This document shows, piece after piece, positions 1 to 44,588 of a stretch of 44,588 bases of DNA. Numbering within the stretch: position 1 is the first letter of the stretch; each line of letters begins with the position of its first letter. Source of the DNA: a bacterium (GTDB taxonomy: Bacteria > Desulfobacterota_D > UBA1144). The stretch is taken from assembly GCA_002708105.2 (NCBI GenBank), contig PAOQ02000012.1, positions 8,141 to 52,728 of the forward strand, given 5' to 3'. The notes beneath the pieces are model-generated. The model ran no database searches, had not been told where the DNA came from, and was given only the letters and a program-made list of their open reading frames with translations. A program made the translations under genes and the position numbers.

Positions 1-470
1 AGGGTATCTGCAGAGTCTTCTATGACAACTAGGTCGTATTTATCCGCAAGTGCTCTAATTTCTTCCCAGTTACATATATTACCCATTAGATTTGGAGCAA
101 TAATTGCAACAGTGTTGTCATTTATTGATTGTTCAATCTGAGAAACATCAATACAATAAGTTAATGGTTCAACGTCAACAAAAGAGGGAATAAGATCATT
201 TTTTAGCAAACAACCTACCGTTGTTCCAAAAGTTAGTGCTGGAGTTATAACTTCACTTCCTTTAGGGAAGTCTAGGGACTCAATTCCAATAAAAAGAGCA
301 GATGAGCCTGAGTTTACATATAAACAATGTTTTTTTTCAAATAGTTTTGCTATTTTTGATTCAAATTGCCTTGCATAATTACCCATCTGGGTTGATTCAT
401 TTAAGCATTTAACAACAGCATCAATTTCTTCTTGTCCGTAGACAGTTTTTGCGTATGAGATTTTATCCAT
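1..470 (-). CDS. DegT/DnrJ/EryC1-fold enzyme, RfbH-like (partial, 3' end off window)
   Basis: The reading frame starts at ATG 470 and stays open to base 1, giving 156 codons of an N-terminal half. The translation has the PLP-fold hallmarks of the DegT family: GSSAL near residue 55, a TPALTFGTTVG block, FVDVEPLTYCID, and IIAPNLMGN followed by ADKYDLVVIEDSADTL. The last part resembles RfbH (CDP-4-dehydro-6-deoxyglucose 3-dehydrase: TLGN, then ADKYNLWLIEDCCDALG) more than ordinary sugar aminotransferases, which usually read EDAAHA or EDAAQA. It lacks the roughly 30-residue N-terminal extension of Salmonella RfbH. The residue that separates the two classes (His in RfbH, Lys in aminotransferases) lies beyond the edge. 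rfbF, rfbG and rfbE 7-10 kb away support the dehydrase reading. The family is sure; the reaction is inferred. Confidence 0.7.
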   Translation of the reverse strand, partial: MDKISYAKTVYGQEEIDAVVKCLNESTQMGNYARQFESKIAKLFEKKHCLYVNSGSSALFIGIESLDFPKGSEVITPALTFGTTVGCLLKNDLIPSFVDVEPLTYCIDVSQIEQSINDNTVAIIAPNLMGNICNWEEIRALADKYDLVVIEDSADT

Positions 471-588
471 TTTATTATTTACAATTAAAAAAAAGTATTT
501 TTATATCTTTATGTTATATAGAACACATAAAAAAGTCAAAGATCATAGATAATTAAAACAAAGCTAGTTTTTTTTATTGTCTATGCTA

Positions 589-594
589 TATAAT
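589..594 (+). promoter_or_regulatory. -10 element TATAAT before the split transketolase
   Basis: A consensus TATAAT lies in the 133-base gap between the divergent RfbH-like gene (start 470) and the transketolase (start 604). Only 9 bases separate the hexamer from ATG 604, and no Shine-Dalgarno sequence is visible. Transcription would begin almost at the start codon. Chance TATAAT is common in DNA this AT-rich, so the position rather than the match is the evidence. Confidence 0.4.
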
Positions 595-603
595 TATTTC
601 GTA

Positions 604-1407
604 ATGAGTAAATCGATTGCCAATATTTTAATGAAAGATGTTATTAGGATGACAAATCTATCCAAAACCTCTCATGTAGGAGGCTGCCTTTCTTGCTTAA
701 ATATTATCGATGTACTCTACACCGAAATAATGAATATCGACAATAAGAATCCAAAATCACAGAAGCGAGATAGGTTTATCTTAAGCAAAGGACATACAGC
801 TGCCGTTGTATATTCAGCTTTAGCAAACAAGGGCTTTTTTCCTAAAGAGCTATTGGATACATTTTTCGAGGATGGAACGATGTTGCCTGGTCATATTGAC
901 CATAAAGTTCCTGGGGTTGAGTTTTCAACCGGATCTCTTGGACATGGTTTAGCTGTTGGGATAGGAATGGCTCTTTCGCTACGAAATAAAAAAAGTAAGT
1001 CAAACGTATATGTTTTATTAAGTGATGGTGAAATGAATTCTGGAAGTACTTGGGAATCTATAATGTTTGCAGGGCACCATAAGATTTCTAATCTAATTTG
1101 TATTGTTGATAAGAATTCATTTCAGGCTCTAGGGAAGACGAATAAAGTAATAAATCTTGATCCATTGGATAAGAAATGGAAATCCTTTGGTTGGAAAACA
1201 TATGATATTGATGGACATGATAATAAAAAAATAAAATCTGCACTTATTGCGGGTAAAAAATCTATAAATAAGCCAACAGTTGTAATTTGTAATACAATTA
1301 AAGGGAAAGGGCTTAAGGGTTTTGAGGGCAAGCTATTCTCTCATTATCGACCACCAACTGATAAAGATTTAGATAATTTCGTTAAGGTTTCTAGTAATGA
1401 GAAATAG
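604..1407 (+). CDS. transketolase, N-terminal (TPP-binding) subunit
   Basis: This is the first half of a split transketolase, 267 residues. It carries the family's early His motif (KGHTA), the GSLGHGLAVGIGMA stretch, and the TPP/Mg signature beginning GDGE and ending VDKN. The frame is open to a TTG at 577, but ATG 604 (MSKSIAN...) fits the family start and lies 9 bases after a TATAAT. Transketolase moves a two-carbon ketol unit between sugars. In two-gene form it occurs both in central metabolism and in secondary sugar pathways. It overlaps the C-terminal subunit gene by 11 bases and is divergent from an RfbH-like CDP-sugar dehydrase, so a role in building a modified nucleotide sugar or a ketoheptose supply is possible but unproven. 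Confidence 0.9.
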   Translation: MSKSIANILMKDVIRMTNLSKTSHVGGCLSCLNIIDVLYTEIMNIDNKNPKSQKRDRFILSKGHTAAVVYSALANKGFFPKELLDTFFEDGTMLPGHIDHKVPGVEFSTGSLGHGLAVGIGMALSLRNKKSKSNVYVLLSDGEMNSGSTWESIMFAGHHKISNLICIVDKNSFQALGKTNKVINLDPLDKKWKSFGWKTYDIDGHDNKKIKSALIAGKKSINKPTVVICNTIKGKGLKGFEGKLFSHYRPPTDKDLDNFVKVSSNEK

Positions 1408-2308
1408 ATTTATTAATAGGCTACTAAATTATCGCAAAAAAAATAATAATATATTTTTACTTTCTGGTGATTTGGGATATACAGTTCTTGAGCCATTTAT
1501 TGAAAAATATCCAAAAAATTTCTTCAATATAGGAGTAGCCGAACAAAATATGGTTGGAATTGCCGCAGGCTTAGCTCTTGAAAATAATAAAGTCTTTACC
1601 TATTCAATATCAAATTTTGCTACATCACGATGTCATGAGCAGATTAGAAATGATGTTTGCTATCATAACTTAGATGTAACAATCGTTGCTGTTGCTGGTG
1701 GGCTAGCTTATGGTTCGCATGGTTATACTCATCATGGAATAGAGGATATTGCGATAACGAGATGTTTGCCAAATATGACAATCTTTATACCCTCTGATAG
1801 ATATGAATTAGATTATTGTTTTAAGAAAATTACTAAAAATAAAAGCCCAAAGTATCTAAGACTTGTAAAAAATGGCGAACCTAATCTTTATAGTAAACCA
1901 ATTTCTGGTGATAGTAATTTGATTGAACACCGAAAACTTTCTGATGTAAACATTCTAGCTTGTGGATCTATTTTAAAAGAAGCCATAGATTGTTGTGACT
2001 TTTTTAAAAATAAAGGCGAAAATATAGGACTATTTTCATGCCCTATAATATCTCCAGAAACAACTAGTGAATTAAAAAAACTATTAACAAAGAAAAATGT
2101 TTTTCTTACTTTAGAAGAACATAAAAAAATTGGTGGCTTTGGTAGCTATGTTTCCGAAATTTCTTCATCACTTAAAAATCCACCAAGGATTATCATCTGT
2201 GGGGTTGCTAATGACGGATATAATTTAACAGGGAGTCAGCCATATCTTAGAAATTTATTTGGTATAGATTCAAATTCTTTAATTAAAAAAATAAAAAAAC
2301 TATTATAA
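1397..2308 (+). CDS. transketolase, C-terminal (pyrimidine-binding) subunit
   Basis: The 303-residue product completes the transketolase encoded just upstream. It has the pyrimidine-binding half with the key Glu in FFNIGVAEQNMVGIAAGLA, a SHGYTHHGIEDIAI segment with conserved His, and a C-terminal domain ending with the LEEHKKIGGFGSYV region typical of the 1-deoxyxylulose-5-phosphate synthase/transketolase C-terminal fold. The start ATG 1397 lies inside the end of the N-subunit gene, so translation is probably coupled and the subunits made one to one. Both halves keep their catalytic motifs, so this is a working split enzyme and not a frameshifted one. Confidence 0.9.
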   Translation: MRNRFINRLLNYRKKNNNIFLLSGDLGYTVLEPFIEKYPKNFFNIGVAEQNMVGIAAGLALENNKVFTYSISNFATSRCHEQIRNDVCYHNLDVTIVAVAGGLAYGSHGYTHHGIEDIAITRCLPNMTIFIPSDRYELDYCFKKITKNKSPKYLRLVKNGEPNLYSKPISGDSNLIEHRKLSDVNILACGSILKEAIDCCDFFKNKGENIGLFSCPIISPETTSELKKLLTKKNVFLTLEEHKKIGGFGSYVSEISSSLKNPPRIIICGVANDGYNLTGSQPYLRNLFGIDSNSLIKKIKKLL

Positions 2309-2314
2309 TAGATA

Positions 2315-3196
2315 CTACTTAATAAGAAATTTTGATGGGTCTATGATTTCAGGATTTTTTTTATAAAAAGTATATACAGCCTCAATGCCTTTATTGATTG
2401 GCGTAAAAGATAAGTTTGGCATAGCTTGTTTTAATTTTCCATTGTCACCACTATATTTTGTCGATATTCCTTTTTTCTTTATAACTATTTTCTTTTCTTT
2501 ATCTAAGCTATTTATAATTTTTGCAATATCTATAAGCTCATATTCATTATCGGGACAGATATTATAGTCTCCGCTTAAAGGTGTGTTGAGAATAAAGTTT
2601 TCAACAATTGCAGCTAGGTCCTCAATGTACAGGAAACTAAAAACAGCATTTTGGTTAACTATAATTTCCTTTGATGTAAGCGCTTGTGCACAAAGGTTTG
2701 GAATCAACCTGAATCTCCAATCATCTTTTATTCCAAACATTCCAAATAGTCTTAAATTAAAAATATTACTAGATAACCTACAATGGATATTCATAAAATA
2801 TTTAGAGAGACCATATTGATCATTTGGAAAGCTGTTACCAAAAAAATCTTCTTTCATTTTAGATTTCCAATTTTCCCTTCCAAATTCAGCACCTGAACCA
2901 AAATAAATCATTTTCCCGAAATAATCTTTATTTTCTGCAATATTAAAGAACATTTTTAAATTATTTATTAATTGAATATCAGGATTTTTTGATTCTTTGA
3001 GTAACGGATGGACTAAGTGATTTGCAGAATGGATTACAAAGTCAAAGCTATTTTTTTTTAAATAATTTCGCACATCTTCACTATTTAACAAGTTAAGTTC
3101 AGACGAGGGGGGTGCATGGATTTCAAATTTATCAGCTAATAACTCGTTTAACGAAGAGCCTATAAATGCACTTGCACCAGTTACCAATATTTTCAT
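2315..3196 (-). CDS. NAD(P)-dependent sugar epimerase/reductase (extended SDR)
   Basis: A 293-residue extended short-chain dehydrogenase. It opens with a Rossmann motif (KILVTGASAFIGSSL, where the second Gly of GxxGxxG is Ala), has a Ser in FGSGAEFG and the catalytic YGLSK (Tyr-x3-Lys). Overall it resembles GDP-fucose synthase and dTDP-4-keto-rhamnose reductase types, which reduce a 4-keto nucleotide sugar. The substrate cannot be read from sequence. Given the CDP-sugar genes nearby, a CDP-4-keto-deoxy sugar, possibly one modified by the neighbouring transketolase, is a reasonable guess. Its end is only 6 bases from the transketolase gene's end (convergent), and it has its own promoter-like TATAAT 7 bases before the start. 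Confidence 0.75.
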   Translation of the reverse strand: MKILVTGASAFIGSSLNELLADKFEIHAPPSSELNLLNSEDVRNYLKKNSFDFVIHSANHLVHPLLKESKNPDIQLINNLKMFFNIAENKDYFGKMIYFGSGAEFGRENWKSKMKEDFFGNSFPNDQYGLSKYFMNIHCRLSSNIFNLRLFGMFGIKDDWRFRLIPNLCAQALTSKEIIVNQNAVFSFLYIEDLAAIVENFILNTPLSGDYNICPDNEYELIDIAKIINSLDKEKKIVIKKKGISTKYSGDNGKLKQAMPNLSFTPINKGIEAVYTFYKKNPEIIDPSKFLIK

Positions 3197-3203
3197 ATTT
3201 TGA

Positions 3204-3209
3204 ATTATA
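3204..3209 (-). promoter_or_regulatory. -10 element TATAAT for the SDR at 2315-3196
   Basis: Read on the minus strand, TATAAT is followed after 7 bases by ATG 3196, with no Shine-Dalgarno sequence between. The 96-base gap to the divergent gene at 3293 probably holds promoters for both directions. Confidence 0.4.
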
Positions 3210-3292
3210 ACACATTCATTTTTCTAATATAAAAATATATATTGATATCATATTCATTTGCTATATCCTAAACTTAGCTGGGCCCAAAAGTT

Positions 3293-4495
3293 ATGAAAAA
3301 ATTAATTTTAATTTTAATATCATCCCTGTTTTTATCGTATTTAGTAATTAAAGTAGATAGAATTTTTAAGCCAACTATTGCATTTAAATATTATTTTACG
3401 GATCAGCTTAAATCAGACAGCAACCTAAGAGAGCTTTTATTGAAACCTGGAGTTCTTATTGATAAAAATAAGACTAAGTTTGAAATAAAGATCCTAAAAT
3501 ATCTTTCTCCATATGTTTCAAGAACCTCTTCATTGATTAACGAAAAAGTCTTTCAAATCATAATTGATTTACCTAATCCTTCTCAGTTAACTTTTTATGT
3601 AATAAATGATGACGTAGGATTAAATCCAGACAAATTAATAAAAGATAATTTAATTAGAAAACATTTAAATCCATCACGGGAGTTTCTTTTTAAAAAAGAA
3701 AGCATAAATGTTTTCACTGAATTACTTCAGAACGAGATAACCTTTCTGCATAAAAGATCTCAAGAGCTATATTCTGCGATTAAAAATATTAGGCCATTAT
3801 TGTCCCCCTTTGTTGTTTCCCCTTATTTATATTCTTCGGGACTTGCTAAAAAAGAAAGATATTATAATGAAATATGTCATTTGAATGATATCAGATATGA
3901 TCCAACCGATATATATAGTTCATTTGTTTTTAATTCTTCATATAAGGATTACGAGAAGAACAAGGCCCTATTTAGTATAGAATCTGGATGGATTGACCCT
4001 GAAATAAAGGGTTCCAAGCAATTCATTAACGAGATAATCGAGAGGTGTGCCTTCTTTGAGGTTGAATCGAAGGATAAATTAGAAAGATCAAATAAACTCA
4101 CGAAGATACTTGGTTTTAGAGTTTCTGAGTTTCGGCTTTATTTTAAGCCCTCCGATACTAAGTTTTTGACAAGTTTAGTCTTTAGAAGCGTGTCGGGTGA
4201 CAATTCAATCGGCGATATTGTTAGAGAAAATACTAAGTTTGCCGAGGTTATAAGTTTCTATATTGACTACATTAAAGAGAATGAAAAATTTTTAGTAATA
4301 AGAAGCGGTTTTATTGACTTGGTAGGGAAATGCGATAATTTCATTGATGAACTTAATGAGCAATATCCTGTTAAGACTTTAGATTTAAATCTTAATAGTG
4401 AGTATAGTTTTCCAATAGGGGCTGAAACGATTAAAGTAAGATTAACCCAAAGTGATATACCTAATAATTGTCGAATAAATTTTTATTCTTTATAA
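3293..4495 (+). CDS. unrecognised protein with N-terminal membrane anchor or signal peptide
   Basis: The 400-residue product begins with MKK and a hydrophobic stretch (residues about 4-21), then a long mostly polar domain with no further membrane segment. It is therefore exported to the periplasm or anchored there. I recognise no catalytic motif. The polar part is rich in Lys, Asp and Ser and contains scattered Cys residues (in the regions HLNDI, ERCAFF, GKCDNF and PNNCRI) that might form disulfides. It stands alone, divergent from the SDR upstream. Its last 13 bases overlap the end of the convergent membrane glycosyltransferase gene. It could be a periplasmic partner of surface-glycan assembly, but that is location-based inference only. 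Confidence 0.75.
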   Translation: MKKLILILISSLFLSYLVIKVDRIFKPTIAFKYYFTDQLKSDSNLRELLLKPGVLIDKNKTKFEIKILKYLSPYVSRTSSLINEKVFQIIIDLPNPSQLTFYVINDDVGLNPDKLIKDNLIRKHLNPSREFLFKKESINVFTELLQNEITFLHKRSQELYSAIKNIRPLLSPFVVSPYLYSSGLAKKERYYNEICHLNDIRYDPTDIYSSFVFNSSYKDYEKNKALFSIESGWIDPEIKGSKQFINEIIERCAFFEVESKDKLERSNKLTKILGFRVSEFRLYFKPSDTKFLTSLVFRSVSGDNSIGDIVRENTKFAEVISFYIDYIKENEKFLVIRSGFIDLVGKCDNFIDELNEQYPVKTLDLNLNSEYSFPIGAETIKVRLTQSDIPNNCRINFYSL

Positions 4496-5802
4496 GTAGA
4501 TTTATTCTTTATAGTCAACGTATAAATAAATAAATATAGTGAAATTAATATTATAAAAGTAAAATGATATGGTTCCCATCTGTTATAAATAAACAAAGGA
4601 TAAATAATTAATATTAATATTATTAAATGGATTCTCTCACGGAGAATATAAACAGTATTGCTCATTTTTGATTTAAAAGCTGAATCCTCAGAATTAAAGA
4701 TTGAATAAAAATAAAAAGGTAAATAACTAATTATTGGAATCACAAAAAGTGAATCATATACTTTAATCCTTGGGAAGAAAAGCATGGTGGCCAGTGCAAC
4801 TAAGATAATTTTTTCTAATGTAGAACTCTTTAGCTTCTTTGTAATAAAGAAGATAGCAAAGATATGAACAATACAGAGAGCTGAACCAATTAAAGATAAA
4901 ATAGACATGTTCTCGTAATATAAGTTTAGATAATCCATTATTTCTCTAGACAAACTTATAAAGCCGAATCCCAGGTCAATAGAATTAGTAAGATAGGATG
5001 TATTGTTTATAAATCCATGAAAGTTTACAGGATCTATTAGATATAATAGACCATATAAGGATAGAACAGATAATATTATATATAACGTAATCAAAAGAAA
5101 ATCTTTAAATCGTGCTTCTTTAAGCAATATTGCTCCGCAGAAACATATATATATTGGCTTGAGAAGTGTTGCGATAACTATAAAATACAAAAATCTTTTA
5201 TTTTTTCCTTCAATGTAGTCAATTATCAGATTTAAGGCTATCAGTGCAATAGGTAGACCCATATTCCCAGAATATATAGCAACGGTTATAGCACCATCAA
5301 AGGTATTAAAAACAAAAAATAAATATACAAAAAGGAATGGAATTATTTTACCGTTATAGTTAAACTTTTTGATTAATTTCGAAAACACAGATATCAATAG
5401 AAAAAAATTGATAGCATTAATTATAAAAAGCCATTGAAAGTTTGTAAGTTTTGCAAATGGAAGATACAGGTACAGAACAGTTGATGGCATATTGAAGTAA
5501 AAGTTCCAATTATCAGGGAGGCAGTCCCTAAGAACAATATAATCATATGGGTCTAATCCATTTAAAAATAAACTTACACCACACATATAAACGTAGGCAT
5601 CCCAAGATAAGATATGAGCTGTTATAAAAGAAGAGTTAGAAATTTGATTAAAAATTAGGGTAAAAAGCATATAAGCAAAAAGTAGCAAGAAAAAATTATT
5701 TATTATATTTACTGAAGTTATATTAAAGATTGCAGAGCTTTGCTTAAGAAAATTTATAAAAAAGGTTTTAATCTTTAAAATAGTTTGATCTAATGTAAGC
5801 AT
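4483..5802 (-). CDS. polytopic membrane glycosyltransferase, GT87/DUF2029-like
   Basis: A 439-residue protein with about ten hydrophobic helices. After the first helix comes SWDAYVYMCGVSLFLNGLDPYD, split here as an Asp-containing loop (WDAYVY) plus a G-x-DPYD turn. This pattern is typical of GT87/DUF2029 polyprenyl-phosphate-sugar-dependent glycosyltransferases, where the first-loop Asp is thought to be catalytic. A second landmark, PRIKVYD, occurs late and is matched by PRLKQYD in the next gene, so the two are paralogs. It probably transfers a sugar from a polyprenyl-phosphate donor on the periplasmic face. Donor and acceptor are unknown. It follows 5838-7067 on the same strand after 35 bases. 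Confidence 0.7.
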   Translation of the reverse strand: MLTLDQTILKIKTFFINFLKQSSAIFNITSVNIINNFFLLLFAYMLFTLIFNQISNSSFITAHILSWDAYVYMCGVSLFLNGLDPYDYIVLRDCLPDNWNFYFNMPSTVLYLYLPFAKLTNFQWLFIINAINFFLLISVFSKLIKKFNYNGKIIPFLFVYLFFVFNTFDGAITVAIYSGNMGLPIALIALNLIIDYIEGKNKRFLYFIVIATLLKPIYICFCGAILLKEARFKDFLLITLYIILSVLSLYGLLYLIDPVNFHGFINNTSYLTNSIDLGFGFISLSREIMDYLNLYYENMSILSLIGSALCIVHIFAIFFITKKLKSSTLEKIILVALATMLFFPRIKVYDSLFVIPIISYLPFYFYSIFNSEDSAFKSKMSNTVYILRERIHLIILILIIYPLFIYNRWEPYHFTFIILISLYLFIYTLTIKNKSTYKE

Positions 5803-5837
5803 TTTATATTCATTATCATATATTATATTTGATTTTT

Positions 5838-7067
5838 TTATAGATTCTCTTTTTTAATACCTTTAATACAAAGAATATAGATTAAAACTATTACTGGGTA
5901 AATAAAATAGTTATCTCCACTAATGACATAAAAGCCTAGAACTAATATATTAAAAGATTGAACAATGAGTTTGGAATCTAATATATTAAATAGATTTTCC
6001 ATTGAATCTTTAAAGAACGAGCTATTTATTAGATAAAAAGCGGGAAGTGAAAAAAGTATCATGTCATATTGCTTTAATCTTGGTATTATCATTAACGTCG
6101 CAATAAGTGCAATCGAAACTTTTAGTTTTTTATCAGATAGTAAATCCTTAGATAGAGTTTTTAATCTTAATGAATATGTTTTTAAAAAAACTAACAATAT
6201 TAGGATTATATAAAAAACATAATCAAGAAAAAATTTTCCCTTTTCCATTGCATTTTGATTTACTTCCCAATTATGTCTTCCTGAACTAAAACTATCAGTT
6301 AGATTAAGAATATTTGAATTTAAATAATTGATCACTTGCAAAGAACCTACACCCATGTCACCTACATATGGCAGAATTTGAATATTAGATTTCAACAGTT
6401 CAAACTCGATAGGGTAGAGATATTTATTAGTTAAAATCATTAAGAAGGGCATTGGTAATAATATAAATATTTTTCTAATCTCACTTGTAGGAATAATAAC
6501 TAGAGGAACCATTATAAATAAAATCATGTGAATTTTAAAAAGACTTGGGATAGTTATTAAGATTAAACCGAATGTTATGAGATTTCTTTTCCCTGAAAAT
6601 GACATCAATATTCCTGCTGCCGTTATAGCATATAGAATGTTTGAGATGTTCCCTGATAAATATCCATAGAAGGGTATAGCACTAAAACTGAAGAGCGAAA
6701 TTAATAAACAATTTAAAAAAGTAAAGTCTGTATAAATCTTTGATAAAATAAATATAATTAAAACAATTGATGCAGATAATAAGATTAGCCATATTATTTG
6801 AAAAATTTCTTGGGAGACAAAACTAAAGTCTAACAGTCTTAAATATATTGGTAAGTATACAAATTTGAAGTCAGAAAGGTCTTTTGAACATTCTATAAGT
6901 TTCCCATAACCACTACCTTGTTGATTAAAAATCAGTGGGCCACAATAGTAAACCATAGTATCCCAGAATAGATCTTTTGAGGTAGTAATATTTTTATAAA
7001 TTCTGAAGTAAAGAGATGATAATACAGCAGATAATATAATAAGCCTTAAAAAAAATGAATTGTTCAT
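5838..7067 (-). CDS. polytopic membrane glycosyltransferase, GT87/DUF2029-like (paralog of 4483-5802)
   Basis: A 409-residue multi-helix membrane protein. The first loop reads LFWDTMVYYCGPLIF, matching the WDAYVYMCG loop of the next gene downstream, and PRLKQYDMILFSLPAFY matches its PRIKVYDSLFVIPI. Length and helix count fit a GT-C fold enzyme using a polyprenyl-linked donor. It is divergent from rfbF with only 43 bases between start codons, so the two directions share a promoter region. It heads a two-gene unit with the paralog downstream. The substrate is unknown. Confidence 0.7.
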   Translation of the reverse strand: MNNSFFLRLIILSAVLSSLYFRIYKNITTSKDLFWDTMVYYCGPLIFNQQGSGYGKLIECSKDLSDFKFVYLPIYLRLLDFSFVSQEIFQIIWLILLSASIVLIIFILSKIYTDFTFLNCLLISLFSFSAIPFYGYLSGNISNILYAITAAGILMSFSGKRNLITFGLILITIPSLFKIHMILFIMVPLVIIPTSEIRKIFILLPMPFLMILTNKYLYPIEFELLKSNIQILPYVGDMGVGSLQVINYLNSNILNLTDSFSSGRHNWEVNQNAMEKGKFFLDYVFYIILILLVFLKTYSLRLKTLSKDLLSDKKLKVSIALIATLMIIPRLKQYDMILFSLPAFYLINSSFFKDSMENLFNILDSKLIVQSFNILVLGFYVISGDNYFIYPVIVLIYILCIKGIKKENL

Positions 7068-7110
7068 TTATATATTAAATCCTTGTAGTATTATATCCTA
7101 TAGATTCGTT

Positions 7111-7878
7111 ATGAAATGTGTAATTCTAGCAGGCGGTAAAGGGACAAGATTAAGCGAAGAGACCCAAGAAATCCCTAAGCCTATGATTGAGATTGGAAAT
7201 AGGCCAATATTGTGGCATATAATGAAGCATTATTCTAGCTTCGGGATAGATGAGTTTATAATATGTACCGGTTATAAATCAAACTATATCAAAAATTATT
7301 TCGTTAACTACAAAGTTAATAATTCTGTAATACATGTTGATATAAAAGATAACTCTGTAAAAGTAGATTCTGAGGTAAAAGAAAACTGGAAGATATCAAT
7401 AATTGATACAGGCTTAGAAACAAATACTGCTGGAAGAATTAAAAAAATAGCAAAATATATCCCTGAGGAAAATTTTTTGTTGACTTATGGAGATGGTGTT
7501 GGGAATGTTGATATAAAGAAAACTATTGATTTCCATATGAAACATAAGAAGATGGTAACTATGACTGCAGCAATCCCAGAAGGAAGATTTGGATCTATAA
7601 CTTTTAAAGGGAATAGGATATCAACTATAAAAGAAAAACAGGATAACTCTGATAAGTTTGTGAATGCAGGTTTTTTTGTTATTAATAAGGAAGCTATTAA
7701 ATTCATAAAAAATTCAAATGAGCAGTGGGAGAAAGCCCCATTAAAAAAAATAGCTGCTTCTGGGAATTTGATGGGCTATAAACATTTAGGCTTTTGGCAT
7801 CCTATGGATACAATAAGAGACAAAGTTTACTTAGAGGAACTTTCAAAGCTTAAAAATCCACCTTGGAAAACTTGGTAA
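7111..7878 (+). CDS. rfbF: glucose-1-phosphate cytidylyltransferase
   Basis: Makes CDP-glucose from CTP and glucose 1-phosphate, the entry step to CDP-3,6-dideoxyhexoses. The 255-residue protein starts with the nucleotidyltransferase signature LAGGKGTRLSEET followed by IPKPMIEIG. It keeps the RfbF-specific blocks LLTYGDGVGNVD (metal-binding Asp), PEGRFG, FVNAGFFV and GFWHPMDTIRDK. Length is normal for RfbF (about 257). The frame is open back to a codon at 7060, but ATG 7111 gives the canonical N-terminus (MKCVILAGG). It heads a tight six-gene operon running to 13221; rfbG starts 3 bases after its stop. Confidence 0.95.
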   Translation: MKCVILAGGKGTRLSEETQEIPKPMIEIGNRPILWHIMKHYSSFGIDEFIICTGYKSNYIKNYFVNYKVNNSVIHVDIKDNSVKVDSEVKENWKISIIDTGLETNTAGRIKKIAKYIPEENFLLTYGDGVGNVDIKKTIDFHMKHKKMVTMTAAIPEGRFGSITFKGNRISTIKEKQDNSDKFVNAGFFVINKEAIKFIKNSNEQWEKAPLKKIAASGNLMGYKHLGFWHPMDTIRDKVYLEELSKLKNPPWKTW

Positions 7879-7880
7879 TT

Positions 7881-8951
7881 ATGAACTTAAAAAAATTTTA
7901 TTCTGGTAAGAGAATTCTTGTCACTGGTCATACTGGTTTTAAAGGAGCCTGGTTGTCTTTGATTCTAAACGAGTTTGGAGCCAAAGTTTATGGGATATCG
8001 CTTAAGCCCGAGGATTTAAGAGGAAATTTTTATAATATCATTAAATTAAAAAAGAAGATTAAGTCATATTATGTAAACCTATCCGATTATAAAAAATTAA
8101 ATACCACAATTAAAAAGATAAAACCTGAAATTATATTTCATCTTGCAGCTCAACCATATGTAATAAGATCTTATAAAAATCCTATCGAAACAATTCATTC
8201 CAATATTGTTGGAATCTCCAATTTGTTAGATATTTGTAGGGAGATTAAATCTGTTAAATATTTTTTAAATATAACTACTGACAAGTGTTATGAGAATGAT
8301 GACAGTAAGAAGCCATTTGTAGAGTACGACAGGTTAGGTGGAAAGGATATCTATTCATCTAGTAAAGCATGTTCTGAAATCTTAACTAATGCTTTTTTTG
8401 AAAGTTTTCTTAAGGAAAAGATTAAAATGGGAACATCAAGAGCTGGAAATGTTATAGGTGGCGGGGATTTTGGTGAAGATCGATTAATTCCTGATATTTT
8501 TGAATCCGTCATGGAGAAGAAAAGACTTATAATTCGAAATCCAGACTCTGTAAGACCATGGCAGTATATATTGGATGTACTTAATGGGTACATGATGCAG
8601 GTTTTTTATTTAAGCAAAATTAAATCTAATTCTTTGTCATCATATAATTTCTCTCCTGTTCAAAAAGATATTGTAACTGTAAAAGAAATTGTCGATTATA
8701 TATCAGATTATTTTAGTTTTAACAAAGTTAGGTTTTTAAGAGAGAATAAAGGTTTTACAGAATCTAAGAATCTTCTATTAAATTCTAAGAAAGCAAATAA
8801 AGATTTAGGGTGGAAAAATAAATATAAAACTATGGGCGCAATTGATCAAACGATAAAGTGGAATGAAGTCTACTATTCTGATTGTAAAGAAATAGAAAAA
8901 TTTTCAATTAAAATGATCAAAGATTTTTTTAAGTTATCAAATGAAAGATAA
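7881..8951 (+). CDS. rfbG: CDP-glucose 4,6-dehydratase
   Basis: Converts CDP-glucose to CDP-4-dehydro-6-deoxyglucose. The 356-residue SDR has the RfbG start GKRILVTGHTGFKGAWLS, HLAAQPYVIRSY, the catalytic TTDKCYEN and YSSSKA (Tyr-x3-Lys), and the diagnostic AGNVIGGGDFGEDRLIPD and SVRPWQYILD blocks. The frame is open to 7863, inside rfbF, but ATG 7881 fits the family N-terminus. It overlaps the next gene by 11 bases. All key residues are present. Confidence 0.95.
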   Translation: MNLKKFYSGKRILVTGHTGFKGAWLSLILNEFGAKVYGISLKPEDLRGNFYNIIKLKKKIKSYYVNLSDYKKLNTTIKKIKPEIIFHLAAQPYVIRSYKNPIETIHSNIVGISNLLDICREIKSVKYFLNITTDKCYENDDSKKPFVEYDRLGGKDIYSSSKACSEILTNAFFESFLKEKIKMGTSRAGNVIGGGDFGEDRLIPDIFESVMEKKRLIIRNPDSVRPWQYILDVLNGYMMQVFYLSKIKSNSLSSYNFSPVQKDIVTVKEIVDYISDYFSFNKVRFLRENKGFTESKNLLLNSKKANKDLGWKNKYKTMGAIDQTIKWNEVYYSDCKEIEKFSIKMIKDFFKLSNER

Positions 8952-9834
8952 AAGAATATTGTTTACTAGCATTGATGGTTTTATAGGTTTAAATATTTTA
9001 AATAATTTCAACGTTGAGAATTGTTTCTTTCTAACAGACAAGATTAAAAGGGTAAATACTAAATCTCGGGTTTATTACTATAAAGATTTCGAGAAAATCA
9101 TTAGATTAAAAAAAATTAATGTAATTTTTAATAATCGCGGGATTTTACTAGGCAACGTTAACAAGCTAAATAAAGTGAATTATCTAGATTCAAAAAGAGT
9201 CTTCAATATAACTAATAAGTATAAGGTCGACTATTTTATTAATTTAGATACAAATAAAGCTCTAATCTCCCCACGTTTACCATCCACTATTATAGGCCAT
9301 GGGAAAGGAATGGATTATCATTTTTCAAAACAATCTTTTAGAGAATTTTTCATTAATACATCGTCAAACTTTTCTAGAATTAATATTTATTGCGATATTA
9401 TCTATGGCCCCAATGATAAGCTGCATAAATTCGTAAACAAAACAGTCTTTGAAATACTTAATAATGATAAAAATATAAATCTATATAATCCTAATTTAAT
9501 AAGAAATTTTCTTTATATTGATGATTTCATTAAATATATAAAAAAACTATTAAATTCTTTAGATAAAGTTGGGAGCGATTATTCGGAATATTTTTTTTCA
9601 TCAAAAGAGTTTAATTCCTTAGAAAATTTTATTGAAATAATTAAAGAATTATTGCGATCTGATATATATATAAAGGTATATCGAGGTAATTTATACAAAA
9701 GAACCAATAATGTTCTAATGCGAGAATTCGATAATACTAAGAATCCTAAATGGATTAGACTTAATAGTACTATTGATTTGAAAAAGGGTTTGAAGAAAGT
9801 TCTTAAACCTTTCTTAGAGGGTGATGTAAAATGA
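8941..9834 (+). CDS. divergent SDR, candidate CDP-paratose synthase (RfbS-like)
   Basis: A 297-residue protein of the extended SDR fold, more diverged than its neighbours. The Rossmann glycine motif is degenerate (FTSIDGFIG where GxxGFIG is expected, first Gly lost), but a Tyr-x3-Lys (YHFSK) and an RNFLYIDDF segment remain. RNFLYIDDF matches RDFLYIKDL of Salmonella RfbS as I recall it, and the IYGPND region matches its FYG block. Its place between rfbG and rfbE, overlapping both (11 and 4 bases), is where a 4-keto reductase making CDP-paratose would be expected. The family is fairly sure; the reaction is inferred from position. Loss of the first Gly might change the cofactor or reduce activity. 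Confidence 0.6.
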   Translation: MKDKRILFTSIDGFIGLNILNNFNVENCFFLTDKIKRVNTKSRVYYYKDFEKIIRLKKINVIFNNRGILLGNVNKLNKVNYLDSKRVFNITNKYKVDYFINLDTNKALISPRLPSTIIGHGKGMDYHFSKQSFREFFINTSSNFSRINIYCDIIYGPNDKLHKFVNKTVFEILNNDKNINLYNPNLIRNFLYIDDFIKYIKKLLNSLDKVGSDYSEYFFSSKEFNSLENFIEIIKELLRSDIYIKVYRGNLYKRTNNVLMREFDNTKNPKWIRLNSTIDLKKGLKKVLKPFLEGDVK

Positions 9835-10838
9835 GAATATTGATCACAGGTGGTTGTGGCTTTTTAGGCTCAAACCTTGCAATACACGGTATTGATTCGG
9901 GATATGAGATTATTGTAGTTGATAATTTTTACAGAAATGGATCTCAAAATAATCTTGAATGGTTGAGGAGTAGGGGAGAATTTAAGTTTTTTGAAGTTGA
10001 TATCGCAGATTATGAAAAATTGAATAAGGTATTTGTAGATACAAAGCCAGATGTTGTTTTTCATTTGGCAGGACAAACCGCTATGACGACATCTCTTAAT
10101 TTTCCATTAGAGGATTTTAGAATTAATACTATTGGCTCACTAAATATTTTAGAGTGTATGAGAAATGTTGGTAATAATTGTAGGGCTATATATGCATCAT
10201 CTAATAAAATATATGGAGATCTTAATTATATTGATATTGTTGAACAAGATTCAAGATATTCAGCTCCGGACTATTTAAATGGTTTCCCTGAAACAATGAA
10301 AATTGATTTCTCTACCCCGTATGGATGCTCAAAGGGGTCGGCTGATCTATATTTTTTAGATTATTATAAATCTTATCAATCAAATGTAGCTGTCTTTAGG
10401 CATTCTACAATGTATGGTGGAAGACAATATGCTACCGTGGATCAGGGATGGATAGGCTACTTTTGTGAAGAATTAATTAAACCACTCGATAAAGCTATTG
10501 ATATATATGGAGTTGGAAAGCAAGTTAGAGACATATTACATTGTGATGATATAGTTGAACTATATTACAGCTCAATTGATAATTTTGATAAGATTAAAGG
10601 AGAGGCTTTTAATATTGGAGGCGGACCCGAGAATAGCTTATCTCTGTTAGAGCTTTTTAATATTTTGGAAATAAAAACTGGGAATAGTATGAAATATAAT
10701 ATTAATCCAATGAGGGTAAGCGATCAAAAAGTTTATATTTCAGATATTAGTAAAATTAAAGATGCTATAAAATGGACGCCTAAAGTGAATATTGATTCAG
10801 GAATAGATATGATGCTAGATTGGGTTAAGAATAAATGA
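9831..10838 (+). CDS. rfbE: CDP-paratose 2-epimerase
   Basis: Interconverts CDP-paratose and CDP-tyvelose by oxidation and reduction at C2 with bound NAD. The 335-residue sequence is very close to Salmonella/Yersinia RfbE (Tyv) as I know it: ITGGCGFLGSNLA at the N-terminus, FHLAGQTAMTTS, SSNKIYGDLNY, STPYGCSKG with catalytic Tyr-x3-Lys, VFRHSTMYGGRQYAT, DQGWIGYFC, GKQVRDILH and FNIGGGPENSLSLLE. It overlaps its neighbours by 4 bases on each side (ATGA type). With rfbF, rfbG and the RfbH-like gene it argues that the organism makes a tyvelose or a related 3,6-dideoxyhexose. Confidence 0.92.
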   Translation: MRILITGGCGFLGSNLAIHGIDSGYEIIVVDNFYRNGSQNNLEWLRSRGEFKFFEVDIADYEKLNKVFVDTKPDVVFHLAGQTAMTTSLNFPLEDFRINTIGSLNILECMRNVGNNCRAIYASSNKIYGDLNYIDIVEQDSRYSAPDYLNGFPETMKIDFSTPYGCSKGSADLYFLDYYKSYQSNVAVFRHSTMYGGRQYATVDQGWIGYFCEELIKPLDKAIDIYGVGKQVRDILHCDDIVELYYSSIDNFDKIKGEAFNIGGGPENSLSLLELFNILEIKTGNSMKYNINPMRVSDQKVYISDISKIKDAIKWTPKVNIDSGIDMMLDWVKNK

Positions 10839-11527
10839 TGAAGTATTCTATTTTAATCCCAAGTTACGATGAGTATGAGAATCTAAAAATCTTAGTTCCC
10901 CAGATTATTAGTGTAATAGCTAATGAGTCGGAATCTTATGAAATAATTTTAATTGATAGAATGAATAAAGATGAAGACACTTTTCAATTAGCCTTAAAAT
11001 ATAATATTAAATATATTCAAAGAAAGGGTGGGGACAGATATGGTGATGCTGTAAGATCCGGTATCAGTGAAGCTACAGGGAAAACAATTCTTTTTATGGA
11101 TGCAGACGGTTCTCATAATCCTAATGAAATTTTAGATTTATGTAAATTTTCTAATTCTTTTGATTTAGTTGTTAGTTCTAGATACATAGGATGTTCCAAA
11201 AGTGAGAACACTTTTTTGAAACAGCTAGGATCAATCTTTTTAAATAAGCTTTGTAGAATTCTTTCTAAAATTGAATGTACTGATTTTTCCAATAGCTTCA
11301 AAGCATATAATGGTAATTTACTTAGAAAGCTTAGCTTGCATTCAAATGATATAGATATTATTGAAGAGATTATATTTAAATTAGTACGATTGGAAGGAAA
11401 TCTTACTATACGTGAGATTCCAGGAGATTTTCGTAAAAGGATTAATTATGAATCTCGTAGGAAGCCTTTTGTATACTTTTTATCCTATGTAAGAACTTTA
11501 TTTAGATTAAAATTCATGGAGAAATGA
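10835..11527 (+). CDS. GT2 family glycosyltransferase, DPM1-like without membrane segments
   Basis: A 230-residue GT-A fold enzyme starting ILIPSYDEYENLK and carrying the metal-binding DADGSHNP (DxD) with the preceding RYGDAVRSGI. This is the layout of dolichyl/polyprenyl-phosphate sugar synthases. The usual first Asp pair (DDGS) is replaced by IDRM, the same odd region that is altered (VDSC) in its paralog at 36052-36753. It shares TDFSNSFKAY with that paralog's SDWSGSFKMY. No C-terminal membrane helices are present. It overlaps rfbE and the membrane glycosyltransferase downstream by 4 bases each. It could load a sugar on polyprenyl phosphate for that partner, or act directly with CDP-tyvelose. 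Confidence 0.8.
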   Translation: MMKYSILIPSYDEYENLKILVPQIISVIANESESYEIILIDRMNKDEDTFQLALKYNIKYIQRKGGDRYGDAVRSGISEATGKTILFMDADGSHNPNEILDLCKFSNSFDLVVSSRYIGCSKSENTFLKQLGSIFLNKLCRILSKIECTDFSNSFKAYNGNLLRKLSLHSNDIDIIEEIIFKLVRLEGNLTIREIPGDFRKRINYESRRKPFVYFLSYVRTLFRLKFMEK

Positions 11528-13221
11528 TGAACTTTCTGAAGAAATTAGAGTTAGATATTGTGATCTTTCAACTGATTGTATCTTTTTTGTTTTTTGTTTT
11601 TTATTCTGGTTTTAATTATGAAATTTTATATTTCGAGAATTTTTCATGGTTTCTGAAACCCTCTATTACTAATGATATAGAAACTTATTGGATATCCTGG
11701 GAGTTTTTTAGAAACACAGATTTTTTTCAATTCCCTTTATTTTTAAATCCTGATTACGGACATGGCTTTAATGTAAGTATCTATCACACCGATGCTGTCC
11801 CTCTTGTAGCTTTTATTTTTAGATTTTTTTCTGACCTTTTGCCGGTCAATTTTCAATATTTGGGTGCATGGTCATTTATATCTTTCTTTTTAATGCTTTT
11901 TTTTTCATACAAATTACTAAATATCTTTATTCAGAATAGGTTGATATGCTTTATTTCATCAATTTTCTTTTTAATAGCTCCTCCTTTTATTGATAGAGTA
12001 TTTTTACAGCAAGCTGTTTCCTCGCATTGGTTGATAATTGCTTCAATATATCTCTATTATTGTAATAATTTTCAATATAAGATTTGGAATTTCCTTTTAA
12101 TAATCGGAGTTCTTATCAATGGCTACCTAGCTACAATCATCTTCTGTGTTTTTATCGGATGTATTTTTAATAAGTACTTTGAATCTCATAAAACTGAATT
12201 TATTAGCAAGATTCTAGGGTCCTTATCCCTTATGGTTGTTGTCTCATATATAACCGGTTTATTCTCAATTGGTAAAGGTATTAAAGAGGGAGGGTTTGAG
12301 CTCTATGGAATGAGCCTGTTAGGTTTTTTCAACCCAAGTTCGCCTACAGGTTTTTATTCAATTGTAATGGACAAGCTTCTTTCCCCATCAATTCTTTTTG
12401 TCAAAGAAGTTGAGGGCTTCGCTTTTTTAGGAATTGGAATCTTAATACTTATAAGCATTATTATATTAAATTTTAAATTGGTCAAGAAAGGGTTTGTAGA
12501 AGGCAAAATTCATAAACCTATAATTCTATTGGGTCTCGTTTTGTTGATCTATTCTTTTTCAAATAATATTTTTCTCCTCGGTAATGTTGATTTCTTGGGT
12601 AGCAAAAGACTCTTCATTTATGAATTACCAGAATTTCTTGAACCATTAGTCAAAGTCTTCAGGGCCTCTGGTAGGTTTAGTTGGCTTTTATTCTATTTGA
12701 TATATCTTTTTACTTTTATTGGAATCAGTAAAATATTCAAGAAGAACAAGCTGTGTTTAGTTTTATCTTTTCTTTTAATACTTCAGGTTGTTGACAACTA
12801 TAAGATAATTAATATTTTTAAAAATGAGCTTAAATCTTTAGAAGTTCATGAAATAGCTCTTGATAGAATGGAATTAAAAGATCCAATATGGAAGCTCGTT
12901 GAAGGCGAATACAAGAAGATTAATATATATCCAATAATAAATAAGCCAAAAGATTATACAAGAATTGCGTTTTTTGCTTCGGAGAAGGGTTTGTCAACTA
13001 ACTTTGGTTACTTTTCAAGAATTAATCATACTACTGAAGAGAGGTTGAATAATAAAATGAATAAAGATTTTGATAAAGGAACTTTTGAAGACAGCACTAT
13101 ATATATAATTCAAGATGATCAGAAATGGAAATTTCTTAAAGAAGTATATTCGAATAATTTAAGTTTTTTTATAGATGAAGTAGACGGGTATAAAGTATTT
13201 ATCCCAATTCAGCCTAAATAA
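11524..13221 (+). CDS. polytopic GT-C-like protein, DUF6311-type, paralog 1 of 6
   Basis: A 565-residue membrane protein with about a dozen hydrophobic helices and a soluble C-terminal tail. It shares with five others in the window: an acidic first loop (D51, E53 in NDIETYW), FPLF then PDYG, a second acidic site (D90 in HTDAVP), a LLPVNFQYLGAW stretch, SHW after helix 4, FRASGRFSW near residue 375, and NFGYFSR in the tail. This is a GT-C glycosyltransferase layout, and I recall the family as DUF6311. It closes the rfb operon by an ATGA overlap with the GT2, which suggests it transfers the sugar handled by that operon. The substrate is inferred only. Confidence 0.75.
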   Translation: MMNFLKKLELDIVIFQLIVSFLFFVFYSGFNYEILYFENFSWFLKPSITNDIETYWISWEFFRNTDFFQFPLFLNPDYGHGFNVSIYHTDAVPLVAFIFRFFSDLLPVNFQYLGAWSFISFFLMLFFSYKLLNIFIQNRLICFISSIFFLIAPPFIDRVFLQQAVSSHWLIIASIYLYYCNNFQYKIWNFLLIIGVLINGYLATIIFCVFIGCIFNKYFESHKTEFISKILGSLSLMVVVSYITGLFSIGKGIKEGGFELYGMSLLGFFNPSSPTGFYSIVMDKLLSPSILFVKEVEGFAFLGIGILILISIIILNFKLVKKGFVEGKIHKPIILLGLVLLIYSFSNNIFLLGNVDFLGSKRLFIYELPEFLEPLVKVFRASGRFSWLLFYLIYLFTFIGISKIFKKNKLCLVLSFLLILQVVDNYKIINIFKNELKSLEVHEIALDRMELKDPIWKLVEGEYKKINIYPIINKPKDYTRIAFFASEKGLSTNFGYFSRINHTTEERLNNKMNKDFDKGTFEDSTIYIIQDDQKWKFLKEVYSNNLSFFIDEVDGYKVFIPIQPK

Positions 13222-13242
13222 ATTTATCAATTTAATTTTGTA

Positions 13243-14130
13243 CTATTTTATTTTTATATTATCAATAATATTAAATATTATTTTTTTAAAAGTATATTTT
13301 TTTTCACCAAAAATATATTTACCTTTCGTTGCTTCATTCGCAAGTTCATAGCAAAGATCTAGTGCTTTATCCCTTCCGATTTTACTTACTAATGTCCGCT
13401 TACCCTTCTTTTTATCTTTTCCAGGAACTTTACCGCTCTCTTTAAAAGTTTTATCTGAGTCAGAAAAATCATCTGCTATTTGATATATTATTCCAAAATT
13501 TCTTCCAAAAGTTTGTGCATCTTTAATATAGCTATTTTTTTCTTCCTTCAATATAAATGGGAGCATAGTCGAAAGTTCAAATAATTTCGAGGTTTTTAAT
13601 TCATAAGTTAATAATATTTTTTCTATGCTTATATTTCTATTTTCATAGTAAAGGTCATTAAATTGACCCTCCATTAATCCTTTTCCACCTGAATAACTAA
13701 GTAGAATTTTCAATATCTTTAATCTTATATCCGGATCTTTGTGAACCTTTTTATCGAGTATTAGCTCGATAGCCATTCCATATAATGAGTTACCTGCTAA
13801 AATTGCTGTGGATTCATTATATTTCTTATGGACTGTTATTTTTCCTCTTCTATAGTCATCGTTATCCATAGAAGGTAAATCATCATGAATTAATGAATAG
13901 CAATGTATAAACTCTATAGCTAAAGCTAGTTGCTTATATGATGAGAGTGGGATATTTAAAATTTTACTTAAATAGACTAAAAAATATGGCCTAAGTCTTT
14001 TACCGCCATTTTTAACGCCATATTCTATTGCTTTATATAGGGAGGTAGTTTCGTTAATTCTATTGAAATAGTCTGATATCCATTTGTCGACAGTTTTTTT
14101 GTTTCTCTTTATATATTCCAAGTCCATCAT
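13243..14130 (-). CDS. ispA: farnesyl diphosphate synthase (short-chain polyprenyl synthase)
   Basis: Condenses IPP with DMAPP and GPP to farnesyl diphosphate, precursor of undecaprenyl phosphate and quinone tails. The 295-residue protein has GGKRLRP (42-48), the first Asp-rich motif DDLPSMDNDDYRRG (83-95), KT at 179-180 and the second Asp-rich motif DDFSD (220-224). IYQIADDF and GKVPGKD are also typical. The spacing in the first motif and YSLIHDD just before it are those of bacterial FPP synthases. The first ATG (14130) shares its A with the TAA stop of the upstream membrane glycosyltransferase gene (TAATG), so the two are co-translated. It is unusual for ispA to sit inside a glycan island and away from xseB and dxs. 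Confidence 0.93.
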   Translation of the reverse strand: MMDLEYIKRNKKTVDKWISDYFNRINETTSLYKAIEYGVKNGGKRLRPYFLVYLSKILNIPLSSYKQLALAIEFIHCYSLIHDDLPSMDNDDYRRGKITVHKKYNESTAILAGNSLYGMAIELILDKKVHKDPDIRLKILKILLSYSGGKGLMEGQFNDLYYENRNISIEKILLTYELKTSKLFELSTMLPFILKEEKNSYIKDAQTFGRNFGIIYQIADDFSDSDKTFKESGKVPGKDKKKGKRTLVSKIGRDKALDLCYELANEATKGKYIFGEKKYTFKKIIFNIIDNIKIK

Positions 14131-15848
14131 TATTTTATACCAGATTTATTGAAATAGTCGGGAGCTAGAATCATAAATCCGTCAATTACTTCTACTAAAT
14201 CATATTTTTTTTTGTTTCTCTTGGCAAGCTCCCAATCAGATTTTTTATTAAAATAGTAAAGTGTATTTTTATTATAATTATTATTATTAACCATGAATTT
14301 TAATTTTTTTATTTCCTCTTTTACTTTTTGTTTTTTAACTCTAGAGAAAGATCCAAAATTTACAGACATCTTATTCTTTGCGGCGTATAAAGCTAATATA
14401 AAATAGTTATCAGGTCTATTTTTTGGATAGATATAGTTTATTTCGTTATAAATCTTTGCGAAATTTTTCCATTCTTTTGATTTTAATGGAGATTCCCATT
14501 GTTTTTCCCAATATTCATATTGGGCAAAGTGCTGAGGTCCCGAATAAACTTCCTTGTAGTTAAGCTCTATATCACCAGTTTTTAAAATAAAAAGATTGGA
14601 AACTTTATTTAAATCTATAATATTTATGGTTAAAGCTAAAATAATAAGAATTTTAGATAATTTTCTATATGAGAACGAGTCAATCGCAATAAAGAGTAAG
14701 ATGTATATTAAATAAAAAGGAATCCATACCATTCTACCGGAAGCCCTTATAATACCGAAAGTTTTTTCAATAAATTTTGGTAAATCAATGTTTAGCAAAT
14801 GATAGTCGGCAATATGGATATTGTTTGAAAGAGCTAATATCAACAATAGGATTGATATTATAAAAAAATATTTTAAACCGGCTACTTTATAGAGTTTAAA
14901 TTCTTTTCTTTTATATAGTATTAATGGAATAAATATTAAAGCGAGTAATAACACGCCAGAACCTAAGAATGCAAATCCTTCATGCTCACCTTCAATAGAT
15001 TTTATATCACTAAAAATATTAGACCAAAGAAGATTAGAGTCAAAGAAAGTAAGTAAATTCGCTTTATAGAATCCAAAACCTGAGGTACTTAATTTAGTGC
15101 CAGGATCTATGTAGCCAATTAAATATAAACTTACAAAACTACATACAATAAATATAAGAGATAACTTAATAATTTCTTCCAGCTTTATTTGATTGGTAAA
15201 TTTTCTTTTTAATAAGTCTGTTGCAAAAATTATGAACATCATAACTGCTATATATGCACTAACTAAATATGAGAAAAAGAATATAATTAGCCAATTTAAA
15301 AATTTAAAGTCTTTGTTAAAGTATATGTTTAAAGAACCTAATATAAGCCAGTGTGCCATTAATGAGTAGTGTCCCCACAATCTCCATAAGAATATTGGAG
15401 CTAATAGAAAAAAGATTGAATATATAATGATTAAGAGCGAATCATCAGAAAATTTGTTTAATAATTTCATTGCAAAAAGGCTTTGTAAGAAGAAGCATAT
15501 ATAAATCCAAATACCAAAGTACTGTGAATTTACTGGCAGTAGGCTCTGAAATATTTTAAAAACAAATGCCATAATAGGTAAAGAATCATTAAGTGCTATA
15601 GTTGAGGAAAGTTCCATCCCATAATTATAGTTTTTAAAGATTGGTATTTGGATTAGTGAGGATTCTTGATAAAAGAGCCAGTTTAACCAGTAGGTTTCGG
15701 AGTCCCCGGGCATTAACCATTTATTGAAAGTGGGATCTAAGATTCGTATATCACAAAAATAAACAAAGGATAAAGTTGATAAAACCAAAGAAACAATAAC
15801 TTTAGTAAAATTAGATTTTATGTCGATATTATTTACCATGCTTTTCAT
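14130..15848 (-). CDS. polytopic GT-C-like protein, DUF6311-type, paralog 2 of 6
   Basis: A 572-residue multi-helix membrane protein of the local family: D49 and E51 in GDSETYW, FPIF-like IPIFKNYNYGMEL, D88 in NDSLPIMA, NSQYFGIW, WRLWGH followed by AHW, IRASGRMVW, and NFGSFSR in the tail. Nearest in motif to the gene at 17683. ATG 15848 lies only 2 bases from a TATAAT; ATG 15839 (MVNNID) sits 11 bases from it and may be the true start. Its stop overlaps the ispA start (TAATG). It probably moves a polyprenyl-linked sugar onto a glycan outside the inner membrane; the substrate is unknown. Confidence 0.75.
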   Translation of the reverse strand: MKSMVNNIDIKSNFTKVIVSLVLSTLSFVYFCDIRILDPTFNKWLMPGDSETYWLNWLFYQESSLIQIPIFKNYNYGMELSSTIALNDSLPIMAFVFKIFQSLLPVNSQYFGIWIYICFFLQSLFAMKLLNKFSDDSLLIIIYSIFFLLAPIFLWRLWGHYSLMAHWLILGSLNIYFNKDFKFLNWLIIFFFSYLVSAYIAVMMFIIFATDLLKRKFTNQIKLEEIIKLSLIFIVCSFVSLYLIGYIDPGTKLSTSGFGFYKANLLTFFDSNLLWSNIFSDIKSIEGEHEGFAFLGSGVLLLALIFIPLILYKRKEFKLYKVAGLKYFFIISILLLILALSNNIHIADYHLLNIDLPKFIEKTFGIIRASGRMVWIPFYLIYILLFIAIDSFSYRKLSKILIILALTINIIDLNKVSNLFILKTGDIELNYKEVYSGPQHFAQYEYWEKQWESPLKSKEWKNFAKIYNEINYIYPKNRPDNYFILALYAAKNKMSVNFGSFSRVKKQKVKEEIKKLKFMVNNNNYNKNTLYYFNKKSDWELAKRNKKKYDLVEVIDGFMILAPDYFNKSGIK

Positions 15849-15850
15849 AA

Positions 15851-15856
15851 ATTATA
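15851..15856 (-). promoter_or_regulatory. -10 element TATAAT before paralog 2
   Basis: On the minus strand TATAAT is 2 bases from ATG 15848 and 11 bases from the in-frame ATG 15839. If this hexamer is used, transcripts would begin inside the first codons, leaving 15839 as the start. No Shine-Dalgarno sequence precedes either codon. Confidence 0.35.
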
Positions 15857-15886
15857 TTTGTCTTGAGCTCGAAATCAATTATTCAA

Positions 15887-17551
15887 CTATTTATTTGGTA
15901 TTATCAACATATGATTTAGTCCATTCGAATCATTAATCGTTATTATAGTACTAATTTGTGAGACTTCACTTGATAATTCTTCATATATTTTCTTATCACT
16001 GAAATAATATATAGAATTCTTATCAAGTATTTTATTTTTAAAATCTTTTTTTAAATCTTGAATATAATTTTCTTGGATATTCCAATTCCTTCTTGCAAAA
16101 TAACCGAAATTTGTTTTTTTATTGTTTTTATAGGCGAAATACAATAGTTCTCTCCAATTTTTATTTGCATATTCAGGAAATACGTAAAGTATTTGATTGT
16201 AATCTTTAGTTACTCTTGTTAATTCTGTTTGCTCTTTGTCCATCTTAGTAAGCCCATTTAAGTAAATTTTATTATTAAAAGCTCTAATAGTTTGGATCCC
16301 TGGTTGAATGTCCACAATTTGTATCGTAAATATAAAAAAGAAAAAGATAGGTAAGTATTTTTGTTTTATATTTCTAGCATTTATTGCTATAGAACCTAAG
16401 AGAATTAAATAATATACAGGCCAAAAAAATCTAGCTGAAGCCCTAAATGGTTTCGTTAAAGGTTTTAGGAACTCAGGCATATTATATGAAAATAACTCGT
16501 TTCCTCCCAATGAAACTTTATTTGTTAAAGAAAAAATAATCATAAATATTGAAAAAAGAAATAAAACTTTTAAATATATTGGGATATTCGTTGGTTTCTC
16601 TGAATTAAAACTATTTCTAATTAAGAAGTAAATTGAAACTAATATATTTAATAAAATTCCAAGGCCAAAATAGTTAAACCCCTCAATAAGATCACCAATC
16701 TGACTAGGTACAAACGAAACAGGTTCCCCTATGAAAGTAGACCAATTTAAACTTCTTCCAATGGGGTTCATAAACGCTAATATATCAAGTCTATAGCCAC
16801 CCCAGCCGCCATGAAACACTTCGTCTGCTTGAACTTCAAAATATCCAAAAGCTGTTAAAGAAAACATTGATAGAATGAAAAGTAAAAATAGGCTTATAAA
16901 ATATTTCTTATTATGTTTCTCAAGATACAGCCTCATAAAATGAAAGATTGTTATTGCCAATGTCATAGCAAACAAGTATCCATGTATTAACATTGATATA
17001 AGTAGTATAAAAAACCATTTTGAAACTCGTTTCTCATTTTCAAGGTAAAGAAGAATTCCCCATAATAAAACCCAGTGTGACATAAGATTAAAATGTCCAG
17101 CTATAAATCTCTCAAGCATTATAGGAGATAATAATAGAGATGAAGTTATAAAAACTTTGCTTATAAAGTCCATATTTAAATAAGTTAATATTCGATTTGA
17201 GAAATATGCTGTTAAAATAAAAGAAAGAAATAACCATAAACCAAAATATTGGAAATCTACTGGCAATAAAGACGAGAACGGCTTAAATATTATTGCAAAT
17301 ATAGGGAGTGAATCTGTATAAATTATAGTTGAACCGACACCCATACCATAGTCAAAAATCTTAAAGAAGGGTAATGTTTCAGATGCGTTTCTATAGAATG
17401 ACCAACCTAAGAAACCATTATATGCGTCATCAGGTAACCAGTAGATATTACTGAAATCTATTAAATGAAATCCAAAAATAAATTGAAAAATTAGGATTGC
17501 TAAAATAGTTAATAAAATAATATCTTTTTTCTTTAGAATAAAGGCAAGCAT
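15887..17551 (-). CDS. polytopic GT-C-like protein, DUF6311-type, paralog 3 of 6
   Basis: A 554-residue multi-helix membrane protein, counted from ATG 17551. The frame is also open to a TTG at 17569. It has an acidic pair in loop 1 (LPDDAYNG), FDYGMGVGS, TDSLPIFA, FQYFGLW, SHW after helix 4, FRASARFFW (Ala where relatives have Gly) and NFGYFAR in the tail. The missing WRL-x-GH places it with the 11524 and 20317 genes rather than with 14130, 17683 and 22871. It lies 38 bases upstream of paralog 2 on the same strand and is divergent from paralog 4, with a 113-base or longer shared promoter region. Confidence 0.75.
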   Translation of the reverse strand: MLAFILKKKDIILLTILAILIFQFIFGFHLIDFSNIYWLPDDAYNGFLGWSFYRNASETLPFFKIFDYGMGVGSTIIYTDSLPIFAIIFKPFSSLLPVDFQYFGLWLFLSFILTAYFSNRILTYLNMDFISKVFITSSLLLSPIMLERFIAGHFNLMSHWVLLWGILLYLENEKRVSKWFFILLISMLIHGYLFAMTLAITIFHFMRLYLEKHNKKYFISLFLLFILSMFSLTAFGYFEVQADEVFHGGWGGYRLDILAFMNPIGRSLNWSTFIGEPVSFVPSQIGDLIEGFNYFGLGILLNILVSIYFLIRNSFNSEKPTNIPIYLKVLFLFSIFMIIFSLTNKVSLGGNELFSYNMPEFLKPLTKPFRASARFFWPVYYLILLGSIAINARNIKQKYLPIFFFFIFTIQIVDIQPGIQTIRAFNNKIYLNGLTKMDKEQTELTRVTKDYNQILYVFPEYANKNWRELLYFAYKNNKKTNFGYFARRNWNIQENYIQDLKKDFKNKILDKNSIYYFSDKKIYEELSSEVSQISTIITINDSNGLNHMLIIPNK

Positions 17552-17668
17552 TAATAGATATCTTATCAACTAAATAAATTTAGGGCAATAATTAATAAAT
17601 TATTTAAGTTTTGATAATGTTAAATACTAAGACTTTATAGTAGAATATCTGCAGCAGTAAAATGTTTT

Positions 17669-17674
17669 GGAGGT
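17669..17674 (+). promoter_or_regulatory. strong Shine-Dalgarno GGAGGT fixing a TTG start
   Basis: GGAGGT lies 8 bases before TTG 17683. This is one of only a few good Shine-Dalgarno sites in the window and it supports the rare TTG initiation codon of the membrane protein that follows. The next in-frame Met is well inside the conserved first-loop region. Confidence 0.7.
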
Positions 17675-17682
17675 AATTTTAT

Positions 17683-19368
17683 TTGAAACAAACAAAATAC
17701 TATGTATTTGTATTCTCTATTTTTACCTTTTTATATTTCACTGGTGGTACTCCAATCAATTTCGTAAATAATGAATGGCTTTCTCCTGGAGATTCTGCCT
17801 GGCATTGGATTAATTGGCTTTTTTTTAAAGAAACTTCAATCTTACAGTTTCCAATTTTTGAGAATTACAACTATGGAATGGAGCTTTCGTCTTCAATTGC
17901 AATTAATGATTCTTTGCCAATAATGGCATTAATATTTAAACCTTTTTCTTCTATTCTCCCATTTGATTTTCAGTATTTTGGTTTATGGATCCTAATTTGT
18001 TTTATTATGCAAGGACAATTAGGGCTAATACTATTAAGAAAAATTACTAAGAACGAATTTTTATCTTTTATTGGTGCATGTTTTTTTATCCTAGCACCCC
18101 CTTTCTTATGGAGATTGTGGGGACACTATTCTTTGATGGCACACTGGCTAATTATATTGGGAATAATTATCTTTTATTCTACTAATTTTAATCTTAAAAA
18201 TTGGATTTTTTTATTAATTCTAACAGCTCTGGTTAATGCATATATCTTAGCAATCATACTAAGTATTTTTATACTTGATCTAATATTCCGAAGAAGTATA
18301 GGAGAATTTACTAAAAAAGAGTCTCTTTTGATATTCTTTAAAACATTCAGCCTATTACTGTTGTCACTTTATGTATTTGGGTATTTTTCAAATGGTGTAA
18401 GTATCGGTAGTGGAGGCTACTCCCTTTATCGTGCTAATTTAAATACCTTTTTTAATGATAATAATTTTTGGTCATATATCATGCCAGATATTGGATCGAT
18501 ACCAAATGACTATGAGGGATTTGGTTTTTTAGGAATTGGTATGATTATTCTTTTAGTTATTTCACTTTATGAAATATTCAGAAATCAATCTTTAATAAAT
18601 TCTATATTTACTAAGAAAAATACTTATCTACTATGCTTATCTTTAATACTTTTTCTTTTTGCGATAACAAATAAAGTTACTTTTGGTTCTAATGTTTTGT
18701 TTGAATTTGATTTACCTGAAGTCTTTAAGCTTGTTACTAGACCACTTAGATCTTCTGGTAGAATGGTTTGGCTAATTTTCTATTTAATTTATTGTGCAAT
18801 ATTTTTTATTTTGGCTCGCTCAAAGCATGTAAGGGTTTATAAATATTTATTACCTATTTTGTTAATTGTTCAAATACTTGATACTGGTGCAGTCGCCTCT
18901 AATTTTAGGTTTAAAATGTCGGATAGCAGAGCCTATTATTTAAAGCCTTATATTAATAGCAATGATCCAGCAAATATTGCCATAGTTAAAACATTGAATT
19001 CCTTTTGGGACTCTCCACTGACTTCCCCAGAATGGGTTAATATTAAAGACAACTACGATAAAATTATCTATATATATCCAAAAAATAGGCCTAAAAATGC
19101 TTACCCTTTAGTATATTTTGCTGCCAAAAATAAGATGGCAACTAATTTTGGATATTTTTCCAGATATAAAGGTTCTAAGCGAGATGAAATTTATTCAAAA
19201 ATTGACGAAACACTTAATACAAGCTCATATGATATAAATTCTATATATGTATTTGATGAACTTATAGACGACAAATGGAAACTAACTCTTCAGAAATGTC
19301 TTCCAACAGATTTATGTAAGGTTTTGGATGGATATAGAGTTTTTGCAAAGGATTTTAACCTTAAATAA
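17683..19368 (+). CDS. polytopic GT-C-like protein, DUF6311-type, paralog 4 of 6
   Basis: A 561-residue multi-helix membrane protein. It has loop-1 Asp (D37 in SPGDSAWHW), FPIFENYNYGMEL, NDSLPIMA (D76), FQYFGLW, WRLWGH then AHW, LRSSGRMVW and NFGYFSR. It is closest in motif to paralog 2 (14130), a likely recent duplicate pair now on opposite strands. Translation starts at a TTG with a strong GGAGGT 8 bases upstream, unlike its relatives. The gtrB-like gene starts 35 bases after its end on the same strand. That pairing (polyprenyl-phosphate sugar synthase beside a polytopic transferase) mirrors gtrB with gtrC in phage and O-antigen glucosylation cassettes. Confidence 0.75.
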   Translation: MKQTKYYVFVFSIFTFLYFTGGTPINFVNNEWLSPGDSAWHWINWLFFKETSILQFPIFENYNYGMELSSSIAINDSLPIMALIFKPFSSILPFDFQYFGLWILICFIMQGQLGLILLRKITKNEFLSFIGACFFILAPPFLWRLWGHYSLMAHWLIILGIIIFYSTNFNLKNWIFLLILTALVNAYILAIILSIFILDLIFRRSIGEFTKKESLLIFFKTFSLLLLSLYVFGYFSNGVSIGSGGYSLYRANLNTFFNDNNFWSYIMPDIGSIPNDYEGFGFLGIGMIILLVISLYEIFRNQSLINSIFTKKNTYLLCLSLILFLFAITNKVTFGSNVLFEFDLPEVFKLVTRPLRSSGRMVWLIFYLIYCAIFFILARSKHVRVYKYLLPILLIVQILDTGAVASNFRFKMSDSRAYYLKPYINSNDPANIAIVKTLNSFWDSPLTSPEWVNIKDNYDKIIYIYPKNRPKNAYPLVYFAAKNKMATNFGYFSRYKGSKRDEIYSKIDETLNTSSYDINSIYVFDELIDDKWKLTLQKCLPTDLCKVLDGYRVFAKDFNLK

Positions 19369-19390
19369 TTTATTAATTTTAGCTTTATGA

Positions 19391-19396
19391 TATTAT
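19391..19396 (+). promoter_or_regulatory. -10-like TATTAT before the gtrB-like gene
   Basis: TATTAT ends 6 bases before ATG 19403, so a transcript from it would start at or next to the start codon. There is no Shine-Dalgarno sequence. This may be an internal promoter between paralog 4 and the gtrB-like gene. Confidence 0.3.
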
Positions 19397-19402
19397 TGCA
19401 TT

Positions 19403-20320
19403 ATGTCTGATGATAAGAATTTGTATACTATTATTGTCCCGGTATTAAATATAACGACCTCACTGGTGGAGCTAACTAGCCGCATTCAAAGCGTAATGAA
19501 TTCAGAGGGACATTCTTTCGAGATTATTTTTATTGATGATGGATCAACTAACGTTGAAACTCTTAAAATAATGAAGGATATACAGAAAAAAGAAGGAGTT
19601 GAGGTAACCATAATTTCTTTCTTTAAAAATTTTGGACAACAAGCCGGTATCCTTGCAGGGATTAATAATGCTAAGGGAAACTATTTAATTACGATGGACG
19701 GGGATTTAGAGCATAGACCTGAAGATCTTCCTCTTTTAATTAAAGAGCAAGCTAATTTTGACCATGATGTGGTTTTTGCAAATTTTACTGAAAAAACTCA
19801 TGGCGCTATTAAAAAATTTTTTAGTACTATTTATACGACAATTGAAAGGAAAATTTTAAAGTATCCTAAAGGCACAAAGAGGAGTGCTTTTTGGATAATG
19901 AAAAAAGAGGTTGGAGAGCAGGTTTTAAAATTTAATTCTTTAAACCCAAGCTTAAGTATTCTTATAATTAAAGTTACAAATAAAATAGGAACCGTAGAAG
20001 TTCCACAAGGAAAAAGAGATGAAGGTGAATCGGCCTATACGGTATCAAAGTTAATTTACCTTGCAAGCTCATTATTTATAAATAATAGTGGTTTTATTTT
20101 AAGGTCTTATTTATTTTTCGGCCTTATTACCTTAGGAATATTTATATCTACTCTGGTTTTTAAGCCAATGGAAAATATAGCAACTATTTGGCTTCTTTTT
20201 ATAGTAATACCTCTAATTGTTATTGGCTTTGCTATTATTGGAGAGTATTTGTTTAGAATAATTCAAAATGTAGAAAAACAACCTTTGTATTTAATTCGAG
20301 AAATTATCAAGAAAGACTAG
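19403..20320 (+). CDS. polyprenyl-phosphate glycosyltransferase, GtrB/ArnC/DPM1 type
   Basis: Transfers a sugar from a nucleotide donor to polyprenyl phosphate on the cytoplasmic face. The 305-residue protein has the complete GT2 layout: IIVPVLN, IDDGST (nucleotide site), NFGQQAGILAGI, MDGDLEHRPED (DxD metal site) and GKRDEGESAYTVSKL, then two membrane helices at about residues 230-285 and a short basic tail. That is the standard GtrB/ArnC architecture. It is the most complete GT2 in the window and could supply donor for one or more of the GT-C paralogs. The gene's TAG stop and the stop of the convergent gene at 20317 share the palindrome CTAG. Confidence 0.88.
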   Translation: MSDDKNLYTIIVPVLNITTSLVELTSRIQSVMNSEGHSFEIIFIDDGSTNVETLKIMKDIQKKEGVEVTIISFFKNFGQQAGILAGINNAKGNYLITMDGDLEHRPEDLPLLIKEQANFDHDVVFANFTEKTHGAIKKFFSTIYTTIERKILKYPKGTKRSAFWIMKKEVGEQVLKFNSLNPSLSILIIKVTNKIGTVEVPQGKRDEGESAYTVSKLIYLASSLFINNSGFILRSYLFFGLITLGIFISTLVFKPMENIATIWLLFIVIPLIVIGFAIIGEYLFRIIQNVEKQPLYLIREIIKKD

Positions 20321-21969
20321 GGTGTATAGACTCTATAGCCATCAATAATTTTAATTAAACTAGGATTATTTTTACTCACATGTTCCCATGCTTCGTCATT
20401 GAAAAACACATATACAGAATTTTTATCAAATTTATTACTTTTGATTTGATCTAATAACTTTAAGTTTTGCTTTCTCACACTCTTTTTATTTACTCTTGAG
20501 AAATATCCAAAATTTGTTTCCATTTTATTCTTTGCAGCAAAAAAGGCTAGGGGGAAATAATCTTTTGGAAATCGTGTTGGCACAACATATATTATTTTCT
20601 TATATTTTTTAGAAAAGTTTTCCCATTCTGGACTTTTAAGCTCAGCATTTCTTTTGTATATCTCTGAATATTTATTCTTATCTTTATAGAATACCGTTTT
20701 GACTTGATTAAAAGTTGGTTGCATATCATAGAATTGAATAAATAAAAATCCTATTACTAGTGGATATCTGTAGTTTTTTAGATATCTAAAAATAATTACA
20801 AATATTAATATATATATTAGATAATAATTAATCCAAAAAAATCTTCCCGAGCTCCGGAAGGTTTTAGTTATAATTTTTGTAAAGTTTGGTAAATCATAAG
20901 AAAATAATTGAAGATTACCTATAAAAATATTATTTGAAATAGAATATAAAGTAATCAATATAAAAAATATCATATTAGCTTTATATTTTGGTTCTTTTAA
21001 TTTCTTTTTTAATTCTCCAAAATTTATAAAAACAACAGGAATGATAATAGCTAGAAGGAATATGATTCCTGAACCAAGGAAATTAAAACCTTCATAATCA
21101 CCATAGCCTAAATTAATACTAGGTGTATTTAGCTCTGGAAATATCCTTGATGCGCTAAGTGTTACTTCTGCCTTTGGATCAAAAAGAGCATTAAGATTCA
21201 TTTTGAATTTACCGAAACCATGATTTGTAAAACCGCCACCAATCATAAAATATCCCAGAGAATAAAGGAGAACAAATAGGTAGGAGAAAAATAACAAGAT
21301 AGGTTTTACGGCAATCTTTATATGTCTTTTTACCAAATATTCTTTATAAATAGCCATTATAAAAATTATTGATATAAACCCTATGTAGTATCCATGAACT
21401 AAGGACGATAAGGTTATTAGAAGAACCCATTGGGTAAATTTAAAATCTTTAGATAGGTATAAATATATTCCTAAAAGTATTATCCAGTGAGATGCTAAAG
21501 CTAAATGTGAGAAGAATAATTTGTTTAGAAAAATAGGGGAGATACAAAAAAATATTATTGAAATTAGTCTAAATTTTTCATCGTCTATATATAATTTTAA
21601 AATCTTGTCAGCTATTATTGCCTGCAGAACAAATGAAAGTAATATCCATAAGCCAAAATATTGGAATTGAAAATCTAATATTGAATTAAAAAATTTAAAA
21701 AAAACTGCAAATATAGGAAGAGAGTCTGTATAAATTAATGAGCTTCCCGTATAAAGACCAAAGCTAATATTCTTTAATAGGGGAAATTGTAATAAATCAG
21801 TTTCTCTAAAGAAAAGCCATCCGAGCAAATGCTGTTGAGCGTCACAAATTATCGGACAATCGATTAGCCAATAAATATTTCTAAAATCAAGGATATCCCA
21901 CCCTGCTATGAATCCAAAAAGTAGGAATCCAATTAGAATTGAAAAATATAAGCTTTTTTCCTTATACAT
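20317..21969 (-). CDS. polytopic GT-C-like protein, DUF6311-type, paralog 5 of 6
   Basis: A 550-residue multi-helix membrane protein. It shows the family motifs with a longer first loop: acidic residues D37 and D43 flank two Cys (the region LIDCPIICDAQ), an insertion not seen in the others. Further on are FPLLKNISFG, TDSLPIFA (D82), FQYFGLW, SHW, FRSSGRFFW and NFGYFSR. The paired Cys could form a disulfide in the periplasm. It is convergent with the gtrB-like gene, sharing a CTAG stop, and follows the methyltransferase gene by 30 bases. Confidence 0.75.
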   Translation of the reverse strand: MYKEKSLYFSILIGFLLFGFIAGWDILDFRNIYWLIDCPIICDAQQHLLGWLFFRETDLLQFPLLKNISFGLYTGSSLIYTDSLPIFAVFFKFFNSILDFQFQYFGLWILLSFVLQAIIADKILKLYIDDEKFRLISIIFFCISPIFLNKLFFSHLALASHWIILLGIYLYLSKDFKFTQWVLLITLSSLVHGYYIGFISIIFIMAIYKEYLVKRHIKIAVKPILLFFSYLFVLLYSLGYFMIGGGFTNHGFGKFKMNLNALFDPKAEVTLSASRIFPELNTPSINLGYGDYEGFNFLGSGIIFLLAIIIPVVFINFGELKKKLKEPKYKANMIFFILITLYSISNNIFIGNLQLFSYDLPNFTKIITKTFRSSGRFFWINYYLIYILIFVIIFRYLKNYRYPLVIGFLFIQFYDMQPTFNQVKTVFYKDKNKYSEIYKRNAELKSPEWENFSKKYKKIIYVVPTRFPKDYFPLAFFAAKNKMETNFGYFSRVNKKSVRKQNLKLLDQIKSNKFDKNSVYVFFNDEAWEHVSKNNPSLIKIIDGYRVYTP

Positions 21970-21999
21970 AATTTATTAAATGATTAAAACATACAAAAA

Positions 22000-22821
22000 C
22001 TATTTTAAAAAGTTTTTAATCTCTAACTTCATATATGGAAAAGGTATCTTAAGAAAATTAAAGATTAATCTGTTTAGTTTAATTTTATATAAAAATTGGC
22101 ATAATTTACCCAGAAGGCCATGTCTTTCTAGAAAGAAATTATCATGAGTAAATCTATTAAACAACCTATCGTGAATGTGTGAATCAAATTTTCCGCTATA
22201 TTTATTATCTATATATTTCTTTACATGCCTAGCTTTAATAAAATTAACTGATTCCCAATTTCCTTGAATTCCTAAATTTTCTTCATAATTTCTAATTTTC
22301 TTTTCAAAGATTTTGTATGTTATGTCTTTATTTATGATAATAGGAATTATTACATGAGTTTCATAAGGCAGATCATAGGTTGGACAAAGAATTATTGATA
22401 TCCCATTTGGCGATAAAAGTGATTGTGTTTTATCTATATATGATTTCCAGCTTTCAACATGCTCACAAACATTGATTGAAAAAATCACATCAAATTTATC
22501 GTTAGTATTAAAATCTTCAATTTTAGATTTTACAAATTGAACCTTATTTATTGAGTCAAGAATATTACTAAATTTCTCATAGCTTGAAATAAAAGGGTCA
22601 ACTCCTAGATACGAGTTCTTTGGAAAAATATCTGAAAGTTCATTTAATAATAGTCCTGGACCGCAGCCTACCTCAAGTACTTTTCCCTCTAAATTTTCTA
22701 AATATTCTTTAATTTCACTAAAGCCAAATATTGCTTCTCTTAAAAGGTAGATGTCCCTTTCTTTAGAAGGTAATAAATGTGCGTATTTCTTATATAAATA
22801 TTCAAACTCTAAATCTTTCAT
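22000..22821 (-). CDS. class I SAM-dependent methyltransferase
   Basis: A 273-residue soluble protein. Motif I is VLEVGCGPGLLL (residues about 47-58), motif II is LGVDPF, and the acidic post-motif is FDVIFSINVCEHVESW. These are the hallmarks of Methyltransf_11/25-type enzymes, with a C-terminal half of about 110 residues that I do not recognise. It lies between two polytopic glycosyltransferase genes on the same strand (gaps of 30 and 49 bases), so sugar or lipid-linked glycan O-methylation is the likely role. Methylation often caps glycan chains. The substrate is unknown. Confidence 0.82.
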   Translation of the reverse strand: MKDLEFEYLYKKYAHLLPSKERDIYLLREAIFGFSEIKEYLENLEGKVLEVGCGPGLLLNELSDIFPKNSYLGVDPFISSYEKFSNILDSINKVQFVKSKIEDFNTNDKFDVIFSINVCEHVESWKSYIDKTQSLLSPNGISIILCPTYDLPYETHVIIPIIINKDITYKIFEKKIRNYEENLGIQGNWESVNFIKARHVKKYIDNKYSGKFDSHIHDRLFNRFTHDNFFLERHGLLGKLCQFLYKIKLNRLIFNFLKIPFPYMKLEIKNFLK

Positions 22822-22833
22822 TTTTAAATTTCT

Positions 22834-22839
22834 ATTATA
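22834..22839 (-). promoter_or_regulatory. -10 element TATAAT before the methyltransferase
   Basis: TATAAT on the minus strand, 12 bases before ATG 22821 with no Shine-Dalgarno sequence. The start point would leave a leader of about five bases. Confidence 0.35.
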
Positions 22840-22870
22840 ATCATATTTAAGATTTTTTTAAAGCTGTGTT

Positions 22871-24514
22871 TCACTTAGTTGATACTGCAAGAATTTTAAA
22901 ATCATTAATGTTTTTTATCAAATAGTCTGATTTATTATAATTTTCTATAATATATTGCCATAAATTATCATCATAAATAAAGTATAGAGTATCTTCATCT
23001 ATAGTTTTATTGATAATAGATTCTTCTAATTGAGTATTAACGATTTTAGTCGCGCTTTTGCTAACTCTTGAAAAATAACCAGTATTAATTTTCATTTTGT
23101 TCTTAGCTGCAAAATGTGCAATCGGAAAATAGTCTTTAGGTCTATTCGATGTAAAAACATAGCTAATTTTATTATAGTTCTTTCCAATCTTTGACCAAAT
23201 TATATCTTTCATAGGTGAGGCCCACTTAGTATTTCTTCCATTGTAAATATAAGGATTATTGAGCTTTGTACTGAAATATTGACTAGCCTTGCTTAGGTCT
23301 ATAAATTGTATAGATATAAAAATTATTAATAAAAATCTTAAAGTCTTTTTTGAATAGCTTTTAAAAATATATATTAATGAGAAGATCGTTATAAGATAAA
23401 ATATTATCCAGACAAACCTTCCAGAGCTCCTAAAAATTTTGGTTAAGAAAACAATTAAGTTTGGTACTTCATAGCTTGCAATTATATTCGTTCCTATAGT
23501 TATATTGTTTGATAATGCGAAAAAATATGAAATAAAGGCTACTAAAAGTAATGGAGATGCGAATCTTATATTTTCGAATTTTATTTTATCTTTACTAATA
23601 AAGATAGTTGTTAGAGCAATAAGAATCATGATAATCACCCCTGTTCCAGGAAAAGCAAAACCTTCGTAGCCGGATTCAGGAGTAGGTAAATTATTGAAGA
23701 AGACCGACCATATCTGATCTGGATCAAAGAAACTATTTAAATTAGCATTAAATTTCCCAAAACCTTTCCCACCTGCACCTTTTCCAACCATAAAATATCC
23801 AAAAATAAATAGAGATACAGCTAATGAGATTAAGAATTTAAGAAAACTTAGACCTAGGAACCTTAAACTAATCGATTTTTTTAATATTTTATATTTAATT
23901 AGATCTGCGATAAAAATTCCTATAATCATGGCACTTATATAAGCGTTAATTAGTAGAGAAATAATTATAAGAACAGTCCATGATTTTAGATTTAGCTCCT
24001 TCAAAGTTAAATATAGAAGGAAAGCATAAAGGATTAACCATTGACCAAGAAGCCCAAAGTGACCATGGAGTCTCCATAAGAATGGTGGCAACATAGCAAA
24101 CAGAAGGCCACCTAGAACTATAGCAAACCCATCTTTGCTATAATTTTTAAAAATTTTCATAGCAATAAATCCTTGGAGTAAGAAACATAGATATGTCCAT
24201 ATGCCAAAATATTGAAATTCAAAAGGTATCAAAGTAGAAAAGGGCTTAAAGATTATTGCCATTATTGATAGAGAGTCATTTAAAACCAAAGATGATCCCA
24301 GTTCAAGTCCATAGTCTGTATTCTTAAAAATAGGAAAATTAAATATTGACTGGTTCTTAAAAAATTGCCATCCTAGCCAATGTGTTTCTGTATCACTAGG
24401 GAAAATCCAATCTATATAGTATGGATTAATAAATTTACCGCCAGTGAAATAAATAAACCAAAGTGTGATTAGACAAAAATATGCAATGTTTTTTTTCGTT
24501 TCGTCTGATCTCAT
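22871..24514 (-). CDS. polytopic GT-C-like protein, DUF6311-type, paralog 6 of 6
   Basis: A 547-residue multi-helix membrane protein from ATG 24514; a GTG at 24520 would add two residues. It has DTETHW in loop 1, FPIFKNTDYGLEL, NDSLSIMA, FQYFGIW, WRLHGH then GQW (Gln instead of His), FRSSGRFVW and NTGYFSR (Thr for the usual Phe). It belongs to the WRL-x-GH subgroup with 14130 and 17683. It is upstream of the methyltransferase on the same strand and divergent from pgpA, marking the right end of the array. Confidence 0.75.
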   Translation of the reverse strand: MRSDETKKNIAYFCLITLWFIYFTGGKFINPYYIDWIFPSDTETHWLGWQFFKNQSIFNFPIFKNTDYGLELGSSLVLNDSLSIMAIIFKPFSTLIPFEFQYFGIWTYLCFLLQGFIAMKIFKNYSKDGFAIVLGGLLFAMLPPFLWRLHGHFGLLGQWLILYAFLLYLTLKELNLKSWTVLIIISLLINAYISAMIIGIFIADLIKYKILKKSISLRFLGLSFLKFLISLAVSLFIFGYFMVGKGAGGKGFGKFNANLNSFFDPDQIWSVFFNNLPTPESGYEGFAFPGTGVIIMILIALTTIFISKDKIKFENIRFASPLLLVAFISYFFALSNNITIGTNIIASYEVPNLIVFLTKIFRSSGRFVWIIFYLITIFSLIYIFKSYSKKTLRFLLIIFISIQFIDLSKASQYFSTKLNNPYIYNGRNTKWASPMKDIIWSKIGKNYNKISYVFTSNRPKDYFPIAHFAAKNKMKINTGYFSRVSKSATKIVNTQLEESIINKTIDEDTLYFIYDDNLWQYIIENYNKSDYLIKNINDFKILAVSTK

Positions 24515-24590
24515 ATCCACATTTTTAATTTACAATTGATATTAACTAAAGACAAGGACAGAAAATATTAGTCCTATTATTTTAATTTTT

Positions 24591-24596
24591 TATAAT
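24591..24596 (+). promoter_or_regulatory. -10 element TATAAT before pgpA
   Basis: TATAAT ends 15 bases before ATG 24612 in the 90-base divergent gap. The predicted start leaves a leader of about eight bases, too short for a normal Shine-Dalgarno, and none is visible. Confidence 0.4.
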
Positions 24597-24611
24597 CTAT
24601 TATTATTAGCA

Positions 24612-25061
24612 ATGAACTTCCTAAATAAATTAATTTCAACTTTTTTTTATGTTGGTTTTTTACCAAAACTTCCTGGTACATTTGGCACCTTAGCTGGTGC
24701 TATTTCATATTACTATATTTATGATTTTTATAATCCATCCAATGTTGCAATGTCTTTAATAACAATTGTTATAATCGTTATATCTATATTGACCTCACAT
24801 TATGCAATTAAAATTTTTAATTCTAACGACCCTTTGTGTGTTGTTATTGATGAAGTGGCAGGAATTTATGTAGCAATGCTTTTCATACCTTTTTCTATTG
24901 TCAATTTGGTCATAGCTTTTTTCTTATTTAGATTATTTGATGTATGGAAACCATTGTTTGTTAGGGCTTTTGAAAGACTTCCAGGAGGCCTTGGAATCAC
25001 TATGGATGATATTGGAGCTGGTCTAATGGCTAATCTAACGATTCAAATTATGATTTATTAG
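24612..25061 (+). CDS. pgpA: phosphatidylglycerophosphatase A
   Basis: Removes phosphate from phosphatidylglycerophosphate to give phosphatidylglycerol in the inner membrane. The 149-residue protein has all PgpA landmarks: LPKLPGTFGTLAG near the N-terminus, VVIDEVAGIYVA in the middle, FRLFDVWKP and the C-terminal MDDIGAGLMA, with about four membrane helices. Length is normal. It is followed 15 bases later by the DUF2805 gene. This housekeeping gene between glycan genes shows that the island is woven into core chromosome rather than inserted as one piece. Confidence 0.93.
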   Translation: MNFLNKLISTFFYVGFLPKLPGTFGTLAGAISYYYIYDFYNPSNVAMSLITIVIIVISILTSHYAIKIFNSNDPLCVVIDEVAGIYVAMLFIPFSIVNLVIAFFLFRLFDVWKPLFVRAFERLPGGLGITMDDIGAGLMANLTIQIMIY

Positions 25062-25076
25062 TTATCTTAATGATAG

Positions 25077-25322
25077 ATGAATAATTCGGATATATCTAGA
25101 ATAATTGAAATGGCCTGGGAAGATAGGACCCCTTTCGAGGGAATTTATAAATCTTATAAAATTAGTGAAAAGCATGTTATTAAGATTATGAGAAGTAATC
25201 TAAGGCGTAAATCCTTTATTATGTGGAGAAAGAGGGTTCGTAGCAGAAAAACCAAGCACTCAGTTCTAAATTCAATAAAATATTTAAGGCATCAATCTAA
25301 AATTCACAATAAACATAGATAA
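25077..25322 (+). CDS. DUF2805 / TIGR03643 family small protein
   Basis: An 81-residue basic protein. It matches the TIGR03643 consensus as I recall it: RIIEMAWEDRTPFE, then SEKHVIKIMR, FIMWRKRV and the closing RKTKH. The pattern suggests a small helix-turn-helix-like domain, and the C-terminal third is rich in Lys, Arg and His, as in nucleic-acid-binding proteins. The family's function is unknown. It probably shares a transcript with pgpA (15-base gap). The C-terminal extension after RKTKH is longer than I expect for the family. Confidence 0.88.
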   Translation: MNNSDISRIIEMAWEDRTPFEGIYKSYKISEKHVIKIMRSNLRRKSFIMWRKRVRSRKTKHSVLNSIKYLRHQSKIHNKHR

Positions 25323-25357
25323 TTTTAATTTCTTTCTATTTTGTTTATAGTTTTATA

Positions 25358-27490
25358 GTGAATTTTTTGTTTACTAAATTCTTAACTTTAAAAGAATATT
25401 TTGCTAACAAGCTTTCAATTGTCCTACTTTTTTGGTTAGCATGGTTAATTTTTCCACTTTTTAATAGTGGTTTTATTTCAGACGATGCATATAGTTCTCA
25501 AATAAAAGGGATTATTCTATCTTCAGATTCTAGTATCTTTGATAGAATATATTCGGAAATCTCTTATTGGTCTTCTCTGGGAAGGTTTAACCCATTAAAT
25601 TGGATTTTTTGGTATACGTATTTTTATTTATTCCCGTCCTTAATTTTATTTAAAACATTAGTTTTTGTAATTATTTATTTTAATTTGATATATTTCAGTA
25701 GAATCCTTGAACATATAGTTCAATCTAAGTCATTTTCATATTCTGTTGTTTTTTTGGTTCCAATATTATTTCAGTTCCGATATTGGCATGATCCGATTCT
25801 AGCTTTTGCCTCAATTCCACTTGCATGCTTATTCTTCTTTCTCTCACTAAATTTTTTGATTCAATATTTACAGGCAAAGAAAAAGCTCTTTTACTTCTAT
25901 TTTATAGTAATATTTATTTTCTCTCTTTTGAGTTATGAAATATCATATATAAGTCCTATTTTTTATTTCTTAATTGCATATCTTAATAATAAATCTTTCA
26001 AGAAATCATTAATTTTAATAATTCTTCCAACATTCCTTGTCTTTACACACTTAATTTTTAGACTCAACTATGAACCTAACATAAATATTTATCCTAGCGT
26101 TGTCGTTAGTACTGATTTTGTCCTTGCTGTAAATGCATTAATAATTCAGCTAATTTCGACTATTCCTTTTTCATGGAAGTTCGCACAAGGATTTAATAAC
26201 TTATCTTTTTTAGAGATAGATGTTTTAGACTTAATAGTACCTTTAATAATTAGCATTATTTTTGCGGGATTAATTAATTCTCAAATTGTTATTTATAAGT
26301 CTATAGAAAAATACAGAATAAAATTTTTAATCCTTTTTTCTTTATTATTAATTATTTTGCCTGCCTTAGTTGTTGCAATATCAGGTCATCAGTCAGATAT
26401 TGTTAATGCAGGTATTGGGTATGGGTATTTATTAGTTTTTTTTCAATATTTTGGTTTAGCTGTCTTTCTATTCTTAATTGTTTCAAGAGTTAAAAATTCA
26501 TCAGTTTCAATAGTCATAATATTTATAACAATTTTTTCGATTGTTTCAATTACTAGACTAGAGAATTATCATGTAGTTAATCAGTCGAATCTCGTATATA
26601 AATATCCGAGAGATTTACTAAGAAAATCGTTAGAATCTGGTCTTTTAGATACTTTGAAGAGCAATGATCTTATAATAAGAGATGAAAAATATCCCTCTGA
26701 TCATTTTTCTTTTTATTCAATGATTATGAAGAAGAATGTAAACGTTTGTTCGATAAACGTTAGCTCAGATAATATTACTATTTCAGATCATGAAATTGCC
26801 GATCAAAATAGGAAGTATAATTTTAATTGGTATAAAGAAACAAAATTTCCCTTCTGTTTAACATATAAAAAGTGGGATAAAATATACGGCTTAAGCTATC
26901 GGTTATCTAGTGATCATAAATCTGGCCAGGTTTTATTAGCTCCTTTAGAAATTATAGATAAGAACCAAACTCATAAAAGATTTAAATTTAAAGATTATAA
27001 AATTTTTAATTCATTAGATAATCAAATTAGTGAATTTAATGGGGATATTTATTATGACTTTAATAAGGTTAGGGGAACAACCGAAGATATCTCTTTAGAT
27101 GAGAATAGAATGAAGTCTTTTATGGTTGACGAAGTATCACTTACATTTTTAAGTTTTTATCCTGAAGAAAGAAGTGAAAGAGATTATCTAAGATGGTCTA
27201 CTGGTGACTCAAAGATAATTATTATTAATGATACCAAGAGAGTTCAAGACGTAACATTAGTTTTTTCTGTTGTAAGGCCAGATAATAACTCTTTAAAAAT
27301 AAAAATTATTTACCAAGGCAATTTAATAGGGCGAGTAGTAAACTTAAGGGAGGATTTTAGTATCAGCCTTTCTATACAGCCAGGTGAAACTAAAATAAGG
27401 GTTGTTAGCGATGGAGAAATAGTTGATAACGGGGATCCAAGGAATATTGTATTTGGATTACTTAACTATGATTTGGTTCTTAAAAAATAG
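25358..27490 (+). CDS. large polytopic GT-C-like protein with C-terminal soluble domain
   Basis: A 710-residue protein starting at GTG 25358. The first about 410 residues form roughly ten hydrophobic helices, with an acidic pair in the first outer loop (SDDAYSSQ, D42-D43), the usual place of the catalytic Asp in GT-C enzymes. Residues about 415-710 are polar and probably periplasmic, ending in what looks like a beta-rich domain (LVFSVVRPDNN, SLSIQPGETKIRVV). It is not one of the DUF6311-like array by motif. A TATAGT at 25346-25351 lies 6 bases before the start. Likely a glycosyltransferase acting outside the inner membrane; a polymerase or ligase is also possible. Confidence 0.65.
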   Translation: MNFLFTKFLTLKEYFANKLSIVLLFWLAWLIFPLFNSGFISDDAYSSQIKGIILSSDSSIFDRIYSEISYWSSLGRFNPLNWIFWYTYFYLFPSLILFKTLVFVIIYFNLIYFSRILEHIVQSKSFSYSVVFLVPILFQFRYWHDPILAFASIPLACLFFFLSLNFLIQYLQAKKKLFYFYFIVIFIFSLLSYEISYISPIFYFLIAYLNNKSFKKSLILIILPTFLVFTHLIFRLNYEPNINIYPSVVVSTDFVLAVNALIIQLISTIPFSWKFAQGFNNLSFLEIDVLDLIVPLIISIIFAGLINSQIVIYKSIEKYRIKFLILFSLLLIILPALVVAISGHQSDIVNAGIGYGYLLVFFQYFGLAVFLFLIVSRVKNSSVSIVIIFITIFSIVSITRLENYHVVNQSNLVYKYPRDLLRKSLESGLLDTLKSNDLIIRDEKYPSDHFSFYSMIMKKNVNVCSINVSSDNITISDHEIADQNRKYNFNWYKETKFPFCLTYKKWDKIYGLSYRLSSDHKSGQVLLAPLEIIDKNQTHKRFKFKDYKIFNSLDNQISEFNGDIYYDFNKVRGTTEDISLDENRMKSFMVDEVSLTFLSFYPEERSERDYLRWSTGDSKIIIINDTKRVQDVTLVFSVVRPDNNSLKIKIIYQGNLIGRVVNLREDFSISLSIQPGETKIRVVSDGEIVDNGDPRNIVFGLLNYDLVLKK

Positions 27491-27516
27491 ATTTTAATAT
27501 GTAATAAAAATATGGC

Positions 27517-27540
27517 ACTCTTAATTTTAAGGAGTTTTCT
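27517..27540 (+). terminator. possible terminator after the 710-residue membrane protein
   Basis: ACTC-TTAA then TTAA-GGAGT form an imperfect hairpin (one bulged G) directly followed by TTTTCT, 27 bases after the stop at 27490. The stem is weak and AT-rich, and the GGAG in its right arm could be misread as a Shine-Dalgarno but is too far (over 20 bases) from ATG 27560. Confidence 0.3.
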
Positions 27541-27559
27541 ATTCAAGTGAGTTCTTATT

Positions 27560-28240
27560 ATGGCTAAAAGAGTTTTATTGATTGGTGAAAAAAGTGATAT
27601 TGGGAAAGGAATAAAAAATTCTTTAAAAAAGGGTGGGTATTCCATTGATGGCACATCATCAAAAACCCTAGATTTATCATCTAGAGAATCTGTCGATAGT
27701 TTTTTGTCTAAGAGTGATAAAAAATATGACTCAATAATTTTTGTAGCTGCTTCAAATATTCCGAAAAATTTCATGAAACTTAAAAGCCAAGACTTTGACG
27801 AATCGATTGATATTAATTTTAAATCCTTTGTTCTAATCCTGCGAACACTTATAAAGAAAATGCCCAAGAATAGTAATTCATCAATTGTTATAATTTCATC
27901 TCTTTTTGCGTCATCTGGTAGAAATGGTAGGTTTTTATATTCTAGTTCTAAGCATTTCCTAAATGGGGCAATGAAAAACTTGGCAATAGAGCTTGGTTCC
28001 TCAGGGATTCGAGTTAATAGTATAGCTCCGGGATTTATAGATACTAAAATGACTCGTAATAATAATTCTAAAGATAGTCTTAAGAAAATTATTAAAAAAA
28101 TACCTATTGGTCGACTAGGGAATCCTAAGGATATTGCTAATTTAGTTTTATTTTTATTATCATCAAAAGCAGCTTATATAACAGGTCAAGAATTAATCGT
28201 AGATGGTGGTATAACTGCTGGAGGATTTTGGGAAGACTAG
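27560..28240 (+). CDS. classical SDR oxidoreductase (FabG-like fold)
   Basis: A 226-residue short-chain dehydrogenase. The cofactor motif is altered at its start (IGEKSDIGKGI in place of TGxxxGIG), while the catalytic Ser (IISSLFASSG), YSSSK and the closing AYITGQELIVDGG are intact. RVNSIAPGFIDTKM is typical of FabG-like enzymes. It is the first gene of a three-gene unit: its TAG stop is followed at once by the ATG of the cyclase. In that setting it probably oxidises or reduces a cyclitol or keto-sugar made by the next enzyme, rather than acting in fatty acid synthesis. The substrate is unknown. Confidence 0.82.
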   Translation: MAKRVLLIGEKSDIGKGIKNSLKKGGYSIDGTSSKTLDLSSRESVDSFLSKSDKKYDSIIFVAASNIPKNFMKLKSQDFDESIDINFKSFVLILRTLIKKMPKNSNSSIVIISSLFASSGRNGRFLYSSSKHFLNGAMKNLAIELGSSGIRVNSIAPGFIDTKMTRNNNSKDSLKKIIKKIPIGRLGNPKDIANLVLFLLSSKAAYITGQELIVDGGITAGGFWED

Positions 28241-29389
28241 ATGGAGCAGTTTTATATTGATAATAAAAAGTTTAATTTTCGAATTAAAAGAAGTAAAAAT
28301 TTTGAAAAGATTATTAAAATTAATTCTTCACCCAGAAATTATGAGTTAGAAATAATTCATAAATCTATTCCCGCTTCTATTAATAAAGCAATTAAAACCA
28401 CTGAGAAGCCAGTCCTACTAATAGATTCAAATATATATAAAATATATGGTTCTAAAATATTGAAGAGAAATGTTTTAATTTATAAGTTTAATGCAAAAGA
28501 AAGTAATAAAAATCTTATCGAGTGTATAAAATTCACTAATTTTCTTGAGAAAAATAATATTAATAAATCGTCTACTGTAATTGTTATAGGCGGTGGTATT
28601 GTGCAGGATGTGGGGGCTTTTTCTTGTTCTATTTACAAGAGAGGAATAAAATGGATTTATTTCCCTACAACCTTATTATCTATGACTGATAGTTGTATAG
28701 GAGGAAAGACAGCCTTAAATTATAGAAACATCAAAAACTTATACGCTTTATTTTCTTCACCTCATCACGTCATACTGAATACCCAGTTTCTTTCAACCTT
28801 ATCAAAGAAAGATATATTGTCAGGTTTGGGTGAATCCTTGAAGCTGTCAATAATTGGGGGTGATAGATCTTTAAAAACTTTTTCATCAAATATAGATAAA
28901 GCAATTGCGCTTGATCGAGAATCCATTTCTAAAATAATTTTTAATTCTATATTAATTAAAAAATCCGTAATAGAGAAAGATGAATTTGAAATAAATGAAC
29001 GAAAATCATTGAACTATGGCCATAGCTTAGGAAACGCAATTGAACCGATGTCAAAATTTTATATTCCTCACGGCACAGCAATAACGCTTGGCTTATTAGT
29101 GGAGAATAAAATCGCTGTAACCTCTTTTGGTTTGAGTAAGGGGTCAGATAGACTAATTTTAGATTTGGCAAAAAAGTTAATTTTGCCTAGGTTTATAAAA
29201 AAAATGAGCGAACTTAATTTTTCTTCAATTAATAAGTATTTAATTAATGACAAGAAAACAAAAGGTAAAATCCTGAAAATATCCGTACCAACTAAGATTG
29301 GAAGAATAAGCTTTTGTAAACTAACTCTTAATAATACATCTATTAAAACTATTAAAAATTCTGTCAAATTACTTATAAATGAGCTCTAA
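28241..29389 (+). CDS. sugar phosphate cyclase, 3-dehydroquinate-synthase-like
   Basis: A 382-residue member of the NAD-dependent sugar phosphate cyclase family. Visible motifs: GGGIVQDVGAF (117-127), FPTTLLSMTDSCIGGKTALN (141-160), GLGESLKL with the metal-ligand Glu198 and Lys201, NYGHSLGNAIE (258-268) and HGTAITLG (His277). The three expected zinc ligands (Glu198, His261, His277) are present. The second His of the usual GHTxGHA motif is Asn265. An N-terminal extension of about 35 residues precedes the fold. Context (FGGY kinase, SDR, NeuB-like, TPP enzyme) is unlike a shikimate aroB gene, so it more likely cyclises another ketose phosphate or ulosonate phosphate. The gene abuts the SDR and overlaps the kinase by one base (TAATG). 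Confidence 0.85.
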   Translation: MEQFYIDNKKFNFRIKRSKNFEKIIKINSSPRNYELEIIHKSIPASINKAIKTTEKPVLLIDSNIYKIYGSKILKRNVLIYKFNAKESNKNLIECIKFTNFLEKNNINKSSTVIVIGGGIVQDVGAFSCSIYKRGIKWIYFPTTLLSMTDSCIGGKTALNYRNIKNLYALFSSPHHVILNTQFLSTLSKKDILSGLGESLKLSIIGGDRSLKTFSSNIDKAIALDRESISKIIFNSILIKKSVIEKDEFEINERKSLNYGHSLGNAIEPMSKFYIPHGTAITLGLLVENKIAVTSFGLSKGSDRLILDLAKKLILPRFIKKMSELNFSSINKYLINDKKTKGKILKISVPTKIGRISFCKLTLNNTSIKTIKNSVKLLINEL

Positions 29390-30681
29390 TGTCTAAATTT
29401 TTATTAATTGATTATGGAGCTTCAAGAATCAAATCAGCATTATATAATGATGTAAATCAATTACCTGCTGGGTTATTTGAATCAGTGGGTTCTTTTTTAA
29501 AATTTGGAAATTCAACAAAAATAGAAAGCTCTTTTTTTTCAGATTCATTAATTCTTCATTTAGATTATTACTCAAATAAAATTAAAGAATTAAATGTTGA
29601 CGATAATCTTAAAATCTATATATGTTCAGAAATGCATGGATTTAGTTTGATTCCGAATAATAGTACTATTGAGAACTTTTACTATAGTTGGAGGTTCCAT
29701 CATGTTAATACTAATTCCGCATTAGAAGTATTAGATAAAAATAATTTTTTAAAAAATACATCGATGACGTTAAGAGCAGGTCTCCCGGTAGTTAATGTAT
29801 TAGCAGAATATTTATCTAATACCTTAAATGAAAACTGTTCTTTTTTAACATTACCTCAATTAATATGTAATGATCTTGGAGAACAATATAATCATGTATG
29901 TAAAACACTTCTTCATTCGAGTGGTTTTTATTCAAATTTGGGAGAGACTGAAAATTCTTCTTTAATAACCGGCTACGATTTATCGATAACTTTTCCAAAG
30001 GTGTTAGATGATTACAGTCAACCGATAGGCTTAGTGAATTATCAAAATAATGAATACAATATGTATTTTGGTTTTGGCGACCTCCAGGCTGCTTTTATTG
30101 GTTCAGATATTAATGACAATCAAATATTAATCAACATAGGAACTGGTTCTCAAATTATTTCAAATTCATCCAATCAGTCCTCTTTTGGATTAGAAGAAAG
30201 ACCCTTTTTTAACAATCAAAAGTTAAAGTGTGTAACCCATATTCCTGCAGGAAGATTTCTAGATTCTTGGTGTAAGTTCTATAATAATCTGAATAAAACA
30301 AATAACTTTTGGACTGAACTTTCAATCTTAAATTTAAATGATTTTAAAAACGAATTGATTCATATTGACTTTGATTCTTTTTTAGAAACTAAAAGCTCAT
30401 CCTTTATTAAAATTGATCGCTTAATCTCTGAAAATAGTGGAATTACAAATAAAAATATACTCGCATCATTAGTTAAATCGTTTGCAGACCAATATTTAGG
30501 TTATTTAAGAAATGCTGTGCATGAGGATGTCGAGATAGTCCTAGGTGGTGGAGTCCCAAGTAGTATTCCTGTGCTAGAGGATCTTATTAGTGAAGGTTTA
30601 ACAAGAGAGGTTAAGATTTTAAAAAACAATAATGACCTAACTCTTAAAGGTCTAAGAGCCTTTTTAATTAAAGGATTCTAA
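29389..30681 (+). CDS. FGGY-family carbohydrate kinase, sedoheptulokinase-like
   Basis: A 430-residue ATP-dependent sugar kinase. N-terminal phosphate loop IDYGASRIKSA (7-17), second phosphate site INIGTGSQI (248-256) and adenosine-site VLGGGVPSS (384-392) are in order. The stretch GDLQAAFIGS (230-239), just ahead of GTGSQI, resembles the GD-x-QA pattern I recall from sedoheptulokinases rather than the GGGDN of xylulokinases; this is a memory-based hint. It would phosphorylate a ketose, possibly a ketoheptose for the cyclase encoded immediately upstream, or the cyclitol product. Its start overlaps the cyclase stop (TAATG). Its end is 4 bases from the end of the convergent NeuB-like gene. Confidence 0.82.
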   Translation: MSKFLLIDYGASRIKSALYNDVNQLPAGLFESVGSFLKFGNSTKIESSFFSDSLILHLDYYSNKIKELNVDDNLKIYICSEMHGFSLIPNNSTIENFYYSWRFHHVNTNSALEVLDKNNFLKNTSMTLRAGLPVVNVLAEYLSNTLNENCSFLTLPQLICNDLGEQYNHVCKTLLHSSGFYSNLGETENSSLITGYDLSITFPKVLDDYSQPIGLVNYQNNEYNMYFGFGDLQAAFIGSDINDNQILINIGTGSQIISNSSNQSSFGLEERPFFNNQKLKCVTHIPAGRFLDSWCKFYNNLNKTNNFWTELSILNLNDFKNELIHIDFDSFLETKSSSFIKIDRLISENSGITNKNILASLVKSFADQYLGYLRNAVHEDVEIVLGGGVPSSIPVLEDLISEGLTREVKILKNNNDLTLKGLRAFLIKGF

Positions 30682-30685
30682 TGTT

Positions 30686-31795
30686 CTATTTTTTTTTATA
30701 ACCTCTATTTTCTATCTTCTTTCTTAGTCTTTTGTCAGTACTATATGGTCCATCGATATGAAATATAGATAGGATTTCATCTTTTTTTATCCCTTTTGTA
30801 AGCTTGACGTCATTTATTATTTCATTACAAGATATTTGGCCTTTGTTTAAAGGTATTGATAAATAGAAATCTTTTTGAAAAGAATCCTTACTAAACTTAT
30901 AGCCTTTTTTTATATCTCTTTTTGCATAAATTCCTCTAGCTAGAGAATCTAAGTAAGTTCTTTCTTTTTTTGATATCGATCTTCTTGAGTCAATCGGCCC
31001 CTCTAACATTTCTTTTGCTTTAAAATATGATTTGAACCATTCATCTATTTGATTTGGCAAGGAGCAATATTTTGATACTTGGTAATCACCATCATCAATA
31101 TCAATATGTCTTTCCCATGTTCTTGCTCCTAGTGCAAAAGATAGAAGCATGGATGATGACCAATCATTATATTCATGTGATGAAAAACCGATTGTGTTCT
31201 TTGGATACCTGTCTCTAAGATAAGTAATCTGATTTAGTGCTAAATCAGAATCTTCTGTTGGATATAATGAAATACAGTGGTTTAAAGCTAGCGGTATATT
31301 TCTATTGGCAAAGAACTTTACTATATTATCTAAATCGATTTCTTGAGCACCACCGGTTGAAACTATGGTTGGTTTTTTTAGCTCACCAATTTTTTCTATA
31401 AGAGGCCAATCAGTGATATCAGCACTTGCAATTTTAACAAGATCTAAATCAAAATTTTCTACAGTTTCAACTGATTTTTCATCGAAAGGTGTAGACATAG
31501 TGAGAGCACCAACTTTTTTTATTTGATCAATCAATTTTTTTAAATTTTTGGTTGATAAAAAAGTTTGGTTTGTTTTATTTATATATCTAATATCATCATT
31601 GTTTTTGTATTCATTATGTATAAAAGTTTTAGGGTCTCTGAATTGTAATTTTATTGCCGCTCTAACTCCATTTTCTCTAACCACTCTACCGTAGCTATTT
31701 ATTATTTTTATACCTCTATCCACAGAGCCCCAATGATTATTTGCCATTTCTAGAACAAAAAGGTCATTAAAAATCTGGTTTTCTTTAATTGGCAT
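30686..31795 (-). CDS. NeuB-like PEP-dependent synthase (N-acetylneuraminate synthase family) with SAF domain
   Basis: NeuB enzymes condense phosphoenolpyruvate with an aldose to give a nonulosonate-type acid. This 369-residue protein has the fold markers: EMANNHWG (Glu16, Asn20, His21), IKLQF, VKIASADITDW (120-130), VSTGGA, NHCISLYPT (172-180), GFSSHE (203-208) and ERH (228-230), then an antifreeze-like SAF domain from about residue 284 (SLARGIYAKRDIKKG). Several positions differ from NeuB, LegI and PseI: Trp22 after NNH, TWERHID for the usual IEKHF. The substrate is probably not plain ManNAc. No cytidylyltransferase (NeuA) for a nonulosonate is in the window. It is divergent from the TPP enzyme. 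Confidence 0.85.
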   Translation of the reverse strand: MPIKENQIFNDLFVLEMANNHWGSVDRGIKIINSYGRVVRENGVRAAIKLQFRDPKTFIHNEYKNNDDIRYINKTNQTFLSTKNLKKLIDQIKKVGALTMSTPFDEKSVETVENFDLDLVKIASADITDWPLIEKIGELKKPTIVSTGGAQEIDLDNIVKFFANRNIPLALNHCISLYPTEDSDLALNQITYLRDRYPKNTIGFSSHEYNDWSSSMLLSFALGARTWERHIDIDDGDYQVSKYCSLPNQIDEWFKSYFKAKEMLEGPIDSRRSISKKERTYLDSLARGIYAKRDIKKGYKFSKDSFQKDFYLSIPLNKGQISCNEIINDVKLTKGIKKDEILSIFHIDGPYSTDKRLRKKIENRGYKKK

Positions 31796-31853
31796 AAAAT
31801 AATTTTATATTTTTAAATCTATAATACAACAAGGTAAAAAAAACTACTTTGTG

Positions 31854-31859
31854 TATAAT
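31854..31859 (+). promoter_or_regulatory. -10 element TATAAT before the TPP enzyme
   Basis: GTGTATAAT ends 11 bases before ATG 31871, with no Shine-Dalgarno. The 75-base gap also carries a TATAAA on the minus strand 8 bases before the NeuB-like start (31795), so this is a compact two-way promoter. Confidence 0.4.
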
Positions 31860-31870
31860 TGTTTTTGAAA

Positions 31871-33631
31871 ATGAAATATAGCAATCTATTAGCAAAATGG
31901 TTAAGAAAATTGAACTATACGCACTGTTTTTATGTACCTGGGGGTAACATAATGCATTTGTTAGATAGTTTTAGGGATAATTTTAAGTGCATACCAGTCG
32001 TACATGAAGTTGCTGCAGGTATAGCTGCTGAATATTTCAATGAAACTTCAAAAGAAAATTTTAAAGCATTAGCCCTAGTAACTGCTGGACCAGGACTGAC
32101 AAATATTGTTACTGCAATCGGTGGTGCATTTCTTGAAAGTAGAGATGTTTTGATTATAGGTGGCCAAGTTAAGACTGATAATCTTTCAAATGGAAAAGTT
32201 GTTCAAAGAGGAATTCAAGAAATCGATGGTGTTTCCGTTGTAAAACCTATTACGTCCAAAGCTCTGAGAATTAATAAGCCAATAGGTTTCCATAAAATAA
32301 AGTCTATTTTAGGGATTAATAAAATTGAAAGAAAAGGGCCAGTTTTTCTAGAAATACCTTTAGACGTTCAAGGAGCCAATTTTGTAGATAAAAAAAATAA
32401 ACAAATAGAAGTTAAGAATCAAAGAAAACAGACCACTCAGATACAAATAAAGAAAATTGTAGGCATAATTAGAAAATCTAAAAGACCATCAATATTGATT
32501 GGGGCTGGAGTTAGCAGACATGTTGCTTATAATTTAAGAAAACAATTAGCCAAGCTGGATATTCCTATTTTTACTACTTGGAATGGAATGGACAGGATTT
32601 CTCCAAAAAACAAAAATTATTTTGGAATTCCAAATACTTGGGGTCAACGACACGCTAATATTATTATTCAGCAATCTGATTTACTTTTAGCCCTAGGAAC
32701 AAGATTAGGATTACAACAAACTGGATTTAACTGGAAAGAGTTTCTTCCTGTGGGAGACATAATACAAATTGATATAGATTCTAGAGAGTTAAAAAAAGGA
32801 CACCCTAAAGTTAAATGGCCTTATTGCTTTGACGTTAATCACTTTCTTCCTCTATTGTTAAAGCATAATCTTGGAGTATATCCAGAATGGTTAAAGTTTA
32901 GTGCAAAAGTAAAAAATGCTTTTCCACTTATTGATAAAGGTAATCAAACCAAAGATAAATTTTTATCTCCTTATTTAGTAATTAACGAGGTATCTAGAAT
33001 TTTAAAGAAAAATGATGTTGTTGTACCATGTAGCAGTGGTGGGGTATTTACTGCATTTAAGCAAGCATTTGTTCCTAAGTTTGGTCAAAGGATAGTCTCA
33101 AATAAAGGTCTTGCTTCCATGGGGTATGGGCTTTCTGCAGCAATTGGAGCAGCATTCTCTAATAATAAAAAAAGAATAATTCACTTTGAAGGGGATGGTG
33201 GGTTCTCTCAAAATATTCAAGAAATTGGTACTATGATAGTTAATAATCTAAATATTAAATCTTTTATATTTGATGATTCAGGATATGCATCAATTAGAAT
33301 GACACAGAAAAACTACTTTCATGGTAAATATATGGGATGTGATATTAAAAGCGGATTAGGACTTCCTAATTGGGAGAAGCTATTCGCAGCATGGAACATA
33401 AAGGCTATAAGATTAAAGAAAGATTTTATAAACAATAAAATTTTTATTAAACATATGAATCAAGTCGGACCATCTGTATTTATAGTTCCCACAGATCCTG
33501 AACAAACTTATTTTCCGAAGATACAAAGTAGAGTAACTAAATCTGGCTCAATGGAATCTAATCCAATTCATATAATGACTCCTGAATTAACTAGCAAGGA
33601 GATGGAAGCTTTCTTTAAATATTTAAAGTGA
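31871..33631 (+). CDS. TPP-dependent enzyme, acetolactate-synthase/YerE-like
   Basis: A 586-residue thiamine diphosphate enzyme of the acetolactate synthase large-subunit fold. Catalytic Glu46 lies in VVHEVAAGIAAEY, followed by TAGPGLTNIVTA, a central FAD/NAD-like domain (about 190-320) and the TPP/Mg motif GDGGFSQN (441-448) with DDSGY. FLEIPLDVQGA is typical of O-antigen-associated relatives such as YerE, which adds a pyruvate-derived two-carbon unit to a CDP-4-keto-sugar. No ilvN small-subunit gene follows, arguing against branched-chain amino acid synthesis. ATG 31871 is chosen over the upstream TTG 31859 because of the TATAAT spacing. It probably forms a C-C bond in an unusual sugar or cyclitol; the acceptor is unknown. 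Confidence 0.82.
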   Translation: MKYSNLLAKWLRKLNYTHCFYVPGGNIMHLLDSFRDNFKCIPVVHEVAAGIAAEYFNETSKENFKALALVTAGPGLTNIVTAIGGAFLESRDVLIIGGQVKTDNLSNGKVVQRGIQEIDGVSVVKPITSKALRINKPIGFHKIKSILGINKIERKGPVFLEIPLDVQGANFVDKKNKQIEVKNQRKQTTQIQIKKIVGIIRKSKRPSILIGAGVSRHVAYNLRKQLAKLDIPIFTTWNGMDRISPKNKNYFGIPNTWGQRHANIIIQQSDLLLALGTRLGLQQTGFNWKEFLPVGDIIQIDIDSRELKKGHPKVKWPYCFDVNHFLPLLLKHNLGVYPEWLKFSAKVKNAFPLIDKGNQTKDKFLSPYLVINEVSRILKKNDVVVPCSSGGVFTAFKQAFVPKFGQRIVSNKGLASMGYGLSAAIGAAFSNNKKRIIHFEGDGGFSQNIQEIGTMIVNNLNIKSFIFDDSGYASIRMTQKNYFHGKYMGCDIKSGLGLPNWEKLFAAWNIKAIRLKKDFINNKIFIKHMNQVGPSVFIVPTDPEQTYFPKIQSRVTKSGSMESNPIHIMTPELTSKEMEAFFKYLK

Positions 33632-33669
33632 TATTTTTTGTTGGTTATATTTGGTAGGATTTAAAAAGA

Positions 33670-34056
33670 ATGGAAAAGCTTAAAAATTTCATCAAAAATA
33701 ACAGAAAATTTATTTTATTTCTTTTTGTTGGGGGGATTAATACTCTCTTCGGATATTCTATTTTTGCGATTTTCTTATGGCTAGGTGTTCATTATTCAGT
33801 TGCAGCTTTACTTTCAACAATTGCAGGAATTTTATTTAATTTTACTACTTTTGGCCGTTTAGTTTTTGATAACAAGTCTTATTCTAATTTACCAAAGTTT
33901 ATTTTAATATATGTATTAAACTATTTACTTGGCGTAGGACTATTGTTTTTATCTAATCAGTTTGGTTATAATTTATACTTTGTTCAAGCAGTATTAATTC
34001 TACCAACAGCATTATTAAGATTTATTTTAATGAAGTATTTCGTTTATAAAACTTAA
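33670..34056 (+). CDS. GtrA family membrane protein
   Basis: A 128-residue protein with four membrane helices and a basic N-terminus (MEKLKNFIKNNRKF). FLFVGGINTLFGYSIF and the later FNFTTFGRLVF and RFILMKYFVYK match the GtrA (PF04138) pattern. GtrA-type proteins are thought to help move polyprenyl-phosphate-linked sugars across the inner membrane. In gtr cassettes gtrA lies beside gtrB, but here the only complete GtrB is 13 kb away at 19403. It starts 38 bases after the TPP enzyme gene, so it may be co-transcribed with it. Confidence 0.85.
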   Translation: MEKLKNFIKNNRKFILFLFVGGINTLFGYSIFAIFLWLGVHYSVAALLSTIAGILFNFTTFGRLVFDNKSYSNLPKFILIYVLNYLLGVGLLFLSNQFGYNLYFVQAVLILPTALLRFILMKYFVYKT

Positions 34057-34145
34057 GAATTAATCAAAGTTGATCCACAAAAAAGGTAGGATTTGTAGAT
34101 TTTTGGTTTATAGTTAACCCAAGATTAACAATAAGGATGGCAGCT

Positions 34146-34973
34146 ATGAATAAATTCTTTTTTTTATTATTTTTATTATTTTTCCTAATAAGCCCTAATG
34201 CTTATTCGAATGATCAAAATATTCAAGCAAAAACTAAAATATATGCAGGTGGGGGTTTTATTTCAAAGCCAACTTATGAGGGCTCAAGTTCTAGGAGATT
34301 CATGTGGATTCCAATGATTGCACTGCAATATTCTGATAATTCCAAGAGATTTTTAAATTCTTTTGATTTTTATGGCCCTTATGCAAGCTTAGGTATTTAT
34401 AGTGATGATATTTTTTCAATTAAATTGTTTTCTATGTATGATTTTGGTAGACAGAATGGTGATGATAACTCTTTAGCAGGTCTAGAGGAAATAGATCCTC
34501 ATTTTCAAAACGGAATTGAATTAGACTTTTCTCTTCCCTTTGATTTTTCTATTGGCTACTCAATAGTTACTGATACTAAGGATTTTTATAGTGGTTCATA
34601 TGATAGTAAAATTTCATTGAATCATGAAAAATTGATTTGGATAAATTTTAAACAACCACTTATAAACGCTGCTAGTATATCAACAAATTATGCAAATTCT
34701 GATTATCTTAATGAATGGTTTGGAACACCATATCCAGCCTTTTCCGATCCAAATGCTATGTACCAGTTTTATAAGCCAGGTGCAGGTTTTTATAAAATAT
34801 CATTTTCTAATAATGTAATTTTTCCATTGAATGAAAAAGTTAAAGGTTTTATTGATTTAAGCTATGATCGCCTAACAGGAGATGCAGGAGATAGTCAACT
34901 TGTTAAAAGACAAGGGTCTAAGAATCAATTCGGATTAATGTTTAATGCATTATATGAATTTTATTCTTTTTAA
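34146..34973 (+). CDS. MipA/OmpV family outer-membrane protein
   Basis: A 275-residue protein with a clear signal peptide (MNKFFFLLFLLFFLISPNAYSN, given here as Met to the AYS-N region, cleavage probably near residue 21), then alternating beta-strand pattern with aromatic ends. AGGGFISKPTYEGS, WIPMIALQY, PYASLGIYSDDIFS and a C-terminal LMFNALYEFYSF ending in Phe are typical of MipA/OmpV beta-barrels. The frame opens at ATG 34137, but AAGGA at 34133-34137 lies 8 bases before ATG 34146, so that is the better start. The family includes MltA-interacting proteins linked to murein synthesis; its exact role here is unknown. Confidence 0.85.
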   Translation: MNKFFFLLFLLFFLISPNAYSNDQNIQAKTKIYAGGGFISKPTYEGSSSRRFMWIPMIALQYSDNSKRFLNSFDFYGPYASLGIYSDDIFSIKLFSMYDFGRQNGDDNSLAGLEEIDPHFQNGIELDFSLPFDFSIGYSIVTDTKDFYSGSYDSKISLNHEKLIWINFKQPLINAASISTNYANSDYLNEWFGTPYPAFSDPNAMYQFYKPGAGFYKISFSNNVIFPLNEKVKGFIDLSYDRLTGDAGDSQLVKRQGSKNQFGLMFNALYEFYSF

Positions 34974-35013
34974 TTGTATAAAATGATTAAGTTTAAATCC
35001 TTAATTATTAATT

Positions 35014-35032
35014 TATAATATCCGGAAAGGAG
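35014..35032 (+). promoter_or_regulatory. -10 element TATAAT and Shine-Dalgarno AAAGGAG before gmd
   Basis: TATAAT (35014-35019) is followed by AAAGGAG (35026-35032), 8 bases before ATG 35041. This is a conventional leadered arrangement and contrasts with the many genes in the window that lack any Shine-Dalgarno site. Confidence 0.6.
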
Positions 35033-35040
35033 ATTTTTTG

Positions 35041-36051
35041 ATGAAAAGAGCATTAATAACAGGTATTACTGGTCAAGATGGAGCATATCTCGCTAAACAC
35101 TTACTAAATGAAGGATATGACGTTTATGGGGCTGCTAGAAGAAACTCTAATTACAATACAGAGAGATTACAAATACTAGGAATAGAAAAGGATATTAAAA
35201 TAAAAGAATTTGAGTTATTAGAAGAAACAAATATAAGAAATGTAGTCGAATCTGTTAATCCTGACGAGGTATATAATTTGGGAGCCCAAAGTTTTGTTGG
35301 AGCTAGTTTTGATACTCCTTTGTACACAGCCGAAGTAACTGGACTGGGAACTTTAAGGGTTTTAGAGGCTATTAGGACAATTTCACCGAAAACCAAGTTT
35401 TATCAAGCCTCATCCTCTGAAATGTTTGGAAAAGTTATGGAAACGCCTCAAAATGAAGAGACACCATTCTATCCAAGATCACCATATGGGGTGGCGAAAG
35501 TGTATTCACATTTTATTACAATGAATTATCGTGAATCTTATGATATCTTTGGTTGCTGTGGAATACTTTTTAATCATGAATCACCATTAAGAGGGAATGA
35601 GTTTGTTACAAAGAAAATTTCAAAAGCTATAGCTAGAATTAAAAAAGGAAAACAGGATCAATTGGTTCTTGGGAACCTGGAAGCAAAAAGAGATTGGGGT
35701 TTTGCTGGAGATTATGTTGAGGCAATGCATTTGATGCTTCAAGCTAAAAATCCAGATGATTATGTAGTATCTACAGGAGAAACACATTCCGTTAGAGAAT
35801 TTGTCGAAGTTACATTAAATCATGCCGGTATAAATTTTGAATGGTCTGGTGAAGGAGTTGATACAGTAGCAATTGATAAAGATAGTGGAAAAGAAATTGT
35901 TGTTTGCAGTAAGGAATTTTATAGACCTGCTGAGGTTGACTTACTTCTTGGAGATTGTAGCAAGGCAACTGAGAAGTTAGGTTGGAAGCCAAAGACTAAA
36001 TTTGAATCACTTGCGGAAATGATGATTAACTATGAGCTTACTTTAAATTAA
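35041..36051 (+). CDS. gmd: GDP-mannose 4,6-dehydratase
   Basis: Converts GDP-D-mannose to GDP-4-dehydro-6-deoxy-D-mannose, precursor of GDP-fucose, GDP-rhamnose or GDP-perosamine. The 336-residue protein has ALITGITGQDGAYLAKHLL, GAARRNSNYNTERL, YNLGAQSFVGASF, QASSSEMFGKV, YPRSPYGVAKVYSH (catalytic Tyr and Lys), NHESPLRG and RDWGFAGDYVEAMH. These are all strongly conserved in Gmd. A strong Shine-Dalgarno site fixes ATG 35041. No GDP-fucose synthase (fcl) or perosamine synthase is next to it in the window, so the end product is open. Convergent with the GT2 gene, with no gap between the stops. Confidence 0.94.
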   Translation: MKRALITGITGQDGAYLAKHLLNEGYDVYGAARRNSNYNTERLQILGIEKDIKIKEFELLEETNIRNVVESVNPDEVYNLGAQSFVGASFDTPLYTAEVTGLGTLRVLEAIRTISPKTKFYQASSSEMFGKVMETPQNEETPFYPRSPYGVAKVYSHFITMNYRESYDIFGCCGILFNHESPLRGNEFVTKKISKAIARIKKGKQDQLVLGNLEAKRDWGFAGDYVEAMHLMLQAKNPDDYVVSTGETHSVREFVEVTLNHAGINFEWSGEGVDTVAIDKDSGKEIVVCSKEFYRPAEVDLLLGDCSKATEKLGWKPKTKFESLAEMMINYELTLN

Positions 36052-36753
36052 TTAACTTACTCTAAGCTTTATTAAAGTTAAGAAGAAATCTAGATATGTC
36101 TTTAATTTCCTTTTTGTTTTTCCATGAACCCTAGTATCAAAAGTGTATGGAACCTCTTTGATCTTATTTGTATTATTTAGCTTGGTTGCTTTGTAAACAA
36201 TCTCTGGAATTATATCAAAATTCTCAGAATGTAAATTAATTGTCTTTAAAAGTTTTGTCTCGTACATCTTAAAACTACCAGACCAGTCAGAACAGTTTAC
36301 TCTTAGAATCAATGAGTAAACAAGGTTTAATAGTTTAGACAAGAAAATTGACGTAACCTTATCATTTGTTTTACCACCATCGCAATATCTAGAAGCTATA
36401 CATATCCCGTTATCATTAATTTCTTCTATTATTTTAGGAATTAATTTCGGATTGTGAGAACCATCAGCATCCATGAACAATGTAAATTCTTTTGATATTG
36501 TTTTTATTCCAGTTTTCACAGCATTACCATAATTATCTTTTCCGATAGTATTTACATATGAAACTTTTTCAAATTTTGAACAAACTTCGGGAGATTCATC
36601 CATCGGAACACAGCTATCTACAATAATAATTTCATAGTCGATTCCCGTGGGAGTCATACTTTCAATAATTTGAGGGAGTAAAAACTTCAGGTTCTCTGCT
36701 TCCTTTAAGCATGGGATGACAATATTTAATGATTTCAATTTATTTTCTTTCAA
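36052..36753 (-). CDS. GT2 family glycosyltransferase, DPM1-like (paralog of 10835-11527)
   Basis: A 233-residue GT-A enzyme: IVIPCLKEAENLK, NYGNAVKTGI, LFMDADGSHNP (DxD) and CSDWSGSFKMY. It lines up with the GT2 of the rfb operon along its length, including replacement of the nucleotide-site DDGS (here VDSC). It has no C-terminal membrane helices. Its start lies 14 bases inside the end of the nucleotidyltransferase-cupin fusion gene, so they are co-translated and probably act in one pathway, perhaps transferring the sugar that the fusion protein activates. Confidence 0.8.
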   Translation of the reverse strand: MKENKLKSLNIVIPCLKEAENLKFLLPQIIESMTPTGIDYEIIIVDSCVPMDESPEVCSKFEKVSYVNTIGKDNYGNAVKTGIKTISKEFTLFMDADGSHNPKLIPKIIEEINDNGICIASRYCDGGKTNDKVTSIFLSKLLNLVYSLILRVNCSDWSGSFKMYETKLLKTINLHSENFDIIPEIVYKATKLNNTNKIKEVPYTFDTRVHGKTKRKLKTYLDFFLTLIKLRVS

Positions 36754-37495
36754 TATCCTCTTCTATACATTCTTTGCCGTATTGTACTTCCACAACTATG
36801 AGTTCCTCTGATGTGTTATTTATAAGTTGATGCCATTGATTTACTGCTATATCAAAATGTTCAAATGTATTAATGGTGTGCTCAATATCATTTAGTATTA
36901 TGGTTGCAACTCCTTTTATGACAAACCAATGTTCATTTCTATGATTATGTTTTTGATAAGATAGTTTTTGTCCAGGCTTTACAATTAATGATTTCAGTTT
37001 AGCTTTTTGGTTTTTAATATTGAATTCTCTGTATGAATGCCACTCACCCCATGGACGCGGCATAGGAGAATCTCTCCATTTGTCTAGTATATTGCTAGAC
37101 GATTGAGTTTTGCCTCCACCAACATTAAATATTTCATTTACACCATTTTCATTGCAAAATTTGCTTTCAGGTGTTGTTTGTTTATTTCTATCCCCACCAT
37201 TTGCAAAAGATATATTATAATTAGGATATTTCTTTGTTACATCGACAATACCTTGAACAGCTGTTCCGTCATCATCATTAAAATGAATAACGTCGATTAC
37301 ACCATTGATATTCTTGGCTACCGATTCTCTATCTTTCCAATCCATAAAGAAGCTTCCCTTCTTTCTAATTAGCCATTCGTCTGAATTTAGTAGGACTACA
37401 ATATCTCCCAAATCTCTAGCTTCCTCAAACATAGAAATATGGCCAGAATGTATTGGATCGAAGCCTCCAGATAATATTATAATATTTTTGCTCAT
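36740..37495 (-). CDS. nucleotidyltransferase-cupin fusion protein
   Basis: A 251-residue two-domain protein. Residues 1-140 are a cytidylyltransferase-like domain of the HldE-C/TagD type: GGFDPIHSGH (10-19, HxGH nucleotide site), SFFMDWKDR, and NGGDR then GGGKTQSSS as the late signature. Residues 147-250 are a cupin like the C-terminal part of mannose-6-phosphate isomerase type II (ManC/AlgA): RPWG, KLKSLIVKPG, QKHNHRNEHW (181-190, metal His), VNQWHQL, VVEVQYG and a short EEDIERK end. One protein thus appears to combine NTP-dependent activation of a phosphorylated compound with isomerase-like or sugar-binding chemistry. The neighbouring gmd fits mannose metabolism, but the reaction is unproven. 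Translationally coupled to the GT2 downstream. Confidence 0.85.
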   Translation of the reverse strand: MSKNIIILSGGFDPIHSGHISMFEEARDLGDIVVLLNSDEWLIRKKGSFFMDWKDRESVAKNINGVIDVIHFNDDDGTAVQGIVDVTKKYPNYNISFANGGDRNKQTTPESKFCNENGVNEIFNVGGGKTQSSSNILDKWRDSPMPRPWGEWHSYREFNIKNQKAKLKSLIVKPGQKLSYQKHNHRNEHWFVIKGVATIILNDIEHTINTFEHFDIAVNQWHQLINNTSEELIVVEVQYGKECIEEDIERK

Positions 37496-37591
37496 GTAAG
37501 ATAACCTAAATTAATATTTTCTATTTTAACCCTGGGATAAGAAAAAACAAATATGATTTATTAATATCAGTACTTTTTGCAATTATTTTAC

Positions 37592-37597
37592 TATAAT
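37592..37597 (+). promoter_or_regulatory. -10 element TATAAT before the 37607 membrane protein
   Basis: TATAAT ends 9 bases before ATG 37607; no Shine-Dalgarno. The position supports ATG 37607 over the upstream in-frame TTG at 37577, which would lie upstream of the predicted start of transcription. Confidence 0.4.
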
Positions 37598-37606
37598 TTA
37601 TATATT

Positions 37607-39553
37607 ATGAGTAAAAATAAAGATAATTCTCTACTTTCTTATTTTTTCTGCTCAGTATTATTTTTTCTTCCAATCTATCTTTTGTTTAGTTTTTTTCCAA
37701 GTATTGTAAATTTCAGTATTTATAAAACACCTAGTCCAGAAAACTTTCCTTTATTTAATAATTATTGGTCTCTGGGAAATACTGGTATAGAGTCTTTTTT
37801 GCTGACTTTTTTTTCGCTCCTATACTTGATCCTTATTTTTTACTTTAATAATTTTATATTAAAGACAAAGATGGTAAATTACGGGAAGAAAAGAAGTTGT
37901 ATTTTTAGTCTTTTTCTAGGAATTTTTATATTAATATGGATTTATAATAATCTAGATACGCGTGGATTTTATTGGCAATTTAAACAATATGATTTTTATA
38001 ATTTAAACTCATGGATATTTTGCGGTCTTTATATATCACTTTTTAATATTTCAATTTCTATAAAAAGTTTAAAAAGGAATTATTTTGTTTTTTTAGCTTT
38101 AATTTCATTTTGTTCATTGGTACCGGTTGGGTTCATTCAGCAGTATGATTTTGAATTTTTTGCCATCCCTGCTCTTGGAATATTAAGCCAGACTCAACTA
38201 AATGAGATATATTTTCAATATGACATACTTATACCTATTTTAATAGCACTATGGAAGTTGGTTGGGTTCGAAATATACAATTTTTATATATTTCTGAATA
38301 TTGTTTTATTCTTGTATCTCTTTGCTTTATGTAAATTACTTAAGTCTTTAATTTCATCAAGATATATATTATCACTCGGAATATTTTTTATTATTTTCTT
38401 AAGATATTACCTAATTGATATGAAATTTGGCTCTACATTTATACAGTACTCTCCTCTAAGGGCTGATTTATGGATTATTTTAGCGTTATTTGTAAGTGCC
38501 TGGGGTCTAAAATCCAATAAGATTTTCCTGGCCTTGATTCTAATGCTAGTTTTTTCATTTAACAATGGAGTCCTATACTTAATTGCATATTTTTTAACTC
38601 TTTTAGTTTTTGAGATTCTTGATTCAAAAATAATAAATACCTCTATTTTTTTTAAATGGATAAAAGCAAATACATCTAGGTTTATAATTGGATTTGTAGT
38701 AGCTTTTTTAGTCTACACTTTTATATATTCTTTTGGTGACAATATTGGGACCAAACAATTTTTAAAATACTCAATTCAGTCAAATAAAATTCAAAAATTT
38801 TCTATAATCTGGATATCTCTTCTATCGATAGGCTGTCTTTCAGGTTTTATTTCGAAGAAATTTGAAAGAATTGAAAGAAGAAAACTAGAGACTTACATAT
38901 TTCTAATATTTTTAACAATTATTAATTTTACATTTTGTTTTTATAAAAATACAATATTGTCTTTTATTAGTGTAAGTACATCATATCTAGTTTTATTATT
39001 TATCTTTTTAGATTTAAATTCAGAAGTTTTACGGAAGATTGTAAAAAATTTTAGATATCCTAATGCTCTTAAGGTGGCACCTGTTATTTTATTACTATTC
39101 CCACTCGCCTTCAACCAGTACGGGGTTCCAACAATAATAAACAATCAGTTTAGATTTATTAAATCAAATTCGGCTTTTAAAGCAAAAAAAATTAACACAG
39201 ACATAAATCAGATTATACAATTAAAAAAAATTCTAGCCCAAGAAACTAAAGTTACCTTTTATGGACCAGGATCATATATACAATATTATGAATTAGAATT
39301 AAAACCCGATAATTTTTTTAATTTTACTTCTAATATGTACGATGATAGGAAGTACAGGGATTTTTTAAAAAGAAAAATTGATAATGGTTTTTTGCTAGTT
39401 TTTCCAAAATCTAAAGTTACACCATGGGGCTACCCTAGAAAAGAGTATTTTGATTTTTGGTATTCTTTCCTTCAGGAAAATCCATCATTTTCTTTACATA
39501 AAGAGGATAAGTTCGAAATAATTTATAGGAAGGCTTTTCATGCTTTTGATTGA
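37607..39553 (+). CDS. large polytopic membrane protein, putative glycosyltransferase
   Basis: A 648-residue protein with roughly a dozen hydrophobic helices over residues 10-515 and a soluble C-terminal tail of about 130 residues. I see no close match to the six-gene family. Candidate functional residues are in loops: YNNLDTRGFYW, QYDFEFFAIP and IYFQYDIL, each with an acidic residue beside aromatics, as in outer loops of GT-C enzymes. GT39-like transferase, Wzy-type polymerase or O-antigen ligase are all possible. It is a single gene, divergent from the nucleotidyltransferase-cupin gene and followed by the TPR gene 36 bases later. Confidence 0.6.
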   Translation: MSKNKDNSLLSYFFCSVLFFLPIYLLFSFFPSIVNFSIYKTPSPENFPLFNNYWSLGNTGIESFLLTFFSLLYLILIFYFNNFILKTKMVNYGKKRSCIFSLFLGIFILIWIYNNLDTRGFYWQFKQYDFYNLNSWIFCGLYISLFNISISIKSLKRNYFVFLALISFCSLVPVGFIQQYDFEFFAIPALGILSQTQLNEIYFQYDILIPILIALWKLVGFEIYNFYIFLNIVLFLYLFALCKLLKSLISSRYILSLGIFFIIFLRYYLIDMKFGSTFIQYSPLRADLWIILALFVSAWGLKSNKIFLALILMLVFSFNNGVLYLIAYFLTLLVFEILDSKIINTSIFFKWIKANTSRFIIGFVVAFLVYTFIYSFGDNIGTKQFLKYSIQSNKIQKFSIIWISLLSIGCLSGFISKKFERIERRKLETYIFLIFLTIINFTFCFYKNTILSFISVSTSYLVLLFIFLDLNSEVLRKIVKNFRYPNALKVAPVILLLFPLAFNQYGVPTIINNQFRFIKSNSAFKAKKINTDINQIIQLKKILAQETKVTFYGPGSYIQYYELELKPDNFFNFTSNMYDDRKYRDFLKRKIDNGFLLVFPKSKVTPWGYPRKEYFDFWYSFLQENPSFSLHKEDKFEIIYRKAFHAFD

Positions 39554-39577
39554 CCTTTAATTTCTTATAAATATGGT
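39550..39577 (+). promoter_or_regulatory. possible promoter for the TPR gene overlapping the upstream stop
   Basis: TTGACC (39550-39555) overlaps the TGA stop of the membrane protein gene and is followed after 16 bases by TATGGT (39572-39577). Predicted transcription would start about 6 bases before ATG 39590, again a very short leader. Confidence 0.4.
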
Positions 39578-39589
39578 ATTTTAATAATT

Positions 39590-40273
39590 ATGGATGAGCC
39601 AAGAATCGATAATTTAGGTTTAGAAGAAGCGTATAGAGAAACTAAGAAAGGGAATTTTAAAAAAGCTATAGATATTTACGATAGTCTTTTAAATAACAAT
39701 CCTGATGATCATGATGTGTTAATAAATAAATCTATAACATTAATGAATATGAAAAGTTATGAGGATTCACTTAAATCGATTGAATTTATATCTTATGAAA
39801 GTCCACATGGTTTTGATAAAATGCTTATCGAGGCAAGCTGCTTTTACAGCTTGGGCAAAATCGAAGAAGCACAAGATCTTTATGTAAAAATTGCTAATAG
39901 AATTCCATTAAATAAAGACTCTATAATTCAAATAGGGTCTAAGTGTCTAGAGCAAGGATTTTGTAGAAGTGCTGTTCAAATCTTCTCTAAGCTAGAAGAC
40001 AAGCCACATAAATTTGAAAAAAACTACCTTCTAGGTCTCTCCTATAAAGGGTTGGGGGAGTTGACTAACTCTATTCGTGCTTTTGGAAGAGCTTTGAGAG
40101 CAAGACCTGATTTTTACCAATTATATCCTCTTACAGCAGCAACGTGCTTTCAAAATAATATGCTAGAAGAGGGTGACAAATTAATGAACATATTAAAGGA
40201 CGAACATAACGCACTTTTCCAACATGTTGCGGGTACCGTTAGTCACTATAGAAGTCAGAATAAGGTTGATTAA
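39590..40273 (+). CDS. tetratricopeptide repeat protein
   Basis: A 227-residue soluble protein without signal peptide. It is made of helical repeats of about 34 residues. The clearest start at residues about 8 (EEAYRETKKGNFKKAIDIYDSLLNNNP as the Ala-x-Gly-Ala type pattern, split here), 80 (YSLGKIEEAQDLYVKI) and 147 (GLGELTNSIRAFGRALRARP). Such repeats bind partner proteins. The final about 40 residues with ATCFQNNMLEEGDKLM form a last repeat. It may be a scaffold for surface-glycan assembly or belong to core functions; nothing nearby decides this. Confidence 0.8.
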   Translation: MDEPRIDNLGLEEAYRETKKGNFKKAIDIYDSLLNNNPDDHDVLINKSITLMNMKSYEDSLKSIEFISYESPHGFDKMLIEASCFYSLGKIEEAQDLYVKIANRIPLNKDSIIQIGSKCLEQGFCRSAVQIFSKLEDKPHKFEKNYLLGLSYKGLGELTNSIRAFGRALRARPDFYQLYPLTAATCFQNNMLEEGDKLMNILKDEHNALFQHVAGTVSHYRSQNKVD

Positions 40274-40323
40274 TCAAAATTCTAAGATTAGAAAATGTAT
40301 AAATTTAATATTAAAAAGAAAAA

Positions 40324-41478
40324 TTATTTCGAGTTTAGTTTTCTTGAATAAGCTAATTGTATTAAAAGTAATATAAATAGACCAATGTACAATGGCGTAT
40401 TTATTGAAAAGTTTTGAAAGAAAAAACCAGAAAATGGCTGTCCTGTGAATCTTGCGATACTTAAACCAGATTGATTAATACTTAGAGCTGATCCAGTATG
40501 ACTTGTATCTGAATTCATGCTTACTAGGCTATTTATAGTTGGATTTAGAATCCCAATGCCCATTGTACAGAAAAATATTGCGATAGAAAGCATTAAATAA
40601 TTAAAAGATATTGTTAATGTATAGATTCCAATAAAAATAAAAATTATTGAAATAAATATTGTTCTTTTCTCTTCTAATTTCTTAACGAATAAGTTAATAG
40701 AAACTGATTGATGGAAAGCTAATAGTATTCCAACAAATGTCATCATTATTCCTATCTGTTGAGGACCCCAATTAAACCGTGCTTCAGACCATAAGGCAAA
40801 GATTCCGTTTAGACCTGAAAAAACAAAATTTATAGAGAAGTATAGAATAAAGAGATATGTAAGATTTCTTTTCTTCAGGAGAGAGAATATAGAATCCTTC
40901 TTTTTATCTAAGTAATTGGAGACAATTTTTGTTTTTGTTGGTTGTAGGAAAAAAATTAAAATAAAAAGATTAATTATGTTTATAATTGCTGCGAAGATAG
41001 ATGAGTTAAAATAGTTCGGAGATAAGCTATCTGAACCTGCAAGATAGCCTCCTATTAAAGGACCTATAGCGAACCCTAAACTGTATGCAGAGTTAAATCT
41101 TCCAACATGTTTAGTTCTTTCCTCTGAAGTTGTTAGATCGGAGACATATGCAGAACCTACCGAAATATTACAAGAAAAAAGACCTGCTATTAATCTCGAA
41201 GCAAAAAGTAATGGAAGCGTGCTAGCAAAAGACATAATTAAATGAGAGATTAGGTCTGCAAAAGAAGAAGATACTAGCAAGGGTTTTCTTCCAAATTTAT
41301 CAGATAGTTTTCCTAAAAATGGTGATGCAAAGAATTGTATAAAGGAAAATGTTGAAATATATATTGTTACAAGAAAAGGCCCAGCTCCCAACATTTTTGC
41401 ATGAAAGGGTAAAACCGAGATTATAATTGAGCTAAATGCAACTACATCAAGAAAGATGTAAATTAATAAAATATTCAT
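40324..41478 (-). CDS. MFS transporter, TetA/multidrug-efflux-like
   Basis: A 384-residue protein with twelve predicted membrane helices. The loop 2-3 signature GKLSDKFGRKPLL (residues about 55-67) is the classic MFS motif, and YSLGFAIGPLIGGYL in helix 5 is the antiporter-type motif C (GxxxGPxxGG). That combination is typical of 12-helix drug/proton antiporters of the TetA type. The substrate cannot be told. It is convergent with the TPR gene and downstream of an SDR on the same strand (83-base gap), so it is probably its own unit. It marks the switch from island to core genes. Confidence 0.85.
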   Translation of the reverse strand: MNILLIYIFLDVVAFSSIIISVLPFHAKMLGAGPFLVTIYISTFSFIQFFASPFLGKLSDKFGRKPLLVSSSFADLISHLIMSFASTLPLLFASRLIAGLFSCNISVGSAYVSDLTTSEERTKHVGRFNSAYSLGFAIGPLIGGYLAGSDSLSPNYFNSSIFAAIINIINLFILIFFLQPTKTKIVSNYLDKKKDSIFSLLKKRNLTYLFILYFSINFVFSGLNGIFALWSEARFNWGPQQIGIMMTFVGILLAFHQSVSINLFVKKLEEKRTIFISIIFIFIGIYTLTISFNYLMLSIAIFFCTMGIGILNPTINSLVSMNSDTSHTGSALSINQSGLSIARFTGQPFSGFFFQNFSINTPLYIGLFILLLIQLAYSRKLNSK

Positions 41479-41525
41479 CTATAAACTATAACCATTAAAA
41501 AAAACAATTAGTTTTTAAATAAATC

Positions 41526-41554
41526 TAAAAAAGCTTAATTATTTCTTATAAGCT
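41526..41554 (-). terminator. possible rho-independent terminator after the SDR
   Basis: On the minus strand, AGCTTA and TAAGCT (6-bp stem, 11-base loop) are followed at once by a run of T. It begins 8 bases after the SDR stop at 41562. The stem is short, so this is a weak candidate. Confidence 0.35.
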
Positions 41555-41561
41555 AAATTTA

Positions 41562-42320
41562 CTATTGAGAGCAGAACCCACCATCTATCATAAGAGTATG
41601 TCCTGTAACATAGCTAGACTCTTCTGATAAAAGCCATTGAACAGCATCGCTTATCTCATTAGGTTCACCAATTCTATTCATAGGGACCATTCCACCGAAT
41701 TGTTCTGGATGTCCGTCAGTTGGTACTTCTAGCATAGGTGTTCTAATAGGGCCGGGACCTACGGCGTTAACTCTTATGTTGGACTGAGCTACTTCTAAAG
41801 CGGCACCTTTAGTTAATCCTGTGACAGCATGTTTCGTTGCAGAATATACAGTTAGTCCTCCATATGCTGCATGTGACAAGATTGAGCTATTATTAACTAT
41901 GCTGCATGGATTTTCTGGAGAAGCATATTTTAACATCTCTTCTATTTGGTAGTGAAGACAATAAATAACACCTTTTATGTTTACATCAACTATATAAGAT
42001 GAGTCCTCGGGCTTTTGAGTTGAAATTGGTTCTACATCACCAAGCAAGCCTGAATTATTGAATGCGTACTGAAATTGACCGTATTGATTTAAGGTAAAAT
42101 CTATAAGTTTTTTGACTTCATCAGCTTTTGAAACATCAGTTTTTAAAAATACGGCATCTCCACCATTTTTTTTGATAATATCTACTACTTCATTTCCCTT
42201 TTCTTCATTTCTATTTCCAATTACTTGTTTTATTCCTGTTTTGGCGAGCTCTATACATGTACTTCTTCCAATCCCAGTTCCGCCGCCGGTTACTATTATT
42301 ACTTTATCTTTAAAATTCAT
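41562..42320 (-). CDS. classical SDR oxidoreductase
   Basis: A 252-residue short-chain dehydrogenase with every classical motif: VTGGGTGIGRS (cofactor), NNSG for NNAG, NNSSILS (catalytic Ser), YSATK (Tyr-x3-Lys), RVNAVGPGPIRTPM and the closing YVTGHTLMIDGG. Residue pattern after the second strand (GNRNEEKG) suggests NADP preference, with Arg in place of an acidic residue. The substrate is unknown. A strong Shine-Dalgarno (GGAGGAG, 42324-42330) sits 3-5 bases before the ATG, so it should be well translated. Confidence 0.88.
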   Translation of the reverse strand: MNFKDKVIIVTGGGTGIGRSTCIELAKTGIKQVIGNRNEEKGNEVVDIIKKNGGDAVFLKTDVSKADEVKKLIDFTLNQYGQFQYAFNNSGLLGDVEPISTQKPEDSSYIVDVNIKGVIYCLHYQIEEMLKYASPENPCSIVNNSSILSHAAYGGLTVYSATKHAVTGLTKGAALEVAQSNIRVNAVGPGPIRTPMLEVPTDGHPEQFGGMVPMNRIGEPNEISDAVQWLLSEESSYVTGHTLMIDGGFCSQ

Positions 42321-42323
42321 AAT

Positions 42324-42330
42324 CTCCTCC
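42324..42330 (-). promoter_or_regulatory. Shine-Dalgarno GGAGGAG before the SDR
   Basis: GGAGGAG on the minus strand directly precedes ATT and ATG 42320. It is the best ribosome-binding site in the right-hand block and confirms the start. Confidence 0.65.
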
Positions 42331-42417
42331 AGAAGTCCTTATTAAACCTATCTAAAAAACTTCAATAAAATGATAACCAATTTATGTTAAAAAACTAATT
42401 AATTAAGATCAACTAAT

Positions 42418-42873
42418 TCAAGTTCCGTATATGAATCGATTAAATTTTTCTGGAGTAACCATTTTTTCTTTTCTTAGCAACGACTTCTCTAGTAAATTTT
42501 TTTTATTAATTAGCTTCCGTTTTTCTTTATTGTTTGATGAACTATGAATTAAAGATATTAAATATTGATAAACTGTCCAAACTATACTTGATGGCGAAGC
42601 CATCTTATTAAAAATATATAGCTTCTCTTCTTCAGTAAGAGAAGTATTTTTTGGAGATATTTTTTTAAAAGTTTGATTTAAATCTAACCCAGGTTCATGA
42701 TATATTGCTGGATAAGTGGAAGTTGCTGAAATAAGATTTATAAAAGAATATGATTTTAAATAAGTTTCAAGCTCCTTTATTGAAAAGTATAAAATTGACG
42801 GGTTTGATGAATAAAGATCGACATCATTAATTATTATATTATTTAAAACGTCAGGAAAGATTTCAGTATCCAT
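42418..42873 (-). CDS. unrecognised small protein overlapping mutT
   Basis: A 151-residue soluble product starting at ATG 42873, which overlaps the last 11 bases of mutT. An upstream ATG at 42891 would extend it further into that gene. I recognise no domain. It has a Ser/Tyr/Ile-rich first half, a middle segment LTEEEKLYIFNKMASPSS and a Lys/Glu-rich stretch (NNKEKRKLINKKNLLEKSLLRKEK as a basic helix, roughly residues 118-141). It is probably translated by coupling to mutT. The overlap and the intact 450-base frame argue that it is real; the function is unknown. Confidence 0.65.
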   Translation of the reverse strand: MDTEIFPDVLNNIIINDVDLYSSNPSILYFSIKELETYLKSYSFINLISATSTYPAIYHEPGLDLNQTFKKISPKNTSLTEEEKLYIFNKMASPSSIVWTVYQYLISLIHSSSNNKEKRKLINKKNLLEKSLLRKEKMVTPEKFNRFIYGT

Positions 42874-43279
42874 TGTTAATAAGTATATCAATAATATCTT
42901 GGTTTGCCTTTGGAAAAATTGATTTATCTAATTGTGAAATCAATTCCCATTTATATTTATCGTGAACCTTAAGTTTTGGCCTAAATATTCTTCCTGAATA
43001 AGACACATAAGCACTAAGTTTAATATTAATATCTTTATATTCTTTGAATACCTCTGCAATAAACTTAATTTTATCAATTTTATATTCAATTTCTTCATAA
43101 ACTTCTCGTATTGCACATTCTACGGCAGTTTCATTTTCCTCTTTTCCCCCAGGAAACTCCCATAAACCATTTCTGGGCCCATTGTGATCTCTTCTTAAGA
43201 TTAGAGCTTTATTCTCATAAATTATAATGCAACATGAAACTTTAATTGTTTGTTTAGTTTTTGATGTTATTTCATTCAT
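42863..43279 (-). CDS. mutT: MutT-like Nudix hydrolase (8-oxo-dGTP diphosphatase family)
   Basis: Likely removes oxidised dGTP from the nucleotide pool. The 138-residue protein begins with IKVSCCIIIYENKALILRR and has LWEFPGGKEE, then the Nudix box G-x5-E-x7-R-E-x2-E-E (AIREVYEEIEY). The last Gly of the usual box (EExG) is Glu here, while all metal-binding Glu residues are kept. Length is that of E. coli MutT (129) plus a short N-terminal extension. It is divergent from tlyA with 50 bases between the start codons. Other Nudix substrates are possible. Confidence 0.88.
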   Translation of the reverse strand: MNEITSKTKQTIKVSCCIIIYENKALILRRDHNGPRNGLWEFPGGKEENETAVECAIREVYEEIEYKIDKIKFIAEVFKEYKDINIKLSAYVSYSGRIFRPKLKVHDKYKWELISQLDKSIFPKANQDIIDILINNGY

Positions 43280-43329
43280 AATTAAAGTTAGAATACTTTA
43301 TATTATGGTCTAAGTAATAGGTTAATTAT

Positions 43330-44058
43330 ATGAAAAAAAGATTAGATTTACTATTAGTTGAGAAAAGTTTTTTTAATTCCAGAACTAATGCTCAAGTCCA
43401 TATAATAGCGGGAGAGGTATTTGTTAACGATGAAAAAGTTCTTACACCATCGAAATTGATTGATTCTGGGTCTAGAATAGAAATTAAACTCCTTAAGGAT
43501 AGTTTTGTAAGCAGGGGAGGTATTAAATTAGAAGAAGCAATAAATTATTATCAAATAAATATAAAAGATAAAATCTGTTTGGATATTGGTGCTTCAACAG
43601 GTGGTTTTACAGATTGCCTTCTAAGAAAAGAAGCATTAAAGGTTTATTCTGTTGATGTTGGATATGGACAATTGGATTATAAGTTAAGAAATCATAATAA
43701 GGTAGTTAATATCGAGAAACTTAATGCAAGGTATTTAACGAAAAATAAAGTCCCTGATCAGATTGATGTAATAGTTATGGACGTTTCTTTTATATCCATA
43801 ACAAAATTTGAAAAATTTTTCTCAGAGTTTTCAAATAATAAGAATATCTTTATTGGTTTAATTAAGCCTCAATTTGAATTGAGTTCAGATAAGATTGGAA
43901 AAAATGGAATAGTAAAAAATTCTGAATTCAGAGAATATGCTGTTAATAATGTTAGGAATTTTTTAAGTAAATTCTATAATCAGCTTTATAAAACGATTGA
44001 GTCGCCAATCAAAGGGGCTAAAGGAAATATTGAATATTTAATTTGTTGTGAAAATTGA
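43330..44058 (+). CDS. tlyA: TlyA family rRNA (cytidine-2'-O)-methyltransferase
   Basis: TlyA proteins methylate rRNA 2'-hydroxyls (16S C1409 and 23S C1920 in mycobacteria) and are often annotated as hemolysin A. The 242-residue protein has an N-terminal S4 RNA-binding domain (about 3-60: KRLDLLLVEK, SRTNAQVHIIAGEVFVN) and an FtsJ/RrmJ-like SAM domain: FVSRGGIKLEEAI, LDIGASTGGFTDCLL, VDVGYGQLDYKLR, MDVSFISITKF and GLIKPQFEL. Length is normal. It ends 1 base before the convergent aldolase gene. Confidence 0.93.
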   Translation: MKKRLDLLLVEKSFFNSRTNAQVHIIAGEVFVNDEKVLTPSKLIDSGSRIEIKLLKDSFVSRGGIKLEEAINYYQINIKDKICLDIGASTGGFTDCLLRKEALKVYSVDVGYGQLDYKLRNHNKVVNIEKLNARYLTKNKVPDQIDVIVMDVSFISITKFEKFFSEFSNNKNIFIGLIKPQFELSSDKIGKNGIVKNSEFREYAVNNVRNFLSKFYNQLYKTIESPIKGAKGNIEYLICCEN

Positions 44059-44059
44059 A

Positions 44060-44588
44060 CTACTTTTGTTTGTTCCAATCTTTTAGGAAATTTTCTAATC
44101 CAATGTCTGTTAATGGATGTTTAAATAATTGAAGTAATACCTTAAACGGTATTGTAGCGACATCTGCACCCATACGGGCTGATTCGACGAGATGAATAGG
44201 GTTTCTAATGCTTGCTACAAGGATTTCTGTAGCAAAACCATAATTTAAAAAGATTTCTGAAATTTCATTTATTAAATTCATTCCATTTGATGAAATATCG
44301 TCAAGTCTACCAACAAATGGACTAACATATGATGCACCCGCCTTTGCTGCAATCAAAGCCTGAGAGGAGCTAAAAATTAATGTGACATTTACTGGAATTT
44401 TCTTTTTTGATAGAAACTTGGTTGTCTTGATTCCATCAATAGTCATAGGAAGTTTTATTACAACATTTTTATCAATTTTAGAGAGTTCGAGGGCTTCTTT
44501 TTTCATTGAAGCAAAGTCTGTGGATAACACTTCAGCGCTTACAGGACCTTTCACGATCTTACAGATTTCTTTAATAGTTGTTTTAAAA
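44060..44588 (-). CDS. transaldolase-like fructose-6-phosphate aldolase family (partial, 5' end off window)
   Basis: The frame is open from the right edge through to its stop at 44060, giving 175 residues plus stop. A GTG at 44554 could be taken as a start, but upstream codons [12 protein letters not shown] continue the family's usual sequence, so the true start lies beyond the window. The Schiff-base Lys is in NVVIKLPMT, followed by [32 protein letters not shown] and a late [15 protein letters not shown]. Such enzymes (FsaA, TalC) are short transaldolase-fold aldolases; transaldolase activity is common in the family. It links to pentose-phosphate sugars. Confidence 0.9.

Follow-up and report, generated by a model that had tools for sequence, protein, structure and literature searches.

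The genes for a short-chain reductase (SDR), a sugar-phosphate cyclase (CYC), a kinase (KIN), a NeuB-like synthase (NEUB) and a YerE-like TPP enzyme (TPP) make up a genuine module that recurs across several bacterial lineages and also occurs in a tailed phage. NEUB and TPP are the core pair of this set, and SDR-CYC-KIN is an optional, exchangeable cassette. We tentatively propose, with the balance falling just short of even, that the set represents a branch of sugar metabolism, uncharacterised and widespread, in bacteria and tailed phages. In it, NEUB would make a ulosonate, the unrecognised FGGY kinase would phosphorylate this, and DHQS-like enzymes of a new clade would turn it into a building block, carbocyclic or deoxygenated, for C-branched surface sugars, which amounts to a parallel shikimate pathway for glycans. 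No description of the five-gene set was found in the literature searched, including papers on bradyrhizose and on TIGR04425. In the window, by which we mean the whole 44,588-nucleotide stretch of DNA analysed, the genes are arranged as follows.

SDR, 27560-28240, + strand: classical short-chain reductase (adh_short_C2, E 2e-45)
CYC, 28241-29389, + strand: DHQS-like sugar-phosphate cyclase/phospholyase of a separate clade (Pfam DHQ_synthase)
KIN, 29389-30681, + strand: divergent FGGY-fold kinase, without a family match
NEUB, 30686-31795, - strand: putative NeuB/SpsE-like PEP-dependent ulosonic acid synthase with SAF-like C-terminus (PF03102, E 3.5e-39)
TPP, TTG 31859 or ATG 31871 to 33631, + strand: putative YerE-like ThDP carboligase (TPP_enzyme N/M/C)

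The layout is exactly that of the preliminary description: SDR and CYC are separated by zero bases, CYC and KIN overlap by one base (TAATG), and the ends of KIN and NEUB, on opposite strands, lie 4 bases apart. ATG 31871 is a more likely start for TPP than TTG 31859, and from this start the divergent gap between NEUB and TPP is indeed 75 bases. The divergent promoter that the two genes were thought to share is unsupported, as the scan gave fewer promoter-like sites (25) than shuffled sequence does on average (33.8).

Orthologues of NEUB (53-59% identical) have a YerE-like TPP gene nearby in 71 of 80 bacterial loci and in 45 of 46 IMG/VR loci, and these loci usually hold CDP-dideoxysugar genes. 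Homologues therefore do not co-occur only rarely, which had been named as the outcome that would speak against a module, and the module is conserved across lineages, recurring in distant bacteria and a tailed phage. The cassette is present in 10 of the 80 bacterial and 21 of the 46 viral NEUB loci, the viral ones being partly redundant. Amantichitinum ursilacus (L050) is an example of a bacterium with NEUB and TPP but no cassette. A gene for an FkbM methyltransferase is found in 38 bacterial and 6 viral NEUB loci, all of them cassette-free; the mutual exclusion of FkbM and CYC has Fisher p values of 0.0012 (bacterial) and 0.025 (viral) that ignore the relatedness of the loci. Among 14 genomes of the host family, CYC and KIN occur together in exactly four and are both absent from the other ten. 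SDR directly precedes CYC in the host family and in most cassettes, and in another genus (G007) all five genes lie on one strand in the order TPP-SDR-cyclase-kinase-NeuB. One cassette carrier, L109, has no TPP gene within 8 kb. Identity between CYCs of different lineages is 29-48%, which excludes a single very recent transfer.

On viral contigs the gene order is NEUB-TPP-SDR-CYC-KIN, with FkbM as the alternative occupant of the cassette slot. Among the carriers is a tailed phage of 210 kb that encodes capsid, portal and terminase proteins; the case for the full cassette in a phage rests on G1215. G1231 and G1222 carry NEUB and TPP without the cassette and have one viral hallmark match each, whereas most of the fragments scanned among the viral records gave no such match. 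Searches of cultured phages gave just weak or AroB-like matches to NEUB or CYC, searches of plasmids for CYC gave solely AroB and sedoheptulose-7-phosphate (S7P) cyclases, sharing less than 60% identity, and KIN had no match in either.

The families first assigned to SDR, CYC, NEUB and TPP are confirmed by Pfam and NCBIfam. The closest solved structure to NEUB is 3g8r (E 1e-64), and the catalytic PEP and metal motifs of NEUB align with those of NeuB and PseI and are kept. Against the NCBIfam specificity equivalogs NEUB scores 131 of 340 bits for PseI and 118 of 400 for NeuB, below both cut-offs, and judging from its sequence we regard it as a putative PEP-dependent ulosonic acid synthase of the NeuB/SpsE family. 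Pfam gives no match to KIN even when the threshold is relaxed to E=10, the NCBIfam scores of KIN are at chance level, and no FGGY profile of either library matches up to that E value. The AlphaFold model of KIN (pLDDT 77.8) nevertheless bears out the earlier label: it matches FGGY kinases in Foldseek (best E 3e-17, TM about 0.7), the top 50 being glycerol/xylulose/gluconate and other FGGY-type sugar kinases, and KIN is thus an FGGY kinase by its predicted fold. GDxQ and NxGTGSQ are invariant motifs of KIN. The gene is found in 9 of 9 searched CYC genomes; none was seen outside CYC genomes among those sampled, and a sample of about 1,160 genomes yielded no KIN apart from NEUB.

CYC has the DHQS fold as its top Foldseek match. 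In the phylogenetic tree, CYC sequences are monophyletic and form their own clade (support 100/99), with AroB in another (99/96). The suggestion that CYC might be the only AroB of its genome is rejected, since a separate AroB of 360 aa is encoded at G000:C2. The window CYC scores 259 bits against the NCBIfam aroB equivalog, below the 305 cut-off (other CYCs 213-269), and 284 bits against TIGR04425, which outscores the other NCBIfam models for each tested CYC (266-317 bits), though always under its cut-off of 400. At the active site (A. nidulans numbering), every CYC tested keeps the DHQS-type residues K250, R264, N268 and K356. S7P cyclases lose all four, the four annotated ones having M, then D, E, A or K, then A or D, then S, A, W or V at these positions, and DOIS loses three. 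The S7P-cyclase pattern of these four enzymes (M/non-R/A,D/P/non-K at K250/R264/N268/H275/K356) is absent from CYC, in which H275 is Asn in the host genus only and K197 is Arg in many members. The kept residues would fit a carboxylate substrate. The fingerprint is not absolute, because confirmed EVS enzymes fall within a clade that passes for DHQS in a published tree (PMC5133447).

The best solved relative of TPP, which has three TPP domains, is 8rph (E 3e-72), presumably JanthE. TPP is 75% identical to its counterpart in G011, about 50% to actinobacterial NeuB-linked TPPs and 33% to that of G007; the actinobacterial loci with the TPPs nearest to that of the window have no CYC. Characterised YerE-like relatives take CDP-4-keto-3,6-dideoxyglucose and long hydroxylated alpha-keto acids, the latter being used by ErwE and MMAR_2332 (PMC12247030). 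The surface-sugar context originally suggested is supported by further genes in the window and at its edge.

RfbF, 7060-7878, + strand: glucose-1-phosphate cytidylyltransferase, accessory CDP-sugar supply (TIGR02623, 337 bits, over cut-off)
RfbG, 7863-8951, + strand: CDP-glucose 4,6-dehydratase, accessory CDP-sugar supply (TIGR02622, 384 bits, over cut-off)
RfbH-like 3-dehydrase, N-terminal part, 1-500 (end approximate), - strand: PRK15407 RfbH, 298 bits, below the 423 cut-off

The RfbH-like gene straddles the edge of the window, with its body upstream on contig C5 (from 7417), and the PLP lysine of the protein is replaced by His in SFYGSHIINCAGNGG.

The reading that we favour, which we hold to be evenly poised, is a C-branched-sugar pathway (NEUB, TPP and a supply of CDP-4-keto-hexose) carrying a shikimate-like cassette. 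Gene content, recurrence, folds, the carboxylate-type residues at the active site and the exclusion with FkbM are observed here, and we infer every substrate, the step order, ring closure and the final sugar. NEUB would combine PEP and an aldose into a 3-deoxy-2-ulosonic acid, and KIN would phosphorylate the terminal hydroxyl of this ulosonate. CYC, with NAD and a metal, would then carry out oxidation, phosphate elimination and reduction, most likely closing a six-membered carbocycle to give a dehydroquinate-like keto acid, and SDR would reduce the ketone left by CYC. Within this surface-glycan pathway, TPP would form a C-C branch from a 2-keto acid and a 4-keto sugar. Of the two routes in the preliminary description, the residues kept by CYC and lost in S7P cyclases disfavour closure of a kinase-made ketoheptose phosphate and favour a form of the other, with a NeuB-made ulosonate as candidate cyclase substrate. 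There is a counterpoint: no two genes of the set are linked more constantly than NEUB and TPP, yet closure of the ring on the C2 ketone of the free ulosonate would leave a molecule no longer usable as a TPP donor. This leaves two options: a double fate for the ulosonate, or one of the readings below.

An unlikely alternative is deoxygenation without a ring, in which KIN would phosphorylate the C7 hydroxyl of the ulosonate, CYC would release a 6-keto-7-deoxy acid and SDR would reduce it to a 3,7-dideoxy-ulosonate, a 2-keto acid donor for TPP. This would place all five genes in one line with the 2-keto acid kept for TPP, agrees with the carboxylate pocket of CYC, and leaves a role for the second reductase (EPI clusters c7/c13/c18) that remains in CYC loci. 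Such a donor would yield the 1,3,4,5-tetrahydroxyhexyl group that forms the branch in caryophyllose (PMC5706390). However, CYC keeps all DHQS catalytic positions, and the loci with the nearest TPPs are CYC-free. The DHQS enolpyranose intermediate, moreover, closes readily even without the enzyme.

It is more doubtful still that CYC acts after coupling, with TPP joining a ulosonate-derived acyl group to a CDP-4-keto sugar, on which KIN and CYC would form a C-linked cyclitol. The viral gene order, with FkbM in the same slot, suggests late tailoring, and all genes would again be used linearly. The substrate would lack a carboxylate, however, although no CYC tested departs from the carboxylate-type residues; the DHQS cleft is not expected to have room for a CDP-hexose substituent, and the extra reductase would be superfluous. 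Closure by CYC of a ketoheptose 7-phosphate made by KIN, in the style of C7-cyclitols, is highly improbable: ketoses are substrates of FGGY kinases and plasmid S7P cyclase clusters often hold a sugar kinase (ROK family), but the residues of S7P cyclases (Met, Asp/Ala, Pro, no Lys) are absent from CYC, which also falls outside the clade of those enzymes, and the constantly linked NEUB would have no role. That chance alone placed a paralogue of AroB beside unrelated sugar genes is scarcely credible, even in surface-glycan regions that are mosaic and often reshuffled, given the same set in nearly fixed order in distant bacterial and phage genomes, an AroB elsewhere, and a KIN not found outside the set in the sampled genomes.

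If the favoured pathway is correct, a reaction of the DHQS type has come to serve the assembly of surface glycans in distant bacteria and phages, and the prediction is of sugars not yet sought, either carbocycles or C-branched sugars bearing a chain derived from PEP. NEUB is proposed as the source of long 2-keto acid donors for YerE-like enzymes, and carriage by phage suggests a role of such sugars at the virus-host surface. The cyclases and kinases belong to a clade that automatic annotation labels "AroB" or leaves blank.

The window resembles the pathways of yersiniose, erwiniose and caryophyllose (YerE, ErwE, MMAR_2332) in its putative YerE-like TPP carboligase and its CDP-sugar genes of the RfbF/RfbG/RfbH type; it adds a NeuB-like synthase, which probably makes the donor, and the SDR-cyclase-kinase cassette, on which a review (PMC12247030) is silent. 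As in the first shikimate steps (DAHP synthase and AroB), a PEP-dependent ulosonate synthase would be followed by a DHQS-like enzyme with a carboxylate-type pocket, but here the synthase is of the NeuB family, there is a separate FGGY kinase, the cyclase clade is not AroB, and the context is surface glycan. TIGR04425 (AroB-related putative sugar phosphate phospholyase, cyclizing) is the best model for CYC, though under cut-off, and we know of no tested function for it. C7-cyclitol pathways (EEVS/ValA, DDGS) are alike in using the sugar phosphate cyclase superfamily with a sugar kinase nearby, but differ from CYC in active-site fingerprint and clade, and to our knowledge include no NeuB or YerE-like TPP enzyme. 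The aminoshikimate pathway (RifH, RifG, RifN) likewise combines a dedicated kinase, a PEP aldol synthase, an AroB-like enzyme and an oxidoreductase, differing in its ROK kinase, its enzymes of the DAHP-synthase type and its antibiotic context.

The module consists of five adjacent genes:

27560-28240, forward strand, SDR enzyme (SDR)
28241-29389, forward strand, cyclase resembling 3-dehydroquinate synthase (DHQS, AroB) (CYC)
29389-30681, forward strand, FGGY-fold kinase (KIN)
30686-31795, reverse strand, NeuB-like synthase (NEUB)
31859-33631, forward strand, YerE-like TPP carboligase (TPP)

Re-reading of the coordinates agrees with all positions, gaps and overlaps in the preliminary description, and Pfam and NCBIfam confirm the SDR, DHQ-synthase, NeuB and TPP enzyme families. 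The divergent promoter proposed for NEUB and TPP receives no support from a promoter scan, only a gap being established. KIN has no meaningful profile match in Pfam or NCBIfam, but a structure model built from a nine-sequence alignment (pLDDT 77.8, pTM 0.79) resembles xylulose, glycerol and gluconate kinases in Foldseek (best E 3.2e-17). Given these matches and the GDxQ and NxGTGSQ motifs, invariant among KINs, the protein is an FGGY kinase by fold, as had been proposed.

A NeuB alignment, run in a single scan against 84,980 species genomes, identified 80 loci from many phyla (52-59% identity), of which 71 carry a TPP homologue and 10 carry SDR and CYC. KIN is present in all nine searched genomes of the latter (at locus L123 just beyond the fetched flank) and in the tenth, G007. 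The module thus recurs in distant lineages, as the proposal of a real unit predicted; carriers of the SDR-CYC-KIN cassette include Prochlorococcus, another cyanobacterium, Afipia, Gamma- and Betaproteobacteria and Coxiellaceae. Their CYCs are 29-48% identical to that of the window, which excludes a single recent transfer. A search for KIN in genomes around carriers, 399 from a phylum, 399 from an order and 369 from a class, recovered the known carriers only. Clustering the ORFs of the 80 loci gave as neighbours RfbF, RfbG and RfbH (CDP-4-keto-3,6-dideoxyhexose), a HAD hydrolase, extended-SDR reductases (clusters c7, c13 and c18) and an FkbM-domain methyltransferase (c4); the window's RfbF and RfbG score over their family cut-offs. 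FkbM occurs in 38 of 70 loci lacking CYC but is absent from all 10 that have it (Fisher p 0.0012, a rough value because the loci are interrelated). From this content, and the restriction of SDR-CYC-KIN to a subset, the core comprises NeuB, TPP and CDP-sugar supply, with SDR-CYC-KIN as an optional cassette.

Among the 14 genomes of the host family, CYC and KIN occur together only in G000 (the window's genome; 0.91 Mb, 24 contigs), G010, G011 and G007. G010 and G011 are syntenic with the window to the limits of their contigs, while G007, of a different genus, has the order TPP-SDR-CYC-KIN-NEUB on a single strand, indicating that the inverted NeuB is peculiar to the window's genus. The window TPP is about 50% identical to actinobacterial NeuB-linked TPPs and 33% to that of G007; the two host-family TPPs are of different lineages, the pairing with NeuB being kept nonetheless. 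Compared with loci L022 and L055, the TPP partner in the window's genus has been exchanged for another lineage, NeuB, SDR, CYC and KIN having remained orthologous.

Other features of the region were also observed. Upstream of the window (G000:C5:4631-6439 and 7417-8526, locus L139) are genes for another YerE-like TPP enzyme (602 aa), for a GT2 and for an RfbH-like dehydrase in which His takes the place of the PLP lysine; the dehydrase gene overlaps the window's left edge and the TPP gene is just beyond it. One contig of this small genome encodes two YerE-like enzymes. At 577-2308, in the same surface-sugar region, a transketolase is split into N- and C-halves in two overlapping genes, possibly another C-C branching system. 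At 36740-37495 a cytidylyltransferase-like domain is fused to a cupin/mannose-6-phosphate isomerase C-terminal domain, adjoining GT2 and GDP-mannose 4,6-dehydratase genes. The stretch 11524-24520 encodes six paralogues (at 11524, 14130, 15887, 17683, 20317 and 22871) of about 550-570 aa that by eye resemble membrane proteins and are about 26-43% identical to one another's counterparts in a syntenic relative.

In IMG/VR scans, KIN was found on 18 contigs and NeuB on 46, some of them near-duplicates. All 18 KIN contigs carry NEUB, TPP, SDR, CYC and KIN in nearly constant order, followed by the c18 reductase; six of the 46 NeuB contigs have FkbM between TPP and c18, without CYC or KIN. The 210-kb G1215 (loci L160 and L219), encoding major head protein, portal, head protease and large terminase, is a tailed phage with T4-like head genes. 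Its module, with an amidase nearby, lies among glycosyl and sugar genes and comprises NEUB, TPP, SDR, CYC and a KIN shortened to 316 aa; KINs of the phage group L157/L160/L161/L165 are only about 305-316 aa, more than 80 aa shorter than others. Viral records G1231 (gp23 match) and G1222 (terminase match) carry NEUB-TPP without the cassette. The remaining viral fragments gave no hallmark match in two scans, for fragments weak evidence either way, and phage KIN, CYC and NEUB had no PHROG match.

Cellular and viral CYCs form a single clade (support 100/99), separate from AroB (99/96) and annotated sedoheptulose 7-phosphate (S7P) cyclases (100/100). G000 encodes two DHQS homologues, CYC and a 360-aa AroB on contig C2, and so CYC is not its only AroB. 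CYC keeps the DHQS active-site positions, including K250, R264, N268 and K356 (A. nidulans numbering), which in S7P cyclases are M, D/E/A/K, A/D and S/A/W/V, with Pro at H275, and in DOIS are K, G, E and N. The assignment of carboxylate contacts among these residues follows the A. nidulans DHQS structure. What sets CYCs apart from AroB is Met at 267 with Arg at 197 in many members; position 275 is Asn in the window's genus. In Foldseek the CYC model (pLDDT 89.5) matches 23 DHQS structures first, then DOIS. The simplest reading of these residues is a substrate with a carboxylate beside the ketone, which would be a ulosonate phosphate and not S7P, with the caveat of a reported resemblance of the EVS clade to DHQS (PMC5133447). 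The suggestion that CYC closes a ketoheptose phosphate therefore loses ground, given DHQS-type residues and separation from the S7P-cyclase clade; of the alternative, closure of a NeuB-made ulosonate, the substrate is favoured, while ring closure is left undecided by sequence.

In the likely pathway, NEUB would condense PEP with an aldose, KIN would add a terminal phosphate, CYC would carry out oxidation, phosphate elimination, reduction and ring closure, SDR would reduce the ketone and TPP would form the C-C branch. The weak point is that a ring closing on C2 no longer leaves a TPP donor; two fates for the ulosonate would best explain how this is avoided. Also weighed were elimination of phosphate by CYC without closure, giving TPP a 7-deoxy donor, and ring closure only after TPP coupling, against which the sequence data favour free ulosonate as the CYC substrate.

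NEUB keeps the NeuB/PseI catalytic motifs, scores far under the Neu5Ac and Pse equivalogs, and has 3g8r as its nearest solved structure. YerE-like enzymes join 2-keto acids to CDP-4-keto-3,6-dideoxyglucose, ErwE and MMAR_2332 favouring long hydroxylated ones, according to a 2025 review that does not mention NeuB (PMC12247030). The caryophyllose branch, a 1,3,4,5-tetrahydroxyhexyl with CH2 at its second carbon (PMC5706390), is what would be expected to remain of a decarboxylated 3-deoxy-ulosonate, and we infer that NeuB supplies such donors. Neither the NeuB-YerE pairing nor the SDR-CYC-KIN cassette was found described in a search that covered open papers, among them the review (PMC12247030), which cites an in silico survey of >200 YerE-like clusters. 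YerE-type branched-sugar clusters are already known, and there is a chance that the chemistry of the module itself is new.
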